Shown here: positions 1-64,000 of the stretch, piece by piece
Layout of the letters: each line of letters opens with the position of its first letter
How positions within the stretch are numbered: position 1 is the stretch's first letter
NCBI RefSeq assembly: GCF_015223065.1
Contig: NZ_JADFBY010000004.1
Coordinates: 310,001-374,000 of the forward strand
DNA from: Mucilaginibacter sp. JRF
GTDB lineage: Bacteria; Bacteroidota; Bacteroidia; Sphingobacteriales; Sphingobacteriaceae
Length of the DNA: 64,000 bases
Direction: 5' to 3'
The notes under the pieces: generated by a model
Seen by the model: only the letters and a program-made list of their open reading frames with translations
The model's database searches: none
Told to the model about the DNA's origin: nothing
Made by a program: the position numbers and the translations under genes

Positions 1-2147
1 ACGCCGAAAAGCTCGTTATTTTCCAGCTTGATATTGATAGGCTGGCCAGATGACAGTAAAGCCTGGTTAAGCATACGCAAACGGCCCGCGCTATAGTCAA
101 CCGTATAATCTGTACCCTCGGTTAACACCACTGTACCCGCTGTTACTACCACCGAACCCTGCGGAATATTAGTTGCGTTCAGTAAATACTCTGATCCGCC
201 TTGCGAACTATAGGTACCCTTTATCACATATCGGTTAAGTTGCGGAAAATACTGCTGCGCGATGGTTTTAAGCGAGTCGTACAATGGCTGGTACACATAC
301 CTGCTGGATATATCCGTTTCGGCCGGCAGTAGCTTGGCGGCAAGGTCGCTACCAAATGGTTCTAACTGCGGAAACATGATGCGCCCCTGCTGCGAGTCGA
401 TGGTAACACCCTCCAAAAAGTCAAAATAGCCATCCGGCTCACGGTCGTTTTGAATATTCAGGTTATCAACCCCGGTAATGCTGAGCCAAAGTTTTTGGTT
501 AAGGTTTTGCCCTTCGGTGGCCACGTATTCTTCAACACTGCTTTTATCATTTAAACGGGCAACGCGCAGCCTGAAATCAGTAGGACTGATCTGAAACGCG
601 CCCAGCGAGTAGATGTTTTTCATCATCAGATCCCACGATGGCAGCCTCGGTTTCAGCAGCTCATTCTTCAGCAACTTTACAAACAGCACACGCGGCGTAT
701 TCGGGTCAACCGATACATCGCTCGAAAACTCACCCACCTGGAAGGTTTGCCCGTTATATGTGTACTGGAAAGCAACGGCCAGCACCTCATCATTATTCAA
801 TGGATAGTTAAGCGATATATAACCCAGTTGCGAGTGCAGGGTGTACTCCTTATCGGTAAGCTTACGGGCGTAGGTTAGCTTAGCATAGTTATCGGTATTA
901 CCACTACCAGCGAATAAACTGTTTACCGCGTTCGAGTTGGTTTGCCTTGCCGCCGCAGGCAGTTGGGTTAACAGGTTGTTTGATTGCTGGGGAAAGCCCG
1001 GCCCCGTAAATGCCGCCGGTAATGCCGAGGTACCGCCCTGTATAACGCCGGTATTGTAAGGCTGGTTCTCGCCCATATCCAGAAAAGCCACAATATCGCG
1101 CGAGTCGGTAGTGTTGTTGGTACGGTTGGTTGTCCAAACCTCAATTTTGGTAATGTTTATATTTGAGCTGATTAGCGGCAGGTTACGCAACGCGTTATTA
1201 TAATTATTACGGAAGTACTGCGCCAAAAAGTAGTGCTTGTTAGCCTCATAGTCTGCCGCTGTTACCCTGAATTCGCCTTGTTGCTGGCCATTGGTGATGG
1301 TTATGGTACGCGATTGCGACCGTTGTTGCGAAAAGATACTTGTAACATCCAATCGCCCGAAACGCAACTTGGTTTTAACACCAAACAAGGCCTGGCTACC
1401 TGTTATTAACGAGGTATTAAGCGGCATGCTTACGTTACCTGCCTCTATCTTTTGAATAATGTCATCCTCGCGACCGGTATAATCTAGCTTGAATTGGTTA
1501 TCAAACTGAAACTGGGCATCGGTATTGTAATTGGTGGTGATCTTTAACCTGTCGCCAATATTACCGGTTACGTTTAGTTGTATACGCTGATCAAAGTTAA
1601 AGTTGAACTGGCTGCGCTGTCGCGAATTGAAAAGCGGATTTTGATTTTTATTTATCTGCCCGGCCAATATCATCTCTGCCGAACCTTGCGGTTTGATGGA
1701 GATATCGTTACTGCCAAATATCTTCTCGAACGTACGGCCACGAACCTTGATGCGCGGCACAAAACCCTCCTGCTGCGAATCAAAGGCATACTGATCTGCC
1801 GACGACTGGAAGTTTTGCCTGATGGATTCCTTTTGTGTTAAGCGCAAATACTCAGCAAAGCTGATGTAACGCGGCGGGCGCAGCATTAAGGTACCCACAC
1901 GCTCTATCAACATATATTGATTGGTTTCCGGGTCGTACTCCACGGTGCGCTCCAGATTTGGCGGATCGGGCAAAAAAAAGCCCTCGCGCGAGCGTTTGCT
2001 GCGCGATTGCGGCGACTTAATAGGAACCTTTACCCTGGTGGTATCTTTTTTTACCGGGTTCTGCTGCGCAAATGCTTCGCCAAGTCCGCCCAAAAGGCAG
2101 CACAAAGCAACGCAAAGAATAAGTTTTCCGGTAAAAATCCCTTTCAA
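1..2147 (-). CDS. sprA: SprA, T9SS/gliding outer-membrane translocon, C-terminus cut by window edge
   Basis: The frame reads open from base 2147 to base 1 and gives the first 715 or so residues of SprA, the very large outer-membrane channel of the type IX secretion system (family members are about 2,400 residues). A signal peptide is visible (KGIFTGKLILCVALCCLLGG, then a cleavage-like AFAQQ). SprA-type stretches follow: RPPRYISFAEYLRLTQ, GSAEMILAGQINKNQNP, and a beta-rich region with QLNVTGNIGDRLKITTNYN. No ATG lies in frame between the upstream stop and the signal peptide. The most sensible start is the TTG at 2147-2145. It lies downstream of ruvA on the same strand. Identity is secure; the start is inferred. 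Confidence 0.93.
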   Translation of the reverse strand, partial: MKGIFTGKLILCVALCCLLGGLGEAFAQQNPVKKDTTRVKVPIKSPQSRSKRSREGFFLPDPPNLERTVEYDPETNQYMLIERVGTLMLRPPRYISFAEYLRLTQKESIRQNFQSSADQYAFDSQQEGFVPRIKVRGRTFEKIFGSNDISIKPQGSAEMILAGQINKNQNPLFNSRQRSQFNFNFDQRIQLNVTGNIGDRLKITTNYNTDAQFQFDNQFKLDYTGREDDIIQKIEAGNVSMPLNTSLITGSQALFGVKTKLRFGRLDVTSIFSQQRSQSRTITITNGQQQGEFRVTAADYEANKHYFLAQYFRNNYNNALRNLPLISSNINITKIEVWTTNRTNNTTDSRDIVAFLDMGENQPYNTGVIQGGTSALPAAFTGPGFPQQSNNLLTQLPAAARQTNSNAVNSLFAGSGNTDNYAKLTYARKLTDKEYTLHSQLGYISLNYPLNNDEVLAVAFQYTYNGQTFQVGEFSSDVSVDPNTPRVLFVKLLKNELLKPRLPSWDLMMKNIYSLGAFQISPTDFRLRVARLNDKSSVEEYVATEGQNLNQKLWLSITGVDNLNIQNDREPDGYFDFLEGVTIDSQQGRIMFPQLEPFGSDLAAKLLPAETDISSRYVYQPLYDSLKTIAQQYFPQLNRYVIKGTYSSQGGSEYLLNATNIPQGSVVVTAGTVVLTEGTDYTVDYSAGRLRMLNQALLSSGQPINIKLENNELFG

Positions 2148-2260
2148 AAAGTAAAGCTTAAATAATGGGTAATTTATGTACTTTTTATTAAATCTTGCTA
2201 ATCAGTATTGCCCACAAATTTTATCGCGGGTTTAACTTTATCAGGGGGAGAAAAACATAG

Positions 2261-2286
2261 GGCAAACCGGCAAAAACCGGCCTGCC
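2261..2286 (-). terminator. possible hairpin terminator after ruvA
   Basis: Arms GGCAAACCGG and CCGGCCTGCC pair at 8 of 10 positions around a 6-nt loop, eight bases past the ruvA stop. On the minus strand a short T run follows a few bases later. The stem is imperfect, so this is tentative. Confidence 0.35.
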
Positions 2287-2293
2287 TGTATTT

Positions 2294-2875
2294 TTATAAG
2301 CTTTTTAATGCAAACTTAATCAGCTGCTCAACCGTAAGTTCGTCACTGTTACGCTTAAGCTCCAGGTCTATCACCTTCTCAGCCGCGTTGCGTGCAAAAC
2401 CAAGGGTTACAAGGGCGGTGAGCGCCTCGTCCTTCACGGTTTTATTAACCACAGCCTGAGTTAGTGTATCAGGGCCTTCCTTACGCAGCTTATCCTGCAA
2501 CTCAAGTATAATACGTTGAGCCGACTTAGGGCCAATGCCCTTGATGCGCTGTATAAGTGAAACATTACCATTTATAATAGCTGCCTGTATCTCATCAGGG
2601 GTGATGGATGACAGCATCATGCGTGCGGTATTTGGCCCGATGCCCGATATAGAAATTAAATGCAGAAACAAACGCCTTTCTCCCTCCTCAGCAAAACCAT
2701 ACAATGTATGGGCGTCCTCTTTTACGTGGAGCCACGTAAAAAGTTTAACGCTTTCATCCTGTAGTTGTGAAAAAGTGTTTAGCGAAATGTGTATGTGATA
2801 GCCCACGCCGCCGGTTTCAACAACCACGTACGCGGGGTTTTTAAAAGTAAGTTTACCACTAATGTAAGCGTACAT
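2294..2875 (-). CDS. ruvA: Holliday junction branch migration protein RuvA
   Basis: RuvA binds four-way DNA junctions as a tetramer and recruits the RuvB motor. The 193 residues match the usual length. The N-terminal OB-fold strand is seen as MYAYISGKLTFKNPAYVVVE. Two helix-hairpin-helix motifs follow (ISGIGPNTA near residue 75 and IKGIGPKSAQRI near residue 110). The C-terminal RuvB-binding domain carries ALTALVTLGFARNAAEKVI. The ATG follows the maeB stop codon with no gap, so the two are almost certainly co-transcribed and translationally coupled. Confidence 0.97.
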   Translation of the reverse strand: MYAYISGKLTFKNPAYVVVETGGVGYHIHISLNTFSQLQDESVKLFTWLHVKEDAHTLYGFAEEGERRLFLHLISISGIGPNTARMMLSSITPDEIQAAIINGNVSLIQRIKGIGPKSAQRIILELQDKLRKEGPDTLTQAVVNKTVKDEALTALVTLGFARNAAEKVIDLELKRNSDELTVEQLIKFALKSL

Positions 2876-5182
2876 CTATTTACGTTTTGATAAGGTTTTG
2901 GTGGCCGCTTTTTCTTTTTCCTGCGCATCAATAACCGCGATGGTTACCATGTTCACTATCTCGCGTACAGAGCTGCCCAACTGTAACACGTGTACAGGCT
3001 TTTTCATACCTAATAATATAGGGCCAACAGCCTCGGCTCCACCCAGCTCCTGCAACAGCTTATAAGCAATGTTGCCCGATTCAAGGTTAGGGAATATCAA
3101 TGTATTGGCCGGTTTACCCTTCAGTGTTGAGAACGGAAAGTTATCCGCCATCAGATCGGCATTCAGGGCAAAATTGGCTTGTACATCGCCATCCACAACA
3201 ATATCCGGATATTTTTGATGTAACATCTTTACGGCCTGACGGCTTTTTTCAGGCACATCACCATCGTTCGATCCAAAGTTGGAGTATGACAGCATGGCCA
3301 CCCTCGGATCAATACCAAACTGGCGAACGGTGCGCTCTATCAGTACAGTAATATCTACCAGTTCTTCAACCGTTGGGTCAACATTAACGGTAGTATCACC
3401 AAAGAAAACCGGGCCTTTAGGCGTTATCATGAGGTACATACCCGCAACACGGTTAACACCATCCTCAATACCGATGATCTGTAAGGCAGGCTTTATGGTA
3501 GTACCGTAGTTTTTTGTCAGGCCTGATATCAGCGCATCGGCCTCACCGAATTGTACCATACTGGCCCCGTAATAGTTACGGTCGGTTATCATTTTGCGGG
3601 CCTCTAACAAGGTTACCCCGCGGCGCTGGCGTTTTTTATACAGATACTGAGCGTATTCCTCAAAACGTTCGCACTTACCCTCGCGCGGGTCAATAATATG
3701 CACATCATCCAGGTCAAGGTCATTTTCGCGGATGATCTGTTTTATCTTATCAATATTACCAAGCAAAATAGGCTGGGCTATGCCCTCATCCTTAACTATC
3801 TGCGCGGCACGTAATATCTTGTAAGTATCGGCCTCGGCAAATACTACCTTTTTTGAGTTTTGCTTGGCCTTGCTGGTCAGGTTACGCAGCAATTTATCAG
3901 TACCACCTAAACGGCTACGTAATTCTTCGCCGTAGGCATCCCAATCGGTAATTACACTGCGTGCCACACCCGAATCAATAGCGGCTTTAGCCACCGCGGC
4001 AGATACCTCGGTAATAAGGCGCTGATCCATCGGCTTGGGGATAATGTAATCCTTACCAAATTTAAGGTTGGTAATGTTATAGGCCAGGTTTACTTCCTCC
4101 GGTACAGGCTTTTTAGCCATTTCGGCAATAGCGTGTACGGCGGCTATCTTCATTTCCTCGTTAATGGCTGTAGCGCGCACATCCAGCGCACCACGGAAGA
4201 TGTATGGGAAACCCAATACGTTATTCACCTGGTTAGGGAAATCGCTGCGGCCGGTGGCCATAATAATATCCTTACGGGCGGCAACGGCTATATCATAGTT
4301 AATCTCAGGCTCGGGGTTAGCCATAGCGAATACGATGGGATTTTTAGCCATCGCTTTCAGCATATCGGGGGTTACCACATTACCTGCCGACAGGCCAACA
4401 AATACATCGGCACCCTTCATGGCATCGGCCAGTGATTTTATATCCTTGCGCTCGGTAGCGAATTCCAGGCGGATATCGTCCAGATCGGTACGATCAGGTG
4501 TTAACAAACCATTGATGTCAAACATCACCAGGTTTTCTTTTTTAACACCCAGCGACAAATACATTTTTGAACAAGAGATAGCCGCGGCACCAGCGCCGTT
4601 CACCACCATCTTTATCTTATCGAGTTTTTTGCCCTGTATCTGGCAGGCATTCATCAGTGCCGCGCCGGATATAATGGCCGTACCATGCTGATCATCGTGC
4701 ATTACCGGGATATTCATCTCGGCTTTTAGCCTGCGCTCTATCTCAAAACAGGTTGGGGCTGATATATCTTCGAGGTTAACGCCGCCAAAAGTTGGCTCAA
4801 GCGCTTTAACAATATTTACAAAATCATCAACCGACTTAGCGTTCAATTCCAGATCGAATACATCAATATCGGCATATATTTTAAACAGCAGGCCCTTACC
4901 TTCCATAACCGGCTTGCTGGCTTCAGGCCCAATGTTGCCCAAACCCAAAACAGCGGTACCGTTACTAATTACAGCAACCAGGTTACCCTTGGCGGTATAT
5001 TTATATACATCTTCGGTATTATCGGCTATGCGCAGGCAAGGCTCGGCAACGCCGGGCGAGTAAGCCATAGTAAGATCGCGCTGAGAATTGGTAGGCTTGG
5101 TTGGTACTACCTGTATTTTACCGGGACGGCCCTTTGCATGGTAATCAAGGGCATCCTGTTTACGGTTGGGTTTATTCATCAT
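2876..5182 (-). CDS. maeB: NADP-dependent malic enzyme, MaeB type with C-terminal phosphotransacetylase-like domain
   Basis: Catalyses oxidative decarboxylation of malate to pyruvate with NADP. About residues 1-410 form the malic enzyme part: [16 protein letters not shown], the metal/substrate segment [17 protein letters not shown], and a Rossmann loop [12 protein letters not shown]. About residues 430-760 form a phosphate acetyltransferase-like domain starting near [10 protein letters not shown], which in MaeB enzymes is thought to be regulatory (acetyl-CoA sensing). The 768-residue length fits the hybrid class. The second Met (MNKPNRKQ) is an equally good start. A promoter match lies just upstream, and ruvA follows without a gap. 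Confidence 0.96.
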
Positions 5183-5204
5183 CTCAAATTGAAGGTCAAT
5201 GGGC

Positions 5205-5236
5205 CAAAATTACAATACTTTTAGCGAGCGCCGCAA
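5205..5236 (-). promoter_or_regulatory. Bacteroidetes-type promoter for maeB-ruvA
   Basis: On the minus strand TTG (5236-5234), 21 nt, then TAATTTTG (5212-5205). This agrees with the Bacteroidetes consensus TTTG - about 19-23 nt - TAnnTTTG. Transcription would start near 5199, giving a leader of under 20 nt before the maeB ATG. Confidence 0.55.
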
Positions 5237-5274
5237 GTTATAATTTCGACCCATTGATTATGAGAGCTTTATAT

Positions 5275-6690
5275 TTAAACACCGCTTATCTTAAGCGTCA
5301 TTCCGGGTTGTATGCGGCCTTTGCGTAAGCCGTTAAGTTCTTTAATTTTTTCAACTGAGGAGCCTTCAAACTTGGCGGCAATTTCGCTGAGCGTATCGCC
5401 ACGCTTTACTTTGTAGGTAACAAACTCCTTTATCTTTTTAGGTGATGATTTTACAGTTGATGCCTTTTCGGGCGGAGTTAGGCGCAGTATCTTACCAATT
5501 ACGGCCTTATTGTTACGCAGATTGTTCCACACTTTTAAGTCCTGCACCTCAACGCCATATTTATCGGCAATGGCACCTAAAGTTTCGCCGTTACGAATTT
5601 TATGTACCGATGCCTTAACCGTTGGGGCATCGGCATCCTCTCCCCCATCATTACCGGTGTTTGAGGCGTACCTAACCCTGGCAACCGGCGCGTTAAAGCC
5701 CGAACCATTCAGGGCCTCATACAAGGCGGCATAATTTTCTTTAGCGGCCTGCGGTATCACCAATCGGCGTGGCGCTTGTGCCGTACCATTAACTATCTGC
5801 TTTTTGTAGGCCGGGTTAAGCAGGCAAAGCTCTTTCATATCCACATCAAGCACCTTGGCTATGCCTTGCAGCGGCACAAACTTGTTTACCATTACGGTAT
5901 CAGTTTTTATTGAGAAGCTGCAGGCTTGCGGTACTATATTGTGGTGTTTATAATAATTCATTACATAAGCCATGGCGATGAACGCGGGTACATAGCCACG
6001 GGTTTCGGCAGGCAGGTATTCACGTATCGACCAAAAATCGTTAGCGCCGGCTTTTTCAACAGCCCTGGTTACGGCACCCTTACCACAGTTGTATGAGGCA
6101 ATGGCCAGCAGCCAATCGCCAAATTCCTGGTAGGCATCACGCAAATAACCGGCAGCCGCGTAGCTGGCCTGTATAGGGTCTTTACGGTCATCTACATAAT
6201 TATCCATTGATAAGCCGTACAAACGTGCGGTAGCGAACATAAATTGCCACGGCCCGGTAGCGCCCACACGCGATACGGCGTTGGGGTTAAGCTCTGACTC
6301 TACTATAGAAAGGTATTTAATTTCTTCGGGAACGCCCATATCACGAAAGGCTTTTTCGTAGATGGGGAAATAATATTGTGATTTACCGATCACATCAGCC
6401 ATACCACCTTTGCGGCGGGTGTAGGCATCAATGTAGCTTTGTACATACTCGTTATAATCGAGCTGTATATCTTTTTGTACAGAATCTAAACGACGTTTAA
6501 ATATGCTGAACTCCTGGCTAGCTGGTGGAATTACCTGTGCCGCTATTGGCACAATAATGGTATCTTTTTGCTGGTGGTAGCCTACTGCCGGGGCTACTTT
6601 TAAAAGTTTGTATCTGCCGGTGTCAATACTGTTTGCTTTAACAAGCTGGATAGATAAAAAACAGATAAAAAACGTAAATAATCTCTTCAT
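5275..6690 (-). CDS. secreted lytic transglycosylase (MltD-like) with two LysM domains
   Basis: Cleaves peptidoglycan glycan strands in the periplasm to give 1,6-anhydro-muropeptides. A signal peptide (MKRLFTFFICFLSIQLVKA) is followed by an SLT domain, with the catalytic Glu (about 131) in SIVESELNPNAVSRVGATG, then GPWQFM, and later ASYNCGKGAV. Two LysM modules close the protein: near residue 365 (VHKIRNGETLGAIADKYGV) and near residue 425 (TYKVKRGDTLSEIAAKF). The architecture is that of MltD. It stands alone on the minus strand between maeB and gatA. Confidence 0.93.
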   Translation of the reverse strand: MKRLFTFFICFLSIQLVKANSIDTGRYKLLKVAPAVGYHQQKDTIIVPIAAQVIPPASQEFSIFKRRLDSVQKDIQLDYNEYVQSYIDAYTRRKGGMADVIGKSQYYFPIYEKAFRDMGVPEEIKYLSIVESELNPNAVSRVGATGPWQFMFATARLYGLSMDNYVDDRKDPIQASYAAAGYLRDAYQEFGDWLLAIASYNCGKGAVTRAVEKAGANDFWSIREYLPAETRGYVPAFIAMAYVMNYYKHHNIVPQACSFSIKTDTVMVNKFVPLQGIAKVLDVDMKELCLLNPAYKKQIVNGTAQAPRRLVIPQAAKENYAALYEALNGSGFNAPVARVRYASNTGNDGGEDADAPTVKASVHKIRNGETLGAIADKYGVEVQDLKVWNNLRNNKAVIGKILRLTPPEKASTVKSSPKKIKEFVTYKVKRGDTLSEIAAKFEGSSVEKIKELNGLRKGRIQPGMTLKISGV

Positions 6691-6756
6691 TCGTTAGGGA
6701 TTTTTATACGGTTAGTAAAGGCGCATAGTTGCGCAAATTACTAAAGTATTAATTTT

Positions 6757-8178
6757 TTATAGTTTGAGGAAATATTCGGCGAAATTGAATAGATCCTGCT
6801 CTGCAAAGTGTTTGGCTAACAATTGTAACCCTAACGGCAAACCTTTACTATTATTGCCTACGGGTAAAGATATTGCCGGCACCCCGGCTAACGATGCCTG
6901 TACTGTAAATATATCGGCCAGGTATGAACGTACCGGATCGGTTTCCCCCTTGCCTATCTCAAAAGCAGGCTCGGGCGCGGTTGGCACCAATAAAAAATCG
7001 TACTGGTTAAGTATCTCCTCTGTTTTGCTGCGTATAAGCTTACGTACCTTTTGCGCCTTGGCGTAGTAGGCATCATAATAACCGGCGCTAAGTACAAAGG
7101 TGCCCAGCATAATACGGCGTTTAACCTCTTTGCCAAAACCTTCGGAACGTGATCTTTTATAGGTGGATTGCAGATCGGTAGCTTCAGGACTGCGGTAGCC
7201 ATAGTGTACCCCATCATAACGTGCCAGATTCGATGATGCTTCGGCCGTGGCCAGTATATAATAGGTAGGCACTAAATAATCCAGGTATTCAAAGCTGATT
7301 GGTTCAACCGTATGGCCTTCGGCACGCAGTTTATCAATGGTGTTTACCATAGCGGTTTTAACCTCGTTATCAACCCCGCGGCTTGATACAGCCTCCTGCA
7401 AATAAGCTATGCGTTTTTTTGAACCATCGGCCACAACCGGCGCGGCATCAACTGCCTTGCGCGATAGTGTGCTGTCGTACTCATCAACCCCGGCCATTAT
7501 CTCGTAAAGCAGAGCGGCATCCTCAACCGAACGGGTAATAGGTCCTACCTGATCAAATGATGAAGCATAGGCAATAATACCATGACGCGAGATACGGCCA
7601 TAAGTAGGTTTAAAACCTATCATACCACAAAATGACGCGGGCTGCCTTACCGAACCGCCGGTATCGGTACCAATGGCGGCGTGGCACATATTGGCCTGCA
7701 CAGCCACTGCCGAACCACCCGATGAACCACCCGAAACACGGTTTTCATCGGCCAGGTTGCGTACCGGGCCATAGTACGAATTCTCGTTAGCGGCGCCCAT
7801 GGCAAACTCATCGCAATTGCAACGGCCAATGATCACCGCATCCTCAGCAAGCAAACGCTTTACTATGGTTGACGAGAAGATAGAAGTAAAATTTGAAAGG
7901 ATTTTTGATGAGGCCGATACCTTGTGGCCTTCGTAACAGATGTTATCTTTTATAGCGATAACCATACCGGCCAAACGGCCAGCCACACCTTGCTTTATAC
8001 GTGCATCAACCTGTTTGGCATGCGCGGCAGCCTCATCGGCAAACACCTCGTTAAAGGCGTTGAGGTGCGCGTAAGTTTTTATCTGTGAAAGATAACCGGC
8101 AACCAGTTTCTCAACAGTTACCTCTCCGCTTTTCAACTTACTTTTTATTTCAGTTAAAGAGGAATAGAATTTAGCCAT
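6757..8178 (-). CDS. gatA: aspartyl/glutamyl-tRNA amidotransferase subunit A
   Basis: GatA is the glutaminase subunit of GatCAB, which converts misacylated Glu-tRNA(Gln) or Asp-tRNA(Asn) to the amide form. The amidase triad is visible: Lys77 in VIAIKDNI and the paired serines in GGSSGGSAVAV and IGTDTGGSVRQPAS. The length (473) fits GatA rather than shorter general amidases. gatB and gatC are not in the window, which is usual in Bacteroidota. A hairpin separates it from the upstream tatA gene. Confidence 0.94.
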   Translation of the reverse strand: MAKFYSSLTEIKSKLKSGEVTVEKLVAGYLSQIKTYAHLNAFNEVFADEAAAHAKQVDARIKQGVAGRLAGMVIAIKDNICYEGHKVSASSKILSNFTSIFSSTIVKRLLAEDAVIIGRCNCDEFAMGAANENSYYGPVRNLADENRVSGGSSGGSAVAVQANMCHAAIGTDTGGSVRQPASFCGMIGFKPTYGRISRHGIIAYASSFDQVGPITRSVEDAALLYEIMAGVDEYDSTLSRKAVDAAPVVADGSKKRIAYLQEAVSSRGVDNEVKTAMVNTIDKLRAEGHTVEPISFEYLDYLVPTYYILATAEASSNLARYDGVHYGYRSPEATDLQSTYKRSRSEGFGKEVKRRIMLGTFVLSAGYYDAYYAKAQKVRKLIRSKTEEILNQYDFLLVPTAPEPAFEIGKGETDPVRSYLADIFTVQASLAGVPAISLPVGNNSKGLPLGLQLLAKHFAEQDLFNFAEYFLKL

Positions 8179-8191
8179 GGGGCTAAAATAA

Positions 8192-8234
8192 AAAACTTAT
8201 CCGTTGAAAGTAGAATTATCAACAGATAAGTTTT
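8192..8234 (-). terminator. hairpin terminator after the first tatA gene
   Basis: Arms AAACTTATCCGTTGA (8193-8207) and TCAACAGATAAGTTT (8219-8233) pair with one mismatch. On the minus strand the stem runs into TTTTTTATTTT. It lies between the tatA stop (8276) and the gatA start (8178). Confidence 0.6.
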
Positions 8235-8275
8235 AAATACCCTTTGTCGCCCGGTAGGCGAAATTAAATCAAACC

Positions 8276-8476
8276 TTATGAGTTTGCTTTGGTGGTGTTA
8301 GTATGCTCGTCGGTATGCGTGCTTGTAACGTTGTCGCCAGACGGGTTGTTGCTTGCGTCTTTAAACTCTTTAACACCTCTGCCTAAACCTCGCATTAATT
8401 CAGGAATTTTTTTACCCCCAAATAATAACAAGACCACCACAACGATTACAATAATTTCCGGTGTTCCTAATCCCAT
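8276..8476 (-). CDS. tatA: Sec-independent protein translocase TatA/E
   Basis: A 66-residue membrane protein of the twin-arginine translocase, which exports folded proteins. It shows the TatA plan: one N-terminal transmembrane helix ([14 protein letters not shown]), the [16 protein letters not shown] hinge and amphipathic helix, FKDA, then a short polar tail. A second TatA-like gene lies 41 bp upstream on the same strand. No tatC is in the window. Confidence 0.93.
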
Positions 8477-8517
8477 GATCTTAAATTTTATGTATGATTA
8501 AATAATTCTGTTAAATA

Positions 8518-8973
8518 TTAACCTTTGTACTCAAACGTATTTGCCGGCCTGGTAAAATCAGGCGTTTTAACTTCGGGCTGCTCATCAGCACTGTTATCCT
8601 CAGTATTGTTGGCAGCAACCTCTGTTTCGGTATCTACGTTATTTTCAGGCTCGTGGTTGTTGTTAGTATCAGTTATTTCAGCAGCGGTATTATTTTCTTC
8701 GGCCGCCTTGCTTTCGTCGGCAGGCTCCTCGGTGCTGGCTATTTGCTTTGTTTTGCTTGGCTTATCCTCGTCAAAGCTATTGATCTGTTTATTGATCTCG
8801 CGCTTTACATCCTCTGATGCATCCTTAAAATCACGTATGCCCCTGCCCAGGCTGCGTGCCAGGCCGGGCAGCTTTTCGCCACCAAACAAAAGCAGCGCAA
8901 CAAAAAATATCAGCATCAGTTCGCCCGTACCAATATTCAAAAACAAAAAAACTGAATTGTGCATGATATTCAA
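8518..8973 (-). CDS. TatA/TatB-like protein with long acidic tail
   Basis: The N-terminal 60 residues follow the TatA/B pattern: hydrophobic helix LMLIFFVALLLFGG, then EKLPGLARSLGRGIRDFKDA. The remaining 90 residues are rich in Glu, Asn, Asp, Ser and Thr, and look disordered. The length (151) and tail resemble TatB, but the FGGEKLPGLARSLGRG core is TatA-like, so the role cannot be fixed. ATG codons at 8973 and 8964 are both possible starts. It probably forms one transcript with the shorter tatA downstream. Confidence 0.88.
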   Translation of the reverse strand: MNIMHNSVFLFLNIGTGELMLIFFVALLLFGGEKLPGLARSLGRGIRDFKDASEDVKREINKQINSFDEDKPSKTKQIASTEEPADESKAAEENNTAAEITDTNNNHEPENNVDTETEVAANNTEDNSADEQPEVKTPDFTRPANTFEYKG

Positions 8974-8981
8974 TTAGCTTA

Positions 8982-8989
8982 CAAATATA
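8982..8989 (-). promoter_or_regulatory. possible -7 box upstream of the tatA pair
   Basis: TATATTTG on the minus strand fits TAnnTTTG. No convincing -33 TTG is found at the expected distance, and the leader would be very short. Confidence 0.3.
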
Positions 8990-9017
8990 TACAATTAGTG
9001 TGTTATATAACTTTTAA

Positions 9018-10340
9018 TTAATCAGGCGCAAGCCATATTTTAGGGTTTACCGGTGTTTGGCCTTTGTAAAGGTCAAAGTGAACTTCGGTTTCGCCGGTAG
9101 CGCCATCGGTAGCTACAACGCCTACCGCCTGCTTGGTAGTTACCTTTTGTCCGCGTGATACACTTGCCGAACGCAGGTTAGAGTATGCGGTAAAGTACTC
9201 GCCGTGCCTTATTACTACAAGATACGTGCCGCTTACGTTAACCACGTTACTTACCTCGCCGTTAAATACCGCGCGTACCGTAGCCCCGCTGCTGGTGCGA
9301 ATATCTATACCTGTATTTTCGGTTCTAATACCCTCGATATAGTATATACCAAAACCTTGCGAAATTGAGCCGCTGGTTACCGGCCACGGCAAACTGCCAC
9401 GGTTACCCAAAAAGTCGTTCGACAGTCGGGCTGCTTCAGGTGTGGCGTTCAATACATCACTATTACTTGAGTTTTTGGTAATTTCTTTAGGCTTGTTAGC
9501 TGCAACCGGCGCAGGCTTATTATCCTTTTCGGCGGCCGCGACACGGGCACGTTCGGCTGCCGCGCGTTCGCGGGCTTCTTCTTCGGCCTTGCGTCTTGCA
9601 GCAGCGATTTCACGCTTAACGGTAACGGCTATCTGTCTGTTTATTGAACTTATCTGTTTAGATTTAGTGCGTTGTTGTTGTTGAAGATAACCTTGTTGTT
9701 TTGATAACTTACTTACCACCACAGCTTGGTCTGACCGTTGCCTGTCCAGATTTTTCTTTTCTTTCTCCTGGTCTTCAAGCAGGGTACGTTTTTCTTTTTT
9801 AGAACGATCGAGCTGATTTATCTTAACACCCAAATCTTTCTGTGTGCCTTGTATCGATTCGGCCTGGCGCTGGCGGTAATTACCAAACTGTTGTAAATAT
9901 TTTAGTCGTTTATAAGCCTGATTAAAATCGTTAGCGGCAAACACAAACATCAGCTTATTATAAGCGCTTTTGTTGTGGTAGGCAAACAACACCATGCCTG
10001 CATAATCTTTTTTTAGCTGATCCAGCTGGCCTTGCAGGGTATGTACTGTATTGGTATTCTCTGATATCTGGCTATCCAGATTACGTACCTCTTTGTTAAT
10101 GGTATTGATCTTATCTTCCCGCAGATTAATTTGAGCCTTAAGTATATTAAGCTGTTTTAAGGATACGCTTTTATCTTTTCTTACCTTATTGTATTCTCGG
10201 TTGAGCTCCTCAAGCTCATCGTTAAGTTTTTCTTTACGGCGCTTTAGTTCGGCACTGCTTTGGGCAAAGATATCTTGCGCTAAACAACTCGTTACAATAA
10301 CTGTAAGTACGAATAATAATAACAGTCTAAAAAATTTCAT
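9018..10340 (-). CDS. EnvC-like murein hydrolase activator (coiled coil plus degenerate M23 domain)
   Basis: A signal peptide (ending at CLAQDIFAQ) is followed by about 230 residues of charged coiled coil, an Ala/Glu/Arg-rich linker, and a C-terminal LytM/M23 domain from about residue 320. Active M23 enzymes bind zinc through HxxxD and HxH. Here the equivalents read NTGIDI and EVHFDL, so two metal-binding His residues appear replaced. This is the pattern of EnvC and NlpD, which activate division amidases rather than cut peptidoglycan themselves. The stop lies 45 bp from the upstream-strand tat genes; the next gene upstream in the same direction is the DUF4292-like lipoprotein. Confidence 0.88.
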   Translation of the reverse strand: MKFFRLLLLFVLTVIVTSCLAQDIFAQSSAELKRRKEKLNDELEELNREYNKVRKDKSVSLKQLNILKAQINLREDKINTINKEVRNLDSQISENTNTVHTLQGQLDQLKKDYAGMVLFAYHNKSAYNKLMFVFAANDFNQAYKRLKYLQQFGNYRQRQAESIQGTQKDLGVKINQLDRSKKEKRTLLEDQEKEKKNLDRQRSDQAVVVSKLSKQQGYLQQQQRTKSKQISSINRQIAVTVKREIAAARRKAEEEARERAAAERARVAAAEKDNKPAPVAANKPKEITKNSSNSDVLNATPEAARLSNDFLGNRGSLPWPVTSGSISQGFGIYYIEGIRTENTGIDIRTSSGATVRAVFNGEVSNVVNVSGTYLVVIRHGEYFTAYSNLRSASVSRGQKVTTKQAVGVVATDGATGETEVHFDLYKGQTPVNPKIWLAPD

Positions 10341-10357
10341 TAAGCTTATTTAAGGGG

Positions 10358-11155
10358 TCACTCGGCAGCGGGCGAATACTTATCAGGTATACTGAAGGGG
10401 TAATCTAACTGCTGGTCAAACTCAACTTTATTGTAACGCAAATTAACCTGTATTTTTTGTTTTTTCACAACAGATGCGATATCAATTTGCGATGGCACCA
10501 CTTTATTATCCGGCGTTTGGATAAATGTGTTGTTGGTTACCTGTAACGATTGCTGCAATTGCTGGTTGGCCAAAGTGGTTTGTGTTACGCGCATATCGGC
10601 ACCTAAAACCAGCTTGTAAACCAGCTCATCCAACTTGCCCGAGCCGGTGATATTTGGGGCCGATGCCTCAAAGGTTATACTATCATTAAGCAGTTTCGGG
10701 ATGGCGTTGCCTACCAGTAACGATTGCAGTGTGGTATAATCTATCTGCTTGCTGGCAAATTTGTGGATATAGTTGAACGGCTTTTTCAGGTATACACCCT
10801 GAAACTTGTTCACCACCTGTATACTATCGGGCGTTATCAGCGCGCGGGCTACCTCAACCCCTAATATAGCGGTTACCGATACCCATATCTTTTTATCGCG
10901 GTTGATGCGGATATTCAAGGTAACATCCTGATTATTACCGTTAATATTCAGCTGTGTTTTGGCCTTGGCCGAAAAGGTATTAAAGGTAAGCTGCTTTGCA
11001 CGGATGGCCGTAAGCCTTGCTTCCACATCGCTGGCGGGCTTTACGGCCGTTGTTGCGTTGCGGTTAACCACTACCTGTTTTTTTGATTTACAGCTTGCAA
11101 AAACTATAAGGCCCAGGCTTACCAGTAATATTTTATTCCACGTATTTTTTTTCAT
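10358..11155 (-). CDS. DUF4292-type outer-membrane-associated lipoprotein
   Basis: 265 residues with a lipoprotein signal (KILLVSLGLIVFASCKSKK, Cys about 22). The mature part looks beta-rich: FNTFSAKAKTQLNINGNNQ, KIWVSVTAILGVEVARALIT, and paired strands near the end. This fits the DUF4292 family, which lies next to TPR and M23 genes in many Bacteroidota. The fold recalls LolA/LolB-like lipoprotein carriers, but no function can be claimed. Its start overlaps the end of the TPR gene by 23 bp, so the two are one operon. Confidence 0.82.
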   Translation of the reverse strand: MKKNTWNKILLVSLGLIVFASCKSKKQVVVNRNATTAVKPASDVEARLTAIRAKQLTFNTFSAKAKTQLNINGNNQDVTLNIRINRDKKIWVSVTAILGVEVARALITPDSIQVVNKFQGVYLKKPFNYIHKFASKQIDYTTLQSLLVGNAIPKLLNDSITFEASAPNITGSGKLDELVYKLVLGADMRVTQTTLANQQLQQSLQVTNNTFIQTPDNKVVPSQIDIASVVKKQKIQVNLRYNKVEFDQQLDYPFSIPDKYSPAAE

Positions 11156-12863
11156 TTATCTTTCGCTCTAACACTGCCGAGCGGCTGCCGTTCTGTTTCG
11201 CTTTTTTCCAGTTTTGTAAAGCAGCCTCGGTATCGCCTAAATAAAACATTATATCGCCATAATGTTCTGTTTGTACCGCACTATTATTTTTATCGTGCAC
11301 CAATGCCTTCTCTATCCACACTTTTGCTTCGGCATACTTTTTTTGTTTAAAAAGTATCCAGGCGTAAGTATCTTCAAACGAGGCGGTATTGGGCTGAATT
11401 TCGTTGGCACGCTTAGCCATTTGGGCTGCCTTATCCAACTGCTCTCCTCTTAACGATAAATAGTACGCATAATTGTTCAGCGTAAACGCATTATCCGGAT
11501 TATAGGTAAGCGCCTTGGTATACGCATCGTCCGATGCCTTATCATTCTTCAGTTCGTGAAAGCAATCGCCCAGTACTGAATAGATATACGCCCCCAGGTT
11601 ATTATCGTCACCGTTTAGCGCGGCGGCATTCTTTAAATAACTTAAGGCTTTCGACAAGTTCTTTTTTTGATAATAAGCCGTACCTAATAAATAATTCATC
11701 CAGGCCTGGTTAGGAAAGTACGTCATGGCTTCCTCACCAACCTTTATAGCATCGTCTATCTTATTTTCCGACAGCTCTATGCGCACCAATTGCTCATAGG
11801 CGGCGTAGTTATCCTTACTTAACTGGATAGCCTTTTGAAACAATGGCTTGGCATCGGCATACTTTTCGTTTTGCACCAGCATATCGGCATACAGTGCCTG
11901 CGCCCTGGCATCATCAGGATGGGTGGCAGACAGTACACGACTCAGCTCCAACGCGCTGGAGCGGGCGGCGGGGTCCTGCAACTTGGGCAGGTAGCCTAAT
12001 ATGATCTTGATCTTTTGGTTAACATCAATATCCGGACTGGCAAAGGCGATGGTAAGTTGCTTAAAGCTCCCTTCCAGATTTTTTTGATCCCGGTAGATAT
12101 CAGCCAGTGCCAAATGCAGCATGCCATTATCCGGATTAAGTTTGGCTGCCTGCTCTAATACTTTCAACGCCTTTTCGCTAAATCCGTTGGAGTTATACAG
12201 CTCGGCCTGTAGTAAATAATAGCGTAACTCGGTAGGGTTGGCAGCTATCATTACATCCAGCTCGGCCGTGGCTTTGTCGAGCTTGTTTTGTTTAAGGTAA
12301 ACCTTTTGGCGGTTGATCAGCAGATCATCGGTCAACCCGGTTATACCTTCCAGTTGATTATATGCCGTTAGTGCCTGATCATATTTTTTTTGCAGAAAGT
12401 AGGCGTTGGCCTTATCAAAATAATAATCGGGCTTTTGGTTAATGCGTATCAACTCGTTGTACACATACTCCAGCTTATCAAGCTCATTGGTCTTTTGATA
12501 GCTATCAGCCAGTGCCACCCAATACCACTCGTTATCGCGATTAACGGTAACGGCGCGCTCAAGCAATACCTGCGCGTCCTCCTCCCGCTTTTGCGATTTA
12601 CGCAGGGCGGCAAGCTCGTACATGGCGGCATCATTGGCAGGGTCTATCTGTAAGCAACGGTTAAACAGATCGGCAGCCAGGGTAAAGTTCTCGATGGTTT
12701 TCTCCCTTATGGCCGAAAAAAAAAGCTGCTTCACCATAATACTGTCCAGCGAGGTCATGGGTTTGCCCACAACCATTACCACGCCGGTACCCTTCGCCCC
12801 TTTTTTACTTTGGGCAATGGCCACAGCGGGCAGCATCAGTATAATGATAAACAACTTTTTCAT
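11133..12863 (-). CDS. secreted tetratricopeptide-repeat protein
   Basis: A signal peptide (MKKLFIIILMLPAVAIAQS) is followed by about 540 residues of TPR repeats. Examples: AADLFNRCLQIDPANDAAMYELAAL, KALKVLEQAAKLNPDNG, and the late copy DNAFTLNNYAYYLSLRG. TPR arrays bind partner proteins; the neighbours (DUF4292 lipoprotein, EnvC-like protein) suggest an envelope-assembly role. A Met three codons upstream (12872) is possible, but the start at 12863 gives the cleaner signal peptide. It is 17 bp downstream of dut. Confidence 0.88.
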   Translation of the reverse strand: MKKLFIIILMLPAVAIAQSKKGAKGTGVVMVVGKPMTSLDSIMVKQLFFSAIREKTIENFTLAADLFNRCLQIDPANDAAMYELAALRKSQKREEDAQVLLERAVTVNRDNEWYWVALADSYQKTNELDKLEYVYNELIRINQKPDYYFDKANAYFLQKKYDQALTAYNQLEGITGLTDDLLINRQKVYLKQNKLDKATAELDVMIAANPTELRYYLLQAELYNSNGFSEKALKVLEQAAKLNPDNGMLHLALADIYRDQKNLEGSFKQLTIAFASPDIDVNQKIKIILGYLPKLQDPAARSSALELSRVLSATHPDDARAQALYADMLVQNEKYADAKPLFQKAIQLSKDNYAAYEQLVRIELSENKIDDAIKVGEEAMTYFPNQAWMNYLLGTAYYQKKNLSKALSYLKNAAALNGDDNNLGAYIYSVLGDCFHELKNDKASDDAYTKALTYNPDNAFTLNNYAYYLSLRGEQLDKAAQMAKRANEIQPNTASFEDTYAWILFKQKKYAEAKVWIEKALVHDKNNSAVQTEHYGDIMFYLGDTEAALQNWKKAKQNGSRSAVLERKINEKKYVE

Positions 12864-12880
12864 CTCTCGCAAAAAACCGA

Positions 12881-13315
12881 TTAACCTATACCGGTATGGC
12901 CATAACCGCCTGTGCCGCGGCTTGTTTCATTCAACAGTTCAACTTCCTGCCATTCTACTTTTTCGTGACGGGCAACTACCATTTGGGCTATACGCTCGGC
13001 CGGGTTCACCACAAAATCCTGATTTGAGAGGTTTACCAGCAACACCTTGATCTCGCCACGGTAATCAGCATCAACCGTACCCGGTGAATTTACTATACTG
13101 ATGCCATGCTTAAAGGCCAGGCCACTGCGCGGGCGTATCTGTGCCTCAAAGCCTTCGGGCAGCTCAATGTGCAGGCCGGTAGGTATTAGCTGGCGCTCCA
13201 GCGGTTTCAGGGTTACAGGTGCTTCAAGGTCGGCACGGAGGTCCATACCGGCGGCATGCAAAGTTTCATAAGCCGGCAACGCGTTGGCCGACTTGTTTAT
13301 TACTCGTACGATCAT
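12881..13315 (-). CDS. dut: dUTP diphosphatase
   Basis: Hydrolyses dUTP to dUMP and pyrophosphate, keeping uracil out of DNA and feeding dTMP synthesis. The 144 residues carry the trimeric dUTPase motifs in order: [31 protein letters not shown], and the C-terminal glycine-rich [10 protein letters not shown]. The start codon overlaps the flippase stop by four bases (ATGA), indicating coupled translation. Confidence 0.97.
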
Positions 13316-14793
13316 CTCTTAAATATGCTCAATAATTCTTTACGTTCAAAATAAAAGGCGGTTGCCGCATAAGCAACCAAAAGGGCATTACCCACAAAAA
13401 TGTTACGGCTAAATATCACGAACGACAGGTAAACGATCACTGCCGAACTCAATGTATAAGCCAGATTCTTTTTAAGGTTATACGGGATAGGATAGTTTTT
13501 TTGTCCCCATACGTATGATAGTACCGACATGAGCGTATATGCACCCAATGATACCCAGGCCGATGCCATGTAGCCGTATGACGGGATAAACATCAGGTTA
13601 AACACAATGGTGAACAACGCCCCCAGGCCTGATATATATAGGCCATACTTAGTTTGATCGGACAGTTTATACCAAACGGAAAGGTTCATGTAGATGCCCA
13701 GATTCAGGTAACCAAACAGCAGCAACGGTACTACCGGTAAGCCCGCCCAAAAACGCTCGTTAATAAAATACTTTAGTATCTGGATGTTGGCTATCAGCCC
13801 TACAAATATCAGGCACATGGCTATCACAAAGTAATTCATGATCTTGGCGTAGGTTTGGCCAGAGTTTTTGTTGCCCGCGTGGTTAAAAAAGAACGGCTCG
13901 GCACCCAGTCTGAATGCCTGGATGAATATATTGAGGAACACTGCTATTTTAGCGCAGGCCGAGTATATACCCACCGCCTCGCCGCTTACTTTAGAGGGTA
14001 GCAGTTTGCCCAGCATCAGCTTATCCAGATGCTCGTTAATAATAAACGAAAAGTTAGCTACTACCACCGGCCAGCTGTAAACCAGCATCTCCTTTAACAA
14101 AGGCCAGTTAAACTTAAAACGCAGTAATAATAACTCGGGCAACAATAGCAACATGGTTATAGCGCTGGCCAATAAGTTCGACAGGAATACATAGCCCAGC
14201 CATTTAGGCGTATACCAGGTGGCTATCCACTCCCAACCCCATATTTTATTTTTGAGGATAAGGGGGATAACATAAATAAACATGAGGTTAAGCGCCAAAA
14301 ACGATATCACGTTGATGAGCTTGATGAGCCCGAACTTGCCCGGCCTGCCCTCGCCGCGAATGCGGGCAAAGGGCACTACGCAAATAGCATCCATTATTAC
14401 TATGGCAATAAAGTATTTTACGTAGAGCACATAATCGCTCGATAGAATTTTATCGCCAATGCGCACCTCATCCGCTATCTGATCAATAAGCGGAATGGCA
14501 ATTACCGCGAACAGCAGGCACAAGGTTAGTATAGTACCGAAGGCGTTGTTGTAAACCGTTTCCTTGTCATCCTTACGTTTGTTGAGGTAACGGAAAAAAG
14601 TGGTTTCCATACCAAAGGCCAAAAACGGGTTGAGTATGGCCGCCCAACTGAACATGGTGGTAAATACACCGTACACGTTTGTAGCGAACGTGCTGGTGTA
14701 AATAGGTGTAAGTATAAAATTGAGTAACCTTGATACTATGGTACTAAGCCCATAAACAGCGGTTTGCCCGGCAAATTTTTTAGCAGTTGACAA
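13312..14793 (-). CDS. polysaccharide flippase (MOP/Wzx-like membrane protein)
   Basis: 493 residues with about 12-14 hydrophobic helices. The N-terminus ([20 protein letters not shown]) is characteristic of the polysaccharide-biosynthesis branch of the MOP exporters, which flip lipid-linked sugars. Polar family motifs include [14 protein letters not shown] and [11 protein letters not shown]. It is translationally coupled to dut and lies 15 kb from the exopolysaccharide locus. That context suggests a standing envelope function, possibly lipid-linked precursor export, rather than a dedicated capsule Wzx. Confidence 0.85.
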
Positions 14794-14814
14794 ATGACTA
14801 TGAGTTTTTAACCC

Positions 14815-15108
14815 CTACGCCCCAAGCGTGCGGTTTATTTTTACAACCTCAAAATTACGATAGTTTTTCAATTCGCCCTCATGGGTTTCAACGGCGGCAA
14901 CCTCGGCATCCTCGGGGCCTTCGTGGCACCAATCTAAAAACATGCTCATGGTGCCGGCATCGGCTTCGGCCTCAATAAAAACACTGCCATCGGCTTCGTT
15001 ACGTACAAAGCCCCTAACGCCCAGCTGATCGGCCACGGCCTTGGTTGATGCCCGGTAGAAAACATGCTGCACTTTGCCTGTAACGGTTATATCGAGGTGT
15101 TTTTTCAT
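14815..15108 (-). CDS. acylphosphatase
   Basis: A small alpha/beta enzyme that hydrolyses acyl phosphates. From the ATG at 15108 it is 97 residues, the family length. The phosphate loop reads GKVQHVFYR with the catalytic Arg, and the catalytic Asn lies in GFVRNEADGSV. The family usually has Gly where His stands in VQHV. An upstream ATG would add 20 untypical residues and would include the predicted -7 box, so the shorter start is preferred. Confidence 0.9.
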   Translation of the reverse strand: MKKHLDITVTGKVQHVFYRASTKAVADQLGVRGFVRNEADGSVFIEAEADAGTMSMFLDWCHEGPEDAEVAAVETHEGELKNYRNFEVVKINRTLGA

Positions 15109-15130
15109 TATACTATGCTGATGTATCCGG

Positions 15131-15138
15131 CAAAGGTA
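15131..15138 (-). promoter_or_regulatory. -7 box for acylphosphatase
   Basis: TACCTTTG on the minus strand matches TAnnTTTG and would start transcription about 17 nt before the ATG at 15108. No good -33 element is visible. Confidence 0.42.
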
Positions 15139-15177
15139 ATCAACAAAGCATAAAAGTATCGATACCAATTATCAAGA

Positions 15178-15630
15178 TTAAAAAACAGGTTTAACTATTT
15201 TACTGTGTTCTTTTTTAATTACAACAGTATTAGCTAACAGATCGCCCAGGCGTTGATGTTTTTGGGTTTTTAATATCAATATTACAGCAACAATGCCATA
15301 AGTAGAGATATCTATCAGATCGCATACACGCCTTTTTAAAGCTACCGAAAAAGATATATCCCTACCATTGGTTAACACTACCTTTAATTTCATTATATCA
15401 TGTCCCGGCGTTGCACCATTCAGTGTTTCGGTAAGCGGAAAATACAATAACCATAATATGGTGATCGGCAGCATGGCAACCCCGGTTACCTGCATATTTG
15501 TAACATCAGGATCTTCATCAAACACCCAAATGTAAACGCATGTAAATAATGAGAAAATGGCATAATCAATAAGTGTAGCAACTATACGTTTTGCCAGATA
15601 AGGTCTTAGAGGTAATTCATGAAAGTTCAT
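15178..15630 (-). CDS. RDD-family membrane protein
   Basis: 150 residues from MNFHELPLRPYLAKRIVATL. The RDD family's Arg-Asp-Asp pattern appears as KRIVATLIDYAIF. Three to four hydrophobic segments follow, with a conserved TPGHDIMKLKVV loop. Function is unknown in general; some RDD proteins are ion exchangers. The frame is open for 20 more codons upstream, but that stretch contains the terminator hairpin of the preceding gene, so the start at 15630 is much more likely. Confidence 0.82.
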   Translation of the reverse strand: MNFHELPLRPYLAKRIVATLIDYAIFSLFTCVYIWVFDEDPDVTNMQVTGVAMLPITILWLLYFPLTETLNGATPGHDIMKLKVVLTNGRDISFSVALKRRVCDLIDISTYGIVAVILILKTQKHQRLGDLLANTVVIKKEHSKIVKPVF

Positions 15631-15644
15631 TACCCAAAAATAAC

Positions 15645-15675
15645 AAAAAAGCCGACCTATCAAGGTCGGCTTTTT
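15645..15675 (-). terminator. Rho-independent terminator after the LiaF-like gene
   Basis: Perfect 8-bp stem GCCGACCT / AGGTCGGC with a 4-nt loop, A tract on one side and T tract on the other, so it could work on both strands. It lies 30 bp after the stop of the 15705-16706 gene. Confidence 0.85.
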
Positions 15676-15704
15676 GATTGTATAGAGCAATTGTGAAAAG
15701 GGTT

Positions 15705-16706
15705 TTAATATTTGCTTACGTTAAAGTCGGATATACCGCCTTTCATTTTGATGTACATTTTGTTTTTAGCCGATGCGAAACCCGGGGTTTCGTAACGGTT
15801 ATCGGCTACTTTGGTAAAGCCGTTAATGTCGGTTGATGACAGGCCCGAATCGGTAGTGATGCTGCAAGCTGCACCTTCAGGCACCTTTATCTTGATCTCG
15901 GACACGCCGGTTGAAACCTCAACCATAGTTGTAGCCAATGGCTGACCTAACTTAATATCAAATGATGCCGCGCCGCCGCTGATGTTCAGGTTGCGCACCT
16001 TGAATTTCGACAGATCAAAATTGATCTCGGCAGCGCCGGTTTTTACATTGATATCCCAAACAGGCAGGGCATTCAGTTTAAAATCGGCCTCGTTGGCATG
16101 ATCGCTATCCCATTTAAAATTATGCTTGCGGCCATTATCGCGCATCCTGAAGTTCAATACCGCCAGCGAATCGTTTTTGCTGTTGGTGAACTCATAGCGG
16201 TTCAAAAACTCCTTGGTTGATGCGCTGAACAATTGCGATGAGGTAGTATCGCTCAATCTGTAGGTTGCGCCGCCACCGCTGATGTTCAGTTCGGCCGCCT
16301 TAATATCGGGCGAGTAATCGTATTTAAAATTGCTGTTACCCTCAACTTTTACAATGTCGCGATCGTTATCCTCGTCGTCGTCATTGTCATCACGGTCGTG
16401 GTTTCGGTGCCAGCCCTTGTCGTCAAAATTATAACGGAAGTTGCGGGGCTCCCAAAAGTAGTGGTTACCTGTATCGGCAAATAGTATTATTGAAAGGCCA
16501 CCTACCAAAACCAGCGCCTTTATAGCTGTAGCCGTACCCGATTTGTTATTGGCAAATATTAAGTTAACACCCGCAATTACCAAGAATATAGGCCACAAGC
16601 GCCAAAAGTTCATCCAGTGTATATCAACATATCCGTAGTGCGATAGCAAAAACGCCACGCCTATTAGTACAAGCACTAAGCCTGTTATCAGTTTATCGCT
16701 TCTCAT
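15705..16706 (-). CDS. membrane protein with DUF5668/LiaF-like N-terminus and adhesin-like beta domain
   Basis: Two N-terminal transmembrane hairpins (LITGLVLVLIGVAFLLSHYG, FWRLWPIFLVIAGVNLIF) of the LiaF/DUF5668 kind lead to a third helix, a very acidic Asp/Asn/Arg run near residues 103-120, and a C-terminal beta-solenoid-like domain. That domain has repeats such as AAELNISGGGATYRL and NLNISGGAASFDIKLG. This resembles LiaF/DUF4097-type envelope-stress proteins. It is 3 bp downstream of the PspC gene, so both are probably in one stress-linked operon. The exact role is unknown. Confidence 0.8.
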   Translation of the reverse strand: MRSDKLITGLVLVLIGVAFLLSHYGYVDIHWMNFWRLWPIFLVIAGVNLIFANNKSGTATAIKALVLVGGLSIILFADTGNHYFWEPRNFRYNFDDKGWHRNHDRDDNDDDEDNDRDIVKVEGNSNFKYDYSPDIKAAELNISGGGATYRLSDTTSSQLFSASTKEFLNRYEFTNSKNDSLAVLNFRMRDNGRKHNFKWDSDHANEADFKLNALPVWDINVKTGAAEINFDLSKFKVRNLNISGGAASFDIKLGQPLATTMVEVSTGVSEIKIKVPEGAACSITTDSGLSSTDINGFTKVADNRYETPGFASAKNKMYIKMKGGISDFNVSKY

Positions 16707-16709
16707 GGC

Positions 16710-17306
16710 TTATTCAGTTGGAGGGTTATCATTAAAAGTTTGTTCGGCTTTTTTTTCGGGCTCAGCAGCAGGCTGCTCAGGGGCTGGCTGGCTTTGGTTC
16801 CAGTCCTTGCGGTCCCACGGTTGCGATTTAGCGCCCGACAGGATAAAGGCTATACCCGCGCCTACCAGTACCAATGGCCAAAGCACATCAAAATCAACAT
16901 CAGGTATCAGGTGAAACTCATCCAACAAAAAGGCTGCGCCAACTATAATGAGTATTGCACCGGTTATTATACCCACGGTTGATGTTTTCTTTACCGGCGG
17001 CATGCCAAAAGGCTTACCGGCATCAAAACCGGGCATGGTAAAGTTGGGCTGGCTGCTGCTTTTAAAGGGATTGTACGGCTCCTGCGGCGGTACGGTATAA
17101 TCAGTAGCAGGGTCGATAAATATGTTGCGTTTTGGCAATACTATCCAAAGTATAACGTATATCATGCCACCAAAACCCTTTACTATAAAGGTTACCAAAA
17201 ATATAACCCTTATAATTGATACATCAACACCGAAGTAGTCGGCTAAGCCAGCGCAAACACCGCCAATTTTTTTGCGTTGCTCGTCGCGATAAAGTTTCTT
17301 TTCCAT
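16710..17306 (-). CDS. PspC-domain membrane protein
   Basis: The first 65 residues are a clear PspC domain (RKKIGGVCAGLADYFGVD, then a helix ending in ILWIVLPKRN), known from phage-shock and other membrane-stress systems. A Pro-rich linker is followed by two more hydrophobic helices (GIITGAILIIVGAAFLL and FDVLWPLVLVGAGIAFIL) like those of LiaF/DUF5668 proteins. The tail is Pro/Glu/Ala-rich. It pairs with the adjacent 15705-16706 gene, which shares the C-terminal helix type. Confidence 0.87.
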   Translation of the reverse strand: MEKKLYRDEQRKKIGGVCAGLADYFGVDVSIIRVIFLVTFIVKGFGGMIYVILWIVLPKRNIFIDPATDYTVPPQEPYNPFKSSSQPNFTMPGFDAGKPFGMPPVKKTSTVGIITGAILIIVGAAFLLDEFHLIPDVDFDVLWPLVLVGAGIAFILSGAKSQPWDRKDWNQSQPAPEQPAAEPEKKAEQTFNDNPPTE

Positions 17307-17324
17307 TGCTTTGTCAGTTTGTTT

Positions 17325-18029
17325 CTAAATCTGCCCGAATGTTGGTTTGATGATGATCTCGTCAACGTTCGCGCCATTGCTCATGTTTAAAATATTTGTA
17401 ATGGCCGATGCAATATCCTCGGGTAATATCATGCGGTTGGTATCAACCTGTGCGCCTTTCCATGAGTCGGTATACGTTGACCCCGGAATTACAGCGGTGA
17501 CCTTTACACCGTGAGGCTGCATTTCGAGCTTCATTACCTTATTAAGACCTACCAAAGCATACTTTGTTACGCTATACACACCCGCCTCAGCTATGGGGTG
17601 CAACCCCGCTACCGAGCATATATTGAAGATGTGCCCTTTACCGACAGAAACCATACTTTTACCGAAGAAACGGTACAACTCATAGGCCGGGCGCAGGTTG
17701 GTATCCATCTGTTTTTGGTACGATTCATCATCGTCATCAAGTATAGCCGCAGGCTTGAACATACCCACATTATTCACCAAAATATCGACGAAGCCCATGT
17801 TTTTCTCGGTGAATTCGGCAAAATTTTTCAGTTCAGCAAGAATACTGCAATCGGCAACGGTAGTAAAAACCTGAATTTGGGGGTTGATGCTCAGCAATTC
17901 GTCCTTAAATGCATCCAACTCGGCAACGTTACGCGAGCAGATGGATACGTTAATACCCTGTTTAACCAGTGCTATAGTAATGGCGCGGCCCATACCCTTG
18001 GTGCCGCCGGTGATGATGGCGTTCTTCAT
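17325..18029 (-). CDS. short-chain dehydrogenase/reductase
   Basis: 234 residues with the classical SDR set: cofactor loop TGGTKGMG, NNVG, catalytic Ser in ICSVAG and YSVTK. The Arg after the second strand (CSRN) suggests NADP preference. The substrate is not predictable; the closest look is to 3-ketoacyl-ACP reductase-like SDRs. It is transcribed away from the PfkB kinase gene, with which it shares a 94-bp divergent region. Confidence 0.9.
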   Translation of the reverse strand: MKNAIITGGTKGMGRAITIALVKQGINVSICSRNVAELDAFKDELLSINPQIQVFTTVADCSILAELKNFAEFTEKNMGFVDILVNNVGMFKPAAILDDDDESYQKQMDTNLRPAYELYRFFGKSMVSVGKGHIFNICSVAGLHPIAEAGVYSVTKYALVGLNKVMKLEMQPHGVKVTAVIPGSTYTDSWKGAQVDTNRMILPEDIASAITNILNMSNGANVDEIIIKPTFGQI

Positions 18030-18123
18030 TATGTGTTGTGTGTAAGTTTTGCGTTAAAATTGCGGATAAATATATACCATAAAATTAATACAAATTTTAC
18101 CTTTACCTTTCCACCCCGATTTT

Positions 18124-19008
18124 ATGAGTACTGATAACAAGGTTTACGATATATGCTGCATTGGCCACATTACACACGATAAGGTTGTTACCCCACAACA
18201 TGAGGTTTACATGCCCGGCGGTACAGCCTTTTATTTTTCGCACGCCGTGAGGCAAATGCCGGTTAGTTATAAGCTGATCACCGCCTTAGCGCAGGAACAG
18301 ATAGCTTATGCCGATGGATTACAACAAATAGGTATTGAGCTTACCGCGTTGCCCAGCCAGCATACTGTTTACTTTGAAAACAGCTACGCCGAAAACAGCG
18401 ATCACCGTACGCAGCGCGTTCTGCAAAAGGCGGATGCTTTTACCGTTGCCGATGTAGCCGGTACCCATGCCCGCTTTTACCATTTAGGCCCATTATTGGC
18501 CGATGATATTGATGCCGCGATATTCAAGGAACTATCAGCAAAAGGCACCTTATCGCTTGACGCGCAGGGATTATTGCGAGAGGTGGTGAATATGGAGGTA
18601 AAGGCTATTGACTGGGCCGATAAAGCCACCCTGCTACCTTACGTACACATATTAAAAGCCAACGAATATGAAGTAGCCGTACTTACCGGCACTGATGATA
18701 TACAGGAGGGCGCCAAAATATTAGCCCAAATGGGCGTAAAGGAAGTGGTAATTACCCTGGGTACCCAAGGCTCCATAATTTATGCTGATGGCGAATTCCA
18801 TACCATCCCGGTTTATAGACCCGAAGCATTTAAGGATGCCACCGGTTGCGGCGACACCTACATGGCCGGCTACCTTTACAAACGCGCTACAGGTGCAGGT
18901 ATTGAGGATGCCGGGCACTTTGCATCGGCTATGGCAGGGTTAAAAGCAGGCATATCCGGTGCCTTTAAAGGTACCGAACAAGCCTTGCTTCAATTTATGG
19001 GTCGTTAA
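18124..19008 (+). CDS. PfkB-family carbohydrate/nucleoside kinase
   Basis: Ribokinase-fold kinase of 294 residues. The N-terminal domain shows DICCIGHITHDKVV and PGGTAFYFSHAV. The C-terminal signature DATGCGDTYMAGYL contains the catalytic base Asp and the anion hole. The substrate (sugar or nucleoside) cannot be told. The gene is convergent with the universal stress gene, with only nine bases between stops. Confidence 0.9.
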   Translation: MSTDNKVYDICCIGHITHDKVVTPQHEVYMPGGTAFYFSHAVRQMPVSYKLITALAQEQIAYADGLQQIGIELTALPSQHTVYFENSYAENSDHRTQRVLQKADAFTVADVAGTHARFYHLGPLLADDIDAAIFKELSAKGTLSLDAQGLLREVVNMEVKAIDWADKATLLPYVHILKANEYEVAVLTGTDDIQEGAKILAQMGVKEVVITLGTQGSIIYADGEFHTIPVYRPEAFKDATGCGDTYMAGYLYKRATGAGIEDAGHFASAMAGLKAGISGAFKGTEQALLQFMGR

Positions 19009-19017
19009 TATTGCTCT

Positions 19018-19776
19018 TTATCCCGGGAAAACCAGTACCGGCACACGCAGGTTGTTCAACCTGTCGGCAGTGAGTTTGCCTTGCAGTACTTCCCTAAAGT
19101 GGTATTGATGATTGGCTAAAGCCAGCAGGTCGGTTTTCATGGTGTTAATGATAACATCCGTGGCTTTTTGCAGATCGCGCTCGGTGGTGTTGCTGAATTT
19201 CAGGTTATCATAATTCACAAAACGGCGAATACCATCGTTAAATACATCAATGGCGTAGCTTTCGTCCATACGCGGCAGGCCACTGGCCGGTAAATGCGCT
19301 ACGTGCACACTGGCATTATTATCGCGCGCCATGTTGGCCAGGTAGCGCACTATTGGCAGCTGGCAATACCGCAAGTCGGCCATATAGGTGATGCGCTTAA
19401 AGCCGTTAAAAGCATAGTATTCCGGTAATACCAGCAGCGGGCAGGCCACCCTGCTGAGTATGTTATGCAAACAAATATTATTACTGCTGCTGAGGCCGCT
19501 TACAAGCAATGAGGTATTGCGCTGGTTAACCAATTGGGCAAGCTGATTTTCTGTAAGGCCGCTAACATCTATCTGCTCACCGTAAACAGTACTCTCGAGC
19601 TGATCGGGTTTGGATATCTCTACCCCGCCTGATGCCAGCACCTTAACCCCCGTTTTTACATCGGCAACATTGGCCACCACTAATGGTATACCTGCAAGTC
19701 TTGCAATTTCGGCGCCTATGCGCATAGCACGATCACTTTGTACCGAGCCATCACTTAATAATAATACCTCTTTCAT
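19018..19776 (-). CDS. universal stress protein family (tandem-domain type)
   Basis: 252 residues, enough for two Usp domains. The first begins KEVLLLSDGSVQSDRAMRIGAEIARL. The second half has KRITYMADLRYCQ and ends in the strand LRVPVLVFPG. The ATP-binding motif GxxGxxxxxxxG is not clear in either half, so this may be a non-nucleotide-binding member. Family members help cells survive stasis and stress. It diverges from the mla-like pair across a 368-bp gap. Confidence 0.8.
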   Translation of the reverse strand: MKEVLLLSDGSVQSDRAMRIGAEIARLAGIPLVVANVADVKTGVKVLASGGVEISKPDQLESTVYGEQIDVSGLTENQLAQLVNQRNTSLLVSGLSSSNNICLHNILSRVACPLLVLPEYYAFNGFKRITYMADLRYCQLPIVRYLANMARDNNASVHVAHLPASGLPRMDESYAIDVFNDGIRRFVNYDNLKFSNTTERDLQKATDVIINTMKTDLLALANHQYHFREVLQGKLTADRLNNLRVPVLVFPG

Positions 19777-20144
19777 AATGTAGAAAATTTAAAAGCAAAC
19801 AAGGCATAACCGCCTAAAAGGCGCATCAGCATTAAATTCAAAAAATATTAAAACTTTCAGGTTGCTTAGCGGAGGTGGGATTCGCTATTCTTTTAACAAA
19901 AACACTATGTTTTTAAAATGGTTTACCCAAAATTAAAAAATAATCAAAGATTAAATCAAGATTACAAAACAAAAATTTTCAGCTTAAACTGTTTATTTAA
20001 AGCATCATTAAAAACAATTCTACCATTCTTAATCTTTAATAGTTAATTTTAGAACAACTGCTAAATTCACATCACCATGCGGGTTAAAAAAACAGTTTGT
20101 TATTAAAAACGTATTTTTAACCCGGTTTATCTAAAAAAGCAAAA
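19777..20144 (+). other. 368-bp divergent intergenic region
   Basis: AT-rich spacer between usp (minus) and the MlaE-like gene (plus). I see no open frame of note and no repeat apart from the inverted repeat at 20080-20124. It must hold both promoters, but no clear TAnnTTTG pair was found. Confidence 0.7.
20080..20124 (+). promoter_or_regulatory. perfect inverted repeat in the leader of the mla-like operon
   Basis: CGGGTTAAAAA (20080-20090) and TTTTTAACCCG (20114-20124) are perfect 11-bp inverted copies separated by 23 nt, ending 20 bp before the ATG. It could be an operator or an mRNA stem; the long loop argues against a terminator. Confidence 0.5.
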
Positions 20145-20876
20145 ATGTTTACCAGTTTAGGCAGATATATACTTTTACTCAGATTAAGTTTCAGAAAGCC
20201 CGAAAAGTTCAGTGTATACTGGGCCGAGATCATGCGCGAAATGATTTCCATCGGCATTGGCTCATTAGGCATCATTGGTATCATCTCGCTGTTTATTGGC
20301 GCGGTGGCCGTTATCCAGGTGGCATTTCAGCTTAACAGCCCCATTATACCTGATACTATTGCAGGTAGCATTGCCCGCGATTCAACCGTACTCGAGTTCA
20401 GCCCAACCATATCGGCACTGGTGCTGGCCGGTCGTGTAGGGTCAAGCATTGCCTCGCAGATAGGTACCATGCGCGTAACCGAGCAGATAGACGCTCTCGA
20501 AATTATGGGTGTTAACGCTCCGGGTTACCTTATATCGCCTAAAATATTAGCCGGCATTACTATGGTGCCCATGCTGAATATATTATCAATATGTTTAGGG
20601 TTATTAGGTGGCTACATTGCCTGTGCCGCGTCAGACGATATTGCTCCTGCCGATTTTGTGTTGGGTCTTCGCGATGGATTTTTACCCATCACCTTACAGG
20701 CATCGTTAATAAAATCATTCGCTTTTGGTTTCATCATCACTTCGGTATGTGCTTACCAGGGTTTTTATACTTCGGGTGGCGCGTTAGAGGTTGGTCAGTC
20801 GGCTACACGTGGTGTGGTTTGGAGCTGTATCATGATCCTTTTTGCTGACCTTATTATTTCACGCGTAATGCTATGA
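20145..20876 (+). CDS. MlaE-family ABC transporter permease
   Basis: 243 residues with the MlaE/YrbE fold: an amphipathic N-terminus (LRLSFRKPEKFSVYWAEIMREM), then about five hydrophobic helices. It carries the family segments VLEFSPTISALVLAGRVGSSIA and TEQIDALEIMGVNAPGYL. MlaE proteins move phospholipid between membranes together with an ATPase and an MCE protein. Its stop overlaps the ATPase start by four bases (ATGA). No MCE (MlaD) gene is in the window. Confidence 0.93.
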   Translation: MFTSLGRYILLLRLSFRKPEKFSVYWAEIMREMISIGIGSLGIIGIISLFIGAVAVIQVAFQLNSPIIPDTIAGSIARDSTVLEFSPTISALVLAGRVGSSIASQIGTMRVTEQIDALEIMGVNAPGYLISPKILAGITMVPMLNILSICLGLLGGYIACAASDDIAPADFVLGLRDGFLPITLQASLIKSFAFGFIITSVCAYQGFYTSGGALEVGQSATRGVVWSCIMILFADLIISRVML

Positions 20877-21625
20877 TCGAGATCAAGGATATTTATAAAA
20901 CATTTGGCGATAACGAGGTTCTTAAAGGCATCAGCGCGCAATTTTTACCGGGAAAAAATAACCTTATTATAGGCGGTTCGGGCTCAGGTAAAACCACCCT
21001 GCTTAAATGCATTGTAGGCCTGCACGAGCCAACCAAAGGCCAGGTATTTTTTAACGACCAGAATTTTACCGAAATGAGCTTTGAGGAGCGCGTGCCCATA
21101 CGTACCGAAATAGGCATGTTGTTTCAAAACTCGGCTTTGTTTGATAGCATGACGGTGGAGGAAAACATCATGTTCCCGCTCAATCTGTTCACCAATCAAT
21201 CAAAAAGTGAAAAGCTGGATCGCGCTAATTTTTGTCTGGAAAGAGTTAATCTGAAAGGTAAAAACAAACTGTTCCCTGCAGAGTTATCGGGCGGTATGAA
21301 AAAGCGTGTAGGCATTGCCCGCGCCATATCCATGCAGCCTAAATATTTGTTTGTGGATGAGCCCAACTCAGGCCTCGACCCAAAAACGTCCATCCTGATC
21401 GATGAGCTAATAGCCGAACTTACCAAGGAGTACGATATTACCACCGTTGTAGTAACCCACGATATGAACTCCGTGATGGGTATTGGTGATCATATCATCT
21501 TTTTACACCAGGGCCAAAAATGGTGGGAAGGATCAAACAAAGAGATAGCCCATACCGACAAACAGGAGCTTAACGACTTTGTGTTCGCCAGTAAATTTAT
21601 GCAGGCGGCTAAGGAGAAGCTGTAA
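20873..21625 (+). CDS. MlaF-like ABC transporter ATP-binding protein
   Basis: 250 residues with the ABC ATPase motifs in order: Walker A GGSGSGKTTLL, Q-loop MLFQNSALFDSMTV, signature LSGGMKKRVGIARA, Walker B YLFVDEPNSGLDP, and H-loop VTHDM. The signature LSGGM rather than LSGGQ is typical of the Mla/Ttg2A class. It is translationally coupled to the permease and would energise lipid transport. Confidence 0.93.
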   Translation: MIEIKDIYKTFGDNEVLKGISAQFLPGKNNLIIGGSGSGKTTLLKCIVGLHEPTKGQVFFNDQNFTEMSFEERVPIRTEIGMLFQNSALFDSMTVEENIMFPLNLFTNQSKSEKLDRANFCLERVNLKGKNKLFPAELSGGMKKRVGIARAISMQPKYLFVDEPNSGLDPKTSILIDELIAELTKEYDITTVVVTHDMNSVMGIGDHIIFLHQGQKWWEGSNKEIAHTDKQELNDFVFASKFMQAAKEKL

Positions 21626-21632
21626 GTTAGTG

Positions 21633-21660
21633 AGTAGTGATTGGTGAGCAGTGATTAGTT
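21633..21660 (+). repeat. two imperfect 14-bp direct repeats
   Basis: AGTAGTGATTGGTG is followed directly by AGCAGTGATTAGTT. It is AT/GT-biased spacer DNA similar in style to the heptamer tract at 28002-28049. No function is evident. Confidence 0.5.
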
Positions 21661-21706
21661 TTTTCTAACTAACATGTTTGCAGTATTTAATCAATTAACT
21701 ATTCAT

Positions 21707-21714
21707 TACCTTTG
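21707..21714 (+). promoter_or_regulatory. -7 box for the methyltransferase gene
   Basis: TACCTTTG fits TAnnTTTG, about 50 bp before the ATG at 21765. A TTTG lies 26 nt upstream, slightly farther than usual. Confidence 0.42.
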
Positions 21715-21764
21715 CGGGCTAAATTTAATACTGATCTCTGATCACAAATTTCTAATCTCTGACC

Positions 21765-22652
21765 ATGATCCAACTACTCACTCCTACGCACTGGAAAGAT
21801 TACGAACTGATTGATTGCGGCGACTTTGAGAAGCTGGAGCGTTTTGGCGATACCATACTTATTCGCCCCGAGCCACAGGCCGTATGGGATAAGGCCCTGC
21901 CCGAAAGCGAATGGCAAAAGCTGCACCATATAAAATTCAAAGGCCGGTCGGCCACCGCGGGCGATTGGGTAAAAAAGAACCCTAAAACTGTCGACCGCTG
22001 GCATATTGAATACAAAAATCCGCAGGCGGCTATTAAGTTCCGCTTGGGGTTGACCTCGTTCAAGCATGTGGGCATATTCCCCGAGCAGGCCGTTAATTGG
22101 GATTACATCAGCAGCAACATCAAAAAATTCAAAACACCCAATCCAAAGGTGCTTAACCTGTTCGCCTATACCGGCGGTGCATCGTTAATTGCCAATGCTG
22201 CCGGTGCCGAAACTACGCACGTTGACTCTATTAAGCAGGTGGTTACCTGGGCTAACGAAAACCAGGAAATATCAGGCCTCAACAACATACGTTGGGTGGT
22301 TGAGGATGCCTTGAAATTTGTGAAGCGCGAGCTTAAACGCGGTAAAAAATATAACGGCATCATCCTCGATCCGCCTGCCTACGGCCACGGCCCCAACGGC
22401 GAAAAATGGAAGCTGGAAGACCACATCAAAGAGATGATGCGCGACGTGGTACAACTACTTGACCCGGAAGAACATTTCCTGATACTGAATACCTATTCGT
22501 TAGGTTTTTCATCAGTAATTATCGAGAACCTGGTAAAAAGTGCCTATCCGCAGGTAGAGAATTTTGAAACCGGCGAACTTTACCTGCAAGCCACCGCCGG
22601 ACCAAAATTACCGCTGGGCGTATTTGGTAAGTTTTGCAAAATAAAAGCTTAA
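21765..22652 (+). CDS. class I SAM-dependent methyltransferase, RlmI/RsmC-like
   Basis: 295 residues. A SAM-binding Rossmann loop is visible (VLNLFAYTGGASLIANAAGA), followed by VDSIKQVVTWA with the acidic residue for the ribose. The later motif IILDPPAYGHGP is the DPPxY type seen in rRNA cytosine/guanine methyltransferases. The N-terminal 100 residues are a separate substrate-binding part. The likely substrate is 23S rRNA, but this is from family resemblance only. A 16-bp perfect palindrome (22647-22662) covers its stop codon. Confidence 0.86.
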   Translation: MIQLLTPTHWKDYELIDCGDFEKLERFGDTILIRPEPQAVWDKALPESEWQKLHHIKFKGRSATAGDWVKKNPKTVDRWHIEYKNPQAAIKFRLGLTSFKHVGIFPEQAVNWDYISSNIKKFKTPNPKVLNLFAYTGGASLIANAAGAETTHVDSIKQVVTWANENQEISGLNNIRWVVEDALKFVKRELKRGKKYNGIILDPPAYGHGPNGEKWKLEDHIKEMMRDVVQLLDPEEHFLILNTYSLGFSSVIIENLVKSAYPQVENFETGELYLQATAGPKLPLGVFGKFCKIKA

Positions 22653-22715
22653 GCGCTTAAGCATTCCCTTATATTTACAGTATACACAAATATTAAAAAC
22701 TGCGTTATTTCTGCT

Positions 22716-23765
22716 ATGAGAGCAAAGCATCTATTCTTACTTCTACTACTCAGTTTATCAACTTTAACATTATTTTCGAACTGCACAGGCAACGGTAAAT
22801 CGGCCACTAAGGGCAGCAGCCCGGTATCCGGCGATGGCAAAAGTGAAAATGGTGATACCATTGTAAAATCGACATATCCACCGTTAGATACCGCCCTGTA
22901 CGATTCACTGAACTTACGCCTGGCCAATGGCGATACCAATGGTTACTGGCCGGTTAAAAAAGCGGCTTATCCCCTGCCGGGTGCGATACTGCCGTTTAAA
23001 CGTGTAGTGGCATTTTATGGTAACCTGTTCTCGAAAAAGATGGGCATTTTGGGCGAGCTTCCGCCCAATGAAATGCTGGCTAAACTGAAAGGCGAGGTGA
23101 AGAACTGGGAAAAGGCCGATCCTAAAACGCTTGTTGTGCCGGCCCTGCATTATATAGCTGTAGTTGCACAGGGCGATAGCGGCAGGGATGGCAAGTACCG
23201 TTACCGCATGCCATTCAAACAAATAGATACCGTACTCTATTTGGCTAAAAAAGTTGATGGATTGGTGTTTTTAGATGTACAGGTTGCACTGAGCGATATT
23301 AAAACTGAGTTGCCTTTGTTAGAGAAATATCTATCGATGCCTAATGTACACTTTGGTATGGACCCTGAATTTTCTATGAAGGATGGCAGCAAGCCCGGCA
23401 AACGCATTGGCACTTATGATGCCGCTGATATTAACTATGTGAGCAACTACCTGGCCGAATTGGTTAAAAAGCATGGCCTGCCGCCTAAAATATTGGTTAT
23501 ACACCGTTTTACCCGCAAAATGGTAACCAACACTAAGGATATCAAGACCCGCCCCGAAGTGCAGGTGGTAATGGATATGGATGGGTGGGGCGACCCAACC
23601 CTTAAACTGGGCACCTATCGCCATTGGATATATCCGGAACCGGTACAGTTTACAGGCTTTAAATTGTTTTATAAAAACGATACCAAAAAGGAACCTAAGC
23701 GCATGCTTACCCCCGCTGAGTTAATGAAATACAAACCGATACCTGTTTATATACAGTATCAGTAA
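22716..23765 (+). CDS. lipoprotein with a conserved, probably TIM-barrel-like domain of unknown function
   Basis: 349 residues. A lipoprotein signal (LLLLLSLSTLTLFSNCTGN, Cys about 23) is followed by a Gly/Ser-rich linker and a compact domain. Alternating strands and helices are visible: VVAFYGNLFSKKMGILGE, LVVPALHYIAVVAQG, GLVFLDVQVALSDI, HFGMDPEFSM, KILVIHRFTRKMV, VQVVMDMDGWGDP. Buried acidic residues at strand ends (LDVQ, MDPE, MDMD) suggest an enzyme active site like that of glycoside hydrolase-type barrels. I cannot name a family. A terminator follows directly. Confidence 0.75.
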   Translation: MRAKHLFLLLLLSLSTLTLFSNCTGNGKSATKGSSPVSGDGKSENGDTIVKSTYPPLDTALYDSLNLRLANGDTNGYWPVKKAAYPLPGAILPFKRVVAFYGNLFSKKMGILGELPPNEMLAKLKGEVKNWEKADPKTLVVPALHYIAVVAQGDSGRDGKYRYRMPFKQIDTVLYLAKKVDGLVFLDVQVALSDIKTELPLLEKYLSMPNVHFGMDPEFSMKDGSKPGKRIGTYDAADINYVSNYLAELVKKHGLPPKILVIHRFTRKMVTNTKDIKTRPEVQVVMDMDGWGDPTLKLGTYRHWIYPEPVQFTGFKLFYKNDTKKEPKRMLTPAELMKYKPIPVYIQYQ

Positions 23766-23773
23766 TCATACAG

Positions 23774-23801
23774 AAAGCCACTCTAACAGGTGGCTTTTTT
23801 G
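23774..23801 (+). terminator. Rho-independent terminator
   Basis: Stem AAAGCCAC / GTGGCTTT with an 8-nt loop and a following T run, nine bases after the lipoprotein stop. Confidence 0.82.
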
Positions 23802-23866
23802 TTTTGCAATGCGCTAAACATTACAGGATTTACATGTAACTTGTGGCTTATTAATTTACACCTGTT

Positions 23867-24262
23867 ATGAAAAAAGTCTTTATTGTTATTGCATGCGCAA
23901 CATTATTAAGTGCCTGCCAAAGTTCAAAGCTTGAAAACTCATATAAATCGGCTACGGTAGAGGCGATCTCTTTTCAAACAGAAACCATGTTTAAAATAAG
24001 CTGCGAGAAATTCGACACCTATTACGCCGATAAGTGGCGCAGCAAAACCATTACCGATAAAGCATCCTTTGATACGCTTAATACCCTGCTATTGGCCCTA
24101 AAGAAAACAGACAATGCATACGAGCCTGACGTACGTGTGAAGCTACTGCTTACCAACACCGGCGGCAGCATTGATACCGTTTGCCTCGACGATAAAATAA
24201 CACATTATAAAAATGCCAGTTACGAAACCTCTGTAGAGCTGGCTAATTTTGTGCAGAAGTAG
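23867..24262 (+). CDS. small lipoprotein of unknown function
   Basis: 131 residues beginning with a clear lipobox (KVFIVIACATLLSACQSS, Cys 17). The remainder has strand-like segments (AISFQTETMFKISCEKFDTYYA, VRVKLLLTNTGGSIDTVCLDD) and two further Cys that could pair. Nothing in it points to a known family. It is expressed on its own between two terminators. Confidence 0.75.
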   Translation: MKKVFIVIACATLLSACQSSKLENSYKSATVEAISFQTETMFKISCEKFDTYYADKWRSKTITDKASFDTLNTLLLALKKTDNAYEPDVRVKLLLTNTGGSIDTVCLDDKITHYKNASYETSVELANFVQK

Positions 24263-24281
24263 GTTAGATATAACCTCTTCT

Positions 24282-24308
24282 AAATCCTCCCCCAAGGGGA
24301 GGATTTTT
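24282..24308 (+). terminator. Rho-independent terminator
   Basis: Stem ATCCTCCCC / GGGGAGGAT extended by A:T pairs, 3-nt loop, then five T, 20 bp after the small lipoprotein stop. Confidence 0.78.
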
Positions 24309-24406
24309 ATAAACGCGTCATTGCGAGGTACAAAGCAATCCCCAAGCAGCTTTTCCACAAGAATAGCCTAAAGAGATTGCTTCGTACCTCGCAATGACGC
24401 GTTTAT
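24309..24406. repeat. palindromic intergenic repeat, type A
   Basis: Two 32-nt arms (24309-24340 and 24375-24406) are inverted copies with a single mismatch, separated by 34 nt. The core reads CGTCATTGCGAGGTAC. Similar CGTCATTGCGAG palindromes are, to my knowledge, scattered through many bacterial genomes including Bacteroidota. It resembles a REP/BIME-type element and has no coding content. Confidence 0.72.
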
Positions 24407-24413
24407 ATTTTTA

Positions 24414-24493
24414 TGTCATTTCGACGGAGGAGAAATCTGTACACGTTCAATAGTAAAGCGGGAGATTTCTCCTCGTACCTCGTCGAAATGACA
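24414..24493. repeat. palindromic intergenic repeat, type B
   Basis: Arms 24414-24438 and 24463-24493 are inverted copies of TGTCATTTCGACG...AGAAATCT. The right arm carries six extra bases (the AGGTAC segment) that would bulge. It starts seven bases after the type A element and shares AGGTAC with it, suggesting related elements that travel together. Confidence 0.7.
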
Positions 24494-24882
24494 AAAAGAA
24501 GTATTAACAAAAAGCGCGTCGGCCTGCCGGAAAACCGGGCCAGGGAGTATGGCCTGTGCGGATGAAGGTTTTTTCCGGCTTGATGTTTGGTTACTTTGCA
24601 TCTAAGGTAAAGTAACTGGCCTCTGCGGCCAAGAGCAGACTAACGATAATTAAAGCATAATCCCTTAATCAAAGCACTTCACTTAAATCGCTTCATTACC
24701 TATCCTAAATTTCTTTTGAGCGACCAAAAGAAACAAAAGTCGCCGGCTACGCCCTGCCCGGTGAAAGTTTATACTTTGTGCAGGGCTTGTGCTACTCCGG
24801 GCATTTCTGATGCCGGATAGATAGGTTATTTACGGTTTGTGCTTTTGTTTGTAATACTTGATTGTGTTTTTCTTATTCTTAA
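24494..24882. other. gene-free spacer with smaller inverted repeats
   Basis: No credible gene. It contains small hairpins: GTTACTTT/AAAGTAAC, and TTTCTTTT/AAAAGAAA around GAGCGACC. ACCTATCC and GGATAGATAGG bracket a GC-richer core (about 24697-24830). The look is of degraded or non-autonomous repeat DNA rather than a promoter. Confidence 0.55.
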
Positions 24883-26724
24883 TTATATAATACCATATAA
24901 GGCACCGCCCTTTTCACCCATTTTATCAACCAGTTTTTCGGTAGCCGGGTCTTTCTCTAATACAGGGGCATGGTGTGGCTTGATACGCGCGTCAATGATC
25001 AGCGGACCGGTGCAGCCCCAGTGCTTGTGCTCGGTAAAGCTGCCTATGCCATAAATATCGTGCGATGGGTTGCTGCGGGTAAAGGTTACCCATACCAGGT
25101 TGTTTATTTTTTGTGCCGTAAAGCTGGCATCATCACAAAGTACAATTAATGGCAAGCCATTCAGCTCTTTATTGCCCAGTTCTTCTTCCAGTATCTCCAA
25201 CATCAAAGGCAAATCGCTGGCAGCAATATTTTTGGGTAGCTCCACCGCTAAAACACCGGGCATAGCCATTTTATACCCACTAAACGGACGGGGCAGGTTG
25301 AACCAGGCAGGCAACTCGTTCCATAGCTCGCGCTTAATATCACCGGCTACGGTTATGGCCACCTTGCTACCACTGTTGAGGCCGCTGCCGCTGTAATCGA
25401 GCGTATCAATGGTGGTTTTGGTATAAAAATGCAGGTCGCGGGTAAGGTCTACACGTTGTAATATATGTTTCAGGAAACCGCCGATATCATGTATATCCAG
25501 CTTAGGGTCATCCTCCTTAGCGGCAATGAACAGGTATTTGGCCAGGCTCAGCTGATTTTTACCCAAAATATGATTGGCAATGGTGAGTATTTCCTGCGGA
25601 TGGCGCTCTTTCAGGTATGGCGTGTAACGCTCGCTACCGATAGCGAACAGCAGCGGATGTACACCGGCAGCATCAACGGCGTTTACGGCCACCAGTCCGG
25701 GTATTTCTTCGGGCAAGGCCGAGCCTGCTATTTCGTGGATCAATGCGCCAAAGCTGGTATCTTCCTGCGGCGGGCGACCAACTACTGTGAACGACCATAT
25801 AGCATCCTTACGGTGATATACATTATGCACCTTCATCAAAGGGAAAGGGTGCGTAAGGCTGTAATATCCCAAATGATCGCCAAAGGGGCCTTCGGGTTTA
25901 TTATCATGCGGCATCACGGTACCCGTTATCACAAAATCAGCATCGGCAGAAATACAGAAGCCTTCGTCATCATAAAAATAACGGAACCTGCGATTGCCCA
26001 AAGCACCGCCGAAGGTCATTTCCGACAGTCCCTCCGGCAACGGCATCACCGCCGAAACCGGGTGCGATGGCGGGCCACCTACAAATATGCTCACCTTTAA
26101 TGGCTGCCCTTTGGCATTGGCTTTGGTTTGATGCACGCCTATGCCACGGTGCAGCTGGTAATGCAGGCCTATCTCATTATTCAACACATAATCGTTACCG
26201 GCAAGCTGAATGCGGTACATGCCCAGGTTGGCGTTCATAATGCCGGGCTTATCCATATCTTCAGTATATACCTGCGGCATGGTAACAAATGGGCCACCAT
26301 CCATAGGCCAGTTAACTACTTGTGGCAACTCGCTTATTTGGGTGCGGCCAAAGCTGATGGGTGCTGAGCCTCTCCTCACCTTCATGGGCAATGCCGAAAG
26401 TGCAGTTAAACCAACATTAGCATACTTAAACGGATTTTTAATGGCCTTGATGGGGTCGTTCTTGATATCGACCAAGGTTTTCACCTTTTCCAGCGTATCC
26501 CTGAAAATAAATTTTGATCTATCCAGCGTACCAAACAGGTTTGATACCGCCGGGAACTTGCTGCCCTTTACATTCTCGAACAATATGGCCGGGCCTTCGT
26601 GCTCAAAAACACGCAGGTGTATAGCAGCCATTTGCAGGTACGGATCAACTTCCTCTTTTATACGTATCAGGCGGCCGTTGCGCTCCAGGTCGGCAACGCA
26701 GGCTTGTAAACTTGAATAACCCAT
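24883..26724 (-). CDS. UbiD-family decarboxylase
   Basis: 613 residues, the length of the long UbiD/menaquinone-type decarboxylases found in Bacteroidota. These use a prenylated flavin to remove a carboxylate from an aromatic or unsaturated acid, in quinone synthesis or aromatic metabolism. UbiD-like segments include YRIQLAGNDYVLNNEIGLHYQLHRGIG (split: YRIQLAGNDYVLNNEIG, then HYQLHRGIG), FVGGPPSHPVSAVMPLP, PEGPFGDHLGYYSL and RPPQEDTSFGALIHEIAG. The partner UbiX prenyltransferase is not in the window. The substrate is unassigned. It diverges from the nucleotidyltransferase gene across 286 bp. Confidence 0.9.
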   Translation of the reverse strand: MGYSSLQACVADLERNGRLIRIKEEVDPYLQMAAIHLRVFEHEGPAILFENVKGSKFPAVSNLFGTLDRSKFIFRDTLEKVKTLVDIKNDPIKAIKNPFKYANVGLTALSALPMKVRRGSAPISFGRTQISELPQVVNWPMDGGPFVTMPQVYTEDMDKPGIMNANLGMYRIQLAGNDYVLNNEIGLHYQLHRGIGVHQTKANAKGQPLKVSIFVGGPPSHPVSAVMPLPEGLSEMTFGGALGNRRFRYFYDDEGFCISADADFVITGTVMPHDNKPEGPFGDHLGYYSLTHPFPLMKVHNVYHRKDAIWSFTVVGRPPQEDTSFGALIHEIAGSALPEEIPGLVAVNAVDAAGVHPLLFAIGSERYTPYLKERHPQEILTIANHILGKNQLSLAKYLFIAAKEDDPKLDIHDIGGFLKHILQRVDLTRDLHFYTKTTIDTLDYSGSGLNSGSKVAITVAGDIKRELWNELPAWFNLPRPFSGYKMAMPGVLAVELPKNIAASDLPLMLEILEEELGNKELNGLPLIVLCDDASFTAQKINNLVWVTFTRSNPSHDIYGIGSFTEHKHWGCTGPLIIDARIKPHHAPVLEKDPATEKLVDKMGEKGGALYGII

Positions 26725-27010
26725 CGCGGGCTAAATTACGTACAAAAAAACATTAAGACATAAGCATCGCGGTAAACTCACCAAAATCTGCACACTATAT
26801 CACTATTTTGAAATAATGATGAGATTATTATTAAATACTTTTTATTATTGCGCCGTAAGTGTTAAATTTTCAATAAAACGAGCTATGGCTTACAAATACA
26901 AATAGTTCTGATTATTATTGTTTTGGATAACATTAAAAACATCGCATCTGCACTTTTTTAAAACCAAACACTCAAACTGTAGTTAACATACTCTAATAAC
27001 ATAAAACAAC

Positions 27011-27913
27011 ATGAAACCAACGTTACTGATACTTGCAGCAGGCATGGCAAGCCGCTACGGCAGCATGAAGCAAACCGACGGCTTTGGCCCCAATGGCGAA
27101 ACTATTATTGATTACTCTATTTACGATGCTATCAAAGCGGGTTTCGGTAAAATCAGCTTCATCATCCGCGAGGAGTTTGCTGAATCATTCAAAGCTATAT
27201 TTGAGCCTAAGCTGAAAGGTCTTGTTGAAACAGATTACGTTTTCCAAAACTTCGATCTTAAACAATACGGTATTGATAAAGAAATTGAGCGTGCTAAACC
27301 ATGGGGTACCGCGCATGCCGTACTTGCAGCCCGCAACCAAATAAACGAGCCTTTTTGCGTTATTAACGCTGATGACTTTTACGGTTTTGACGCTTTTGAT
27401 AAAATGGCCAAATTCCTGACCAGCGAAGTTAGCGACGATACTTACTCGCTGATAGGTTACCAGATAGACAAAACCCTTTCAGAGCATGGCTCAGTATCGC
27501 GCGGTGTATGTAAGGTTGACGACAATGGCAACATGGTTGAGATCAACGAGCGTACACAAGTGTACTTTAAAGAAGATGGCAGCGTGGTTTATGAAGATGG
27601 AGGTGTTGAATACCCGCTACCGAATGATACCCGTGTATCAATGAATTTCTGGGGTTTCACTCCGGCTGTATTTAAGCAAAGCGAGCCAATGTTTGTTGAA
27701 TTCGCTCACAAAAACGAAGGCAATCCTAAAGCGGAATTCTTTATCCCATTAGTAGCCGACGAACTGATCAAAACCAACACAGCATCATTTAAAGTGATAC
27801 CTACCGCCAACAAATGGTTTGGTGTTACTTATAAAGAAGATAAGCCAATTGTTCAGAAAAACATCTCTGAGCTGGTTGAGAACGGCACCTACCCTGCCAA
27901 TCTTTGGGAATAA
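27011..27913 (+). CDS. sugar-phosphate nucleotidyltransferase-like protein
   Basis: 300 residues of the NTP-transferase fold. The nucleotide loop is LILAAGMASRYGSMKQ, followed by GPNGETIIDYSIYDA, and the metal site is in VINADDFYG. This resembles NDP-sugar pyrophosphorylases, but the canonical GxGxRxxPLT loop is altered, so base and sugar are unknown. Sequence upstream (26725-27010) is AT-rich with no clear promoter. It may supply an activated sugar to the nearby polysaccharide locus, though it lies outside it and on the opposite strand. Confidence 0.82.
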   Translation: MKPTLLILAAGMASRYGSMKQTDGFGPNGETIIDYSIYDAIKAGFGKISFIIREEFAESFKAIFEPKLKGLVETDYVFQNFDLKQYGIDKEIERAKPWGTAHAVLAARNQINEPFCVINADDFYGFDAFDKMAKFLTSEVSDDTYSLIGYQIDKTLSEHGSVSRGVCKVDDNGNMVEINERTQVYFKEDGSVVYEDGGVEYPLPNDTRVSMNFWGFTPAVFKQSEPMFVEFAHKNEGNPKAEFFIPLVADELIKTNTASFKVIPTANKWFGVTYKEDKPIVQKNISELVENGTYPANLWE

Positions 27914-27936
27914 TCATCCCCTATCAGCAGATACAG

Positions 27937-27968
27937 AAAAGGCTCACCTAAACAGTGAGCCTTTCTAT
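27937..27968 (+). terminator. Rho-independent terminator
   Basis: Stem AAAGGCTCAC / GTGAGCCTTT with a 7-nt loop, followed by a T-rich run, 24 bp after the nucleotidyltransferase stop. Confidence 0.82.
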
Positions 27969-28001
27969 TTTGATGTCATTATATGATATAAAAATCACCC
28001 G

Positions 28002-28049
28002 ATGACCATTCCCCAATGACAACTGACCAATGACCATTGACCACTCACC
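28002..28049. repeat. degenerate heptamer tract (TGACCAN)
   Basis: Consecutive TGACCAA, TGACCAT, TGACCAC plus diverged copies on both sides (ATGACCATT, AATGACAAC, TCACCAT). It lies between the convergent nucleotidyltransferase and DUF3467 genes. Short tandem tracts like this occur in many genomes; no role is known to me. Confidence 0.6.
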
Positions 28050-28051
28050 AT

Positions 28052-28363
28052 CTAAGCCTGCCCTACCGGACCGCCAAAGTTCATGGGGAAGCCGGCGTTA
28101 TCATCAGGTATGCGGATGCGGCCGTTGGCTGCTTCAAATTTGGCTACGTTCTCCTCAATGGCGGTTAATAAACGTTTGGCATGCTCTGGTGTAAGTATAA
28201 TACGCGATTTTACCTTGGCCTTGGGTATGCCCGGCATAATACGTATAAAATCGAGCACAAACTCTGAGGTTGAGTGTGTTATAATGGCAAGGTTGGAGTA
28301 TATACCTTCGGCCATCTCCTCAGATAGCTCTATATTTAGTTGATTGTCGTTTTGTTCTTCCAT
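28052..28363 (-). CDS. DUF3467 protein
   Basis: 103 residues; recognisable by NIELSEEMAEGIYSNLAIITHS, FVLDFIRIMPG, and RIILTPEHAKRLLTAIEENV. DUF3467 proteins are small, soluble and of unknown function. In many Bacteroidota I recall this gene directly after rpoC. Here rpoC is 31 kb away on the same strand, with the polysaccharide locus between them. The preceding gene's terminator (28408-28443) means it must have its own promoter. Confidence 0.9.
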   Translation of the reverse strand: MEEQNDNQLNIELSEEMAEGIYSNLAIITHSTSEFVLDFIRIMPGIPKAKVKSRIILTPEHAKRLLTAIEENVAKFEAANGRIRIPDDNAGFPMNFGGPVGQA

Positions 28364-28407
28364 AACACTAATGTACTAAGCCGTGTTAAAACAGTCAAGT
28401 ATTAAAC

Positions 28408-28443
28408 AAAATAGCCTTGCCCGAATACAGGCAAGGCTATTTT
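28408..28443 (-). terminator. Rho-independent terminator closing the polysaccharide locus
   Basis: Perfect 14-bp stem AAAATAGCCTTGCC / GGCAAGGCTATTTT with an 8-nt loop; A and T flanks allow function on the minus strand. It starts 18 bp after the fcl stop. Confidence 0.87.
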
Positions 28444-28460
28444 GATATTATTTATTGCAA

Positions 28461-29387
28461 TTATAATTTGCTTTTAAAATCCTCGTAAGCCAGTTTGATG
28501 CCTTCGGGCAGTTCAATAGTATGTTTCCAGCCGTAGCCGTGCAATTTACCCACATCCATTAACTTGCGCGGGGTACCATCAGGCTTGGTGGTATCAAAAT
28601 CAATATCACCCTCAAAGCCTACAATATCCTTAACCAGGTAAGCAAGATCTTTTATGGCGATGTCTTCGCCTGTACCTATGTTCACCAAGCCAGCCTCGTT
28701 GTAATGCTCCATCAGGTAGTAGCAGGCTTCGGCCAGATCATCAGCAAATAAGAATTCGCGCTTGGGCGAACCAGTCCCCCAAATGGTAACGGTAGCCGCG
28801 CCTGATTCCTTTGCCTCATGAAAACGACGGATCAAGGCTGGCAACACGTGCGAGTTTTGCGGGTGATAATTATCGTTATAACCATACAAATTGGTAGGCA
28901 TTACCGATATATAATTACGGCCATATTGATCACGGTAGGCATCACACATTTTAATACCCGCTATCTTGGCAATAGCGTAAGGCTCATTAGTAGGCTCCAG
29001 CGGACCGGTTAGCAGGTAATCCTCCTCCAAAGGCTGTGGCGCCATTTTAGGGTAGATACAGCTCGAACCTAAAAACATCAGTTTGGTAACATCGTTAAGG
29101 TGCGAGTTATGGATGATGTTGTTTTGTATCTGCAAGTTATCATACAAAAACTCAGCACGGTAGGTATTGTTGGCCACAATACCACCAACCTTTGCCGCGG
29201 CTAAAAAAACATAGTCGGGCTTTTCGGCAGCGAAGAAATCGGCAACCTGCTTCTGATCGCGCAGATCAAGCTCGGCTGATGTGCGGGTTACAATATTGGT
29301 ATAACCTTCTTTTTGCAGTTTACGGTGAATGGCCGAACCAACCATGCCCCTGTGCCCTGCTATATAGATCTTGGAATTTTTATCCAT
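28461..29387 (-). CDS. fcl: GDP-L-fucose synthase
   Basis: Epimerase/reductase that turns GDP-4-keto-6-deoxy-mannose into GDP-L-fucose with NADPH. The 308 residues match WcaG/Fcl. The Rossmann loop is [14 protein letters not shown], the catalytic Ser and Cys are in [14 protein letters not shown], and the YxxxK motif is YAIAK. It is the last gene of the locus, directly after gmd in the transcript, so the locus makes its own GDP-fucose. Confidence 0.96.
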
Positions 29388-29425
29388 TTAAATAAATACA
29401 GATGTTTAACAATTAAGCCTACAGC

Positions 29426-30541
29426 TTATTCGTACTGGTTTTTAATAGCGTAGCCCGAATCCTTAAGCAGCTTTTCGCGCTCGAACAATTCAAGGTCGGC
29501 AGCCATCATCTCCTTAACCAAACCAGCCAGATCATATTTAGGTTTCCAACCCAGTTTTTCGTTTGATTTGGTTGGATCACCTATTAAAAGCTCAACCTCT
29601 GTAGGGCGGTAATACTTCGGATCAACCGCTACCACCTCGGTACCTGCCGGTAACTGATATAGCGGATTGCTGCAACTTACCACATAACCTTTTTCAGCAT
29701 CGCCCTCACCTTTAAATTCAACAGTGATACCGGTTTCGGCAAACGCCATACGAACGAACTCGCGCACGCGGGTAGTTACACCGGTAGCAATAACATAATC
29801 TTCAGGAGTTTCCTGTTGCAGTATCAGGTACATGGCCTCAACATAATCTTTGGCATGGCCCCAGTCGCGTTGCGCGTCAAGGTTACCCAGGTATAGTTTA
29901 TCCTGTAAACCCATTGCTATTTTAGCAGCACCACGGGTAATTTTACGTGTCACAAAGGTTTCGCCGCGCAGCGGACTTTCATGGTTGAATAATATACCGT
30001 TGCAAGCGTACATACCATAAGCTTCGCGATAGTTAACCGTGATCCAGTAACCATACAACTTAGCTACGGCATAAGGTGAGCGTGGGTAAAATGGCGTAGT
30101 TTCTGACTGCGGAACAGCCTGCACCAAACCATATAACTCAGATGTTGAAGCCTGATATATCTTGGTTTTCTTGGTCAAACCCAAAATGCGCACTGCCTCC
30201 AGTATACGCAGGGTACCGATACCATCGGCATTGGCGGTATACTCAGGTGTATCAAAGCTAACCTTTACGTGGCTCATGGCACCCAGGTTATATATCTCAT
30301 CGGGCTGCACCTGTTGTACAATGCGTATCAGGTTGGTCGAGTCGCTCAGGTCGCCGTAATGCAGAACCAGTTTAGGGTTTACTTCGTGCGGGTCCTGGTA
30401 TAAATGGTCTATCCTGTCAGTGTTAAATAATGAACTGCGACGTTTTATACCGTGAACTTCGTAACCTTTACTTAATAACAGCTCGGTTAAGTAAGCGCCG
30501 TCCTGTCCTGTAATACCGGTGATTAATGCTATTTTGCCCAT
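29426..30541 (-). CDS. gmd: GDP-mannose 4,6-dehydratase
   Basis: First committed step to GDP-L-fucose, removing water from GDP-mannose. The start at 30541 gives [20 protein letters not shown], the standard Gmd N-terminus; a longer frame adds 21 residues without family support. Other landmarks are [20 protein letters not shown], the YxxxK in YAVAK, and [13 protein letters not shown]. It is paired with fcl. The upstream 165 bp holds an AGTAATAA site (30677-30687 region), so it may have a promoter of its own. Confidence 0.96.
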
Positions 30542-30676
30542 TTTTTGTTCAGTGGAGTGATATTCTTGTGTAGGATGTATAATTTGATATTTTATGTTAT
30601 TCACATAATTACATAAATAACTATGTGAAGATAATAATTAATTTACTATTTATTGCCAAAATTACAAATAATACAC

Positions 30677-30687
30677 ATTATTACTCG
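30677..30687 (-). promoter_or_regulatory. AGTAATAA-type site upstream of gmd
   Basis: Minus-strand CGAGTAATAAT. The same 11 bases occur in the upstream region of the winged-helix regulator gene (53642-53652), and AGTAATAA recurs upstream of two other units in the locus. Possible operator. Confidence 0.35.
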
Positions 30688-30706
30688 CAATATAAATATT
30701 GTGCCA

Positions 30707-32524
30707 CTATTTCATCAGCACAACAGATGAGAAAGGTTGTAAAGTAACCTTTCCGGCGTATGTTTTATTGTCCGCATCGCGGTACGTACCATCAAGCGTA
30801 ACCGTTTTCGCGGCACCTGTGGCATTGTATTCGAAGCGGGTGTTGTTGTCGTCAGACATTTGTTTGTTAGTAGGATCAAGGGAAACAGCGCTTCGTAGTA
30901 ACCTGGTAACATTACGCGATACAGTTTGCTGTTTTTTACCTACAAAAACGTTTTGTAAAATTTTGTTTCCTGTTGATTCGCCGCAATTGCTATAACTTAC
31001 TAATAATTGGTTAGCGTTGTTGTAACATGTATTTTGCCCTACACTTACATTACGGGTACCATGTAAAAATATTCCGGAACCTGTACATTCAGCTACAGTA
31101 TTATTTTCTATGTCAACATTTTGAGAGCAATCATCCATATAAATTCCATGTGCGCTTGAATTGGATTTATACATGCCTTTTTTTACACTAACGCCATTCA
31201 ACACAATGTTTGATATGATTTTCTGATTAGTATATCCTCCATTTGTTTTACCGTTAAAGGTATAAATACCACCGCCATCTGTTTTTGTAAGGCCAAAATT
31301 CTTGATCAGATTGTTCTTTATTGTAACATTGCTTGATCGGAAATCAATACCACTGTATCCAACATTTTGGATGGTATTGTTACTGATCACAGCTTGTCCA
31401 TTCTTCATGTTATAACGCACCGCTATATAACTACCTGAACCACTATTACCTCTACCGGCTACTAAGCCGATGTTTTTGATGGTGTTATTGTTGATTGTAA
31501 TTGATTTATGATCGTAAATAACTATAGCATTATTTAACGCACCATCAATAACACTATTCGTTATAGTTACATCTCCACCGTTACCTTGAAATGATAAGGC
31601 ATCCTGAGCTATTTGATAAATACCTACGTTGCTAATTTTAATACCCTTAACATTCTTTGCCGAGATACCAAAACGCTGAGTTTGTTTTATTACAATATTT
31701 TGTATTGAGATATTTGAAACGTTTTGCAATATTATACCTGCACCCATTACAGATGCTGTTACCCCCAAACTATTAGGATCGGTATTGTAATATAGCATCA
31801 ATGTTTTAGCAGCCTTATCAAAATACCATTCTCCTGATCTATCAAGTGTTTTGGGGTGATTTTGAATAAAAAAGCCCCAGTTATCTGCAATTGCAGTTCC
31901 CTTATCGGTTACTGTAAGTGTATTTCCTGATTGATTGGTTATTGCAGCCTTATCAAGCTCCCAGGCATTTTTACGGATAACTACTTCACCTCCTGCCCAA
32001 TTATTGTTTAACGCTTCGGTACTCGTAATTTGCGAATGCCCTGTATGCGATTGTATAGTTAAGAAACCGTCGCCATCCTCAGGATTAGGGTATACACCCA
32101 ACGGAAGATCATCATTACCAATATATACCCCATTTATAGCACCATTGGCATCACCAACATTAGCTTTCCATACATTACCTTCTTGTTTGGTCCAATTTTT
32201 AACAGGTATTGCGCCTGTTATTATCGGCTTATCACCTTCGCCATATGCATCAATACAAATAGGATTGGTAGCACTTCCGGATTGGCGGATATTCAATTGC
32301 CCTTTAAAAGTATCGCGCCTTTTAAAGTTGATAACATCACCAGGTTTGAGTACGAGTTTGTTTAAGCGACCTATTGTTTTAAATGCTTTATCTGCTGATG
32401 TTCCTGTATTACTATCGTTACCATTAGCAGCTATGTAATAATTATTTGTCTGCGCCGAAACCACCTGAATAGTCGCAATCGAGAAAAACAATAAATTGAG
32501 TACGATTAATTTTAATGTTTGCAT
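30707..32524 (-). CDS. secreted right-handed parallel beta-helix protein
   Basis: 605 residues: signal peptide (MQTLKLIVLNLLFFSIATIQ, cleavage after VVSAQ), an N-terminal cap (YYIAANGNDSNTGTSADKAF), then a long series of NosD/pectate-lyase-like coils such as ISIQNIVIKQ, ITINNNTIKNIG, VTIKNNLIKNFG, VDIENNTVAEC. Such proteins bind or cut polysaccharides (lyases, epimerases, deacetylation partners). No lyase catalytic set can be assigned by eye. Its place among exopolysaccharide genes suggests action on the polymer outside the cytoplasm. The start at 32524 is preferred because it gives the cleaner signal peptide. Confidence 0.85.
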   Translation of the reverse strand: MQTLKLIVLNLLFFSIATIQVVSAQTNNYYIAANGNDSNTGTSADKAFKTIGRLNKLVLKPGDVINFKRRDTFKGQLNIRQSGSATNPICIDAYGEGDKPIITGAIPVKNWTKQEGNVWKANVGDANGAINGVYIGNDDLPLGVYPNPEDGDGFLTIQSHTGHSQITSTEALNNNWAGGEVVIRKNAWELDKAAITNQSGNTLTVTDKGTAIADNWGFFIQNHPKTLDRSGEWYFDKAAKTLMLYYNTDPNSLGVTASVMGAGIILQNVSNISIQNIVIKQTQRFGISAKNVKGIKISNVGIYQIAQDALSFQGNGGDVTITNSVIDGALNNAIVIYDHKSITINNNTIKNIGLVAGRGNSGSGSYIAVRYNMKNGQAVISNNTIQNVGYSGIDFRSSNVTIKNNLIKNFGLTKTDGGGIYTFNGKTNGGYTNQKIISNIVLNGVSVKKGMYKSNSSAHGIYMDDCSQNVDIENNTVAECTGSGIFLHGTRNVSVGQNTCYNNANQLLVSYSNCGESTGNKILQNVFVGKKQQTVSRNVTRLLRSAVSLDPTNKQMSDDNNTRFEYNATGAAKTVTLDGTYRDADNKTYAGKVTLQPFSSVVLMK

Positions 32525-32608
32525 GTTACATCTTTTTATTAATAAACTATCTTTTAGCAAGAACGTTTAGATAACAAGCAAAAATTACACCTTCCATGCA
32601 AAACAGTA

Positions 32609-33679
32609 CTACTTCTTCTTAACAAAATAATATTTGCCGTTATATTCTCCTACGGGCAAATACGTTTCTATTAGCTTTGATATTAGTGTGATACCGGCTT
32701 CGCCGTCAACACAGAACATCTCCGGGTATTTATCGCCGGTGGTATGGTGTGTGGCTTTTTCCAGCACCTCGTTAAAGGTTATTCCCATATCCTGCAACCC
32801 GCTAACGGCTGTAAGCAGGTCGATTTTGGTGTTATCATCAAAATTGAATAATGATGTAAAATCAACCCTCGGGAACACTTCCAGCTTGCCCCCAACACCA
32901 GCGTTATGAATACGCACACCACGCGGAGTATAAAACTCCCTGCCCATCTCAAACTTTTCGATCATCTCGTGCACGGTAGGGTTATGGTATTTACGGCCCT
33001 TGCCAAAATAACGTGGATCAAAGTGATTAGGATCGTGCTCGTCGGCCTCCCAGTTGCGCGAGTTCATTTTCTTTACCTTTTGGTCGGCAAAGCTCATATC
33101 TACGCCTATCAGGTATATATCACTAAAACCCAGGTAAGCGGCTACCTGTATAGCGGCATTAACTACGGTTTTATTGATACCGCATTTAGGCAGATCGGCC
33201 CTGAACTCCGGGCGATCGGTATTCAGCCAGTAAACATTTTCGCGGTGATCTATATACTTATCAAACTCAACGTTCGATGGGTGAATGTCAGGAAAGAAAG
33301 CATAAGGTACTTTGGGTAATATCTCCTCGTTTATCTGCTGATGCATGTCCTTTATCACCAGATCATCAGTAACCATGTAAAAGCTTGGCAGCCAGTTAAG
33401 GCGCTCAAACATCAGGTTAAAGCGATTAAAGCCCATGGTATACTCATCCTTTAAAAAATATAAAGGCATTTTGTTTAGACTGGGCGCATTGCCGATAATG
33501 AACACACGCTTGCCTTTATGTATATCTTTCAGATCGGCCCAACGCTTCAAATTATCCGCATCTTTGCCTCTCGACATCCTTTTTAGCTTCACCATCCCAT
33601 AGTGCCCCATACGCATGGCAAAAACCTTTAAGCCATCGTTTTGTATGGTGCTTATCCCCTTTCTTACTAACGATTTCAT
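32609..33679 (-). CDS. DUF115-type protein, copy 1 (possible glycosyltransferase)
   Basis: 356 residues. The key segment is KGKRVFIIGNAPSLNKMPLY followed by DEYTMGFNRFN, a nucleotide-binding-like loop shared by DUF115 proteins and reminiscent of the AGNGPSL loop of GT42 sialyltransferases. Further conserved segments are WLPSFYMVTDDLVIKDM and YLGFSDIYLIGVDMSFADQ. Adjacent gene 33687-34514 is a paralogue. In other bacteria DUF115 proteins take part in nonulosonate transfer to flagellin or in surface-sugar synthesis. With two CMP-sugar synthetases in this locus, a transferase role is plausible but unproven. Confidence 0.75.
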   Translation of the reverse strand: MKSLVRKGISTIQNDGLKVFAMRMGHYGMVKLKRMSRGKDADNLKRWADLKDIHKGKRVFIIGNAPSLNKMPLYFLKDEYTMGFNRFNLMFERLNWLPSFYMVTDDLVIKDMHQQINEEILPKVPYAFFPDIHPSNVEFDKYIDHRENVYWLNTDRPEFRADLPKCGINKTVVNAAIQVAAYLGFSDIYLIGVDMSFADQKVKKMNSRNWEADEHDPNHFDPRYFGKGRKYHNPTVHEMIEKFEMGREFYTPRGVRIHNAGVGGKLEVFPRVDFTSLFNFDDNTKIDLLTAVSGLQDMGITFNEVLEKATHHTTGDKYPEMFCVDGEAGITLISKLIETYLPVGEYNGKYYFVKKK

Positions 33680-33686
33680 TTTACAA

Positions 33687-34514
33687 TTACTTATTGAACA
33701 ATGTGTAATAATCTACCTTATCAAACACCTCGAGCTTGCCGTTTATGGTAGCATCTTTTATTGTGCGCCCGTGCTTTTCAAAAGTTTCACGTGCCATGCG
33801 GTAAGCCAGTTCTTCACCCTTATAGTCTGGTATACGCCAGGCCATGCCTTTTTTGTAATAACCCTGTGTAAAGTGGTTCTTTTCGTCGCCGGTTGAATAT
33901 ACCAGCGCGCCAGGTGTGCCTGTTTGCTCGTAATTATGATCCTTACCTACAAGGTAAACCTCATCAAAACCCATATAAAAGGCCAGCTGCATACAAACAG
34001 CGGTAACGCTGTGCCCGCCCCAGGTGGTCTTTGTCAGATCGGTTGAGAATTGCGGTGTATAATCAGACCTAATGAATGACAGGTTATCCTTTTTAGTAAA
34101 CAGATGACGGGCGTTCCAGTTAAAGAATTTAGGAAGATGATCCAAAGCATCCAGATCATCACGAAACTGTACCAGCTGTATAGCGATATCCTGCACAACG
34201 ATATATGTTGGCGTAAAGCCCATATCGCCCGAGTTAAGGTACATCCTGTTCATGGCGATGGTAACCTCACCCTTTAAAAACGACAGATCGGTTTGTTTTA
34301 GGCTTGGGCCATTGGCCACTATAAAACAACGCTGCCCTTTATGTTTGTTATGATATTGAGCCAGCTTAGCCTTGTTTTGGCGCGCAAACGAGGTGTTGCC
34401 ATGCCATGAAATAAAATGAGGGATATCCTTTAACCTTACTTTAATGGCGTTCGCTATCCTTTCAAACGAAAGTTCTTTCAGCGACATTTCTTTCAGGTAT
34501 CTTAATCTGCTCAT
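33687..34514 (-). CDS. DUF115-type protein, copy 2 (possible glycosyltransferase)
   Basis: 275 residues, paralogous to the 32609-33679 gene: KGQRCFIVANGPSLKQTDLS, EVTIAMNRMYLNS, GFTPTYIVVQDIAIQLV, and FYMGFDEVYLVGKDHNYEQ align block by block. It is shorter by about 80 residues, mainly in the C-terminal region. It is 7 bp upstream of copy 1 in the transcript and directly follows the aldolase gene (1-bp gap). A tandem pair suggests two linkages or two acceptors in the same glycan. Confidence 0.75.
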   Translation of the reverse strand: MSRLRYLKEMSLKELSFERIANAIKVRLKDIPHFISWHGNTSFARQNKAKLAQYHNKHKGQRCFIVANGPSLKQTDLSFLKGEVTIAMNRMYLNSGDMGFTPTYIVVQDIAIQLVQFRDDLDALDHLPKFFNWNARHLFTKKDNLSFIRSDYTPQFSTDLTKTTWGGHSVTAVCMQLAFYMGFDEVYLVGKDHNYEQTGTPGALVYSTGDEKNHFTQGYYKKGMAWRIPDYKGEELAYRMARETFEKHGRTIKDATINGKLEVFDKVDYYTLFNK

Positions 34515-34515
34515 A

Positions 34516-35280
34516 TTATTTAAGTTTTTGCATTTCGGCGTGGGCGGTGCGGCCCATAAATAAAAAGTCGGTACTAAAGGCTATCAGGTTATAACCATCA
34601 GCTTGTTTTGCCTTAACCAGATCAATATGTGGTTCTATCACGTGGTAGCCCATGGTAATATTTTTAGCCTTGCAAATGCTCTGAAACTTTTTAAGCGCCT
34701 CAATAACTATCGGCTCGTTATACTGGCCGGGGATACCCAATGAACCCGATAGATCATACGGACCAATAAAGGTACCATCAATACCCGGTGTATCAATAAT
34801 TGATTCCAGATTATTTACGCCATCAATATGCTCAATTTGCGCTATCACTACCTGGTGCTCATTAACCCACGTTTTATACTCGTCAAAGCTAAAGCCATAA
34901 CGTTGCGCGCGGTTAAGCCCAACACCACGTTTGCCTACCGGCGGATACTTGGCATAAGCCACGGCCTGTGCGGCATCTTCGGCAGTACAGGTCATGGGTA
35001 CAATGATACCATCGGCACCGGCATCAAGCACACGCTTTATAACCACCTCCTCGTTTTTTGAAACACGAACCAAAGCGGCCATACCACGTGCCTGTATAAA
35101 GCCGATAAGCACCTGCGCCTCATTATAATCAATAGCGGTATGCTCCAGGTCGATACACAACCAGTCGAAACCGGCCTCGGCCAAAATATCAATAATGGCT
35201 TGATGCGGAATGGTTACCCACGAGCCTATGGTATTCTCTTTATTTTTAAGCTTTTGTTTAAGCGAAGTATCTTTCATCAA
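34516..35280 (-). CDS. HpcH/HpaI-family class II pyruvate-type aldolase
   Basis: 254 residues. Family members reversibly cleave or join 2-keto-3-deoxy acids using pyruvate and an aldehyde. Visible active-site parts: GFDWLCIDLEHTAID (His base), ALVRVSKNE (Arg), metal-binding Glu in VIAQIEHIDGVNN, and Asp in FIGPYDLSGSLG. Catabolic relatives act on 2-dehydro-3-deoxyglucarate or 4-hydroxy-2-oxoheptanedioate, but no catabolic genes are near. Instead it lies next to a CMP-sugar cytidylyltransferase, pointing to synthesis of a 3-deoxy-2-ulosonic acid. ATGs at 35280 and 35277 are both possible. Confidence 0.92.
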   Translation of the reverse strand: MMKDTSLKQKLKNKENTIGSWVTIPHQAIIDILAEAGFDWLCIDLEHTAIDYNEAQVLIGFIQARGMAALVRVSKNEEVVIKRVLDAGADGIIVPMTCTAEDAAQAVAYAKYPPVGKRGVGLNRAQRYGFSFDEYKTWVNEHQVVIAQIEHIDGVNNLESIIDTPGIDGTFIGPYDLSGSLGIPGQYNEPIVIEALKKFQSICKAKNITMGYHVIEPHIDLVKAKQADGYNLIAFSTDFLFMGRTAHAEMQKLK

Positions 35281-35342
35281 TATTGGTTTTCATAGGGCAA
35301 GCCACGCTGCCTTAGTAAGTTATATATTGGGTTATGCTGATG

Positions 35343-36023
35343 TTACAGCAAACCCTTAAGCCTGCGCTCCATCAGGAACTCGGCCCAGTAAAAATCTTCC
35401 ATATCGTCAATATCGGCAGCCTCAAGCCTGTCAATACTGTACATCATTGGTTTTGAACCCAGGCGCGTTTGCGTACGCTCATTAGTTTCGCGCGAGAAGA
35501 TGTAGAAACATGAATTCTCGTGAAAAATTGGTGGCAGATCCTGCGTGCGGGTAAGCACCAATGGATCGTGGTTTACGCCCGAACCATCAGCCCAATAGTA
35601 ACGTTGCTTAACTTCTGTTACAGAAAAAAGCGCGTCGTGCTCGCTTTGCGCGAAGAAAGCCTCGATAGACTCATCAACCGTTTTGGTGGTTAAAAGCGGA
35701 TTGGTACTGTGGGTTTGTAAAAAGAAATCGCCCGTGGTTTGTGATAGGTCATAAGCTATTAAAGGCTGTATGGTAACCATATCGCCCAATAAAAACTCGG
35801 GACGCTCTAAAATGGTTATCTTTTCAAAATTCCGGCTGGCATTTTCAGCTATCTCGTCCGAGTCGGTATTCACTACTATCTCGGTAATATATTTACTGTT
35901 GCTGAGGGCTTCCATAACCCAGTGAAAACAAGGTTTACCCGCCAATGGCCTGATGTTTTTGTTAGGCACACGCTCTGAGTAGCCTTTCATAGGCACAAGC
36001 GCTTTAATACCCGGAATATTCAT
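35343..36023 (-). CDS. CMP-sugar cytidylyltransferase, NeuA/KdsB-like
   Basis: 226 residues of the acylneuraminate cytidylyltransferase family. The CTP loop is ALVPMKGYSERVPNKNIRPL (usual form has ARGGS; here Lys-Gly-Tyr-Ser), then LAGKPCFHWVMEAL, EIVVNTDSDEIAENA and FLQTHSTNPLLT. It activates an ulosonic acid with CTP. It is distinct from the second cytidylyltransferase at 49066-50277 and lacks the HAD domain. One base separates it from the YhcH-like gene, and the aldolase follows 62 bp downstream. Confidence 0.88.
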   Translation of the reverse strand: MNIPGIKALVPMKGYSERVPNKNIRPLAGKPCFHWVMEALSNSKYITEIVVNTDSDEIAENASRNFEKITILERPEFLLGDMVTIQPLIAYDLSQTTGDFFLQTHSTNPLLTTKTVDESIEAFFAQSEHDALFSVTEVKQRYYWADGSGVNHDPLVLTRTQDLPPIFHENSCFYIFSRETNERTQTRLGSKPMMYSIDRLEAADIDDMEDFYWAEFLMERRLKGLL

Positions 36024-36024
36024 A

Positions 36025-36474
36025 TTATACTTTTACTTTTATAACTATCTTTTTAATGTAGCCTGGCTCTTTAGCGCAATAAACAGGCGCGTGCGCATCC
36101 TCGGGGTAAAAAACGGCGAATATATCGTTGCCGATAATTACCTCTCCCTGCGGATCGATCATATCATAAAATGTGGCATCCTTAACCTCGTTATATTCGG
36201 TATGCGGGGTAAGGCGCTTAACGTTCGACCATGGAATACGCTCCTCATTTTTGATGCAATACTGTACATCAATTACATGGCGATGCGCCTCGTAGCCAAA
36301 GTGGTTTTTTATCTGCGTTTCGTACTCCATTACCACTGCCTTCGCATTATCGGTAATCGGGTATTCGCCTAACGGGATCTCAGGGTCGGCATTCTTGATA
36401 AACAGCAAGCCCTGATAAATATCTTCATTTATCGATTTATAGAACTCAATATTGGTGAGTGAATCAATAATCAT
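36025..36474 (-). CDS. YhcH/YjgK/YiaL family protein, possible ulosonic-acid anomerase
   Basis: 149 residues, beta-rich. Metal-binding-like residues lie in GYEAHRHVIDVQY and in FYPEDAHAP, as in the family. E. coli YhcH (NanQ), in the sialic acid operon, has been described as an N-acetylneuraminate anomerase. CMP-ulosonate synthetases use one anomer, so a homologue one base upstream of such a synthetase makes chemical sense. EbgC-like beta-galactosidase partners are also in this family, so function is inferred from context. Confidence 0.85.
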   Translation of the reverse strand: MIIDSLTNIEFYKSINEDIYQGLLFIKNADPEIPLGEYPITDNAKAVVMEYETQIKNHFGYEAHRHVIDVQYCIKNEERIPWSNVKRLTPHTEYNEVKDATFYDMIDPQGEVIIGNDIFAVFYPEDAHAPVYCAKEPGYIKKIVIKVKV

Positions 36475-36485
36475 TTACTATCAAA

Positions 36486-37235
36486 TTAAATTTTGCCATT
36501 GCTGGCATATACATTAAGATACAGGGGGCCTTTACCCTCCTCGGCGGTGAAGCTACCACCGGCGGCTTTTAGTATCGCCAGGCCCGCGGCAACATCCCAC
36601 AGGGCAATATTATTTTCGGTATAAGCTTCGGCACTGCCTTTGGCCACATGCACCAGTGACATAGCCGCCGAACCGAACAACCGCACCTTTTTAAATTCCT
36701 GAACGTTGGTGATAAAGGCGTTCATGTTACTTTGGTCGAGCGTTGAGTAAACAGGGAAGCCGGTAGTAAGTATGCTATCCTTTTTCTGTTCAACCGCGCT
36801 TACGGTAATTGGTTTATCATTAATAAAAGCACCTGTGCCAACCAAGCCTTTGTACATGCGCTCGTGCAAAAAATCGTACACAACGCCAAGTACCGGCTCA
36901 TTATTTTTCCATAGGCCGATAGATACACAGTAGATATCAATATCGCGCGAGTAGTTCAAACTACCATCCAGCGGATCAACTATCCAGCGGTAGCCTTCGG
37001 CATCAGCATTTTTTACAAAGCCCGATTCCTCGCTTAAAATATCAAAGTCAGATTCCTCGCTAAGTATCTTAACAATAAGCTGTTCTGATTCAACATCGGC
37101 GGCAAGCTTTATATCTTTACCAATGCTGCTATTTATTACAACCTCGGCGTCCTCGGTTTTTAGCAGCAATTTACCAGCCTCAATAGCCGCTTTAACGGCC
37201 AGCTCAAGCTGTGGTAATAAATTGGTTTCGCTCAT
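36486..37235 (-). CDS. inositol-monophosphatase-like sugar phosphatase (IMPase/CysQ family)
   Basis: 249 residues. Metal-site motifs: DILSEESGF with the first Glu, VDPLDGSLNYSRDI (usual DPLDGTxNF), and the late WDVAAGLAILKAAGG. The family dephosphorylates inositol phosphate, PAP, fructose-1,6-bisphosphate or histidinol phosphate. Between a sugar-phosphate isomerase and an anomerase-like gene, it is a candidate for removing phosphate from the sugar precursor before or after aldol joining. A strong hairpin separates it from the SIS gene. Confidence 0.9.
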   Translation of the reverse strand: MSETNLLPQLELAVKAAIEAGKLLLKTEDAEVVINSSIGKDIKLAADVESEQLIVKILSEESDFDILSEESGFVKNADAEGYRWIVDPLDGSLNYSRDIDIYCVSIGLWKNNEPVLGVVYDFLHERMYKGLVGTGAFINDKPITVSAVEQKKDSILTTGFPVYSTLDQSNMNAFITNVQEFKKVRLFGSAAMSLVHVAKGSAEAYTENNIALWDVAAGLAILKAAGGSFTAEEGKGPLYLNVYASNGKI

Positions 37236-37284
37236 GTAATTTGTTAGGGTTATAATGGCTATAAGTATAGCTATATTTTATGAA

Positions 37285-37320
37285 ACCAACCGGGACGGCT
37301 TTGGGACAATCCCGGTTGGT
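37285..37320 (-). terminator. strong hairpin between SIS and phosphatase genes
   Basis: Perfect 11-bp arms ACCAACCGGGA / TCCCGGTTGGT with a 14-nt loop, 7 bp after the SIS stop. The T run after it on the minus strand is short (TTTCATAAAAT), so it may be a partial terminator or an mRNA-stabilising stem inside the operon. Confidence 0.5.
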
Positions 37321-37326
37321 AATGTA

Positions 37327-37953
37327 TTAATTAGCCAGGGCTAAAAATTCATCGTCTTTTGACAGGTAATTTACAATGATGTGGTTCAATATCATGTGCA
37401 CATCCTCTATAGGGCCGTAATCACCTTTAGGGTTTGGCGTGTATAATGGCACGGTTGATATCTCGTTAAGTTTACCACCCAGAAAACCTACGAACGCGAT
37501 GGTTTTACCACCCAGCTCATTAGCATATTCGGCAGCTTTTACCAGGTTTGGCGAGTTACCGCTTGCCGAGATTGCGATCAATACGTCGCCTGCAACAAAC
37601 TGACCGCGCATTTGCTCAACAAATACATCGTCAAAGTTATTATCGTTACCTACCGCGGTGATCATAGGCACGTTATCGGTAAGGGCTACAATCTTCGGGC
37701 GGAATTTTGAGAAATAGCGCACAAAGAAACGGAAATCAGCCTGCATGTGCGATGCTGTAGCCGCGCTGCCGCCGTTACCTACAACATAAATAGTGTTACC
37801 GCTTTTAAAAGCTTCGATAAAAGTTGTAACTACTTCGCCTAATTGCTTAGGATCAATTTTGTTAAGGATGTCGGTTAAACGGCCAACGTAATCTTGTAGA
37901 TAATCTTTCAGCAGATCCGTTCTGTCTACTTTCAGTAAGTCAATCTTTTCCAT
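37327..37953 (-). CDS. SIS-domain sugar-phosphate isomerase, GmhA-like
   Basis: 208 residues: VVGNGGSAATASHMQADF, ISASGNSPNLVKAAEYA and a C-terminal EDVHMILNHIIVNYL. This is the layout of sedoheptulose-7-phosphate isomerase. GmhA binds zinc through His, Glu, Gln and His; here the matching positions read His, Asp, Glu and His, so the site looks kept but altered. No other heptose genes (gmhB, hldE, hldD) are in the window. That favours a different sugar, such as the precursor of the ulosonic acid suggested here. Confidence 0.88.
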   Translation of the reverse strand: MEKIDLLKVDRTDLLKDYLQDYVGRLTDILNKIDPKQLGEVVTTFIEAFKSGNTIYVVGNGGSAATASHMQADFRFFVRYFSKFRPKIVALTDNVPMITAVGNDNNFDDVFVEQMRGQFVAGDVLIAISASGNSPNLVKAAEYANELGGKTIAFVGFLGGKLNEISTVPLYTPNPKGDYGPIEDVHMILNHIIVNYLSKDDEFLALAN

Positions 37954-37989
37954 TTAATTATAGTATTTTGTAGTGAGTGTGTACTTTGC

Positions 37990-38982
37990 TTAAAAATCCT
38001 TTTGCTCGTAAACTTTATCAATAATGGTCATCAGTTTCAGCGCGTCATCAGAGTTACCGTAAACTATAGGTTGGTTATTGTCGATAGCATCAAAAAAGTG
38101 ATCCATCTCGTAACGCCAGCTGTTGTTGTTAACATATTTGGTAACTACCTCATCCTTCCAGGTAGCGGCAGGCGCGGTTGAACGGTTTTTAGCTACCGAC
38201 AGGGTTTCTTCGCCGTATGACATGGATGAGGTGATCAAACCATTTAATACCATATAACCTTTTTCAAGGAATATCTCTAACGAGAACAAGTGCCTCCACT
38301 GCGACATGGTTGAGTGCAATGATGCTACCTTACCTGTTTTTGAATCTTTCAGGATAACGAAGGCATTATCTTCTACATCCATATGCCAGTACAGGTTTGA
38401 TACTTCGGCCTTAACTACATCATAATCACCCGAAAGGAACAGGAACAGATCGAGCATGTGTATACCCTGGTCCATCAGGATACCACCACCTGAAAGTTCT
38501 TTTTTAGCACGCCACTGGTTAAAGTAATCCTTAGTAACACTTTTACCATAACGACCGCGTAACCAAAGTACTTTACCGTACTCACCACTGTCTATCAGGC
38601 GTTTCATGTGCAATACGCTATCGTGGTGGCGGTGGTTAAAGCCGTACATCAGCGTTTTGCCGCTGCGTTGCTCCACCTCTTTTATCTCCAATATATCGGC
38701 AGCGGTAAATGCAGGTGGCTTTTCGCAGAATACGTGTTTGCCGGCATTAAGCGCGCGTATGGTAAGTTCCTTATTTAAAAAATTGGGAGTACAAACAATA
38801 ACCACATCCAGGTCGGGGTGATTGATGATCTCGTCGTGGCTTACATTTGGTATACCATCAACCTCGGCCCCCACATTGGGCTCTGATATGGCAAGGACAG
38901 TGCCTTTCTTGATCTCCTCAATAGCTGTACGGCGGGTTTTACCCATAACACCGTAACCTATTATACCAATTTTATAACTCAT
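37990..38982 (-). CDS. Gfo/Idh/MocA-family oxidoreductase
   Basis: 330 residues. N-terminal Rossmann loop IGIIGYGVMGKTRR, the family Lys in GKHVFCEKPPAFTA, and the catalytic-region motif GGGILMDQGIHMLDL. These enzymes oxidise or reduce sugars and sugar nucleotides with NAD(P). It lies between a 2-hydroxyacid dehydrogenase and the SIS isomerase, so it probably sets an oxidation state in the same precursor pathway. The substrate is unknown. Confidence 0.9.
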   Translation of the reverse strand: MSYKIGIIGYGVMGKTRRTAIEEIKKGTVLAISEPNVGAEVDGIPNVSHDEIINHPDLDVVIVCTPNFLNKELTIRALNAGKHVFCEKPPAFTAADILEIKEVEQRSGKTLMYGFNHRHHDSVLHMKRLIDSGEYGKVLWLRGRYGKSVTKDYFNQWRAKKELSGGGILMDQGIHMLDLFLFLSGDYDVVKAEVSNLYWHMDVEDNAFVILKDSKTGKVASLHSTMSQWRHLFSLEIFLEKGYMVLNGLITSSMSYGEETLSVAKNRSTAPAATWKDEVVTKYVNNNSWRYEMDHFFDAIDNNQPIVYGNSDDALKLMTIIDKVYEQKDF

Positions 38983-39030
38983 AAAGTAGTTTAGTTTAAA
39001 TAGTTTTTAATTGTATTGATAATGTTTAGT

Positions 39031-39141
39031 TCAAATATCTCGTTGTTTTAGTACCTGAGCTGTATGCCCACCTACTGTTGTATTCGCAGGCACATCCTTA
39101 ACCACTAAGCTACCCGCGCCTATGGCGTTATCGCCTAATAT
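39031..39141 (-). pseudogene. remnant of a hexapeptide-repeat acyltransferase (C-terminal end only)
   Basis: Directly after the 2-hydroxyacid dehydrogenase stop, and in the same frame, the minus strand reads LGDNAIGAGSLVVKDVPANT, then TVGGHTAQVLKQRDI and TGA. This is the C-terminal coil of a left-handed beta-helix acetyltransferase (NeuD, serine or sugar O-acetyltransferase type). The roughly 37 codons have no start and lack the catalytic His, so the gene is broken, probably by deletion during assembly of the locus. The remnant may still lie within the transcript. Confidence 0.8.
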
Positions 39142-40062
39142 TTATGATAACGATGCGATCAGGTTATTAACCGCGTCGATCTCCATCAATAACTTACCTT
39201 CTTCGGCGTATGAGCCGATGTGCGGAGTAAGCACCACATTATCTAACTCCGTTAACGGACCGGTATATGGCTCCTGCACAAACACATCAATAGCTGCCGA
39301 ACCTAATTTACCTATGGTTAATGCTGTGTATAGCGCATCCTCGTCAACAATACCACCGCGTGATATATTGATCAGCATGGCAGTCGGTTTAACCAGCTCT
39401 AACTGTGCCGCGCCTATAACCGGCGATTTATCGGCATTACCCGGTACGTGCAGTGTTATTATGTCGGCTGTTTTTAATACGGTATCAAAATCAGCAAGTT
39501 GCACATTATTCGCGGCGGCCCATTCAGCATCGGCATACGGATCAAAACCAATAACCGGGTTACCAATACCTCTGAATAACTGCGATACCAGCTTACCAAT
39601 ACGTCCTAAACCTATAACACCTATCTTTTTATCGAGGATGAGATTACCGGTCTGCTTTTTCCAAACTTTGTTTTTTAATGAGGCATCGGCTTGTGGAATA
39701 CGGCGCAGTAACGATAAGGTCATGCCCAGGGTAAGCTCGGCCACCGCACGGGTTGGGCCATCGGGTGTATTTTTAACAATGATGCCTTTTTTGGCGGCAT
39801 ATTCCAGATCAACACTATCCATGCCGATACCTACCCGGCTGATTACTTTCAGATCAGGCAGATTATCCATAACCCTGGCGGTAAGCGGTTCAACACCGGC
39901 AACTATCCCCACGCAATCCTTAGCTAATTCAATTACTTCATCCTCGGTAAGCTTACGCCCGTATGGATTATTTATAACGGCGTATCCGTTTTGTTCAAGT
40001 AAACTGAAGGGTTCGTTGCCAACCTGGCCAAAAGATGATGGAGATGTTAATACCTTTTTCAT
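39142..40062 (-). CDS. D-isomer-specific 2-hydroxyacid dehydrogenase (SerA/phosphoglycerate dehydrogenase-like)
   Basis: 306 residues, catalytic and NAD domains only; the ACT domains of full SerA are absent. Landmarks: GVIGLGRIGKLVSQLF, catalytic Arg in NISRGGIVDEDAL, Glu in FVQEPYTGP, and His in LTPHIGSYAEEG. It would convert a 2-hydroxyacid to a 2-ketoacid or the reverse. It is the first gene of the second unit of the locus, after a 406-bp gap. The C-terminus abuts an acyltransferase remnant, so the end may lie at a rearrangement joint. Confidence 0.9.
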   Translation of the reverse strand: MKKVLTSPSSFGQVGNEPFSLLEQNGYAVINNPYGRKLTEDEVIELAKDCVGIVAGVEPLTARVMDNLPDLKVISRVGIGMDSVDLEYAAKKGIIVKNTPDGPTRAVAELTLGMTLSLLRRIPQADASLKNKVWKKQTGNLILDKKIGVIGLGRIGKLVSQLFRGIGNPVIGFDPYADAEWAAANNVQLADFDTVLKTADIITLHVPGNADKSPVIGAAQLELVKPTAMLINISRGGIVDEDALYTALTIGKLGSAAIDVFVQEPYTGPLTELDNVVLTPHIGSYAEEGKLLMEIDAVNNLIASLS

Positions 40063-40124
40063 ATTATATTTTTACAATGTTATACGGCACTTAGTATACC
40101 ATAAAATCGAGTACACGAATTACA

Positions 40125-40132
40125 CAAATTTA
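40125..40132 (-). promoter_or_regulatory. possible -7 box of the sugar-synthesis unit
   Basis: Minus-strand TAAATTTG fits TAnnTTTG, giving a leader of about 55 nt to the ATG at 40062. A TTTG lies only 15 nt upstream, closer than usual. Confidence 0.33.
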
Positions 40133-40176
40133 TTTCTCACAATTGCGCAAATATTACACGTTACACAAACTCACAG

Positions 40177-40184
40177 TTATTACT
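40177..40184 (-). promoter_or_regulatory. AGTAATAA site
   Basis: Third location of this octamer in upstream regions of the locus, always in the direction of transcription; about 115 bp before the ATG at 40062. Confidence 0.3.
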
Positions 40185-40229
40185 TTTTAACGCATGAGCA
40201 TTGAACCAATAAACTTAGATTTTTAAAGA

Positions 40230-40258
40230 GTTGACAAATTTTTGGAAAATTTGTCAAC
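40230..40258. promoter_or_regulatory. perfect 13-bp inverted repeat
   Basis: GTTGACAAATTTT / AAAATTTGTCAAC with a 3-nt centre. The stem is AT-rich and not followed by a T run, so an operator or a leader hairpin is more likely than a terminator. Confidence 0.55.
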
Positions 40259-40468
40259 GAATCGAGGTTTAATTTTTCAAATTGAGCATAAAAATATCAC
40301 TTTTTTTAAAGATTTTATAAATTATTTGAAATAAAAGTAAAAATTAAATAAAAAGCAAACACTGCGATAATATTCGAAAAAGGAATACAGCCAAACAAGT
40401 ACAATGTTTTAACATTGAGTAAAAAATGTGAAATGTTTATACAGTGGATTTTTGAGAATAATTGACTT

Positions 40469-41335
40469 CTAACTCAATCGAAACTTGCGTAAAAACTTAC
40501 GTGAATGAGCCAGCAAACTACATGTAAAGAATGTTAGGAACTGGATAGGATTATCAGCGACTATTTTAGTGTAATAGTAACGGTATTTGATATATGTTGA
40601 TGACCTGAAATCCCAAAAGAAGGGCTTGATATCCTTAAATGTATACTTGGTTTTGATATCAATGCCATGTGTTTTATCAGGCATATCATATATCAGCGGT
40701 TTGAATGATACGATCAGTTTAAAACCTGCCTTTTTTGCACGCAATGGCAACTCAGTATCGCCACGATGTTTAAAATGCTTGGCATCAAATATACCTATTT
40801 GCTTAAATACTTTAACAGGGATCAAAATACCACGACCAATTAGATCGAAAGGATAGATAGGCTCATCAGGGTTGATCTCACTTATCTTTTTACCTTTGTG
40901 GATAAAGGTATTATAGGCAAACCACTTATGAGTATACTTACCGGCATAAGTTATAGTTTCCTTATCCCGATAATCTACAGCGGCTGAACCTACCAATGAA
41001 TCAGGATTTTCTACGCCTACTGATATTAGTTTTTCCAACCAATCATCAGCAATAATAACATCATCATTTTGCAGTACTATGTAATCGAACTCTGAATGAT
41101 TATCAAGCACGTGCTGTATACCCAAATTTACCGCGCCTGTCCACCACAAATTACCATCACCTTTCAGTTCAGTAACTTCTGGGTGTTGAGCAAGCAGTTG
41201 TGAAGTATTATCAGTTGAACCATCATTAACAACTACCAACAGGTCGGGTTTACGGGTCTGCTTACTCATGGCCTCAACAAACTCAATAAGCAATTTGCTG
41301 CGATTAAATGTGGGGACTACTAATGCTACTTTCAT
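40469..41335 (-). CDS. GT2-family glycosyltransferase
   Basis: 288 residues, GT-A fold: VALVVPTFNRSKLLIEFVEA, LLVVVNDGSTDNTS, LWWTGAVNLGIQ and the metal site in LQNDDVIIADDW. The C-terminal part contains the acceptor-side block FKHRGDTELPLRAKKAGF. LWWTG is typical of rhamnosyltransferase-like GT2 enzymes. Sugar and acceptor are unknown. It is the last gene of the first unit of the locus. Confidence 0.9.
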   Translation of the reverse strand: MKVALVVPTFNRSKLLIEFVEAMSKQTRKPDLLVVVNDGSTDNTSQLLAQHPEVTELKGDGNLWWTGAVNLGIQHVLDNHSEFDYIVLQNDDVIIADDWLEKLISVGVENPDSLVGSAAVDYRDKETITYAGKYTHKWFAYNTFIHKGKKISEINPDEPIYPFDLIGRGILIPVKVFKQIGIFDAKHFKHRGDTELPLRAKKAGFKLIVSFKPLIYDMPDKTHGIDIKTKYTFKDIKPFFWDFRSSTYIKYRYYYTKIVADNPIQFLTFFTCSLLAHSRKFLRKFRLS

Positions 41336-41366
41336 AAATATGTTTGATAATTTTTTTAGGTTATAA

Positions 41367-42596
41367 TCAATGCGCCATACTTAACTGGGGCTTTTTTATA
41401 TGCACCACATTTTTCTGTTTAGTAAGGATGTATAGAAACGCTATACTTATAAAAAAAGGCAATGAATAGTAAACTTCTGAAAAGCTGATCAACATGTACA
41501 CTAAGTAAATTAGCATAATTCTTTTTTTCAAATAAACTTTACCTAATTGTTTAAAGGAATATAATATCAAAAATGAATAATATGCAAAATATATTATCCC
41601 CATACTTGCAAGGCAAGTAGTTACTCCATTGGTTGCTATACCCTCTGTAATAGCCTTACCATAATCAGTATTACTATTTCGCCCATATCCAATAATTGGC
41701 CTCTCAAAAAAGTAAGACAAATCGCGAACTGCAGCACCAAACCTTGATTTATCGTCTTCTCGCTTAGATTCATAAGCAATTTTATTACTCAAGAACTCTA
41801 ATCCAAAAAAAGAGAAATAGATCATGATGATAAACATTGGCACAATAACAACACGATATTTAATAAATTCTTTATGAAGTAATATTGGTAAACATGCAAA
41901 AAAGGCAATATATCCGGTAGTACTAAACGTTGTTATTATTGCTATTACAAAAACTGCACCTTTTCGATTTTTAATCGTCCCTTCATTTAGATATAGAAAA
42001 AAAAGTGCGAATATCAAGAATCCAATAAAAGCGCCCGGCTCCCAAAACGGCCCGCAATTACGTATCATGGCTCGTTCTTCGTGCAATTGTTTAGTGTAAT
42101 AATACCCGTGAAAATTATAAATTATAACATGGAAATTTTGTGGGTTTTCTGTATCGGGTTTAAAGATAAAACTGCCGAATGGTGCCGAAATTGTTTGAAA
42201 TAATGCTTCAGAGTTAGGTACAATAGCCATTGCGGCAAAAAAGAACAAGCTTACACGAGCGAAGAAATACAGTATCTTTACATATGTTTTAATAAATATC
42301 GCCTTGGTAGTTTTTATAGCCAGATAAGCCCACAGCATCCTTATTGCAAAACCAAAATACGTTGGCCAATAGAGCTGCCCATCATATAATCCCTGAAATA
42401 TTTGAATAACTATAGCTGCCGCAATAAACGCCAAAGCCTTACCATCAAGCTTACGATCAGTATAAAGCAGAAAACTTACTACTGATATCATAAAGCCAAC
42501 AAGCACCCATGGCAATTGCCACATAAAAAAGGGTATGCCTGATACTGCTATCAGCAAAAAAACAGAAATTGAGTTAAGTACCCGCTTTAATATCAT
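41367..42596 (-). CDS. Wzy-like O-antigen/exopolysaccharide polymerase
   Basis: 409 residues with about 10-11 hydrophobic segments. A periplasmic-loop region carries NCGPFWEPGAFIGFLIFALF, and a later loop reads FFERPIIGYGRNSN; both kinds of segment recur in Wzy/O-antigen ligase-family proteins. Low similarity between polymerases is usual, so the call rests on topology, these motifs and context with Wza, Wzc and glycosyltransferases. The gene is more AT-rich than its neighbours, common for Wzy. Confidence 0.8.
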   Translation of the reverse strand: MILKRVLNSISVFLLIAVSGIPFFMWQLPWVLVGFMISVVSFLLYTDRKLDGKALAFIAAAIVIQIFQGLYDGQLYWPTYFGFAIRMLWAYLAIKTTKAIFIKTYVKILYFFARVSLFFFAAMAIVPNSEALFQTISAPFGSFIFKPDTENPQNFHVIIYNFHGYYYTKQLHEERAMIRNCGPFWEPGAFIGFLIFALFFLYLNEGTIKNRKGAVFVIAIITTFSTTGYIAFFACLPILLHKEFIKYRVVIVPMFIIMIYFSFFGLEFLSNKIAYESKREDDKSRFGAAVRDLSYFFERPIIGYGRNSNTDYGKAITEGIATNGVTTCLASMGIIYFAYYSFLILYSFKQLGKVYLKKRIMLIYLVYMLISFSEVYYSLPFFISIAFLYILTKQKNVVHIKKPQLSMAH

Positions 42597-42638
42597 CCTT
42601 TATATCTCTATTCGCTCCCGTTATTGTAATAAATCAGG

Positions 42639-43541
42639 TTATGTTGCTTGTTTACGTAAAAACGATGGCGATACTATGCCTACCATCACCTTTATAAATC
42701 TTTTTATTGAATCGGCATTTGCTATTGCAGGGTTAAAAAGCCTGAATGAATAGGTAAATGCCTTTGATCGCTTATTGGTTAATACCAGATCGCAAGCATA
42801 AAAGTAGTAAGTTCTGCGAAGAAATTTCTTTTCAAACTCACTTATATCAACTTTACCTTTCCATTTTGCGACTATCTGGCTTAAACCTTTCAATCGTTTT
42901 TCAATTGATTTTGAGGTACGCAAACCATAGTGCTGTCTGAATTTCACTAACGATTGAGGCACATGCGCAAAGCTTGATAGCTCAGCTATACGGAACCACA
43001 TATCCCAATCCTGAAACGAAACCAAATCTTCGTCAAACAAGCCACACGCTTTAATTGCTGATGCCGTAACACTTACCGAGGTTGACGTTATGGGGCAAAA
43101 ATCCCCCTTGCGCATAGCCTCCTTTAAATTTTGAGGCAACGGACGCTTGGCTTCTTTTTCATTGGCTTTTTCACTATCAAAAAATATGATGCAATCTGAA
43201 TATACCAAGCCTATGGCCGTATCGACTGCATGAGCTTTGGCATGAGCCTCTAACTTATTGGGCAGCCACAGATCGTCATCATCCAAAAAAGCGATCAATT
43301 CGCCCGTTGCCTGTTTTATACCATTATTACGGGCGGCATTTCCGCCTAACGATTTGGGGTGATGTATTACTGTAACCTTTTCAAAACCTGCTACTATCTC
43401 ATTAACAATATCTTCATCCGGCTTATAGTCATTCACCACAATTACTTCGTAATCGGTGTAGGTTTGCGCAGCAACACTGTTTAGCGCTTCCCTTAAAAAG
43501 TCAGGTCGGTTATATGTTGGTATAATTACGGAGAACTTCAT
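42639..43541 (-). CDS. GT2-family glycosyltransferase
   Basis: 300 residues: FSVIIPTYNRPDFLREALNS, VIVVNDYKPDEDIV, GNAARNNGIKQATGELIAFL and the acidic metal site LDDDDLWLP. A later VSFQDWDMWFRIAE supplies the catalytic-base region (usually ED). Three consecutive GT2 genes (42639-45374) share the same orientation with gaps of 3 bp, so they probably build successive linkages of one repeat unit. Confidence 0.92.
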   Translation of the reverse strand: MKFSVIIPTYNRPDFLREALNSVAAQTYTDYEVIVVNDYKPDEDIVNEIVAGFEKVTVIHHPKSLGGNAARNNGIKQATGELIAFLDDDDLWLPNKLEAHAKAHAVDTAIGLVYSDCIIFFDSEKANEKEAKRPLPQNLKEAMRKGDFCPITSTSVSVTASAIKACGLFDEDLVSFQDWDMWFRIAELSSFAHVPQSLVKFRQHYGLRTSKSIEKRLKGLSQIVAKWKGKVDISEFEKKFLRRTYYFYACDLVLTNKRSKAFTYSFRLFNPAIANADSIKRFIKVMVGIVSPSFLRKQAT

Positions 43542-43544
43542 TAT

Positions 43545-44444
43545 TTACGATCTGCTGGCTTTTTTTCCTGTTAGTACTTTATAACGTTCGGACGACCGTA
43601 CTGCTTTCAAATAATATCGCACATAAAACACATCCCATTTTTGGCGTAACGATAATTTTTTGCCTTTCCTGAATATGTATCTGATATCTCCACCTGTAGG
43701 GCGAACCTCTTTAATGAACTGAATGATATATCCCAGCTTACTGGTTTTAGTATCAGTAAGAAAACCCGCTTGTCCGCCACCCACACGACGTGCCTTATCG
43801 GCAATTTCTTTCAGATCGTGTCTGGCAGGGTGTTTTATAATGAGTTCAGGCACATAATCAATACCGAAACCGGCTTTCAAAGCCCTCACTCCCCACTCAT
43901 AATCTCCGCCCGAAAGCAGTTCATCATTAAAATCACCTATGCTATCAAATATATCGCGACGGGAGAACATGTTAGCCGTAATACTGGTACCCTCAACCTT
44001 AACATATTGTTCCTGGTTGAATGCGAAAACACTCTCGTAAAGTTCGGCCGCTGTAAGTTTTGCCGATTGGTAAAACAACTCCACCCTGCCACCTATACGG
44101 TAACATTGCTGGTGGGTAATAAAATATTCTACTGCTGTGCTTATCCAGTTAACATAAGGAATACAATCAGAATCTGTAAAACCTAAAATCTCACCCTTCG
44201 CTATCTTTAATGCAGCATTGCGTGCCGCATACGATCCTGATTTACCTTCGCTGATCACTGTACAATTCGTAGGTAAGGTGTAGCCATCCGGTACATTATC
44301 GTTAGGATCATTATTAGCTACTATTATCTCGAATCTATCAGCCGGATATGTTTGATCGGCTAACGCTCCCAAACACAAAGCCAGCCTATCCCAATCCTTA
44401 AAGGTGGGGATAATGATGGTTACGTAAGGGGTAGATGTTAGCAT
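43545..44444 (-). CDS. GT2-family glycosyltransferase
   Basis: 299 residues: TIIIPTFKDWDRLALCLGAL, FEIIVANNDPNDNVPDG, SYAARNAALKIAKGEILGFT and metal site TDSDCIPYVNW. The catalytic-base area is LSGGDYEWGVRALKAGF. SGSYAARN with GDYEWG resembles transferases of the ExoO/SpsA wing of GT2. Specificity is unknown. Confidence 0.92.
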   Translation of the reverse strand: MLTSTPYVTIIIPTFKDWDRLALCLGALADQTYPADRFEIIVANNDPNDNVPDGYTLPTNCTVISEGKSGSYAARNAALKIAKGEILGFTDSDCIPYVNWISTAVEYFITHQQCYRIGGRVELFYQSAKLTAAELYESVFAFNQEQYVKVEGTSITANMFSRRDIFDSIGDFNDELLSGGDYEWGVRALKAGFGIDYVPELIIKHPARHDLKEIADKARRVGGGQAGFLTDTKTSKLGYIIQFIKEVRPTGGDIRYIFRKGKKLSLRQKWDVFYVRYYLKAVRSSERYKVLTGKKASRS

Positions 44445-44447
44445 GGG

Positions 44448-45374
44448 TTAGTTGGCTTGCAGGTATTTCTTTTTGTTGTTTTGGCGACTTTGTATGATCT
44501 CAGCCTTTTTACTTTTCAGAAATTTATATAGCTCCGAATGGTAGGCGTACTCTTTGCTTTTACCTTTTAATTTTGTTTTTATTAAATTATAAAGATGCCT
44601 TGATACCAGCTTGCTGTAAGCCTTTTCAAAGGTATCATCATTTATGTCAGCCAGTTTTACCAGATATATGCGTATCCTTTCCTTCACTCCCAAAAAAGCT
44701 TCGGTAACGCCTTTACGCTCCTCCCTGTCATGCACCACGGTCAAGCCCGGGCAAACGCCTATTCTTAACTTATGAAATAACAAACGCTGGCAGTAGTTAC
44801 GATCCTCTCCGTAATGAAAAAATACCTTATCAAACAACCCAACCGTTTGTAAACATTCCTTTGATATCAGCCACGCCGCGGCATTTACAAAATCGCATTC
44901 GTAAACATCACGTAGTTTATTGAAATACAGATCAGAGTACAGATCAGGACAGTGACGAGGCACTATATAGCTCGAAAAATTATGATCAATAGCCGTATGC
45001 GATGCATTTACATGCACAGGGCTCAATATGCCATAGCCAGTATTTTGCTGATGTATAGTTATTAAGTTTTCTATTGTATCCGCCTCAACCCAAGCATCCT
45101 GATTTAATAACAAAACATAATCAGCATCCCTATCCAGCGCGGCCAGCATTCCTTTATTATTGGCTTGGCCAAAGCCTAAATTGTCAGGCGATAGGTTTAG
45201 CTCAACCTGTGGATACTCCTGCTGAATTATGCTAACTGTATTGTCAGTTGAACCATTATCAACAACATAAATATGCGGCAATAAACTACTGTTCACTAAT
45301 GATGACAAGCATTTTCGAATCCATTGCTCACCATTGTAAGTTACAATTACGCAATATACTGTTGCCTTAGTCAT
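44448..45374 (-). CDS. GT2-family glycosyltransferase, WbbL/rhamnosyltransferase-like
   Basis: 308 residues: YCVIVTYNGEQWIRKCLSSL, IYVVDNGSTDNTVSII, NLGFGQANNKGML and LLLNQDAWVEAD, where Asn-Gln-Asp replaces the classical DxD as in many rhamnosyltransferases. The base region is FFHYGEDRNYCQRLLFH. Its start overlaps the end of the WbsX-like gene by eight bases. Confidence 0.92.
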   Translation of the reverse strand: MTKATVYCVIVTYNGEQWIRKCLSSLVNSSLLPHIYVVDNGSTDNTVSIIQQEYPQVELNLSPDNLGFGQANNKGMLAALDRDADYVLLLNQDAWVEADTIENLITIHQQNTGYGILSPVHVNASHTAIDHNFSSYIVPRHCPDLYSDLYFNKLRDVYECDFVNAAAWLISKECLQTVGLFDKVFFHYGEDRNYCQRLLFHKLRIGVCPGLTVVHDREERKGVTEAFLGVKERIRIYLVKLADINDDTFEKAYSKLVSRHLYNLIKTKLKGKSKEYAYHSELYKFLKSKKAEIIQSRQNNKKKYLQAN

Positions 45375-46497
45375 TACTTAAAACTTCCTTTGTTGCTTCT
45401 AAATAACCACGTCCCCATTTACGGCATGGCTCAAGGTGATTACCCTCGGCCCATTCATTCCACGCGTTTATGAATACCAGGTTCTCGTCTTTACTGTAAG
45501 GCTTAAACCTATCCAGTATCTTTTTAAACCAGTATTTATATATTGATGGCGATGAATTATGAAAAACGATATAATTTTTTTGCTTACGTGCCGAATTATC
45601 CCACATGGGGGTAATACCCGGAAATATCTTATAATCTTTTTTTGGTTGACCTAAGCTATATTCAACGTACTCTTTATAATCGATCACTGTTCCGTAATCA
45701 TGGGCATTCCGAACCAAATGCGATAGCTTAGGAAACTCCTTTACTAACTTCATTCGCACTCGTCTTCTGAATTTTGCTAATGAGGTTTCCTTTTTCAACA
45801 AGGTTTCAAAGGTACGGCGGGCCTTACCCATAGGCTGAAACTCGACAGCCGCATCAAAACCACCATTCTTGATCAGGTCGCTCCCCTCCTCTCCAAAGCT
45901 TTCAAAACGACATATATAAAGCTCCATACCTTTTTTAGCAGCTTCTTCTCGCCATATATCGGTTGTGGTTTTCGGGTCAGGGATCATTGTTGATCGATAG
46001 ATAGCTACTACCGGTTTGCCATCCACCCGTATGTAGCGCGGATCTTCAAATAGGGTTATCAGATACTGAATATGCTCCCGGTCATCCTCGGGCGAATAAT
46101 CCTGCTTCAATAAAACATCCTTATCGCTACCATTCCAAACGCGTGTCCAATTTTCATTCGCCCAGCATACCATGAATGGAAAATCAGGCTCGCCTGATGC
46201 CAATATTTCTTGCAGAGGACGCTCTAATACCCTACGACCATTAAACCAATAATGATAGTAGCAAAAGCCATAAATACCATATTCCTTGGCCAGCTTAGCT
46301 TGCTCAGCCCTTGCATCAGCTAAACGTAGATCATAAAAACCCATATCAGCAGGTAAATGCGGCTGATAATGATCCTTAAAAAGTGGCTGAGCCTTTGAAA
46401 CATTGGTCCATTCGGTGAAACCTTTTCCCCACCATTCATCATTTTCTTTGATGGGATGAAATTGTGGCAAGTGGATGGCAATAGTTCTAACCTTCAT
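45367..46497 (-). CDS. WbsX-like protein with glycoside hydrolase family 99-like domain
   Basis: 376 residues: AIHLPQFHPIKENDEWWGKG, FTEWTNVSKAQPLF, GFCYYHYWFNGRRVLERPL, FMVCWANENWTRVWNG and INAWNEWAEGNHLEP. This is the WbsX pattern, common in O-antigen and capsule loci. The fold is that of GH99 endo-mannosidases (TIM barrel), yet no signal peptide is present, so it acts in the cytoplasm. Whether it transfers or hydrolyses is unsettled for the family. Confidence 0.9.
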   Translation of the reverse strand: MKVRTIAIHLPQFHPIKENDEWWGKGFTEWTNVSKAQPLFKDHYQPHLPADMGFYDLRLADARAEQAKLAKEYGIYGFCYYHYWFNGRRVLERPLQEILASGEPDFPFMVCWANENWTRVWNGSDKDVLLKQDYSPEDDREHIQYLITLFEDPRYIRVDGKPVVAIYRSTMIPDPKTTTDIWREEAAKKGMELYICRFESFGEEGSDLIKNGGFDAAVEFQPMGKARRTFETLLKKETSLAKFRRRVRMKLVKEFPKLSHLVRNAHDYGTVIDYKEYVEYSLGQPKKDYKIFPGITPMWDNSARKQKNYIVFHNSSPSIYKYWFKKILDRFKPYSKDENLVFINAWNEWAEGNHLEPCRKWGRGYLEATKEVLSND

Positions 46498-46511
46498 AAT
46501 TTACGCTATTG

Positions 46512-47888
46512 TTATACAGCATCGGCAAGTATTTGCCTTATACTTTGTTTATACGAAAAACCCGATTCACCAAAATGACGAATCAATATTTGCTCTATTT
46601 TTTCAATCTGTTTATCTCCTGATACACTATTTACCTTTTTCAACAACCCTTCCCCATCGCTAAAAATATCATCCAAACCACCATAATCCACAAACACTTC
46701 ATCTTTGAAACGGAAACAAGGCTTGTGCTTTAGCATCACGGTGAAGTAAACGGTTGTGTTGTGACATATACAAAAGTCTGAACTGTTGATCAGCATTGAT
46801 ATATGGGCTGAACCTTTTAGTGCTTCGGCCAAACCTGTACATTGGTCGAAACTATAATCCTCGGGCTTGTTTGATGGGTGCATCAGCACTTTATATTTAA
46901 AGCCCTTCTTATTGGCTACTTCCTCGGCAATGGCCAGCATTTTCATGTTTGACATGCGCAGCGTTTGCCCGCTAAAAAACACACTGAAACAGCCATGATC
47001 TGCCTTCACATCGTTTTCCTGCTGGTAGAACTTGTCAATGCTGTAAGTAGCATCAGATGTTCCTGACAATAAAACCTGCTGCCTCGGGTTGGCAACATTA
47101 TCCTGATATACAGGCAGCACGCTTTCACCCCAGCCCAGCACGTAATCAGCTTGCGAATTAAGGTAGTTGATAACCGAGTGCGAAAACTCATTATCCTTAC
47201 GCTTAAGGTAGATGGCATGTTGTAGCGTAGCCGTCTTGATGTTAAGCTTTCGGGCGGCTTGTACCATCATACTGCCACACTCCTTCATGTCAGCAAATAC
47301 TATCAGCAGTTTTGCATCTACCAATAATTTATTTTGCTCAACATATGTTAAAATATCATGGTAATGCAAACACTTAGTGAGCACAAACAGGTTCTTTTTC
47401 CGGGTATCATGCTCAAAAGCATTTGAAAGCTTTACCGCACGCGCTATGTTTAACAGCAGTCTGCACTTTGACAGGAACGATGCTACGTTGAACTGTTTCG
47501 CTCCTTTACCGAATTTATTTACTGTGTAAACTTTAACACGATAATCACTCAACTGATCAAGCACAAAGCGACATTGCCTTTTATAATCATCCCTGCCATC
47601 GTCCTCCATTAAAAAGTGTATGGTTTGGGTATTCTGTGCATCAGCATTAATCAGCTCGTTATCAAAGTGATTTTTAGTTTGTTTGAATAATAAAGCGATC
47701 AAAAAATCCTTTATACCGTGTTTCAGATATTTACTACGTAAATGGCTTACAGATTTTTCATCGTAATGATAAAGTCCGGCAAGCTCATTAGCCATTATGT
47801 TACCATAATTGTAACCATGCAAAGTAACCTTAAGCCACTGTCGCCAGTTGCTCAAAAACTTTTGCTTATATGGTTTGCCAATTATCAT
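46512..47888 (-). CDS. possible GT-B-type surface-polysaccharide transferase, family not recognised
   Basis: 458 residues, no signal peptide or clear membrane helix. The middle reads KTATLQHAIYLKRKDNEFSH, then SQADYVLGWGESVLP, CFSVFFSGQTLRMSNMKML, KYKVLMHPSNKPEDY and INSSDFCICHNTTVYFTVML. A QHA/QHG loop, a GWGE loop, HPSN, and a late donor-binding-like NSS...HNTT block are arranged as in KpsS/LipB and CDP-glycerol-type GT-B transferases. I cannot place it in a named family. Context supports a role in assembling the repeat unit. Confidence 0.6.
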   Translation of the reverse strand: MIIGKPYKQKFLSNWRQWLKVTLHGYNYGNIMANELAGLYHYDEKSVSHLRSKYLKHGIKDFLIALLFKQTKNHFDNELINADAQNTQTIHFLMEDDGRDDYKRQCRFVLDQLSDYRVKVYTVNKFGKGAKQFNVASFLSKCRLLLNIARAVKLSNAFEHDTRKKNLFVLTKCLHYHDILTYVEQNKLLVDAKLLIVFADMKECGSMMVQAARKLNIKTATLQHAIYLKRKDNEFSHSVINYLNSQADYVLGWGESVLPVYQDNVANPRQQVLLSGTSDATYSIDKFYQQENDVKADHGCFSVFFSGQTLRMSNMKMLAIAEEVANKKGFKYKVLMHPSNKPEDYSFDQCTGLAEALKGSAHISMLINSSDFCICHNTTVYFTVMLKHKPCFRFKDEVFVDYGGLDDIFSDGEGLLKKVNSVSGDKQIEKIEQILIRHFGESGFSYKQSIRQILADAV

Positions 47889-47927
47889 AAATCAAATTAT
47901 GGGCTGTATATATCGGTCCTGATCAGC

Positions 47928-49043
47928 TCAGGCTTTCATTTTCTGTTTATAAGCAGCAATGGTTTGCTGTTTCATTTGCTGCAAGTTTGGCGATGTTGTT
48001 TTCTCTGCCAGATTTTGCTGCATTTTGGTAATAAGTTCTTCGTAAAAAGGTTTGTCGACCGTAACGGCGTTATCACTCAAACCCATGCTTTGGTACAAGC
48101 CAGAAACACGGTCGAGCGCGCCTAAACCTATACTGGGTATATCCATAGCTATACTGCAAACATTTGCATGGAAACGCATACCTAACACCAATTCGCTATT
48201 GCGGTAAGCCGAAAATATTTGGTTACAGCCGGCATTACCTTGTGCATATGGGGTAATAGCTATACGTGTACGTATATAAAAATCATTAACACCCTTCAGC
48301 AAATTATCAATGGCCTTGTAATCACTATATATGTGCGGAGCGAAAACTATATCGTAATCGGTTTCGGCAATTATGTAGTTGATAACCTTACCCATTTCAG
48401 TAATATAACCTTCTTCACTTACCTCGCCAATGTTACGGTTCTTCATGTGCACCTGGTCTGATGTGGTATTGATCAGGATGTATTTTTTAGGTGTTGGCTT
48501 GTAGAATGATCCATCGTTCTCGTAAAAGAAGCCATGATCAAGCACTTCTGGTATGGCATCATGATATTTTTGGCCTATTATATCACGCAATACCTGTTTT
48601 GACCCATCGTTTCTAACCGCTAAAAAGTTCTTTTCGGCACTTAAAAACGCATCTAAGAATGCGCGGTATTTATCAATATTCCCTTCGGGGATATCGTTAC
48701 GCGGGTTTGAGCCAATGCTCGAAATTATTATGGGCGACTTGATCAGGTCAAGTACCTCGGGCGACAAAGCTATGGTTGTACCCGTAACGCTGCCTTTAAT
48801 GTCAAAGTCCAGAAAACCACCGCCACCAATAAACAGGTAATCGTATTTGTTGGCTAAGGCTGCCAAATCGGCATCAAAGCGCTGCTTATCGGGCAGACTG
48901 TAATTATTGTAAAACTTGCGTATCTCTAGCTGATCAACAGCTACATCCCCATCCACAACCTGCGCAAGTATATTATCAAAGCCTATGTGGCTCGCGTTAT
49001 CGCCAATATTGCCATCAAAGGATGCTATGTGTAATATTTTCAT
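47928..49043 (-). CDS. polysaccharide pyruvyl transferase family protein
   Basis: 371 residues of the CsaB/WcaK family: ILHIASFDGNIGDNASHIGF, YDYLFIGGGGFLDFD, ISSIGSNPRNDIPEG, the middle YILINTTSDQVHMKN, and the donor-side block SELVLGMRFHANVCSIAMDI. These enzymes transfer pyruvate from PEP to a sugar, adding negative charge to surface polysaccharides. Some members do other chemistry, so the product is inferred. It is 22 bp downstream of the NeuA-HAD gene. Confidence 0.88.
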   Translation of the reverse strand: MKILHIASFDGNIGDNASHIGFDNILAQVVDGDVAVDQLEIRKFYNNYSLPDKQRFDADLAALANKYDYLFIGGGGFLDFDIKGSVTGTTIALSPEVLDLIKSPIIISSIGSNPRNDIPEGNIDKYRAFLDAFLSAEKNFLAVRNDGSKQVLRDIIGQKYHDAIPEVLDHGFFYENDGSFYKPTPKKYILINTTSDQVHMKNRNIGEVSEEGYITEMGKVINYIIAETDYDIVFAPHIYSDYKAIDNLLKGVNDFYIRTRIAITPYAQGNAGCNQIFSAYRNSELVLGMRFHANVCSIAMDIPSIGLGALDRVSGLYQSMGLSDNAVTVDKPFYEELITKMQQNLAEKTTSPNLQQMKQQTIAAYKQKMKA

Positions 49044-49065
49044 TAGGGTAGATGTTATTATCAGA

Positions 49066-50277
49066 TCAGGATGACCATTTATCCTGAGTTAATTTTTCGG
49101 CCATTGGTTTGGCGCAATAACCATTGTCAAACAACCATTCAACATACTCGCGTACCGCGCCATCGCCACCGCGTGTTTCAAGGTGTAAAATACCGGGTAT
49201 CGCCTTAACCTTACGTGTAGCATTAGCCGGGCAGGCTTTTATTCCGGCTGCCGATAGCAGATCGACACAGTTAATGTCATCGCCAATATAGGCCAGCTCC
49301 TGTAACGATATATTTTCGGCCTTACATATCTCACGGGCTATTTCCAGCTTTGAGCCGAAGCCCTTACCCTGATGGATATGATCGAGCTTAAGCTTGCTCG
49401 CCCTACGGGCTACCATCTGTGTATTTTCGGTAGTGATGATGGCTGTTTTTATACCCGCCTCGCGCAATAGCTGGAATGCCATACCATCGTGCGTGTTGAA
49501 TTTCTTGATCTCATCGCCGCTTTCGGTATAATACATACCGGCATCGGTCATTACGCCATCAACGTCAGATATAAATAGCTTTATCGGCGTTACCTGTTGC
49601 TCATCGCTTGTGCCAATGTATTTTTGGAAGAGTTTTTCCATGATCATCCAATCATCCGGCTCATCAATCTCAAAAGCTGTGAACTCCGGCATCTCATACA
49701 CCGTTATTTTACCTGATAAGCGATTTTGATCGGCCAGCACATTACCAACGGTTGATATGTAAAAGGCGCCATTTTCCATCAAGTCACCTTTAAAATCCTG
49801 CCTGCGTGGGCGGGCTTTATAGTCGTAATTGGTGGGTTTGCCGTCCTCTGTCCAAAAAAACCGTTTATAACGCACACAGGTTAATAAGGAGTCGGCATTC
49901 TCGTCAGCAAGTTGCTTAAAGGCGTCGTCAATATCCTGGCGGGTTATAAACGGATTGGTAGCCTGCACCAACACAAAATGCTCATGGGCAGGCAGCGATG
50001 TTTTATTTAAATATTCGAGCATAACCGCCTCTGTTGATGAGGTGTCAGCAGCATTTGCCGCGTCGCGGTCATATACTTCAAGCTTTGAAAAACCGAAGCT
50101 CTGTACAGTTTGCCTTATATCGTCAGAGTCTGTCGCGATAATGATACTATCAATGGCATCACTCTCCTGCAAAGCTTTTGCAGCCCAGTAAACCAATGGC
50201 TTACCACAAAACAATTTGATGTTTTTTAAAGGGATAGATTTACTCCCCCCTCTGACAGGTATAAAGGCAACAGACAT
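49066..50277 (-). CDS. neuA: bifunctional acylneuraminate cytidylyltransferase with C-terminal KdsC-like HAD phosphatase
   Basis: 403 residues in two parts. Residues 1-225 are a NeuA cytidylyltransferase (FIPVRGGSKSIPLKNIKLF, GKPLVYWAAKAL, SIIIATDSDDIRQ, VQATNPFIT). Residues 235-400 are a KdsC/YrbI-type HAD phosphatase (LFISDVDGVMTDAGMYY, AIITTENTQMVARR, GFGSKLEIAREI, AYIGDDINCVDLL). The HAD nucleophile and acid (DVD) are intact, so the domain is probably active. A phosphatase implies a pathway through a nonulosonate 9-phosphate, as described for Bacteroides KDN synthesis. It lies 12 bp downstream of neuB. Confidence 0.92.
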   Translation of the reverse strand: MSVAFIPVRGGSKSIPLKNIKLFCGKPLVYWAAKALQESDAIDSIIIATDSDDIRQTVQSFGFSKLEVYDRDAANAADTSSTEAVMLEYLNKTSLPAHEHFVLVQATNPFITRQDIDDAFKQLADENADSLLTCVRYKRFFWTEDGKPTNYDYKARPRRQDFKGDLMENGAFYISTVGNVLADQNRLSGKITVYEMPEFTAFEIDEPDDWMIMEKLFQKYIGTSDEQQVTPIKLFISDVDGVMTDAGMYYTESGDEIKKFNTHDGMAFQLLREAGIKTAIITTENTQMVARRASKLKLDHIHQGKGFGSKLEIAREICKAENISLQELAYIGDDINCVDLLSAAGIKACPANATRKVKAIPGILHLETRGGDGAVREYVEWLFDNGYCAKPMAEKLTQDKWSS

Positions 50278-50289
50278 ATTTTTGGCAGA

Positions 50290-51171
50290 TTAGGCTTTAC
50301 GATATTTCAGTTTATCACGTTGTACACGCTCAATATCAAGTATCTCAGTATTTTTGAACTGCAGCGCGTCATGTGCGTTGTGCAAGTCGCGAACCAGTTT
50401 TTGCATACCTGACACCTCTAATGAAGCGGCATGATCAGTACCTTTCCAGGTGCGGTTCTTGGTAAAGTGTCTTTCGATCCAGTGCGCGCCCAAGGTATAA
50501 GCAGCAATATCAGCCATAATACCCAGGTGATGACCAGAGAAACCTATGGCTTTAACACGGCTTTCGTAACGATCGTACAGGTTGTTGATCTCCAGCAAGC
50601 ACAGATCATTAAATGGTACCGGGTAACCTGAAGTACAGCTGTAAATAACCAAACGATCTTTAGCCTGGCCATTTTCTTCAAAGAATTTTACAGCTTCTTC
50701 AATTTCATCCTTAGTGGTCATACCGGTTGACAGGTGTATCTCACCTTTATAGCTATCGCGAAGTAGCGTAAGCATTTCGGTATGGTTGTTACAGGCCGAA
50801 GGTACTTTTATCAAAACCGGATCAAGCTCAATGATCTCGCGGGCTGAGGTAGCATCCCATACAGAGGTAGCGTAACCTAAACCTATCGACTCAGCATATT
50901 TTTTCAGTTCAGCATGCTGATCCTGAGAAAACTCTAAATACTCGCGGTGAGCACCATAGGTATCACCATATGAGTTGTATGGATTTGGATGCGGAGCGTT
51001 GTATTGCTCAGGAGTTAGTAACTCCTTGTTGGTTCTTTTTTGAAACTTACCAAAATCAGCACCACATGTTTTTGACAGGGACAGCAATTCCTTAGCTATC
51101 TCAAAATCACCCATGTGATTACAACCAATCTCAGAGATTACTTTTGGTTTTTGATAATTGAAATTGAACAT
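50290..51171 (-). CDS. neuB: NeuB-family nonulosonic acid synthase without SAF domain
   Basis: 293 residues covering only the TIM-barrel catalytic domain. It joins PEP to an N-acyl-mannosamine or similar aldose (phosphate) to give a nonulosonic acid. Landmarks: KVISEIGCNHMGDFEIAKEL, FGKFQKRTNKELL, TSVWDATSAREI, VLIKVPSACNNHTEML, HLSTGMTTKDEI, IGFSGHHLGIMADI and WIERHFTKNRTWKGTDHAA. Typical NeuB is about 340 residues and ends in an antifreeze-like SAF domain that closes the partner active site; that domain is absent. Product identity is open (sialic acid, KDN or relative). Confidence 0.9.
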   Translation of the reverse strand: MFNFNYQKPKVISEIGCNHMGDFEIAKELLSLSKTCGADFGKFQKRTNKELLTPEQYNAPHPNPYNSYGDTYGAHREYLEFSQDQHAELKKYAESIGLGYATSVWDATSAREIIELDPVLIKVPSACNNHTEMLTLLRDSYKGEIHLSTGMTTKDEIEEAVKFFEENGQAKDRLVIYSCTSGYPVPFNDLCLLEINNLYDRYESRVKAIGFSGHHLGIMADIAAYTLGAHWIERHFTKNRTWKGTDHAASLEVSGMQKLVRDLHNAHDALQFKNTEILDIERVQRDKLKYRKA

Positions 51172-51210
51172 CGCTTTTTATTCTTTTAAAATTTATAATT
51201 TGTTTTCAGA

Positions 51211-53004
51211 TCAAACTTCCTGTAGCTCAACCATGCGCTTAAACCTTTCTGAGCTTTCAACCATTTCACTAAATGTGCCGGTAGCCGCCACCTTACCTTT
51301 TTCGAGCAGGTAAATGGCATCAGCATTTTTAATGGTTGATAAGCGGTGCGCTATGATCAACATGGTATAACTGCCATGCAGCTTTTCAATATTTTCCTGT
51401 ATAACACGCTCAGTTTCGGTATCGAGTGCGGATGTAGCCTCGTCCAGTATCAATATCTCGGCATCCTTATAAAGCTCACGCGCTATAGATATACGCTGTT
51501 TTTGTCCGCCGGATACCAGGGTACCGCCATCGCCAAGTTCTGTCTGCTCTTTATCAGGCAGTGTATCAATAAACTTGGTAAGTGATGCCAGTTCAATAGC
51601 TTTATTGAATTTGGCAATATTTTCGGGAGTGCGCTCGGCCCAAAAAGTTACGTTGTTAAAAATGGTGTCGTTAAACACCACAGCCTCCTGCGATATGTAG
51701 CCTATCTTATCCCTAAAGCTATTTATGTTGAAATCTTTTAGCTTGCGGCCATCAACCTCAAGTGCGCCGCTATCCGGGTAAAGCAGCCCTACCAAAATAT
51801 TGGCAAGCGTTGTTTTGCCCGATCCGCTTTCGCCCACAAAGGCAACCGTTTTGTTTTTAGGGATAACGATGTTCACCTCATCCAATATAGGCGTAACACC
51901 ATTGTATGAGAATGAGCTGTTATTAATGGTAATATTTTGCCCGAATGTTTTGAAGCTCTCGCCTTCGCCATCTTCCTGCATCTGGCTCATTTCGGTATAT
52001 AAGGTGGCTATTGAATCCATACCACCACTATTTTGCATGAAGCTTTGCCAATAGTTTTGTACCAATACCAACGCGTTAAGGGCACGATAAAACAGCAGCA
52101 AGCTTACAAATATGTTACCCAGGCTGGCGTTCAATACATTTACCTGGAAATATATCACACCGGTAACGATCAAAATTATCATGGGCTCCTTAGCGGCACC
52201 TGTAACAGCCCCGTTAAAGCCCATACGTTTGTTATGCTCTTCGGATTCGGTGATCACGTTCTTGATATGATCAGAGAATATATGGAAGTAGTTGGTTGAC
52301 TTAAGGTACTTGAAGTAATGTATCGACTGGTTGATCAGCTTATTAAAAAAGTTACCCTTTGCCGATACGCTTAACGAGGCACTTTTGGTTGACTTATAAA
52401 TACGACGATAGATCAAGTTTGATGCCATCGCGCCTACCGATACTATAAGTGCGAATTGCGGATTGGCTAAAAATGCCAGTGCCACATAGGTAAGCAACAT
52501 TACCATGGCCTGTATAGCGTTCGAATAAAACTTTACCGTTTGATTAAGCCTGCTCACCTCAACAGTCAGCGTGTTTTGTATACGGCCGGTATCAAGCTTT
52601 AAAAAGCCGCGGTAGTTCATGTTCTGTAGCTTGGCCAGCATCTCAAAACGTATGCGGCGCATAAACAGGTGCCATAAGTTTACCTGCGAATTCATCTGGA
52701 TAAACTTCATCGCTCCCTTAAACACAAATACAATAATCAGCACTACCAGTACACTGTTCAGGTTCACCTCAAAGCCCAAAACAGTTATAGCATCTGTTAA
52801 AAAGCTAAGTTTACCCATTGACTCTTGTGAAGCCGTATCACTACCACCCACCGATGTTAATAGGGGCATGAACATGGCCAAGCCCATACCATCTAAAAAG
52901 CTAACCAATATACCTAATGAGGTTATGTAAATAAGCTTATTACCCAATACATTGTAGTAGAATTTAAAATAGCCTATAAAATTATTTTTGAAATCTAATC
53001 TCAT
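51211..53004 (-). CDS. ABC exporter (MsbA/PglK-like half-transporter)
   Basis: 597 residues: an N-terminal exporter domain with about six hydrophobic helices, then an ATPase with Walker A VGESGSGKTTLANILVGLL, signature LVSGGQKQRISIAREL, and Walker B ILILDEATSALDTE. Half-transporters of this kind flip lipid A core or lipid-linked oligosaccharide (MsbA, PglK). No Wzx flippase is in the locus, so this protein may carry the undecaprenyl-linked repeat unit across the membrane. It lies between the regulator and neuB. Confidence 0.88.
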   Translation of the reverse strand: MRLDFKNNFIGYFKFYYNVLGNKLIYITSLGILVSFLDGMGLAMFMPLLTSVGGSDTASQESMGKLSFLTDAITVLGFEVNLNSVLVVLIIVFVFKGAMKFIQMNSQVNLWHLFMRRIRFEMLAKLQNMNYRGFLKLDTGRIQNTLTVEVSRLNQTVKFYSNAIQAMVMLLTYVALAFLANPQFALIVSVGAMASNLIYRRIYKSTKSASLSVSAKGNFFNKLINQSIHYFKYLKSTNYFHIFSDHIKNVITESEEHNKRMGFNGAVTGAAKEPMIILIVTGVIYFQVNVLNASLGNIFVSLLLFYRALNALVLVQNYWQSFMQNSGGMDSIATLYTEMSQMQEDGEGESFKTFGQNITINNSSFSYNGVTPILDEVNIVIPKNKTVAFVGESGSGKTTLANILVGLLYPDSGALEVDGRKLKDFNINSFRDKIGYISQEAVVFNDTIFNNVTFWAERTPENIAKFNKAIELASLTKFIDTLPDKEQTELGDGGTLVSGGQKQRISIARELYKDAEILILDEATSALDTETERVIQENIEKLHGSYTMLIIAHRLSTIKNADAIYLLEKGKVAATGTFSEMVESSERFKRMVELQEV

Positions 53005-53049
53005 TTGTAAGGGTATGTGATGTTTAAAAGCTATTCAAATATTTTGTGT

Positions 53050-53574
53050 TTACTTTTCCCAGATCAACAAGGCCTGGTTACTGGTAATATATACTTTCGC
53101 CTCCTCCTCGGTCATGATAAGCAGCCTGATCTTTCGTTTTATAACCTTTTCAGCCTTCTCAACCAAATTGGCTACGTAAGCTCGGTTTAAAGCTCCTCCA
53201 ACTAATAGCAAGTCGATAACCTGACTATCGCTGCCACGGGCAAAATCACCGGTAATGTAGGCCGAATGCAGATCACCTATTTTGCGTAAAACCTTTTCAA
53301 TGATTTCGTCGATGCCAACAAACTTGAACAGGATGTTGTTAAGCTCACCAAAAAACGGGTGAGTGCGATTTGCCTGGTAAAGCTTTTTGTTACCTGCTGC
53401 TGATGACACCAGTAAACCGGCATCCTCAAAACGGTTTAACTCTAGGCGTATGGCATTACTCGATTCGCCAAACTCCGATTCAAGGCTGCGTAAATAAGCC
53501 TTGGTATCGCTGTTCAGAAAAAACTTCAACAGCAGTTTGATACGGGTTTTTGATGTTATAAGCGTTTCGAGCAT
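53050..53574 (-). CDS. winged-helix protein fused to a degenerate nucleotidyltransferase domain; probable locus regulator
   Basis: 174 residues. The first 75 look like an ArsR-type winged helix (SKTRIKLLLKFFLNSDTKAY, SNAIRLELNRFEDAGLLVSS, KKLYQANRTHPFFGE). Residues 95-150 resemble a minimal MNT/Pol-beta nucleotidyltransferase: AYITGDFARGSDSQVIDLLL. In active members this reads GSxARG...SDIDL; here the second Ser is Asp and one of the paired Asp is Val, so catalysis is unlikely. Similar proteins occur in Bacteroidota surface-polysaccharide loci. Strong inverted repeats upstream are candidate sites. Confidence 0.78.
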   Translation of the reverse strand: MLETLITSKTRIKLLLKFFLNSDTKAYLRSLESEFGESSNAIRLELNRFEDAGLLVSSAAGNKKLYQANRTHPFFGELNNILFKFVGIDEIIEKVLRKIGDLHSAYITGDFARGSDSQVIDLLLVGGALNRAYVANLVEKAEKVIKRKIRLLIMTEEEAKVYITSNQALLIWEK

Positions 53575-53629
53575 ATTAGTTTTTCAGGACAAGATACGCA
53601 GATGTATAATGCGCTCCAATCAATACCTT

Positions 53630-53656
53630 AAAACGAGTAGTATTATTACTCGTTTT
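53630..53656. promoter_or_regulatory. inverted repeat 1 upstream of the regulator gene
   Basis: AAAACGAGTA / TACTCGTTTT, perfect 10-bp arms with a 7-nt centre that also forms the AGTAATAA site (minus strand, 53650-53643). It lies 56-82 bp before the regulator ATG. Short T tails exist on both strands, so terminator activity cannot be excluded. Confidence 0.55.
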
Positions 53657-53684
53657 TTATATTAGCACAAATTACGAGAAAAAA

Positions 53685-53731
53685 AATGAGTAAATGCAAT
53701 AAAAAGTGTGAAATTTTTGCATTTACTCATT
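53685..53731. promoter_or_regulatory. inverted repeat 2 upstream of the regulator gene
   Basis: AATGAGTAAATGCAA / TTGCATTTACTCATT, perfect 15-bp arms with a 17-nt centre. On the minus strand eight T follow, so it may end the wzc transcript. GAGTA/TACTC is shared with inverted repeat 1, which suggests a common binding protein. Confidence 0.55.
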
Positions 53732-53794
53732 ATAAGGTGAGTTTTATTAAGAAATTATTTAATTACTGATAACCAGCAGTTAAAACATCAGGTT

Positions 53795-56191
53795 TTAAAA
53801 CCGACTAAAGAATTTACTTATTTTTTTACGGAACGACATATTTGTACGGCTGGCATCATCCGAGTAATAACCGTACCCATAGCCGTAACCGTACCCATAA
53901 CCGTAACCATAGCCATAACCATAGCTACCTGATGATTGGATGGCATTCATTACTATACCCAGCTTTGGCAGTTTACGATCCTGATAAAGCTGATCAAGTA
54001 TTTGCAGCTGGTTTTTTTGCGTATAGCCATGCCTTACTATGTATAAACTTAAATCGGCAAGGCGGCTTAGTATCAATGTATCAGTAACCAAACCAACAGG
54101 TGGCGAGTCAATAATTATTTCATCGTAGTTTTCGCGCAGGTAAGTTATCAGGTCATCCATCAATTGCTGCTCAAGTAATTCGGCCGGATTTGGTGGCACA
54201 GGCCCTGAGCTGATGATGTACAGGTTAGGATGAACATTACTTTGCTTAACAATTTCTTCTTTTGTTGCCTTACCAATCAGGTAATTACTTAAACCAAAAG
54301 AGTTATCGATACCTAAACTACTTGATATTTTAGGTTTACGTAAATCAAGCTCTAAAACAACTGTTTTACGGTTTGAGATCGCAAAAGCGGCACCCAGATT
54401 CAGCGCCACAAAGCTCTTACCCTCTCCCGACATGCTTGATGTGAACAGGGTAACATGCGAATTTTGCTTGGCGCCAAAAACAAATTGCAGGTTTGTACGG
54501 AAGGCCCTAAACTGTTCGGCAATGGCCTGCCTGCTTTTAGGCTTAACCACAATAGGCTCAAAACCATCATTAAACATAATTTGTCCCAGTATTGGCGCTT
54601 TGGTTTTATCCATTACATCCTGCTGGCTGGCTATCTTGTTGTTTAGCTGATCTTTTACGTAAACGTAGAAGGTTGATAAACCTAAACCTGCAAACAGCGC
54701 GAACGCGTAAATAACAGGTATTTTAGGTTTAATTGGCGAATCGTTTACATAGGGCTCATCAATTACACGGCTATCGGCAATTGTTGAGGCGTACGATAGT
54801 GCGGCTTCTTCCCTTTTTTGCAACAAGTAGGTTACCAGGTTATCCTTAATGGTCTGCTGGCGTTGCAGATCTATAAACTGGCGTTCCTGCTTAGGTATCT
54901 GGCGTATAGCACCCTCCATTTTACTGGTAGTTGATGAAAGATCACGCTTGGTAAGCACCATCGCGTTCTTCATCACCTGTATACTTTCGCTTATAGCACG
55001 TCTGGCCGACTCTATTTGCGCTTGCAAAGGCGGCAATAACGGGTTGCTTGCCGTACCATTGGTTAACAAACTGGTTTTCTTGGCTTCCAAATCGGTAAGG
55101 GTTGCTATCAGGCTTAACAAAACCGGATCATTTAAGCCGAGCGTTGTTGGCACACTGGTAGCCTGATCCGGATTGGCAACATATTTTTCAATACCTTGTA
55201 TAACACTTAGCTGAATGTTTACCTCATTCAATTTAGCATCCACCGTTTGGATATTCCTCAACACCATATCGGCTTCTGACGATATATTGGTCAGGCCTTT
55301 GCTGCTTTTAAATTCTTCTACCCTTTTTTCAGCAATATTAAGTTCGCTTCCTAATGAATCCAGACGATCCTGAACAAACTTCAGTGTACTTTCGGTAACC
55401 AGGTTCTTATCTTCAATAGCAGCCTTGTTGTATTCAAATATCAACCGGTTCAGAACATCAGTACCGCGTTTTGGAATAACATCTTCCAGGCTAATTTGCA
55501 ATACAGTAACGTTTTTACTTGGCAAGGTTATCAGTAAACTCCCTAATAAAGAATTAGCCGTTATATACGGGCGCAATATTTTTATCTTGATATCCTGACC
55601 CTTGAATGCTTTAAGATTCTCTGTATTATCTATCTTCCACGATCCAAAGAACTTGTTATAGATCTTGCCGAATTCACCTGTAAACTTTTCGCCTTCCTTA
55701 TTTTGAACAACATATTTGTTGCCTCCCTGGTAGGTGAACAAAAACTCATAAGCCTTAGCATTCGGGTTAAATTCAATGGCATACATATTTATAGGCCCGT
55801 TTTTATACAGCGGCCTGTCAATAATATCCTTAGTCGAAAAGTATTCAATGTTAAGGTTAAGGTTGGTTACAACCTTTTCCATCAGCGCTTTTGATTTTAA
55901 TATCTCGATCTCATTTTCAACAACCTTACTGTTCGAGAAAAGGTCGATCTCGCTTAATGCCATTTGCGCGCTTGAGCCCGACTTTGAATCGTTCTTGATC
56001 AATAACGAGGTTTGCATTTGGTACACAGGCGGCGTATACCTGATATAAATAAAAGCGCCAAGCATGGCAACAAGGCCGGCCACTAAATACAACGGCCAAT
56101 GATAAAGGTATCTGAATAAAATTAACTTAAAATCTACCGTTTCCTCTTCTGTACTTTGCACGTTTTGGGCGGTTATTGGTCCGTCTTGCAT
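53795..56191 (-). CDS. wzc: Wzc-type polysaccharide co-polymerase and tyrosine autokinase
   Basis: 798 residues. A Wzz-type chain-length domain is framed by two membrane helices (near residues 33-52 and 507-525), with a periplasmic coiled coil between. The C-terminal BY-kinase has Walker A SSMSGEGKSFVALNLG, Walker A' VVLELDLRKPK and Walker B EIIIDSPPVGLVTD. The tail carries ten Tyr alternating with nine Gly, then one more Tyr, in place of the usual scattered tyrosine cluster. Phosphorylation of that cluster normally controls oligomerisation and polymer length. It works with Wza (22 bp upstream) and the CpsB-type phosphatase. Confidence 0.94.
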   Translation of the reverse strand: MQDGPITAQNVQSTEEETVDFKLILFRYLYHWPLYLVAGLVAMLGAFIYIRYTPPVYQMQTSLLIKNDSKSGSSAQMALSEIDLFSNSKVVENEIEILKSKALMEKVVTNLNLNIEYFSTKDIIDRPLYKNGPINMYAIEFNPNAKAYEFLFTYQGGNKYVVQNKEGEKFTGEFGKIYNKFFGSWKIDNTENLKAFKGQDIKIKILRPYITANSLLGSLLITLPSKNVTVLQISLEDVIPKRGTDVLNRLIFEYNKAAIEDKNLVTESTLKFVQDRLDSLGSELNIAEKRVEEFKSSKGLTNISSEADMVLRNIQTVDAKLNEVNIQLSVIQGIEKYVANPDQATSVPTTLGLNDPVLLSLIATLTDLEAKKTSLLTNGTASNPLLPPLQAQIESARRAISESIQVMKNAMVLTKRDLSSTTSKMEGAIRQIPKQERQFIDLQRQQTIKDNLVTYLLQKREEAALSYASTIADSRVIDEPYVNDSPIKPKIPVIYAFALFAGLGLSTFYVYVKDQLNNKIASQQDVMDKTKAPILGQIMFNDGFEPIVVKPKSRQAIAEQFRAFRTNLQFVFGAKQNSHVTLFTSSMSGEGKSFVALNLGAAFAISNRKTVVLELDLRKPKISSSLGIDNSFGLSNYLIGKATKEEIVKQSNVHPNLYIISSGPVPPNPAELLEQQLMDDLITYLRENYDEIIIDSPPVGLVTDTLILSRLADLSLYIVRHGYTQKNQLQILDQLYQDRKLPKLGIVMNAIQSSGSYGYGYGYGYGYGYGYGYGYYSDDASRTNMSFRKKISKFFSRF
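53864..53923 (-). repeat. Gly-Tyr codon repeat in the Wzc tail
   Basis: Sixty bases encode eleven Tyr and nine Gly by imperfect 6-bp units (TAT/TAC plus GGT/GGC/GGG). Synonymous variation limits slippage, but higher-order 12-18-bp units are partly repeated. Confidence 0.9.
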
Positions 56192-56212
56192 AATTTAGAT
56201 GATGTGGCTTAA

Positions 56213-57022
56213 TTACCTAAACCGGTAAATTAATAATGAAATTGTGGTTAACACAGTTAAAATTATCGTGGTGTTTTGATATAAGTTTTCGTTACGTTCC
56301 AAACGCTTGATATTTGGTTCAACATATACTACATCGTTATTATTCAAATAAAAATAAGGTGATTCAAATACCTTTTTTGAGCGAAGATCTAACCGTGCAA
56401 ATTGCATTTCATCACCATGCTGGCGTATAACCAAAACATTTTCGCGGCGCGCGGTTACACGCAAGTCGCCTGCTAAAGCTATAGCCTCAAGTATGCTTAT
56501 CTTTTCATTACTAACCGGGAAGGTTCCGGCACGTGCAACATCACCGGTAACAGATACCTTAAAGCTTAAAATACGTATGGTAACCGTTGGATTTTTAACA
56601 TACTGCGATGCCAGCGTTGCTAAAGTATCTTTAATTTGAGCAGTTGTAAGCCCCAATACTTTGATCTTTCCCAGGGTTGGGAGTGTAATATCGCCGGTTT
56701 CACTAACCAGGAAACCGCCATACTGCATGGCATTGGTGTTATTATTATTATTATTATTTCCTCCGCCGCCGCTCACGCGCGACTCCGTCATGTTATCGCC
56801 AAACAGCACATTACTTTCTGTACTTAATGATGTTATCTTGATACTCAATACATCATTGGGCTGAACTATCTGCGGCTGAACCTGAGCAAGCGCTATTTTT
56901 ACTTGTGCTGAATCAAGATCCTGAAAATAAGGGACATTTTTATATGACACACAGGATGAGAAACAATAGCCCATCAACATAAATGCAAACAGGAATTTGC
57001 ATCTGCTAAAAATTTTATACAT
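56213..57022 (-). CDS. wza: Wza-type polysaccharide export lipoprotein
   Basis: 269 residues from the ATG at 57022. Lipoprotein signal KFLFAFMLMGYCFSSCVSYK. The polysaccharide-export domain reads QPQIVQPNDVLSIKITSLS, then a SLBB-like domain with GGFLVSETGDITLPTLGKI and VTGDVARAGTFPVSNEKIS. The C-terminus ends in one hydrophobic segment (IILTVLTTISLLIY), probably the outer-membrane helix. Just after the export domain sits SGGGG followed by seven Asn. It forms the outer-membrane channel for polymer export with Wzc. The longer start at 57052 spoils the lipobox spacing. Confidence 0.93.
   Translation of the reverse strand: MYKIFSRCKFLFAFMLMGYCFSSCVSYKNVPYFQDLDSAQVKIALAQVQPQIVQPNDVLSIKITSLSTESNVLFGDNMTESRVSGGGGNNNNNNNTNAMQYGGFLVSETGDITLPTLGKIKVLGLTTAQIKDTLATLASQYVKNPTVTIRILSFKVSVTGDVARAGTFPVSNEKISILEAIALAGDLRVTARRENVLVIRQHGDEMQFARLDLRSKKVFESPYFYLNNNDVVYVEPNIKRLERNENLYQNTTIILTVLTTISLLIYRFR
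56741..56758 (-). repeat. (AAT)6 trinucleotide tract inside wza
   Basis: Six identical AAT codons plus one AAC encode an Asn run in a Gly/Asn linker. Slippage by whole units would keep the frame. Confidence 0.9.
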
Positions 57023-57111
57023 AAAGTTAATGTTCGGGTGCAATACTAACACTTTTTTATTATAGCGAATTTACTACATGTTAATCAGCTAAGTAAAAAA
57101 ATGCTCGCAGT

Positions 57112-57147
57112 AAATATAAAGAGCCTGAAAACAAGCTCTTTATATTT
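57112..57147 (-). terminator. Rho-independent terminator after ugd
   Basis: Perfect 13-bp arms around AAATATAAAGAGC / GCTCTTTATATTT with a 10-nt loop; 92 bp after the ugd stop. It suggests that wza begins a new transcript. Confidence 0.65.
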
Positions 57148-57238
57148 TGTTCATTTATACGTAAAACGAATAAAAAAGTTACTCAATTTCATCTGCTAAT
57201 AATGAAATTACAACTCTAATATTCATGGTAAATATCAA

Positions 57239-58636
57239 TTATTTACCTATAGTGTAAACTTTGAAACCTATCTCGGTTAACGAGGCAGAATCAATTATAC
57301 TACGGCCATCAAATACAAAGGCCGGCTTTTTCATGTTATCGAAAATACGCTTCCAGTCGTAAGCCTTAAACTCATCCCACTCGGTAAGTATGGCAATGGC
57401 GTGCGCATCTTTACAAGCTTCGTAAGGGTCGGTAAATACAGTAACCTGGGTTTTATTTTTATCAGCATCACGGCTACCCAAATAGTTCAAGTCAAAATAT
57501 ACTTGTGATTCCGGAACTTTTGGATCGTATACTGCGATACCAGCTTCCTCGTTCAGTAAAGCATCAGCTACATAAATAGCGGCCGACTCGCGGGTATCAT
57601 TGGTATCCTTTTTAAAGGCCCAACCCAAAAAGGCGATCTTTTTGCCAGATACGGTATTGTAAAGGGTTTTAACAATATTATTGGCAAAACGGCTTTTTTG
57701 GTGATCGTTCATGATGATAACCTGCTCCCAGTAATCGGCAACTTCCTGCAAACCGTATGAGCGGGCAATGTAAACCAGGTTCAATATATCTTTTTGGAAA
57801 CATGAACCACCAAAGCCAACTGATGCTTTCAGGAATTTTGAGCCTATGCGGCTATCCGTACCAATTGAACGTGCAACCTCAGTTACATCGGCACCGGTAC
57901 GCTCACAAAGTTCAGACAAAGCGTTGATAGATGATACACGCTGTGCCAGAAACGCGTTAGCGGTAAGTTTGGATAACTCTGATGACCATAAGTTGGTAGT
58001 CAGGATGCGCTCGCGCGGAACCCAGTTGTTATATACCTCAACCAATGAAGCCAAAGCTGATTGACCTTCAGGAGTGGTATCACCACCGATCAATACACGG
58101 TCAGGCGCATGCAAATCCTCAACGGCTGTGCCTTCGGCCAAGAACTCAGGGTTTGAAAGTATTTGGTAATTAACGCCGTTACCGGTGTTTTGCAATATAT
58201 TTTTCACAGCCTCGGCAGTACGTACCGGCAGTGTTGATTTTTCAACTACAATTTTATCATCCTTAGCAACACGGGCTATCTGGCGGGCACATAGCTCAAT
58301 GTATTTAAGATCGGCAGCCATACCTTTACCGCTACCATAAGTTTTGGTAGGTGTATTTACCGATATGAAAATCATTTCGGCCTCATCAATGGCTTTATCA
58401 ACTTCTGTCGAAAAAAACAGGTTACGGCCACGGGCTTCGGCTACTACTGCCGATAGACCTGGTTCATAAACCGGGATATTTTCTGTATCAGGATCATTCC
58501 AGGCGGCAATACGTGCCTCGTTCAAATCCACAACAGTAACTTTTATGTGCGGGCATTTTTGTGCTATAACAGCCATTGTCGGGCCCCCAACATATCCGGC
58601 ACCGATACAGCAAATTTTAGTGATTTTCTTGTTCAT
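57239..58636 (-). CDS. ugd: UDP-glucose 6-dehydrogenase
   Basis: Oxidises UDP-glucose twice with NAD to UDP-glucuronate, a precursor for acidic polysaccharides. The 465 residues and motifs resemble the eukaryote-type enzyme: [48 protein letters not shown], catalytic Cys in [10 protein letters not shown], and [16 protein letters not shown] long AT-rich leader (270 bp) precedes it and a terminator follows, so it may be transcribed on its own at the head of the locus. Confidence 0.96.
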
Positions 58637-58760
58637 ATATAGATTGAAGTGATTTATAAAGCTTAAGGTATATAACTGTTTAAAAATTAATTATTATCAA
58701 TTTATTAAGCAATGTAAAAAGCATGGTACGCCTTTGCTAAGATAGATAATAAATTAAATT

Positions 58761-58806
58761 TTATTACTGAAATATAAAAAAAACCAAAAAATATTTATTT
58801 ATTACT
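58761..58806 (-). promoter_or_regulatory. two AGTAATAA sites in the ugd upstream region
   Basis: AGTAATAA occurs at 58768-58761 and 58806-58799, 38 bp apart, 125-170 bp before the ugd ATG. The whole 58637-58906 spacer is very AT-rich, so chance is possible. No clear TAnnTTTG box was found. Confidence 0.33.
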
Positions 58807-58906
58807 GCGATTTATTGTCAAAATTGTAAATCTTAATTCCAAAATCTGTTTCAATAATACAACTTATTGGTTGATTTACTATCGGTGCGAAGGTTTTTGT
58901 ATAACA

Positions 58907-59650
58907 TTACACACCAAACAACTCACGGTTACGAAACTCGTAATTCTTCACCTGGTCGTAAACATCCTTCCATAACCGGGCATCCTGAAAACCTTTTAAG
59001 TGCTTATCGTGATGAAAATCGGTACCGGCAAGTGAGTATACGCCATCCTTTAGCAACCGCAGCGCAGTGTGTTTTACTTCACGGCCATAATAACCGGTAA
59101 CTGATAGCAGGTTGAGTTGCAGCAGGCAGCCCATATCTTTAAAACGGTGAATTTTCTCAGGCTTACCGTGGTAAAAATTGTAGCGCTCGGGGTGGGCAAG
59201 TATTGGTTTATAGCCTTGAACATTCAGTTCAAAAACATAATTTTCGATATCAGGAGTTTCAGACAGGTATGACATTTCTATCAGTACATATTTGCCCGGC
59301 ATCTCCATCAGGCCTCCCTCCTCTTTGGTTAACGGACCGAAATCACTGTCAACCATATACTCAGCCGCGGCCGATACGTTTACGCCTAACTTCTTTATCG
59401 TATCGGCAGCAAGTACTTTATTAAGCGCGGTGGTTATGGTATCACGGTTATTGGGATGCACATCCATAAAGATATGGGGCGTGCAAATGAATTTATTAAA
59501 GCCAAGGTTATGCAGCGAGGTTATGTATGATATGCTTGATTCCAGATCGGGCGATCCATCATCTATACCCGGCAGCAGATGCGAATGTATATCTGTACCT
59601 AACCAATCAAACCGCACATCAGGCAACGATTTTTTAAAAAAACTGAACAT
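58907..59650 (-). CDS. CpsB/YwqE-type PHP tyrosine-protein phosphatase
   Basis: 247 residues of the metal-dependent PHP fold: WLGTDIHSHLLPGIDDGSPD, KFICTPHIFMDVH, AAAEYMVDSDF, YVLIEMSYLSETPD, PILAHPERYNFYH and SLAGTDFHHDKH, which carry the metal-binding His, Asp and Glu. CpsB/YwqE enzymes remove phosphate from the Wzc tyrosine tail and so control polymer production. It is the first gene of the locus after rpoC, consistent with acting on the wzc product. Confidence 0.93.
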   Translation of the reverse strand: MFSFFKKSLPDVRFDWLGTDIHSHLLPGIDDGSPDLESSISYITSLHNLGFNKFICTPHIFMDVHPNNRDTITTALNKVLAADTIKKLGVNVSAAAEYMVDSDFGPLTKEEGGLMEMPGKYVLIEMSYLSETPDIENYVFELNVQGYKPILAHPERYNFYHGKPEKIHRFKDMGCLLQLNLLSVTGYYGREVKHTALRLLKDGVYSLAGTDFHHDKHLKGFQDARLWKDVYDQVKNYEFRNRELFGV

Positions 59651-59708
59651 AGTATAGATTAATGAACGTAAAATGCAAGATTAGGTTTTGTAGATCGCCT
59701 AAAAATAA

Positions 59709-59738
59709 CAAAGCCTTCCGTATAAACGGAAGGCTTTG
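59709..59738 (-). terminator. Rho-independent terminator after rpoC
   Basis: Perfect 13-bp stem CAAAGCCTTCCGT / ACGGAAGGCTTTG with an ATAA loop and a T-rich tail on the minus strand, 25 bp after the rpoC stop. It separates the RNA polymerase operon from the polysaccharide locus. Confidence 0.88.
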
Positions 59739-59763
59739 AAAAATATTTGCGCTTTGAAGCTTT

Positions 59764-62700
59764 TTATGCTTCTACGTCTTCAGTTTTTGAAGCCATCAGG
59801 CGGTCAAACTCCTCCTGAGAACCTACGCGGATATTTTCGTACTCGCGTAAACCGGTACCTGAAGGGATCAGGTGACCTACAATAACGTTCTCTTTCAGGC
59901 CTAACATCTTATCGCGTTTACCTGCTATAGCAGCCTCGTTCAGTACCTTGGTAGTTTCCTGGAACGATGCAGCCGAGATGAACGACTTAGTACCTAATGA
60001 TGCACGGGTGATACCTTGCAGTATCGGGCTTGAAGTTGCCGCGATGGCATCTCTAACCTCAACCAGTTTCAAGTCACGACGTTTAAGGGCCGAGTTCTCG
60101 TCGCGCAGTTTACGCATCGAGATGATCTGACCTGCTTTAAGCGTGGTTGAATCGCCCGGCTCAACAACAACTTTCTTGTCGAATATGTCGTCGTTCTCCA
60201 GCATGAAGTCCCAGCTGTCAACAGCTTCTCTCTCCAGGAAGCGGGTATCACCTGCATCCTCGATAGATACTTTCTGCATCATCTGGTGTACGATAACCTC
60301 AAAGTGTTTATCGTTGATCTTCACACCTTGTAAACGGTAAACCTCTTGTATACCATTCACCAGGTACTCTTGCACTGCCGCAGGGCCTTTAATAGCCAGG
60401 ATATCGGCAGGAGAGATTGAACCGTCAGACAGTGGCATACCGGCTTTTATAAAGTCATTATCCTGTACAAGGATGTGCTTAGAAAGTGGTACCAGGTATT
60501 TTTTAACCTGACCGTCTTTTGATTCGATGCTGATTTCGCGGTTACCACGTTTAACACCACCTAAAGTTACCACACCGTCAATTTCAGTAACAACGGCCGG
60601 GTTTGATGGGTTACGAGCCTCAAATAACTCCGTTACACGTGGTAAACCACCGGTAATATCTCGGGTTTTACCTGTTGAACGAGGTATTTTAGCAATAACC
60701 TGTCCGGTTTTAAGTTTATCACCTTCGTCAACAGCAATGTGCGCGCCTACCGGGATGTTGTATCCTTTAATGATCTCGCCTTTGTTGTCAGCCACCTGGA
60801 TAACCGGGTTCTTGGTTTTATCCCTGGTGTCGATGATAACTTTTTCGCGGTGACCGGTTTGCTCGTCAGACTCCTCGCGGAAGGTGATACCTTCTAATAC
60901 CGCCTCAAACCTTGCAGTACCTGCAAACTCAGAGATGATAACCGCGTTATATGGATCCCATGAACAGATACGGTCGCCTTTGGTGATCTTGCTGCCATCC
61001 TTAATATACAGGTATGAACCGTATGGGATGTTGTTAGTCATGATCACTTTATTGCTGCCGGCTTCAATGATACGGAACTCGCCTGAACGGCCTAATACCA
61101 CATCAACCGAACCTTCTTCTGTTTCGTACTCTACTGTACGTACGTTCTCAAATTCAATGATACCATCAAACTTAGCGTTGATCTGTGATTCAGCCGCGAT
61201 GTTTGACGCGGTACCACCCACGTGGAAGGTACGAAGTGTAAGCTGTGTACCCGGCTCACCGATTGATTGCGCCGCGATAACACCCACAGCCTCGCCTTTT
61301 TGCACGCGTTTACCGCTTGCAAGGTTACGGCCATAGCAAAGGGCACATACACCACGTTTGCTTTCGCAGGTTAATACCGAACGTATTTCGATACCCTCCA
61401 GCGGAGAGTTCTCTATATTTTTACCGATCTCCTCGGTAATGTCCTGACCTGCTGATACCAAAAGTTCATTGGTAATAGGGTCGTGAACATCATGTAGTGA
61501 GGTACGGCCTAAAATACGATCGTACAATGGCTCAACAATATCCTCATTGTCTTTAAGCGCAGTAGTATAAATACCTCTTAAGGTACCGCAATCCACTTCA
61601 CCTACAATCATATCCTGTGCAACGTCATGTAAACGACGGGTTAGGTAACCAGCATCCGCTGTTTTCAACGCCGTATCCGCCAAACCTTTACGGGCACCGT
61701 GGGTAGAGATAAAGTACTCTAATACCGAAAGGCCTTCTTTAAAGTTTGAAAGGATCGGGTTTTCGATGATCTCGCCACCTGAACCTGATTTTTGAGGCTT
61801 AGCCATCAAACCACGCATACCTGCAAGCTGACGGATCTGCTCTTTAGAACCACGTGCACCTGAATCAAGCATCATGTATACTGAGTTGAAGCCTTGATTG
61901 TCGGTAGACAGGATGTTCATTACATTCGCAGTTAAGCGATTGTTGATACGTGTCCAGATATCAATGATCTGGTTGTAACGCTCGTTATTGGTAATGAAAC
62001 CCATGTTGTAGTTACCCATAACCTCTTCCACTTCTTTTGAAGCTTGAGCGATCAGCGTAACCTTTTCTTCAGGGATGTTGATATCTTTCAGGTTGAACGA
62101 CAAGCCACCCTGGAATGCCATTTTGAAACCTAACTCCTTAATATCATCAAGGAATTGAGCCGCGCGGGCCATACCAGTATTTTTAACAACATCACCAATA
62201 ATATCACGTAATGATTTTTTGGTAAGCAACTCGTTGATGTAACCTACTTCTTCAGGTACGTGCTGGTTAAACAGTACGCGGCCTACAGTAGTTTCAATCA
62301 ATTTATTCACGATGCTGCCATCGCGCTCTTTAACGTTAGCTTTAACTTTAATAAAGGCGTGCAGGTCAATTTTCTTCTCGTTGTAGGCGATAATTACCTC
62401 CTCGGCAGAGTAGAAAGATAAGCCTTGACCTTTTACCACACGTGTTTCATCAGTTTTACGGCCTTTGGTTATGTAGTACAAACCAAGCACCATGTCCTGA
62501 GATGGTACGGTGATAGGCGTACCGTTTGCAGGGTTCAGGATGTTGTGTGATGCAAGCATCAATACCTGAGCCTCCAAAATAGCCGCATTACCCAGTGGTA
62601 CGTGAACCGCCATCTGGTCACCGTCAAAGTCGGCGTTGAACGCGGTACAGGTTAATGGGTGCAACTGGATAGCTTTACCCTCAACCAAACGTGGCTGGAA

Positions 62701-64000
62701 CGCCTGTATACCCAGCCTGTGCAGCGTAGGCGCACGGTTTAGTAACACAGGGTGACCTTTAAGTACGTTCTCTAATATATCCCAAACTAATGGGTCTTTA
62801 CGGTCAACTATCTTTTTGGCTGATTTTACTGTTTTAACCACACCACGCTCAATCATCTTGCGAATGATGAATGGTTTAAACAGCTCGGCTGCCATATCTT
62901 TAGGTAAACCACACTCGTGTAATTTAAGGTTAGGACCTACAACAATTACCGAACGTGCAGAGTAATCGACACGTTTACCTAATAAGTTTTGACGGAAACG
63001 GCCTTGTTTACCTTTCAGAATGTCTGAAAGTGATTTAAGGGCACGGTTACCTTCAGTTTTTACAGCGTTAACTTTACGTGAGTTATCAAATAACGAATCC
63101 ACAGCTTCCTGTAGCATACGTTTTTCGTTACGTAAAATTACTTCCGGTGCTTTAATCTCGATCAAACGTTTTAAACGGTTGTTACGGATGATAACACGAC
63201 GGTAAAGGTCATTCAAGTCAGATGTAGCGAAACGGCCACCCTCTAACGGCACCAACGGACGTAACTCAGGCGGGATAACCGGAACGATCTTAACGATCAT
63301 CCACTCAGGGTTATTCTCGATACGGTTTTTAGCATCACGGAAAGCCTCAACAACCTGTAAGCGTTTTAACGCCTCGTTTTTACGTTGTTGTGAAGTTTCG
63401 TTAGCTGCCTGGTGGCGCAGGTTGTATGAAAGTGAATCCAGATCAAGGCGTTTCAGTAATTCTTCAAGCGCCTCGGCACCCATCTTGGCCACAAATTTCT
63501 GTGGGTCCTTATCGTCAAGGTACTGGTTCTCTTTTGGTAAAGTATCTAATACATCAAGGTATTCTTCTTCAGTAAGGAAATCCATTTTCTGGATGCCATC
63601 ACCTTCTTTAATACCCGGCTGTATAACTACATATCTTTCGTAGTAAATAATAAGGTCGAGCTTTTTGGTTGGTAAACCTAAAAGGTAACCTATTTTGTTT
63701 GGTAATGAACGGAAGTACCAGATGTGCGCAACCGGAACCACTAAGTTAATGTGGCCCATACGTTCACGGCGTACTTTCTTTTCAGTTACTTCAACACCAC
63801 AACGGTCACACACGATGCCTTTGTAACGTATACGTTTGTATTTACCGCAATGGCACTCATAATCTTTAACCGGACCGAAGATACGTTCGCAAAACAAACC
63901 ATCGCGCTCAGGCTTGTAAGTCCTGTAGTTGATGGTTTCCGGCTTCAAAACTTCACCGCTTGAACGCTCAAGTATAGACTCCGGAGAGGCCAGACTGATT
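59764..64000 (-). CDS. rpoC: DNA-directed RNA polymerase subunit beta prime, N-terminus cut by window edge
   Basis: The reading frame is open to base 64000; upstream of the TTG at 63948 it continues as [19 protein letters not shown], so the true start lies outside the window and only a short N-terminal piece is missing. About 1,411 residues are present. Landmarks: zinc finger [20 protein letters not shown], the catalytic loop [15 protein letters not shown], the trigger-loop region, and the second zinc site [16 protein letters not shown]. The C-terminus ends with the conserved [13 protein letters not shown] and an acidic tail. A terminator follows. Confidence 0.99.

Follow-up and report, generated by a model that had tools for sequence, protein, structure and literature searches.

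The window (the whole stretch of DNA analysed, 64,000 nt from Mucilaginibacter sp. JRF) contains a module of seven intact ORFs on the minus strand, with confirmed coordinates 34516–40062. The products are a pyruvate-type aldolase (ALD), a cytidylyltransferase (CT), a YhcH-like protein, an IMPase-family protein, an SIS isomerase, a Gfo/Idh oxidoreductase and a 2-hydroxyacid dehydrogenase (2HADH); the 2HADH-Gfo-SIS set is referred to as the trio. Pfam domain scores of all seven proteins exceed the gathering scores, which, together with the intact frames, bears out the gene families first assigned to this same-strand unit. The module and associated genes are as follows.

32609..33679, minus strand: second DUF115/MptE-like protein, candidate glycosyltransferase (PF01973, 43.5 bits)
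33687..34514, minus strand: DUF115/MptE-like protein, candidate CMP-ulosonate glycosyltransferase (PF01973, 53.5 bits against 34.6)
34516..35280, minus strand: HpcH/HpaI class II (pyruvate-type) aldolase, ALD (PF03328 HpcH_HpaI, 121.7 bits against 25)
35343..36023, minus strand: NeuA/PseF-superfamily cytidylyltransferase, CT (PF02348 CTP_transf_3, 76.5 bits against 22.6)
36025..36474, minus strand: YhcH/NanQ-like protein, candidate ulosonate anomerase (PF04074 YhcH/DUF386, 117.7 bits)
36486..37235, minus strand: IMPase-family protein, candidate sugar-phosphate phosphatase (PF00459 Inositol_P, 177.5 bits)
37327..37953, minus strand: GmhA-like SIS isomerase, Glu-to-Asp in HxxxEF (PF13580 SIS_2, 74.2 bits)
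37990..38982, minus strand: Gfo/Idh/MocA oxidoreductase, candidate aldose(-phosphate) dehydrogenase (PF01408, 77.6 bits; C-terminal PF22725, 90.3 bits)
39142..40062, minus strand: D-2-hydroxyacid dehydrogenase (PGDH/PdxB/GhrB superfamily), candidate aldonate 2-dehydrogenase (PF02826 2-Hacid_dh_C, 174.3 bits)
49066..50277, minus strand: fused CT and KDN-9-phosphate-phosphatase-like (HAD) protein of a separate KDN-type module
50290..51171, minus strand: NeuB of the separate KDN-type module

The aldolase probably starts at the ATG at 35277, one codon past the listed TTG. A single base separates the YhcH-like stop (36025) from the CT start (36023), just as the initial annotation had it. All module genes are small and of soluble type, leaving each step open to direct testing.

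Product class

The CT combines PF02348 with the NeuA-like fold, the Lys-Asn motif and the DxD metal pair of the CMP-ulosonate synthetase superfamily: S16, R18, K22, N23 and the D204/D206 pair are invariant in an alignment of 20 homologues. Its structure model (pLDDT 94.1; plasmid sequences were left out of the alignments used for modelling) best matches CMP-Kdn synthetase (9t4z, Z 26.8, rmsd 1.8), with KdsB (Z 20.9) and IspD (Z 20.6) both below. Scores against the KdsB model TIGR00466 (19.7 bits, cut-off 155.2) and the PseF equivalog (96.5, cut-off 205.7) fall short of assignment to either. The DUF115 protein adjoining the aldolase, which carries PF01973, is predicted (pTM 0.82) to share the fold of Maf and sialyltransferase-like enzymes, the best matches being the Maf glycosyltransferase 5mu5 (Z 15.4) and the sialyltransferase CstII (Z 12.3). 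Homologues of the second DUF115 protein adjoin the module in loci L002, L003, L004 and L006, and DUF115-type transferase-like or polysialyltransferase-like genes lie beside most related loci. Because the CT is predicted to fold like CMP-Kdn synthetase, and the DUF115 protein like Maf and sialyltransferases, the product of the module is very likely a CMP-activated 2-ulosonic acid.

As far as we know, the carbon skeletons of all CMP-ulosonic acids characterised so far (Kdo, sialic acids, KDN, pseudaminic and legionaminic acids) come from PEP-dependent synthases of the KdsA/NeuB family. No KdsA-type PEP-dependent synthase is found among the module genes, and the genome's KdsA and KdsB are encoded on other contigs. 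The seven-gene set, which is part of a surface-sugar locus, probably makes an acidic, sialic-acid-like sugar without any known synthase for such sugars. The module resembles the KDN, sialic and other nonulosonic acid pathways (NeuB, phosphatase, NeuA/PseF) in the fold and motifs of the CT, in its DUF115/Maf-like or sialyltransferase-like transferases and in a YhcH family that includes a sialic acid anomerase; it differs from them in that the CT scores under the PseF cut-off and NeuB is lacking both in the module and beside most relatives. The YhcH-like protein itself is assigned at the level of PF04074 but scores 90.9 bits against the N-acetylneuraminate anomerase model NF040884 (cut-off 160).

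Comparison with the Kdo pathway (KdsD, KdsA, KdsC, KdsB) is similarly mixed. Candidates can be assigned to the isomerase, phosphatase and CT roles, the product would be of one class (CMP-2-ulosonate) and some relatives of the module use a KdsB-family CT. However, the module is without a KdsA-type synthase, an IMPase replaces the HAD phosphatase KdsC, and 2HADH, Gfo/Idh, aldolase and YhcH-like genes are added. The initial likening of the SIS protein to KdsD and GmhA holds for a matchable isomerase role, but is otherwise loose: the protein has 208 aa with no CBS domain found, it scores 104 bits against the GmhA model TIGR00441 (cut-off 209), and where GmhA has the Glu of its HxxxEF motif, all members of this SIS group have Asp. 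With the GmhA heptose isomerase pathways the module has in common the SIS fold family and a sugar-phosphate context, but neither a heptose kinase nor GmhB is among its genes.

Distribution of the module

The same gene set, largely in the same order and mostly at 60–90% identity, is present in loci L002–L006 and L050. Because it recurs in this way the gene set is beyond chance, and the module is conserved in Bacteroidota. Identity of the Gfo/Idh protein is 73–91% in most type A loci and 56% in a Sinorhizobium fredii plasmid. L005, a 7.4 kb contig from a Planctomycetota MAG, may be misbinned: in 199 genomes of this phylum there were just three matches, and the other two are far weaker. There were no matches in the phage records, viral contigs or E. 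coli genomes searched. The claim that no pathway with this gene set has been described agrees with the open-access literature searched (subscription papers were not covered), in which the set does not appear.

The IMPase is exchanged for HAD phosphatases in related loci, or a DHQS-like gene stands in its place or alongside it. In L002 this gene matches TIGR04425, an AroB-related putative cyclizing phospholyase (462 bits, cut-off 400), and homologues are found in L004, L006, L053, L054, L095 and L097. In L095 the DHQS-like gene retains the AroB residues that surround the Arg/Asn/His motif, which would fit a trio that provides a 2-ulosonate 7-phosphate. It was ruled out as part of the window's pathway, the gene being absent here, and is a sub-module of some relatives.

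Proposed origin of the 2-keto acid

The most constant partner of the CT is 2HADH: of the 20 loci with a CT of this subfamily, 19 have a 2HADH gene no more than 10 kb away, and the remaining one is on a truncated contig. Its Arg/Glu/His triad (R235, E264, H281) is invariant among the 19 homologues aligned; L102 encodes a degenerate CT domain fused to 2HADH. The association extends beyond the aldolase: CT and 2HADH occur together without an aldolase in six loci (L052, L058, L059, L075, L076 and L078), and the set SIS-Gfo-IMPase-CT-2HADH does so in L073 and L079. L095, from the window's own genus, has the trio at 75–90% identity, and a search of its genome at E 1e-40 found no aldolase of this kind. 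A weaker case is L057, whose distant 2HADH may be unrelated.

Repeatedly, 2HADH is accompanied by aldose dehydrogenases and lactonases that belong to unrelated families. L051 combines an extended SDR with a 6-phosphogluconolactonase above the curated cut-off (162 against 124), L100 a Gfo protein with a 6-phosphogluconolactonase (157) and L076 an SDR with SMP30; a PF04199 hydrolase is found in L005, L050, L053, L054, L095 and L096, and L096 has in addition a GAPDH-family gene. Because 2HADH is the constant partner, joined by these dehydrogenase and lactonase families, we favour formation of the 2-keto acid by oxidation, a possibility that the initial annotation left out of account.

The steps envisaged, in the order judged likeliest, are these. 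The SIS protein, whose closest characterised relatives act on sedoheptulose 7-phosphate, would convert a ketose phosphate to an aldose phosphate. Gfo/Idh would oxidise C1 to a lactone, which would open to the aldonate, in some relatives by means of a lactonase, and oxidation at C2 by 2HADH, like that of 4-phosphoerythronate by PdxB, would then yield the 2-keto acid (ulosonate). Phosphate would be removed by the IMPase, the right anomer provided by the YhcH protein, the CMP-sugar made by the CT and the sugar moved to polysaccharide by the DUF115 glycosyltransferases. The aldolase would remake the C3–C4 bond of the 2-keto acid, setting stereochemistry or chain length. A precedent is found in the Epd-PdxB steps of pyridoxal phosphate synthesis, where an aldose phosphate is oxidised to an aldonate and this in turn to a 2-keto acid by a 2HADH-family enzyme, although the module 2HADH belongs to a different branch and its product would enter a CMP-sugar pathway.

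That the module makes and transfers a CMP-2-ulosonic acid independently of a PEP-dependent synthase (NeuB/KdsA), by oxidation and with the aldolase acting on the 2-keto acid, is a tentative proposal that we place a little short of an even chance: from the genes observed, their families, residues and co-occurrence, and the predicted folds of the CT and DUF115 proteins, we infer the substrates, the order of steps and the part played by the aldolase. It is conceivable, if somewhat doubtful, that it represents a widespread class of PEP-independent CMP-2-ulosonate pathways, in which 2HADH oxidises an aldonate, the aldolase is an optional modifier, CT families vary and dehydrogenases and lactonases are interchangeable. 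If true, a conserved route without a PEP-dependent synthase would add a new class of acidic surface sugars, with new enzymes to make them, in Bacteroidota and some Alphaproteobacteria. Several observations tell against oxidation: a dedicated lactonase is absent from the window, NAD oxidation of an aldonate is uphill, and most aldolase-lacking loci group in a clade of their own in the 2HADH tree, so that, judging by this split, 2HADH substrates may differ between aldolase-bearing and aldolase-lacking loci. The proposal also makes the aldolase secondary, though it is usually a close neighbour of the CT.

The aldolase and alternative routes

The aldolase carries PF03328 and the catalytic residues of class II HpcH/HpaI enzymes: H47, R72, E150 and D176, invariant in 17 homologues, are the counterparts of HpaI His45 and Arg70 and of the metal-binding Glu and Asp. 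In family and catalytic residues it is like the catabolic aldolases; it differs in lying in polysaccharide loci beside CT genes and in scoring well under the equivalog cut-offs (HpaI, 167.6 against 368.8; GarL, 155.5 against 406.75; RhmA, 137.5 against 441). Co-occurrence of aldolase and CT had been set beforehand as a test of the pathway, and the outcome is favourable: relatives of the aldolase are next to a CT in 11 of the 14 aldolase-seeded places, the partner being NeuA-like in five and of the KdsB family in six. The pairing is widespread, mostly with neither NeuB nor KdsA adjoining, and in a search of 72,556 plasmids the best aldolase match and the best CT match lie side by side in a single locus. 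In the aldolase tree, which has long branches, CT-linked and other aldolases are not cleanly separated.

In the initial annotation the aldolase takes the place of the synthase. Spelled out, pyruvate and an aldose supplied by the SIS and IMPase proteins would yield a 3-deoxy-2-ulosonic acid for YhcH and the CT, with Gfo/Idh and 2HADH tailoring acceptor or product. The intact catalytic residues and the pairing with CTs are consistent with this, as is the fact that known KdsB substrates are 3-deoxy sugars. Addition of pyruvate to an inosose would be a bradyrhizose-type precedent. Nevertheless, the constant 2HADH and the lactonases are left without a clear role, and the aldolase is absent from several loci that have related CTs or this trio. 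We therefore consider this route rather unlikely: a CMP-ulosonate route distinct from those of Kdo and NeuB is supported, but the aldolase as synthase and a 3-deoxy product are not established. As to acceptors, class II aldolases of the family take glyceraldehyde and erythrose in vitro (PMC7610986).

HpcH aldolases also take hydroxypyruvate with D-erythrose or D-glyceraldehyde (PMC7610986). Were the 2HADH, which is closest to PGDH models, to form hydroxypyruvate together with a phosphatase, the aldolase could couple it with an aldose, and the product would be a full rather than a 3-deoxy 2-ulosonic acid. The genes GAPDH-2HADH-HAD-aldolase-CT do occur together in L096; yet 2HADH persists in loci without a found aldolase, a three-carbon acid leaves the 6-phosphogluconolactonase without a role, and the scheme is improbable.

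Very improbable is a carbocyclic product, with the trio feeding a cyclitol or other non-ulosonic sugar and the CT activating a non-ulosonic compound. The TIGR04425 genes of the relatives and an IolG-like score of 105 bits for Gfo/Idh point that way, but no TIGR04425 gene is present in the window, the CT has the fold of CMP-Kdn/CMP-Neu5Ac synthetases, the transferases are sialyltransferase-like and YhcH-like genes imply an anomeric centre.

Least probable of all, and disfavoured by gene context, is a catabolic aldolase together with a CT and YhcH protein that work in the NeuB/KDN pathway of this locus: NeuB and the CT-phosphatase fusion are 9–15 kb from the aldolase module in the same locus, but the two modules are separable, and CTs also adjoin the majority of the other aldolases nearest to this one. 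Use of the NeuB product by the module CT had been raised at the outset; context does not tie the two, this NeuB having its own fused CT. The aldolase module occurs with no NeuB nearby in L002–L006 and L050–L056, and the KDN-type two-gene pair stands without the aldolase module in L016, L017, L028, L040, L044 and L046.

The gene set and its surroundings

The module consists of seven intact genes within a long same-strand polysaccharide locus that also carries GDP-fucose genes and several glycosyltransferases; two DUF115/MptE-like genes, themselves candidate glycosyltransferases, follow the aldolase in the order of transcription. In profile searches every family in the module passed its Pfam cut-off, and no module protein met an equivalog model of a characterised enzyme. 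The ordinary KdsA and KdsB of this genome lie on other contigs. Features of the window are:

34516-40062, minus strand: in order of transcription, 2-hydroxyacid dehydrogenase (2HADH), Gfo/Idh oxidoreductase, SIS isomerase, IMPase, YhcH-like protein, cytidylyltransferase (CT), HpcH/HpaI aldolase
46512-47888: 458-aa protein in the flippase position, without Pfam match
49066-51171: separate KDN-type pair, NeuB and a CT fused to a KDN-9-phosphate-phosphatase-like HAD domain (158.7 bits; cut-off 180)
53050-53574: 174-aa protein without Pfam match

The KDN-type pair recurs in other Bacteroidota (loci L016, L017, L028, L040, L044 and L046; L-numbers denote loci in other genomes or plasmids).

Conservation and likely product

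Genomes were searched with the module CT as query. Close relatives (73-84% identity) occur in Foetidibacter, Dyadobacter, an unclassified Bacteroidetes MAG and species of the window's own genus, Mucilaginibacter, with the same neighbours in largely the same order. One CT, 73% identical, lies on a 7.4 kb contig of a Planctomycetota MAG (L005), which is possibly misbinned Bacteroidota DNA. Relatives at 36-52% identity show other gene arrangements; the closest plasmid matches are on alphaproteobacterial plasmids. An aldolase or 2HADH gene is found within 1.5 kb of the CT in 17 of 20 loci of this subfamily, against 0 of 31 for more distant, NeuA/PseF-like CTs at ~29-36% identity (Fisher p ~8e-11, an optimistic value since loci share kinship).

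The product is very likely a CMP-2-ulosonate, because the same enzymes are accompanied by CTs of more than one kind and by several transferases resembling sialyltransferases. The predicted CT model (pLDDT 94) is most similar to CMP-Kdn synthetase (Z 26.8, with 217 residues superposed at rmsd 1.8), followed by CMP-Neu5Ac synthetases and then by KdsB, GlmU and IspD (Z ~20-21); its motif residues and DxD pair do not vary among aligned homologues. The DUF115 protein adjoining the aldolase, modelled with moderate confidence (pLDDT 77, pTM 0.82), matches a Maf glycosyltransferase (Z 15.4) and the sialyltransferase CstII (Z 12.3), and a polysialyltransferase-like gene takes its place in L054. That such a product is also made without a PEP-dependent synthase we regard, for the two claims jointly, as probable. 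CMP-ulosonate pathways are a known kind of system; the route taken here appears to be new, and searches of the open-access literature yielded no description of the gene set.

A constant dehydrogenase and a recurrent aldolase

2HADH lies within 10 kb of the CT in 19 of 20 CT loci, the twentieth being cut by a contig end, and its Arg/Glu/His triad is invariant in 19 sequences. The aldolase is absent from six CT-2HADH loci (L052, L058, L059, L075, L076, L078), and from L073 (S. fredii) and L079 (Leisingera), where SIS, Gfo, IMPase, CT and 2HADH are all present. In L095, likewise a Mucilaginibacter locus, the 2HADH, Gfo and SIS proteins are 75-90% identical to those of the module and the CT is a different one; at E 1e-40, no aldolase of the module type was found in that genome. 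This locus (1-20000), in which the trio is accompanied by an SDR, an AroB-related TIGR04425-type gene, YhcH and a PF04199 hydrolase, is probably a sister pathway.

Three loci show further arrangements. On the S. fredii plasmid (L073, 10606-11385) a protein resembling 2-oxopent-4-enoate hydratase, with a score of just 29 bits, lies between SIS and IMPase; in L102 (5681-7453) a degenerate CT domain (23.9 bits) is fused to 2HADH; and L096 (5136-13528) holds two CTs, two 2HADHs, one GAPDH-family gene and an aldolase, which looks like two adjacent CMP-ulosonate sub-pathways.

With the aldolase as seed, 395 Bacteroidota genomes gave 14 places at E 1e-40. Eleven have a CTP_transf_3 gene within ~10 kb, of the window's type in five and of the KdsB family in six (all five scored passed the PRK13368 subfamily cut-off); L103 and L104 have none in 18-20 kb, and at L069 the sequence read spans just 3.7 kb. 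Among 72,556 plasmids the sole strong aldolase match adjoins the best CT match, in Acuticoccus. The co-occurrence of aldolase and CT, which the initial annotation proposed as a test, is borne out by these 11 places and the plasmid neighbours. The aldolase is probably active, judging from catalytic residues intact in all 17 aligned homologues.

Possible routes to the ulosonic acid

The initial annotation also had the aldolase make the ulosonic acid. Its intact active site agrees with this; the constancy of 2HADH and the loci lacking an aldolase point away from it. We therefore lean, tentatively, towards an oxidative route in which the aldolase serves as a modifier: aldose phosphates would be oxidised to aldonates, which 2HADH would convert in turn into 2-ketoaldonates, a form of 2-ulosonic acid. 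For that last oxidation the 2HADH family offers a precedent in PdxB. HpcH/HpaI aldolases act on 2-keto acids by forming or cleaving the bond between C3 and C4. On the 2-ketoaldonate, the module's enzyme could break and re-form this bond.

An oxidative route fits the mixture of partner families across loci. Putative aldose dehydrogenases comprise Gfo/Idh, extended and classical SDR proteins and the GAPDH-family gene of L096; lactonase-type proteins belong to three unrelated families: 6-phosphogluconolactonase (L051 and L100, above the curated cut-off), SMP30 (L076) and PF04199 (six loci). For PF04199 and the Gfo/SDR proteins these roles are suggested by family and context. Most aldolase-lacking loci form a separate clade in the 2HADH tree, so the 2HADH substrate may differ between loci with and without aldolase.

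Synthesis of a 3-deoxy acid from pyruvate by the aldolase, as initially proposed, draws real support from the enzyme's pairing with CTs of the KdsB type, known to act on 3-deoxy substrates; set against the same constancy of 2HADH, it seems less likely than the oxidative route. Use by the aldolase of hydroxypyruvate supplied by 2HADH is improbable; some enzymes of the HpcH/HpaI family do take hydroxypyruvate as the partner of erythrose or glyceraldehyde (PMC7610986).

The TIGR04425-type gene, a putative cyclizing phospholyase, is found in L002 (6466-7530), L004, L006, L053, L054, L095 and L097, adjoining a classical SDR and mostly accompanied by YhcH; loci that carry it tend to lack the IMPase. 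AroB-type residues are kept in the L095 copy, and a 2-ulosonate 7-phosphate from the trio would suit such an enzyme.
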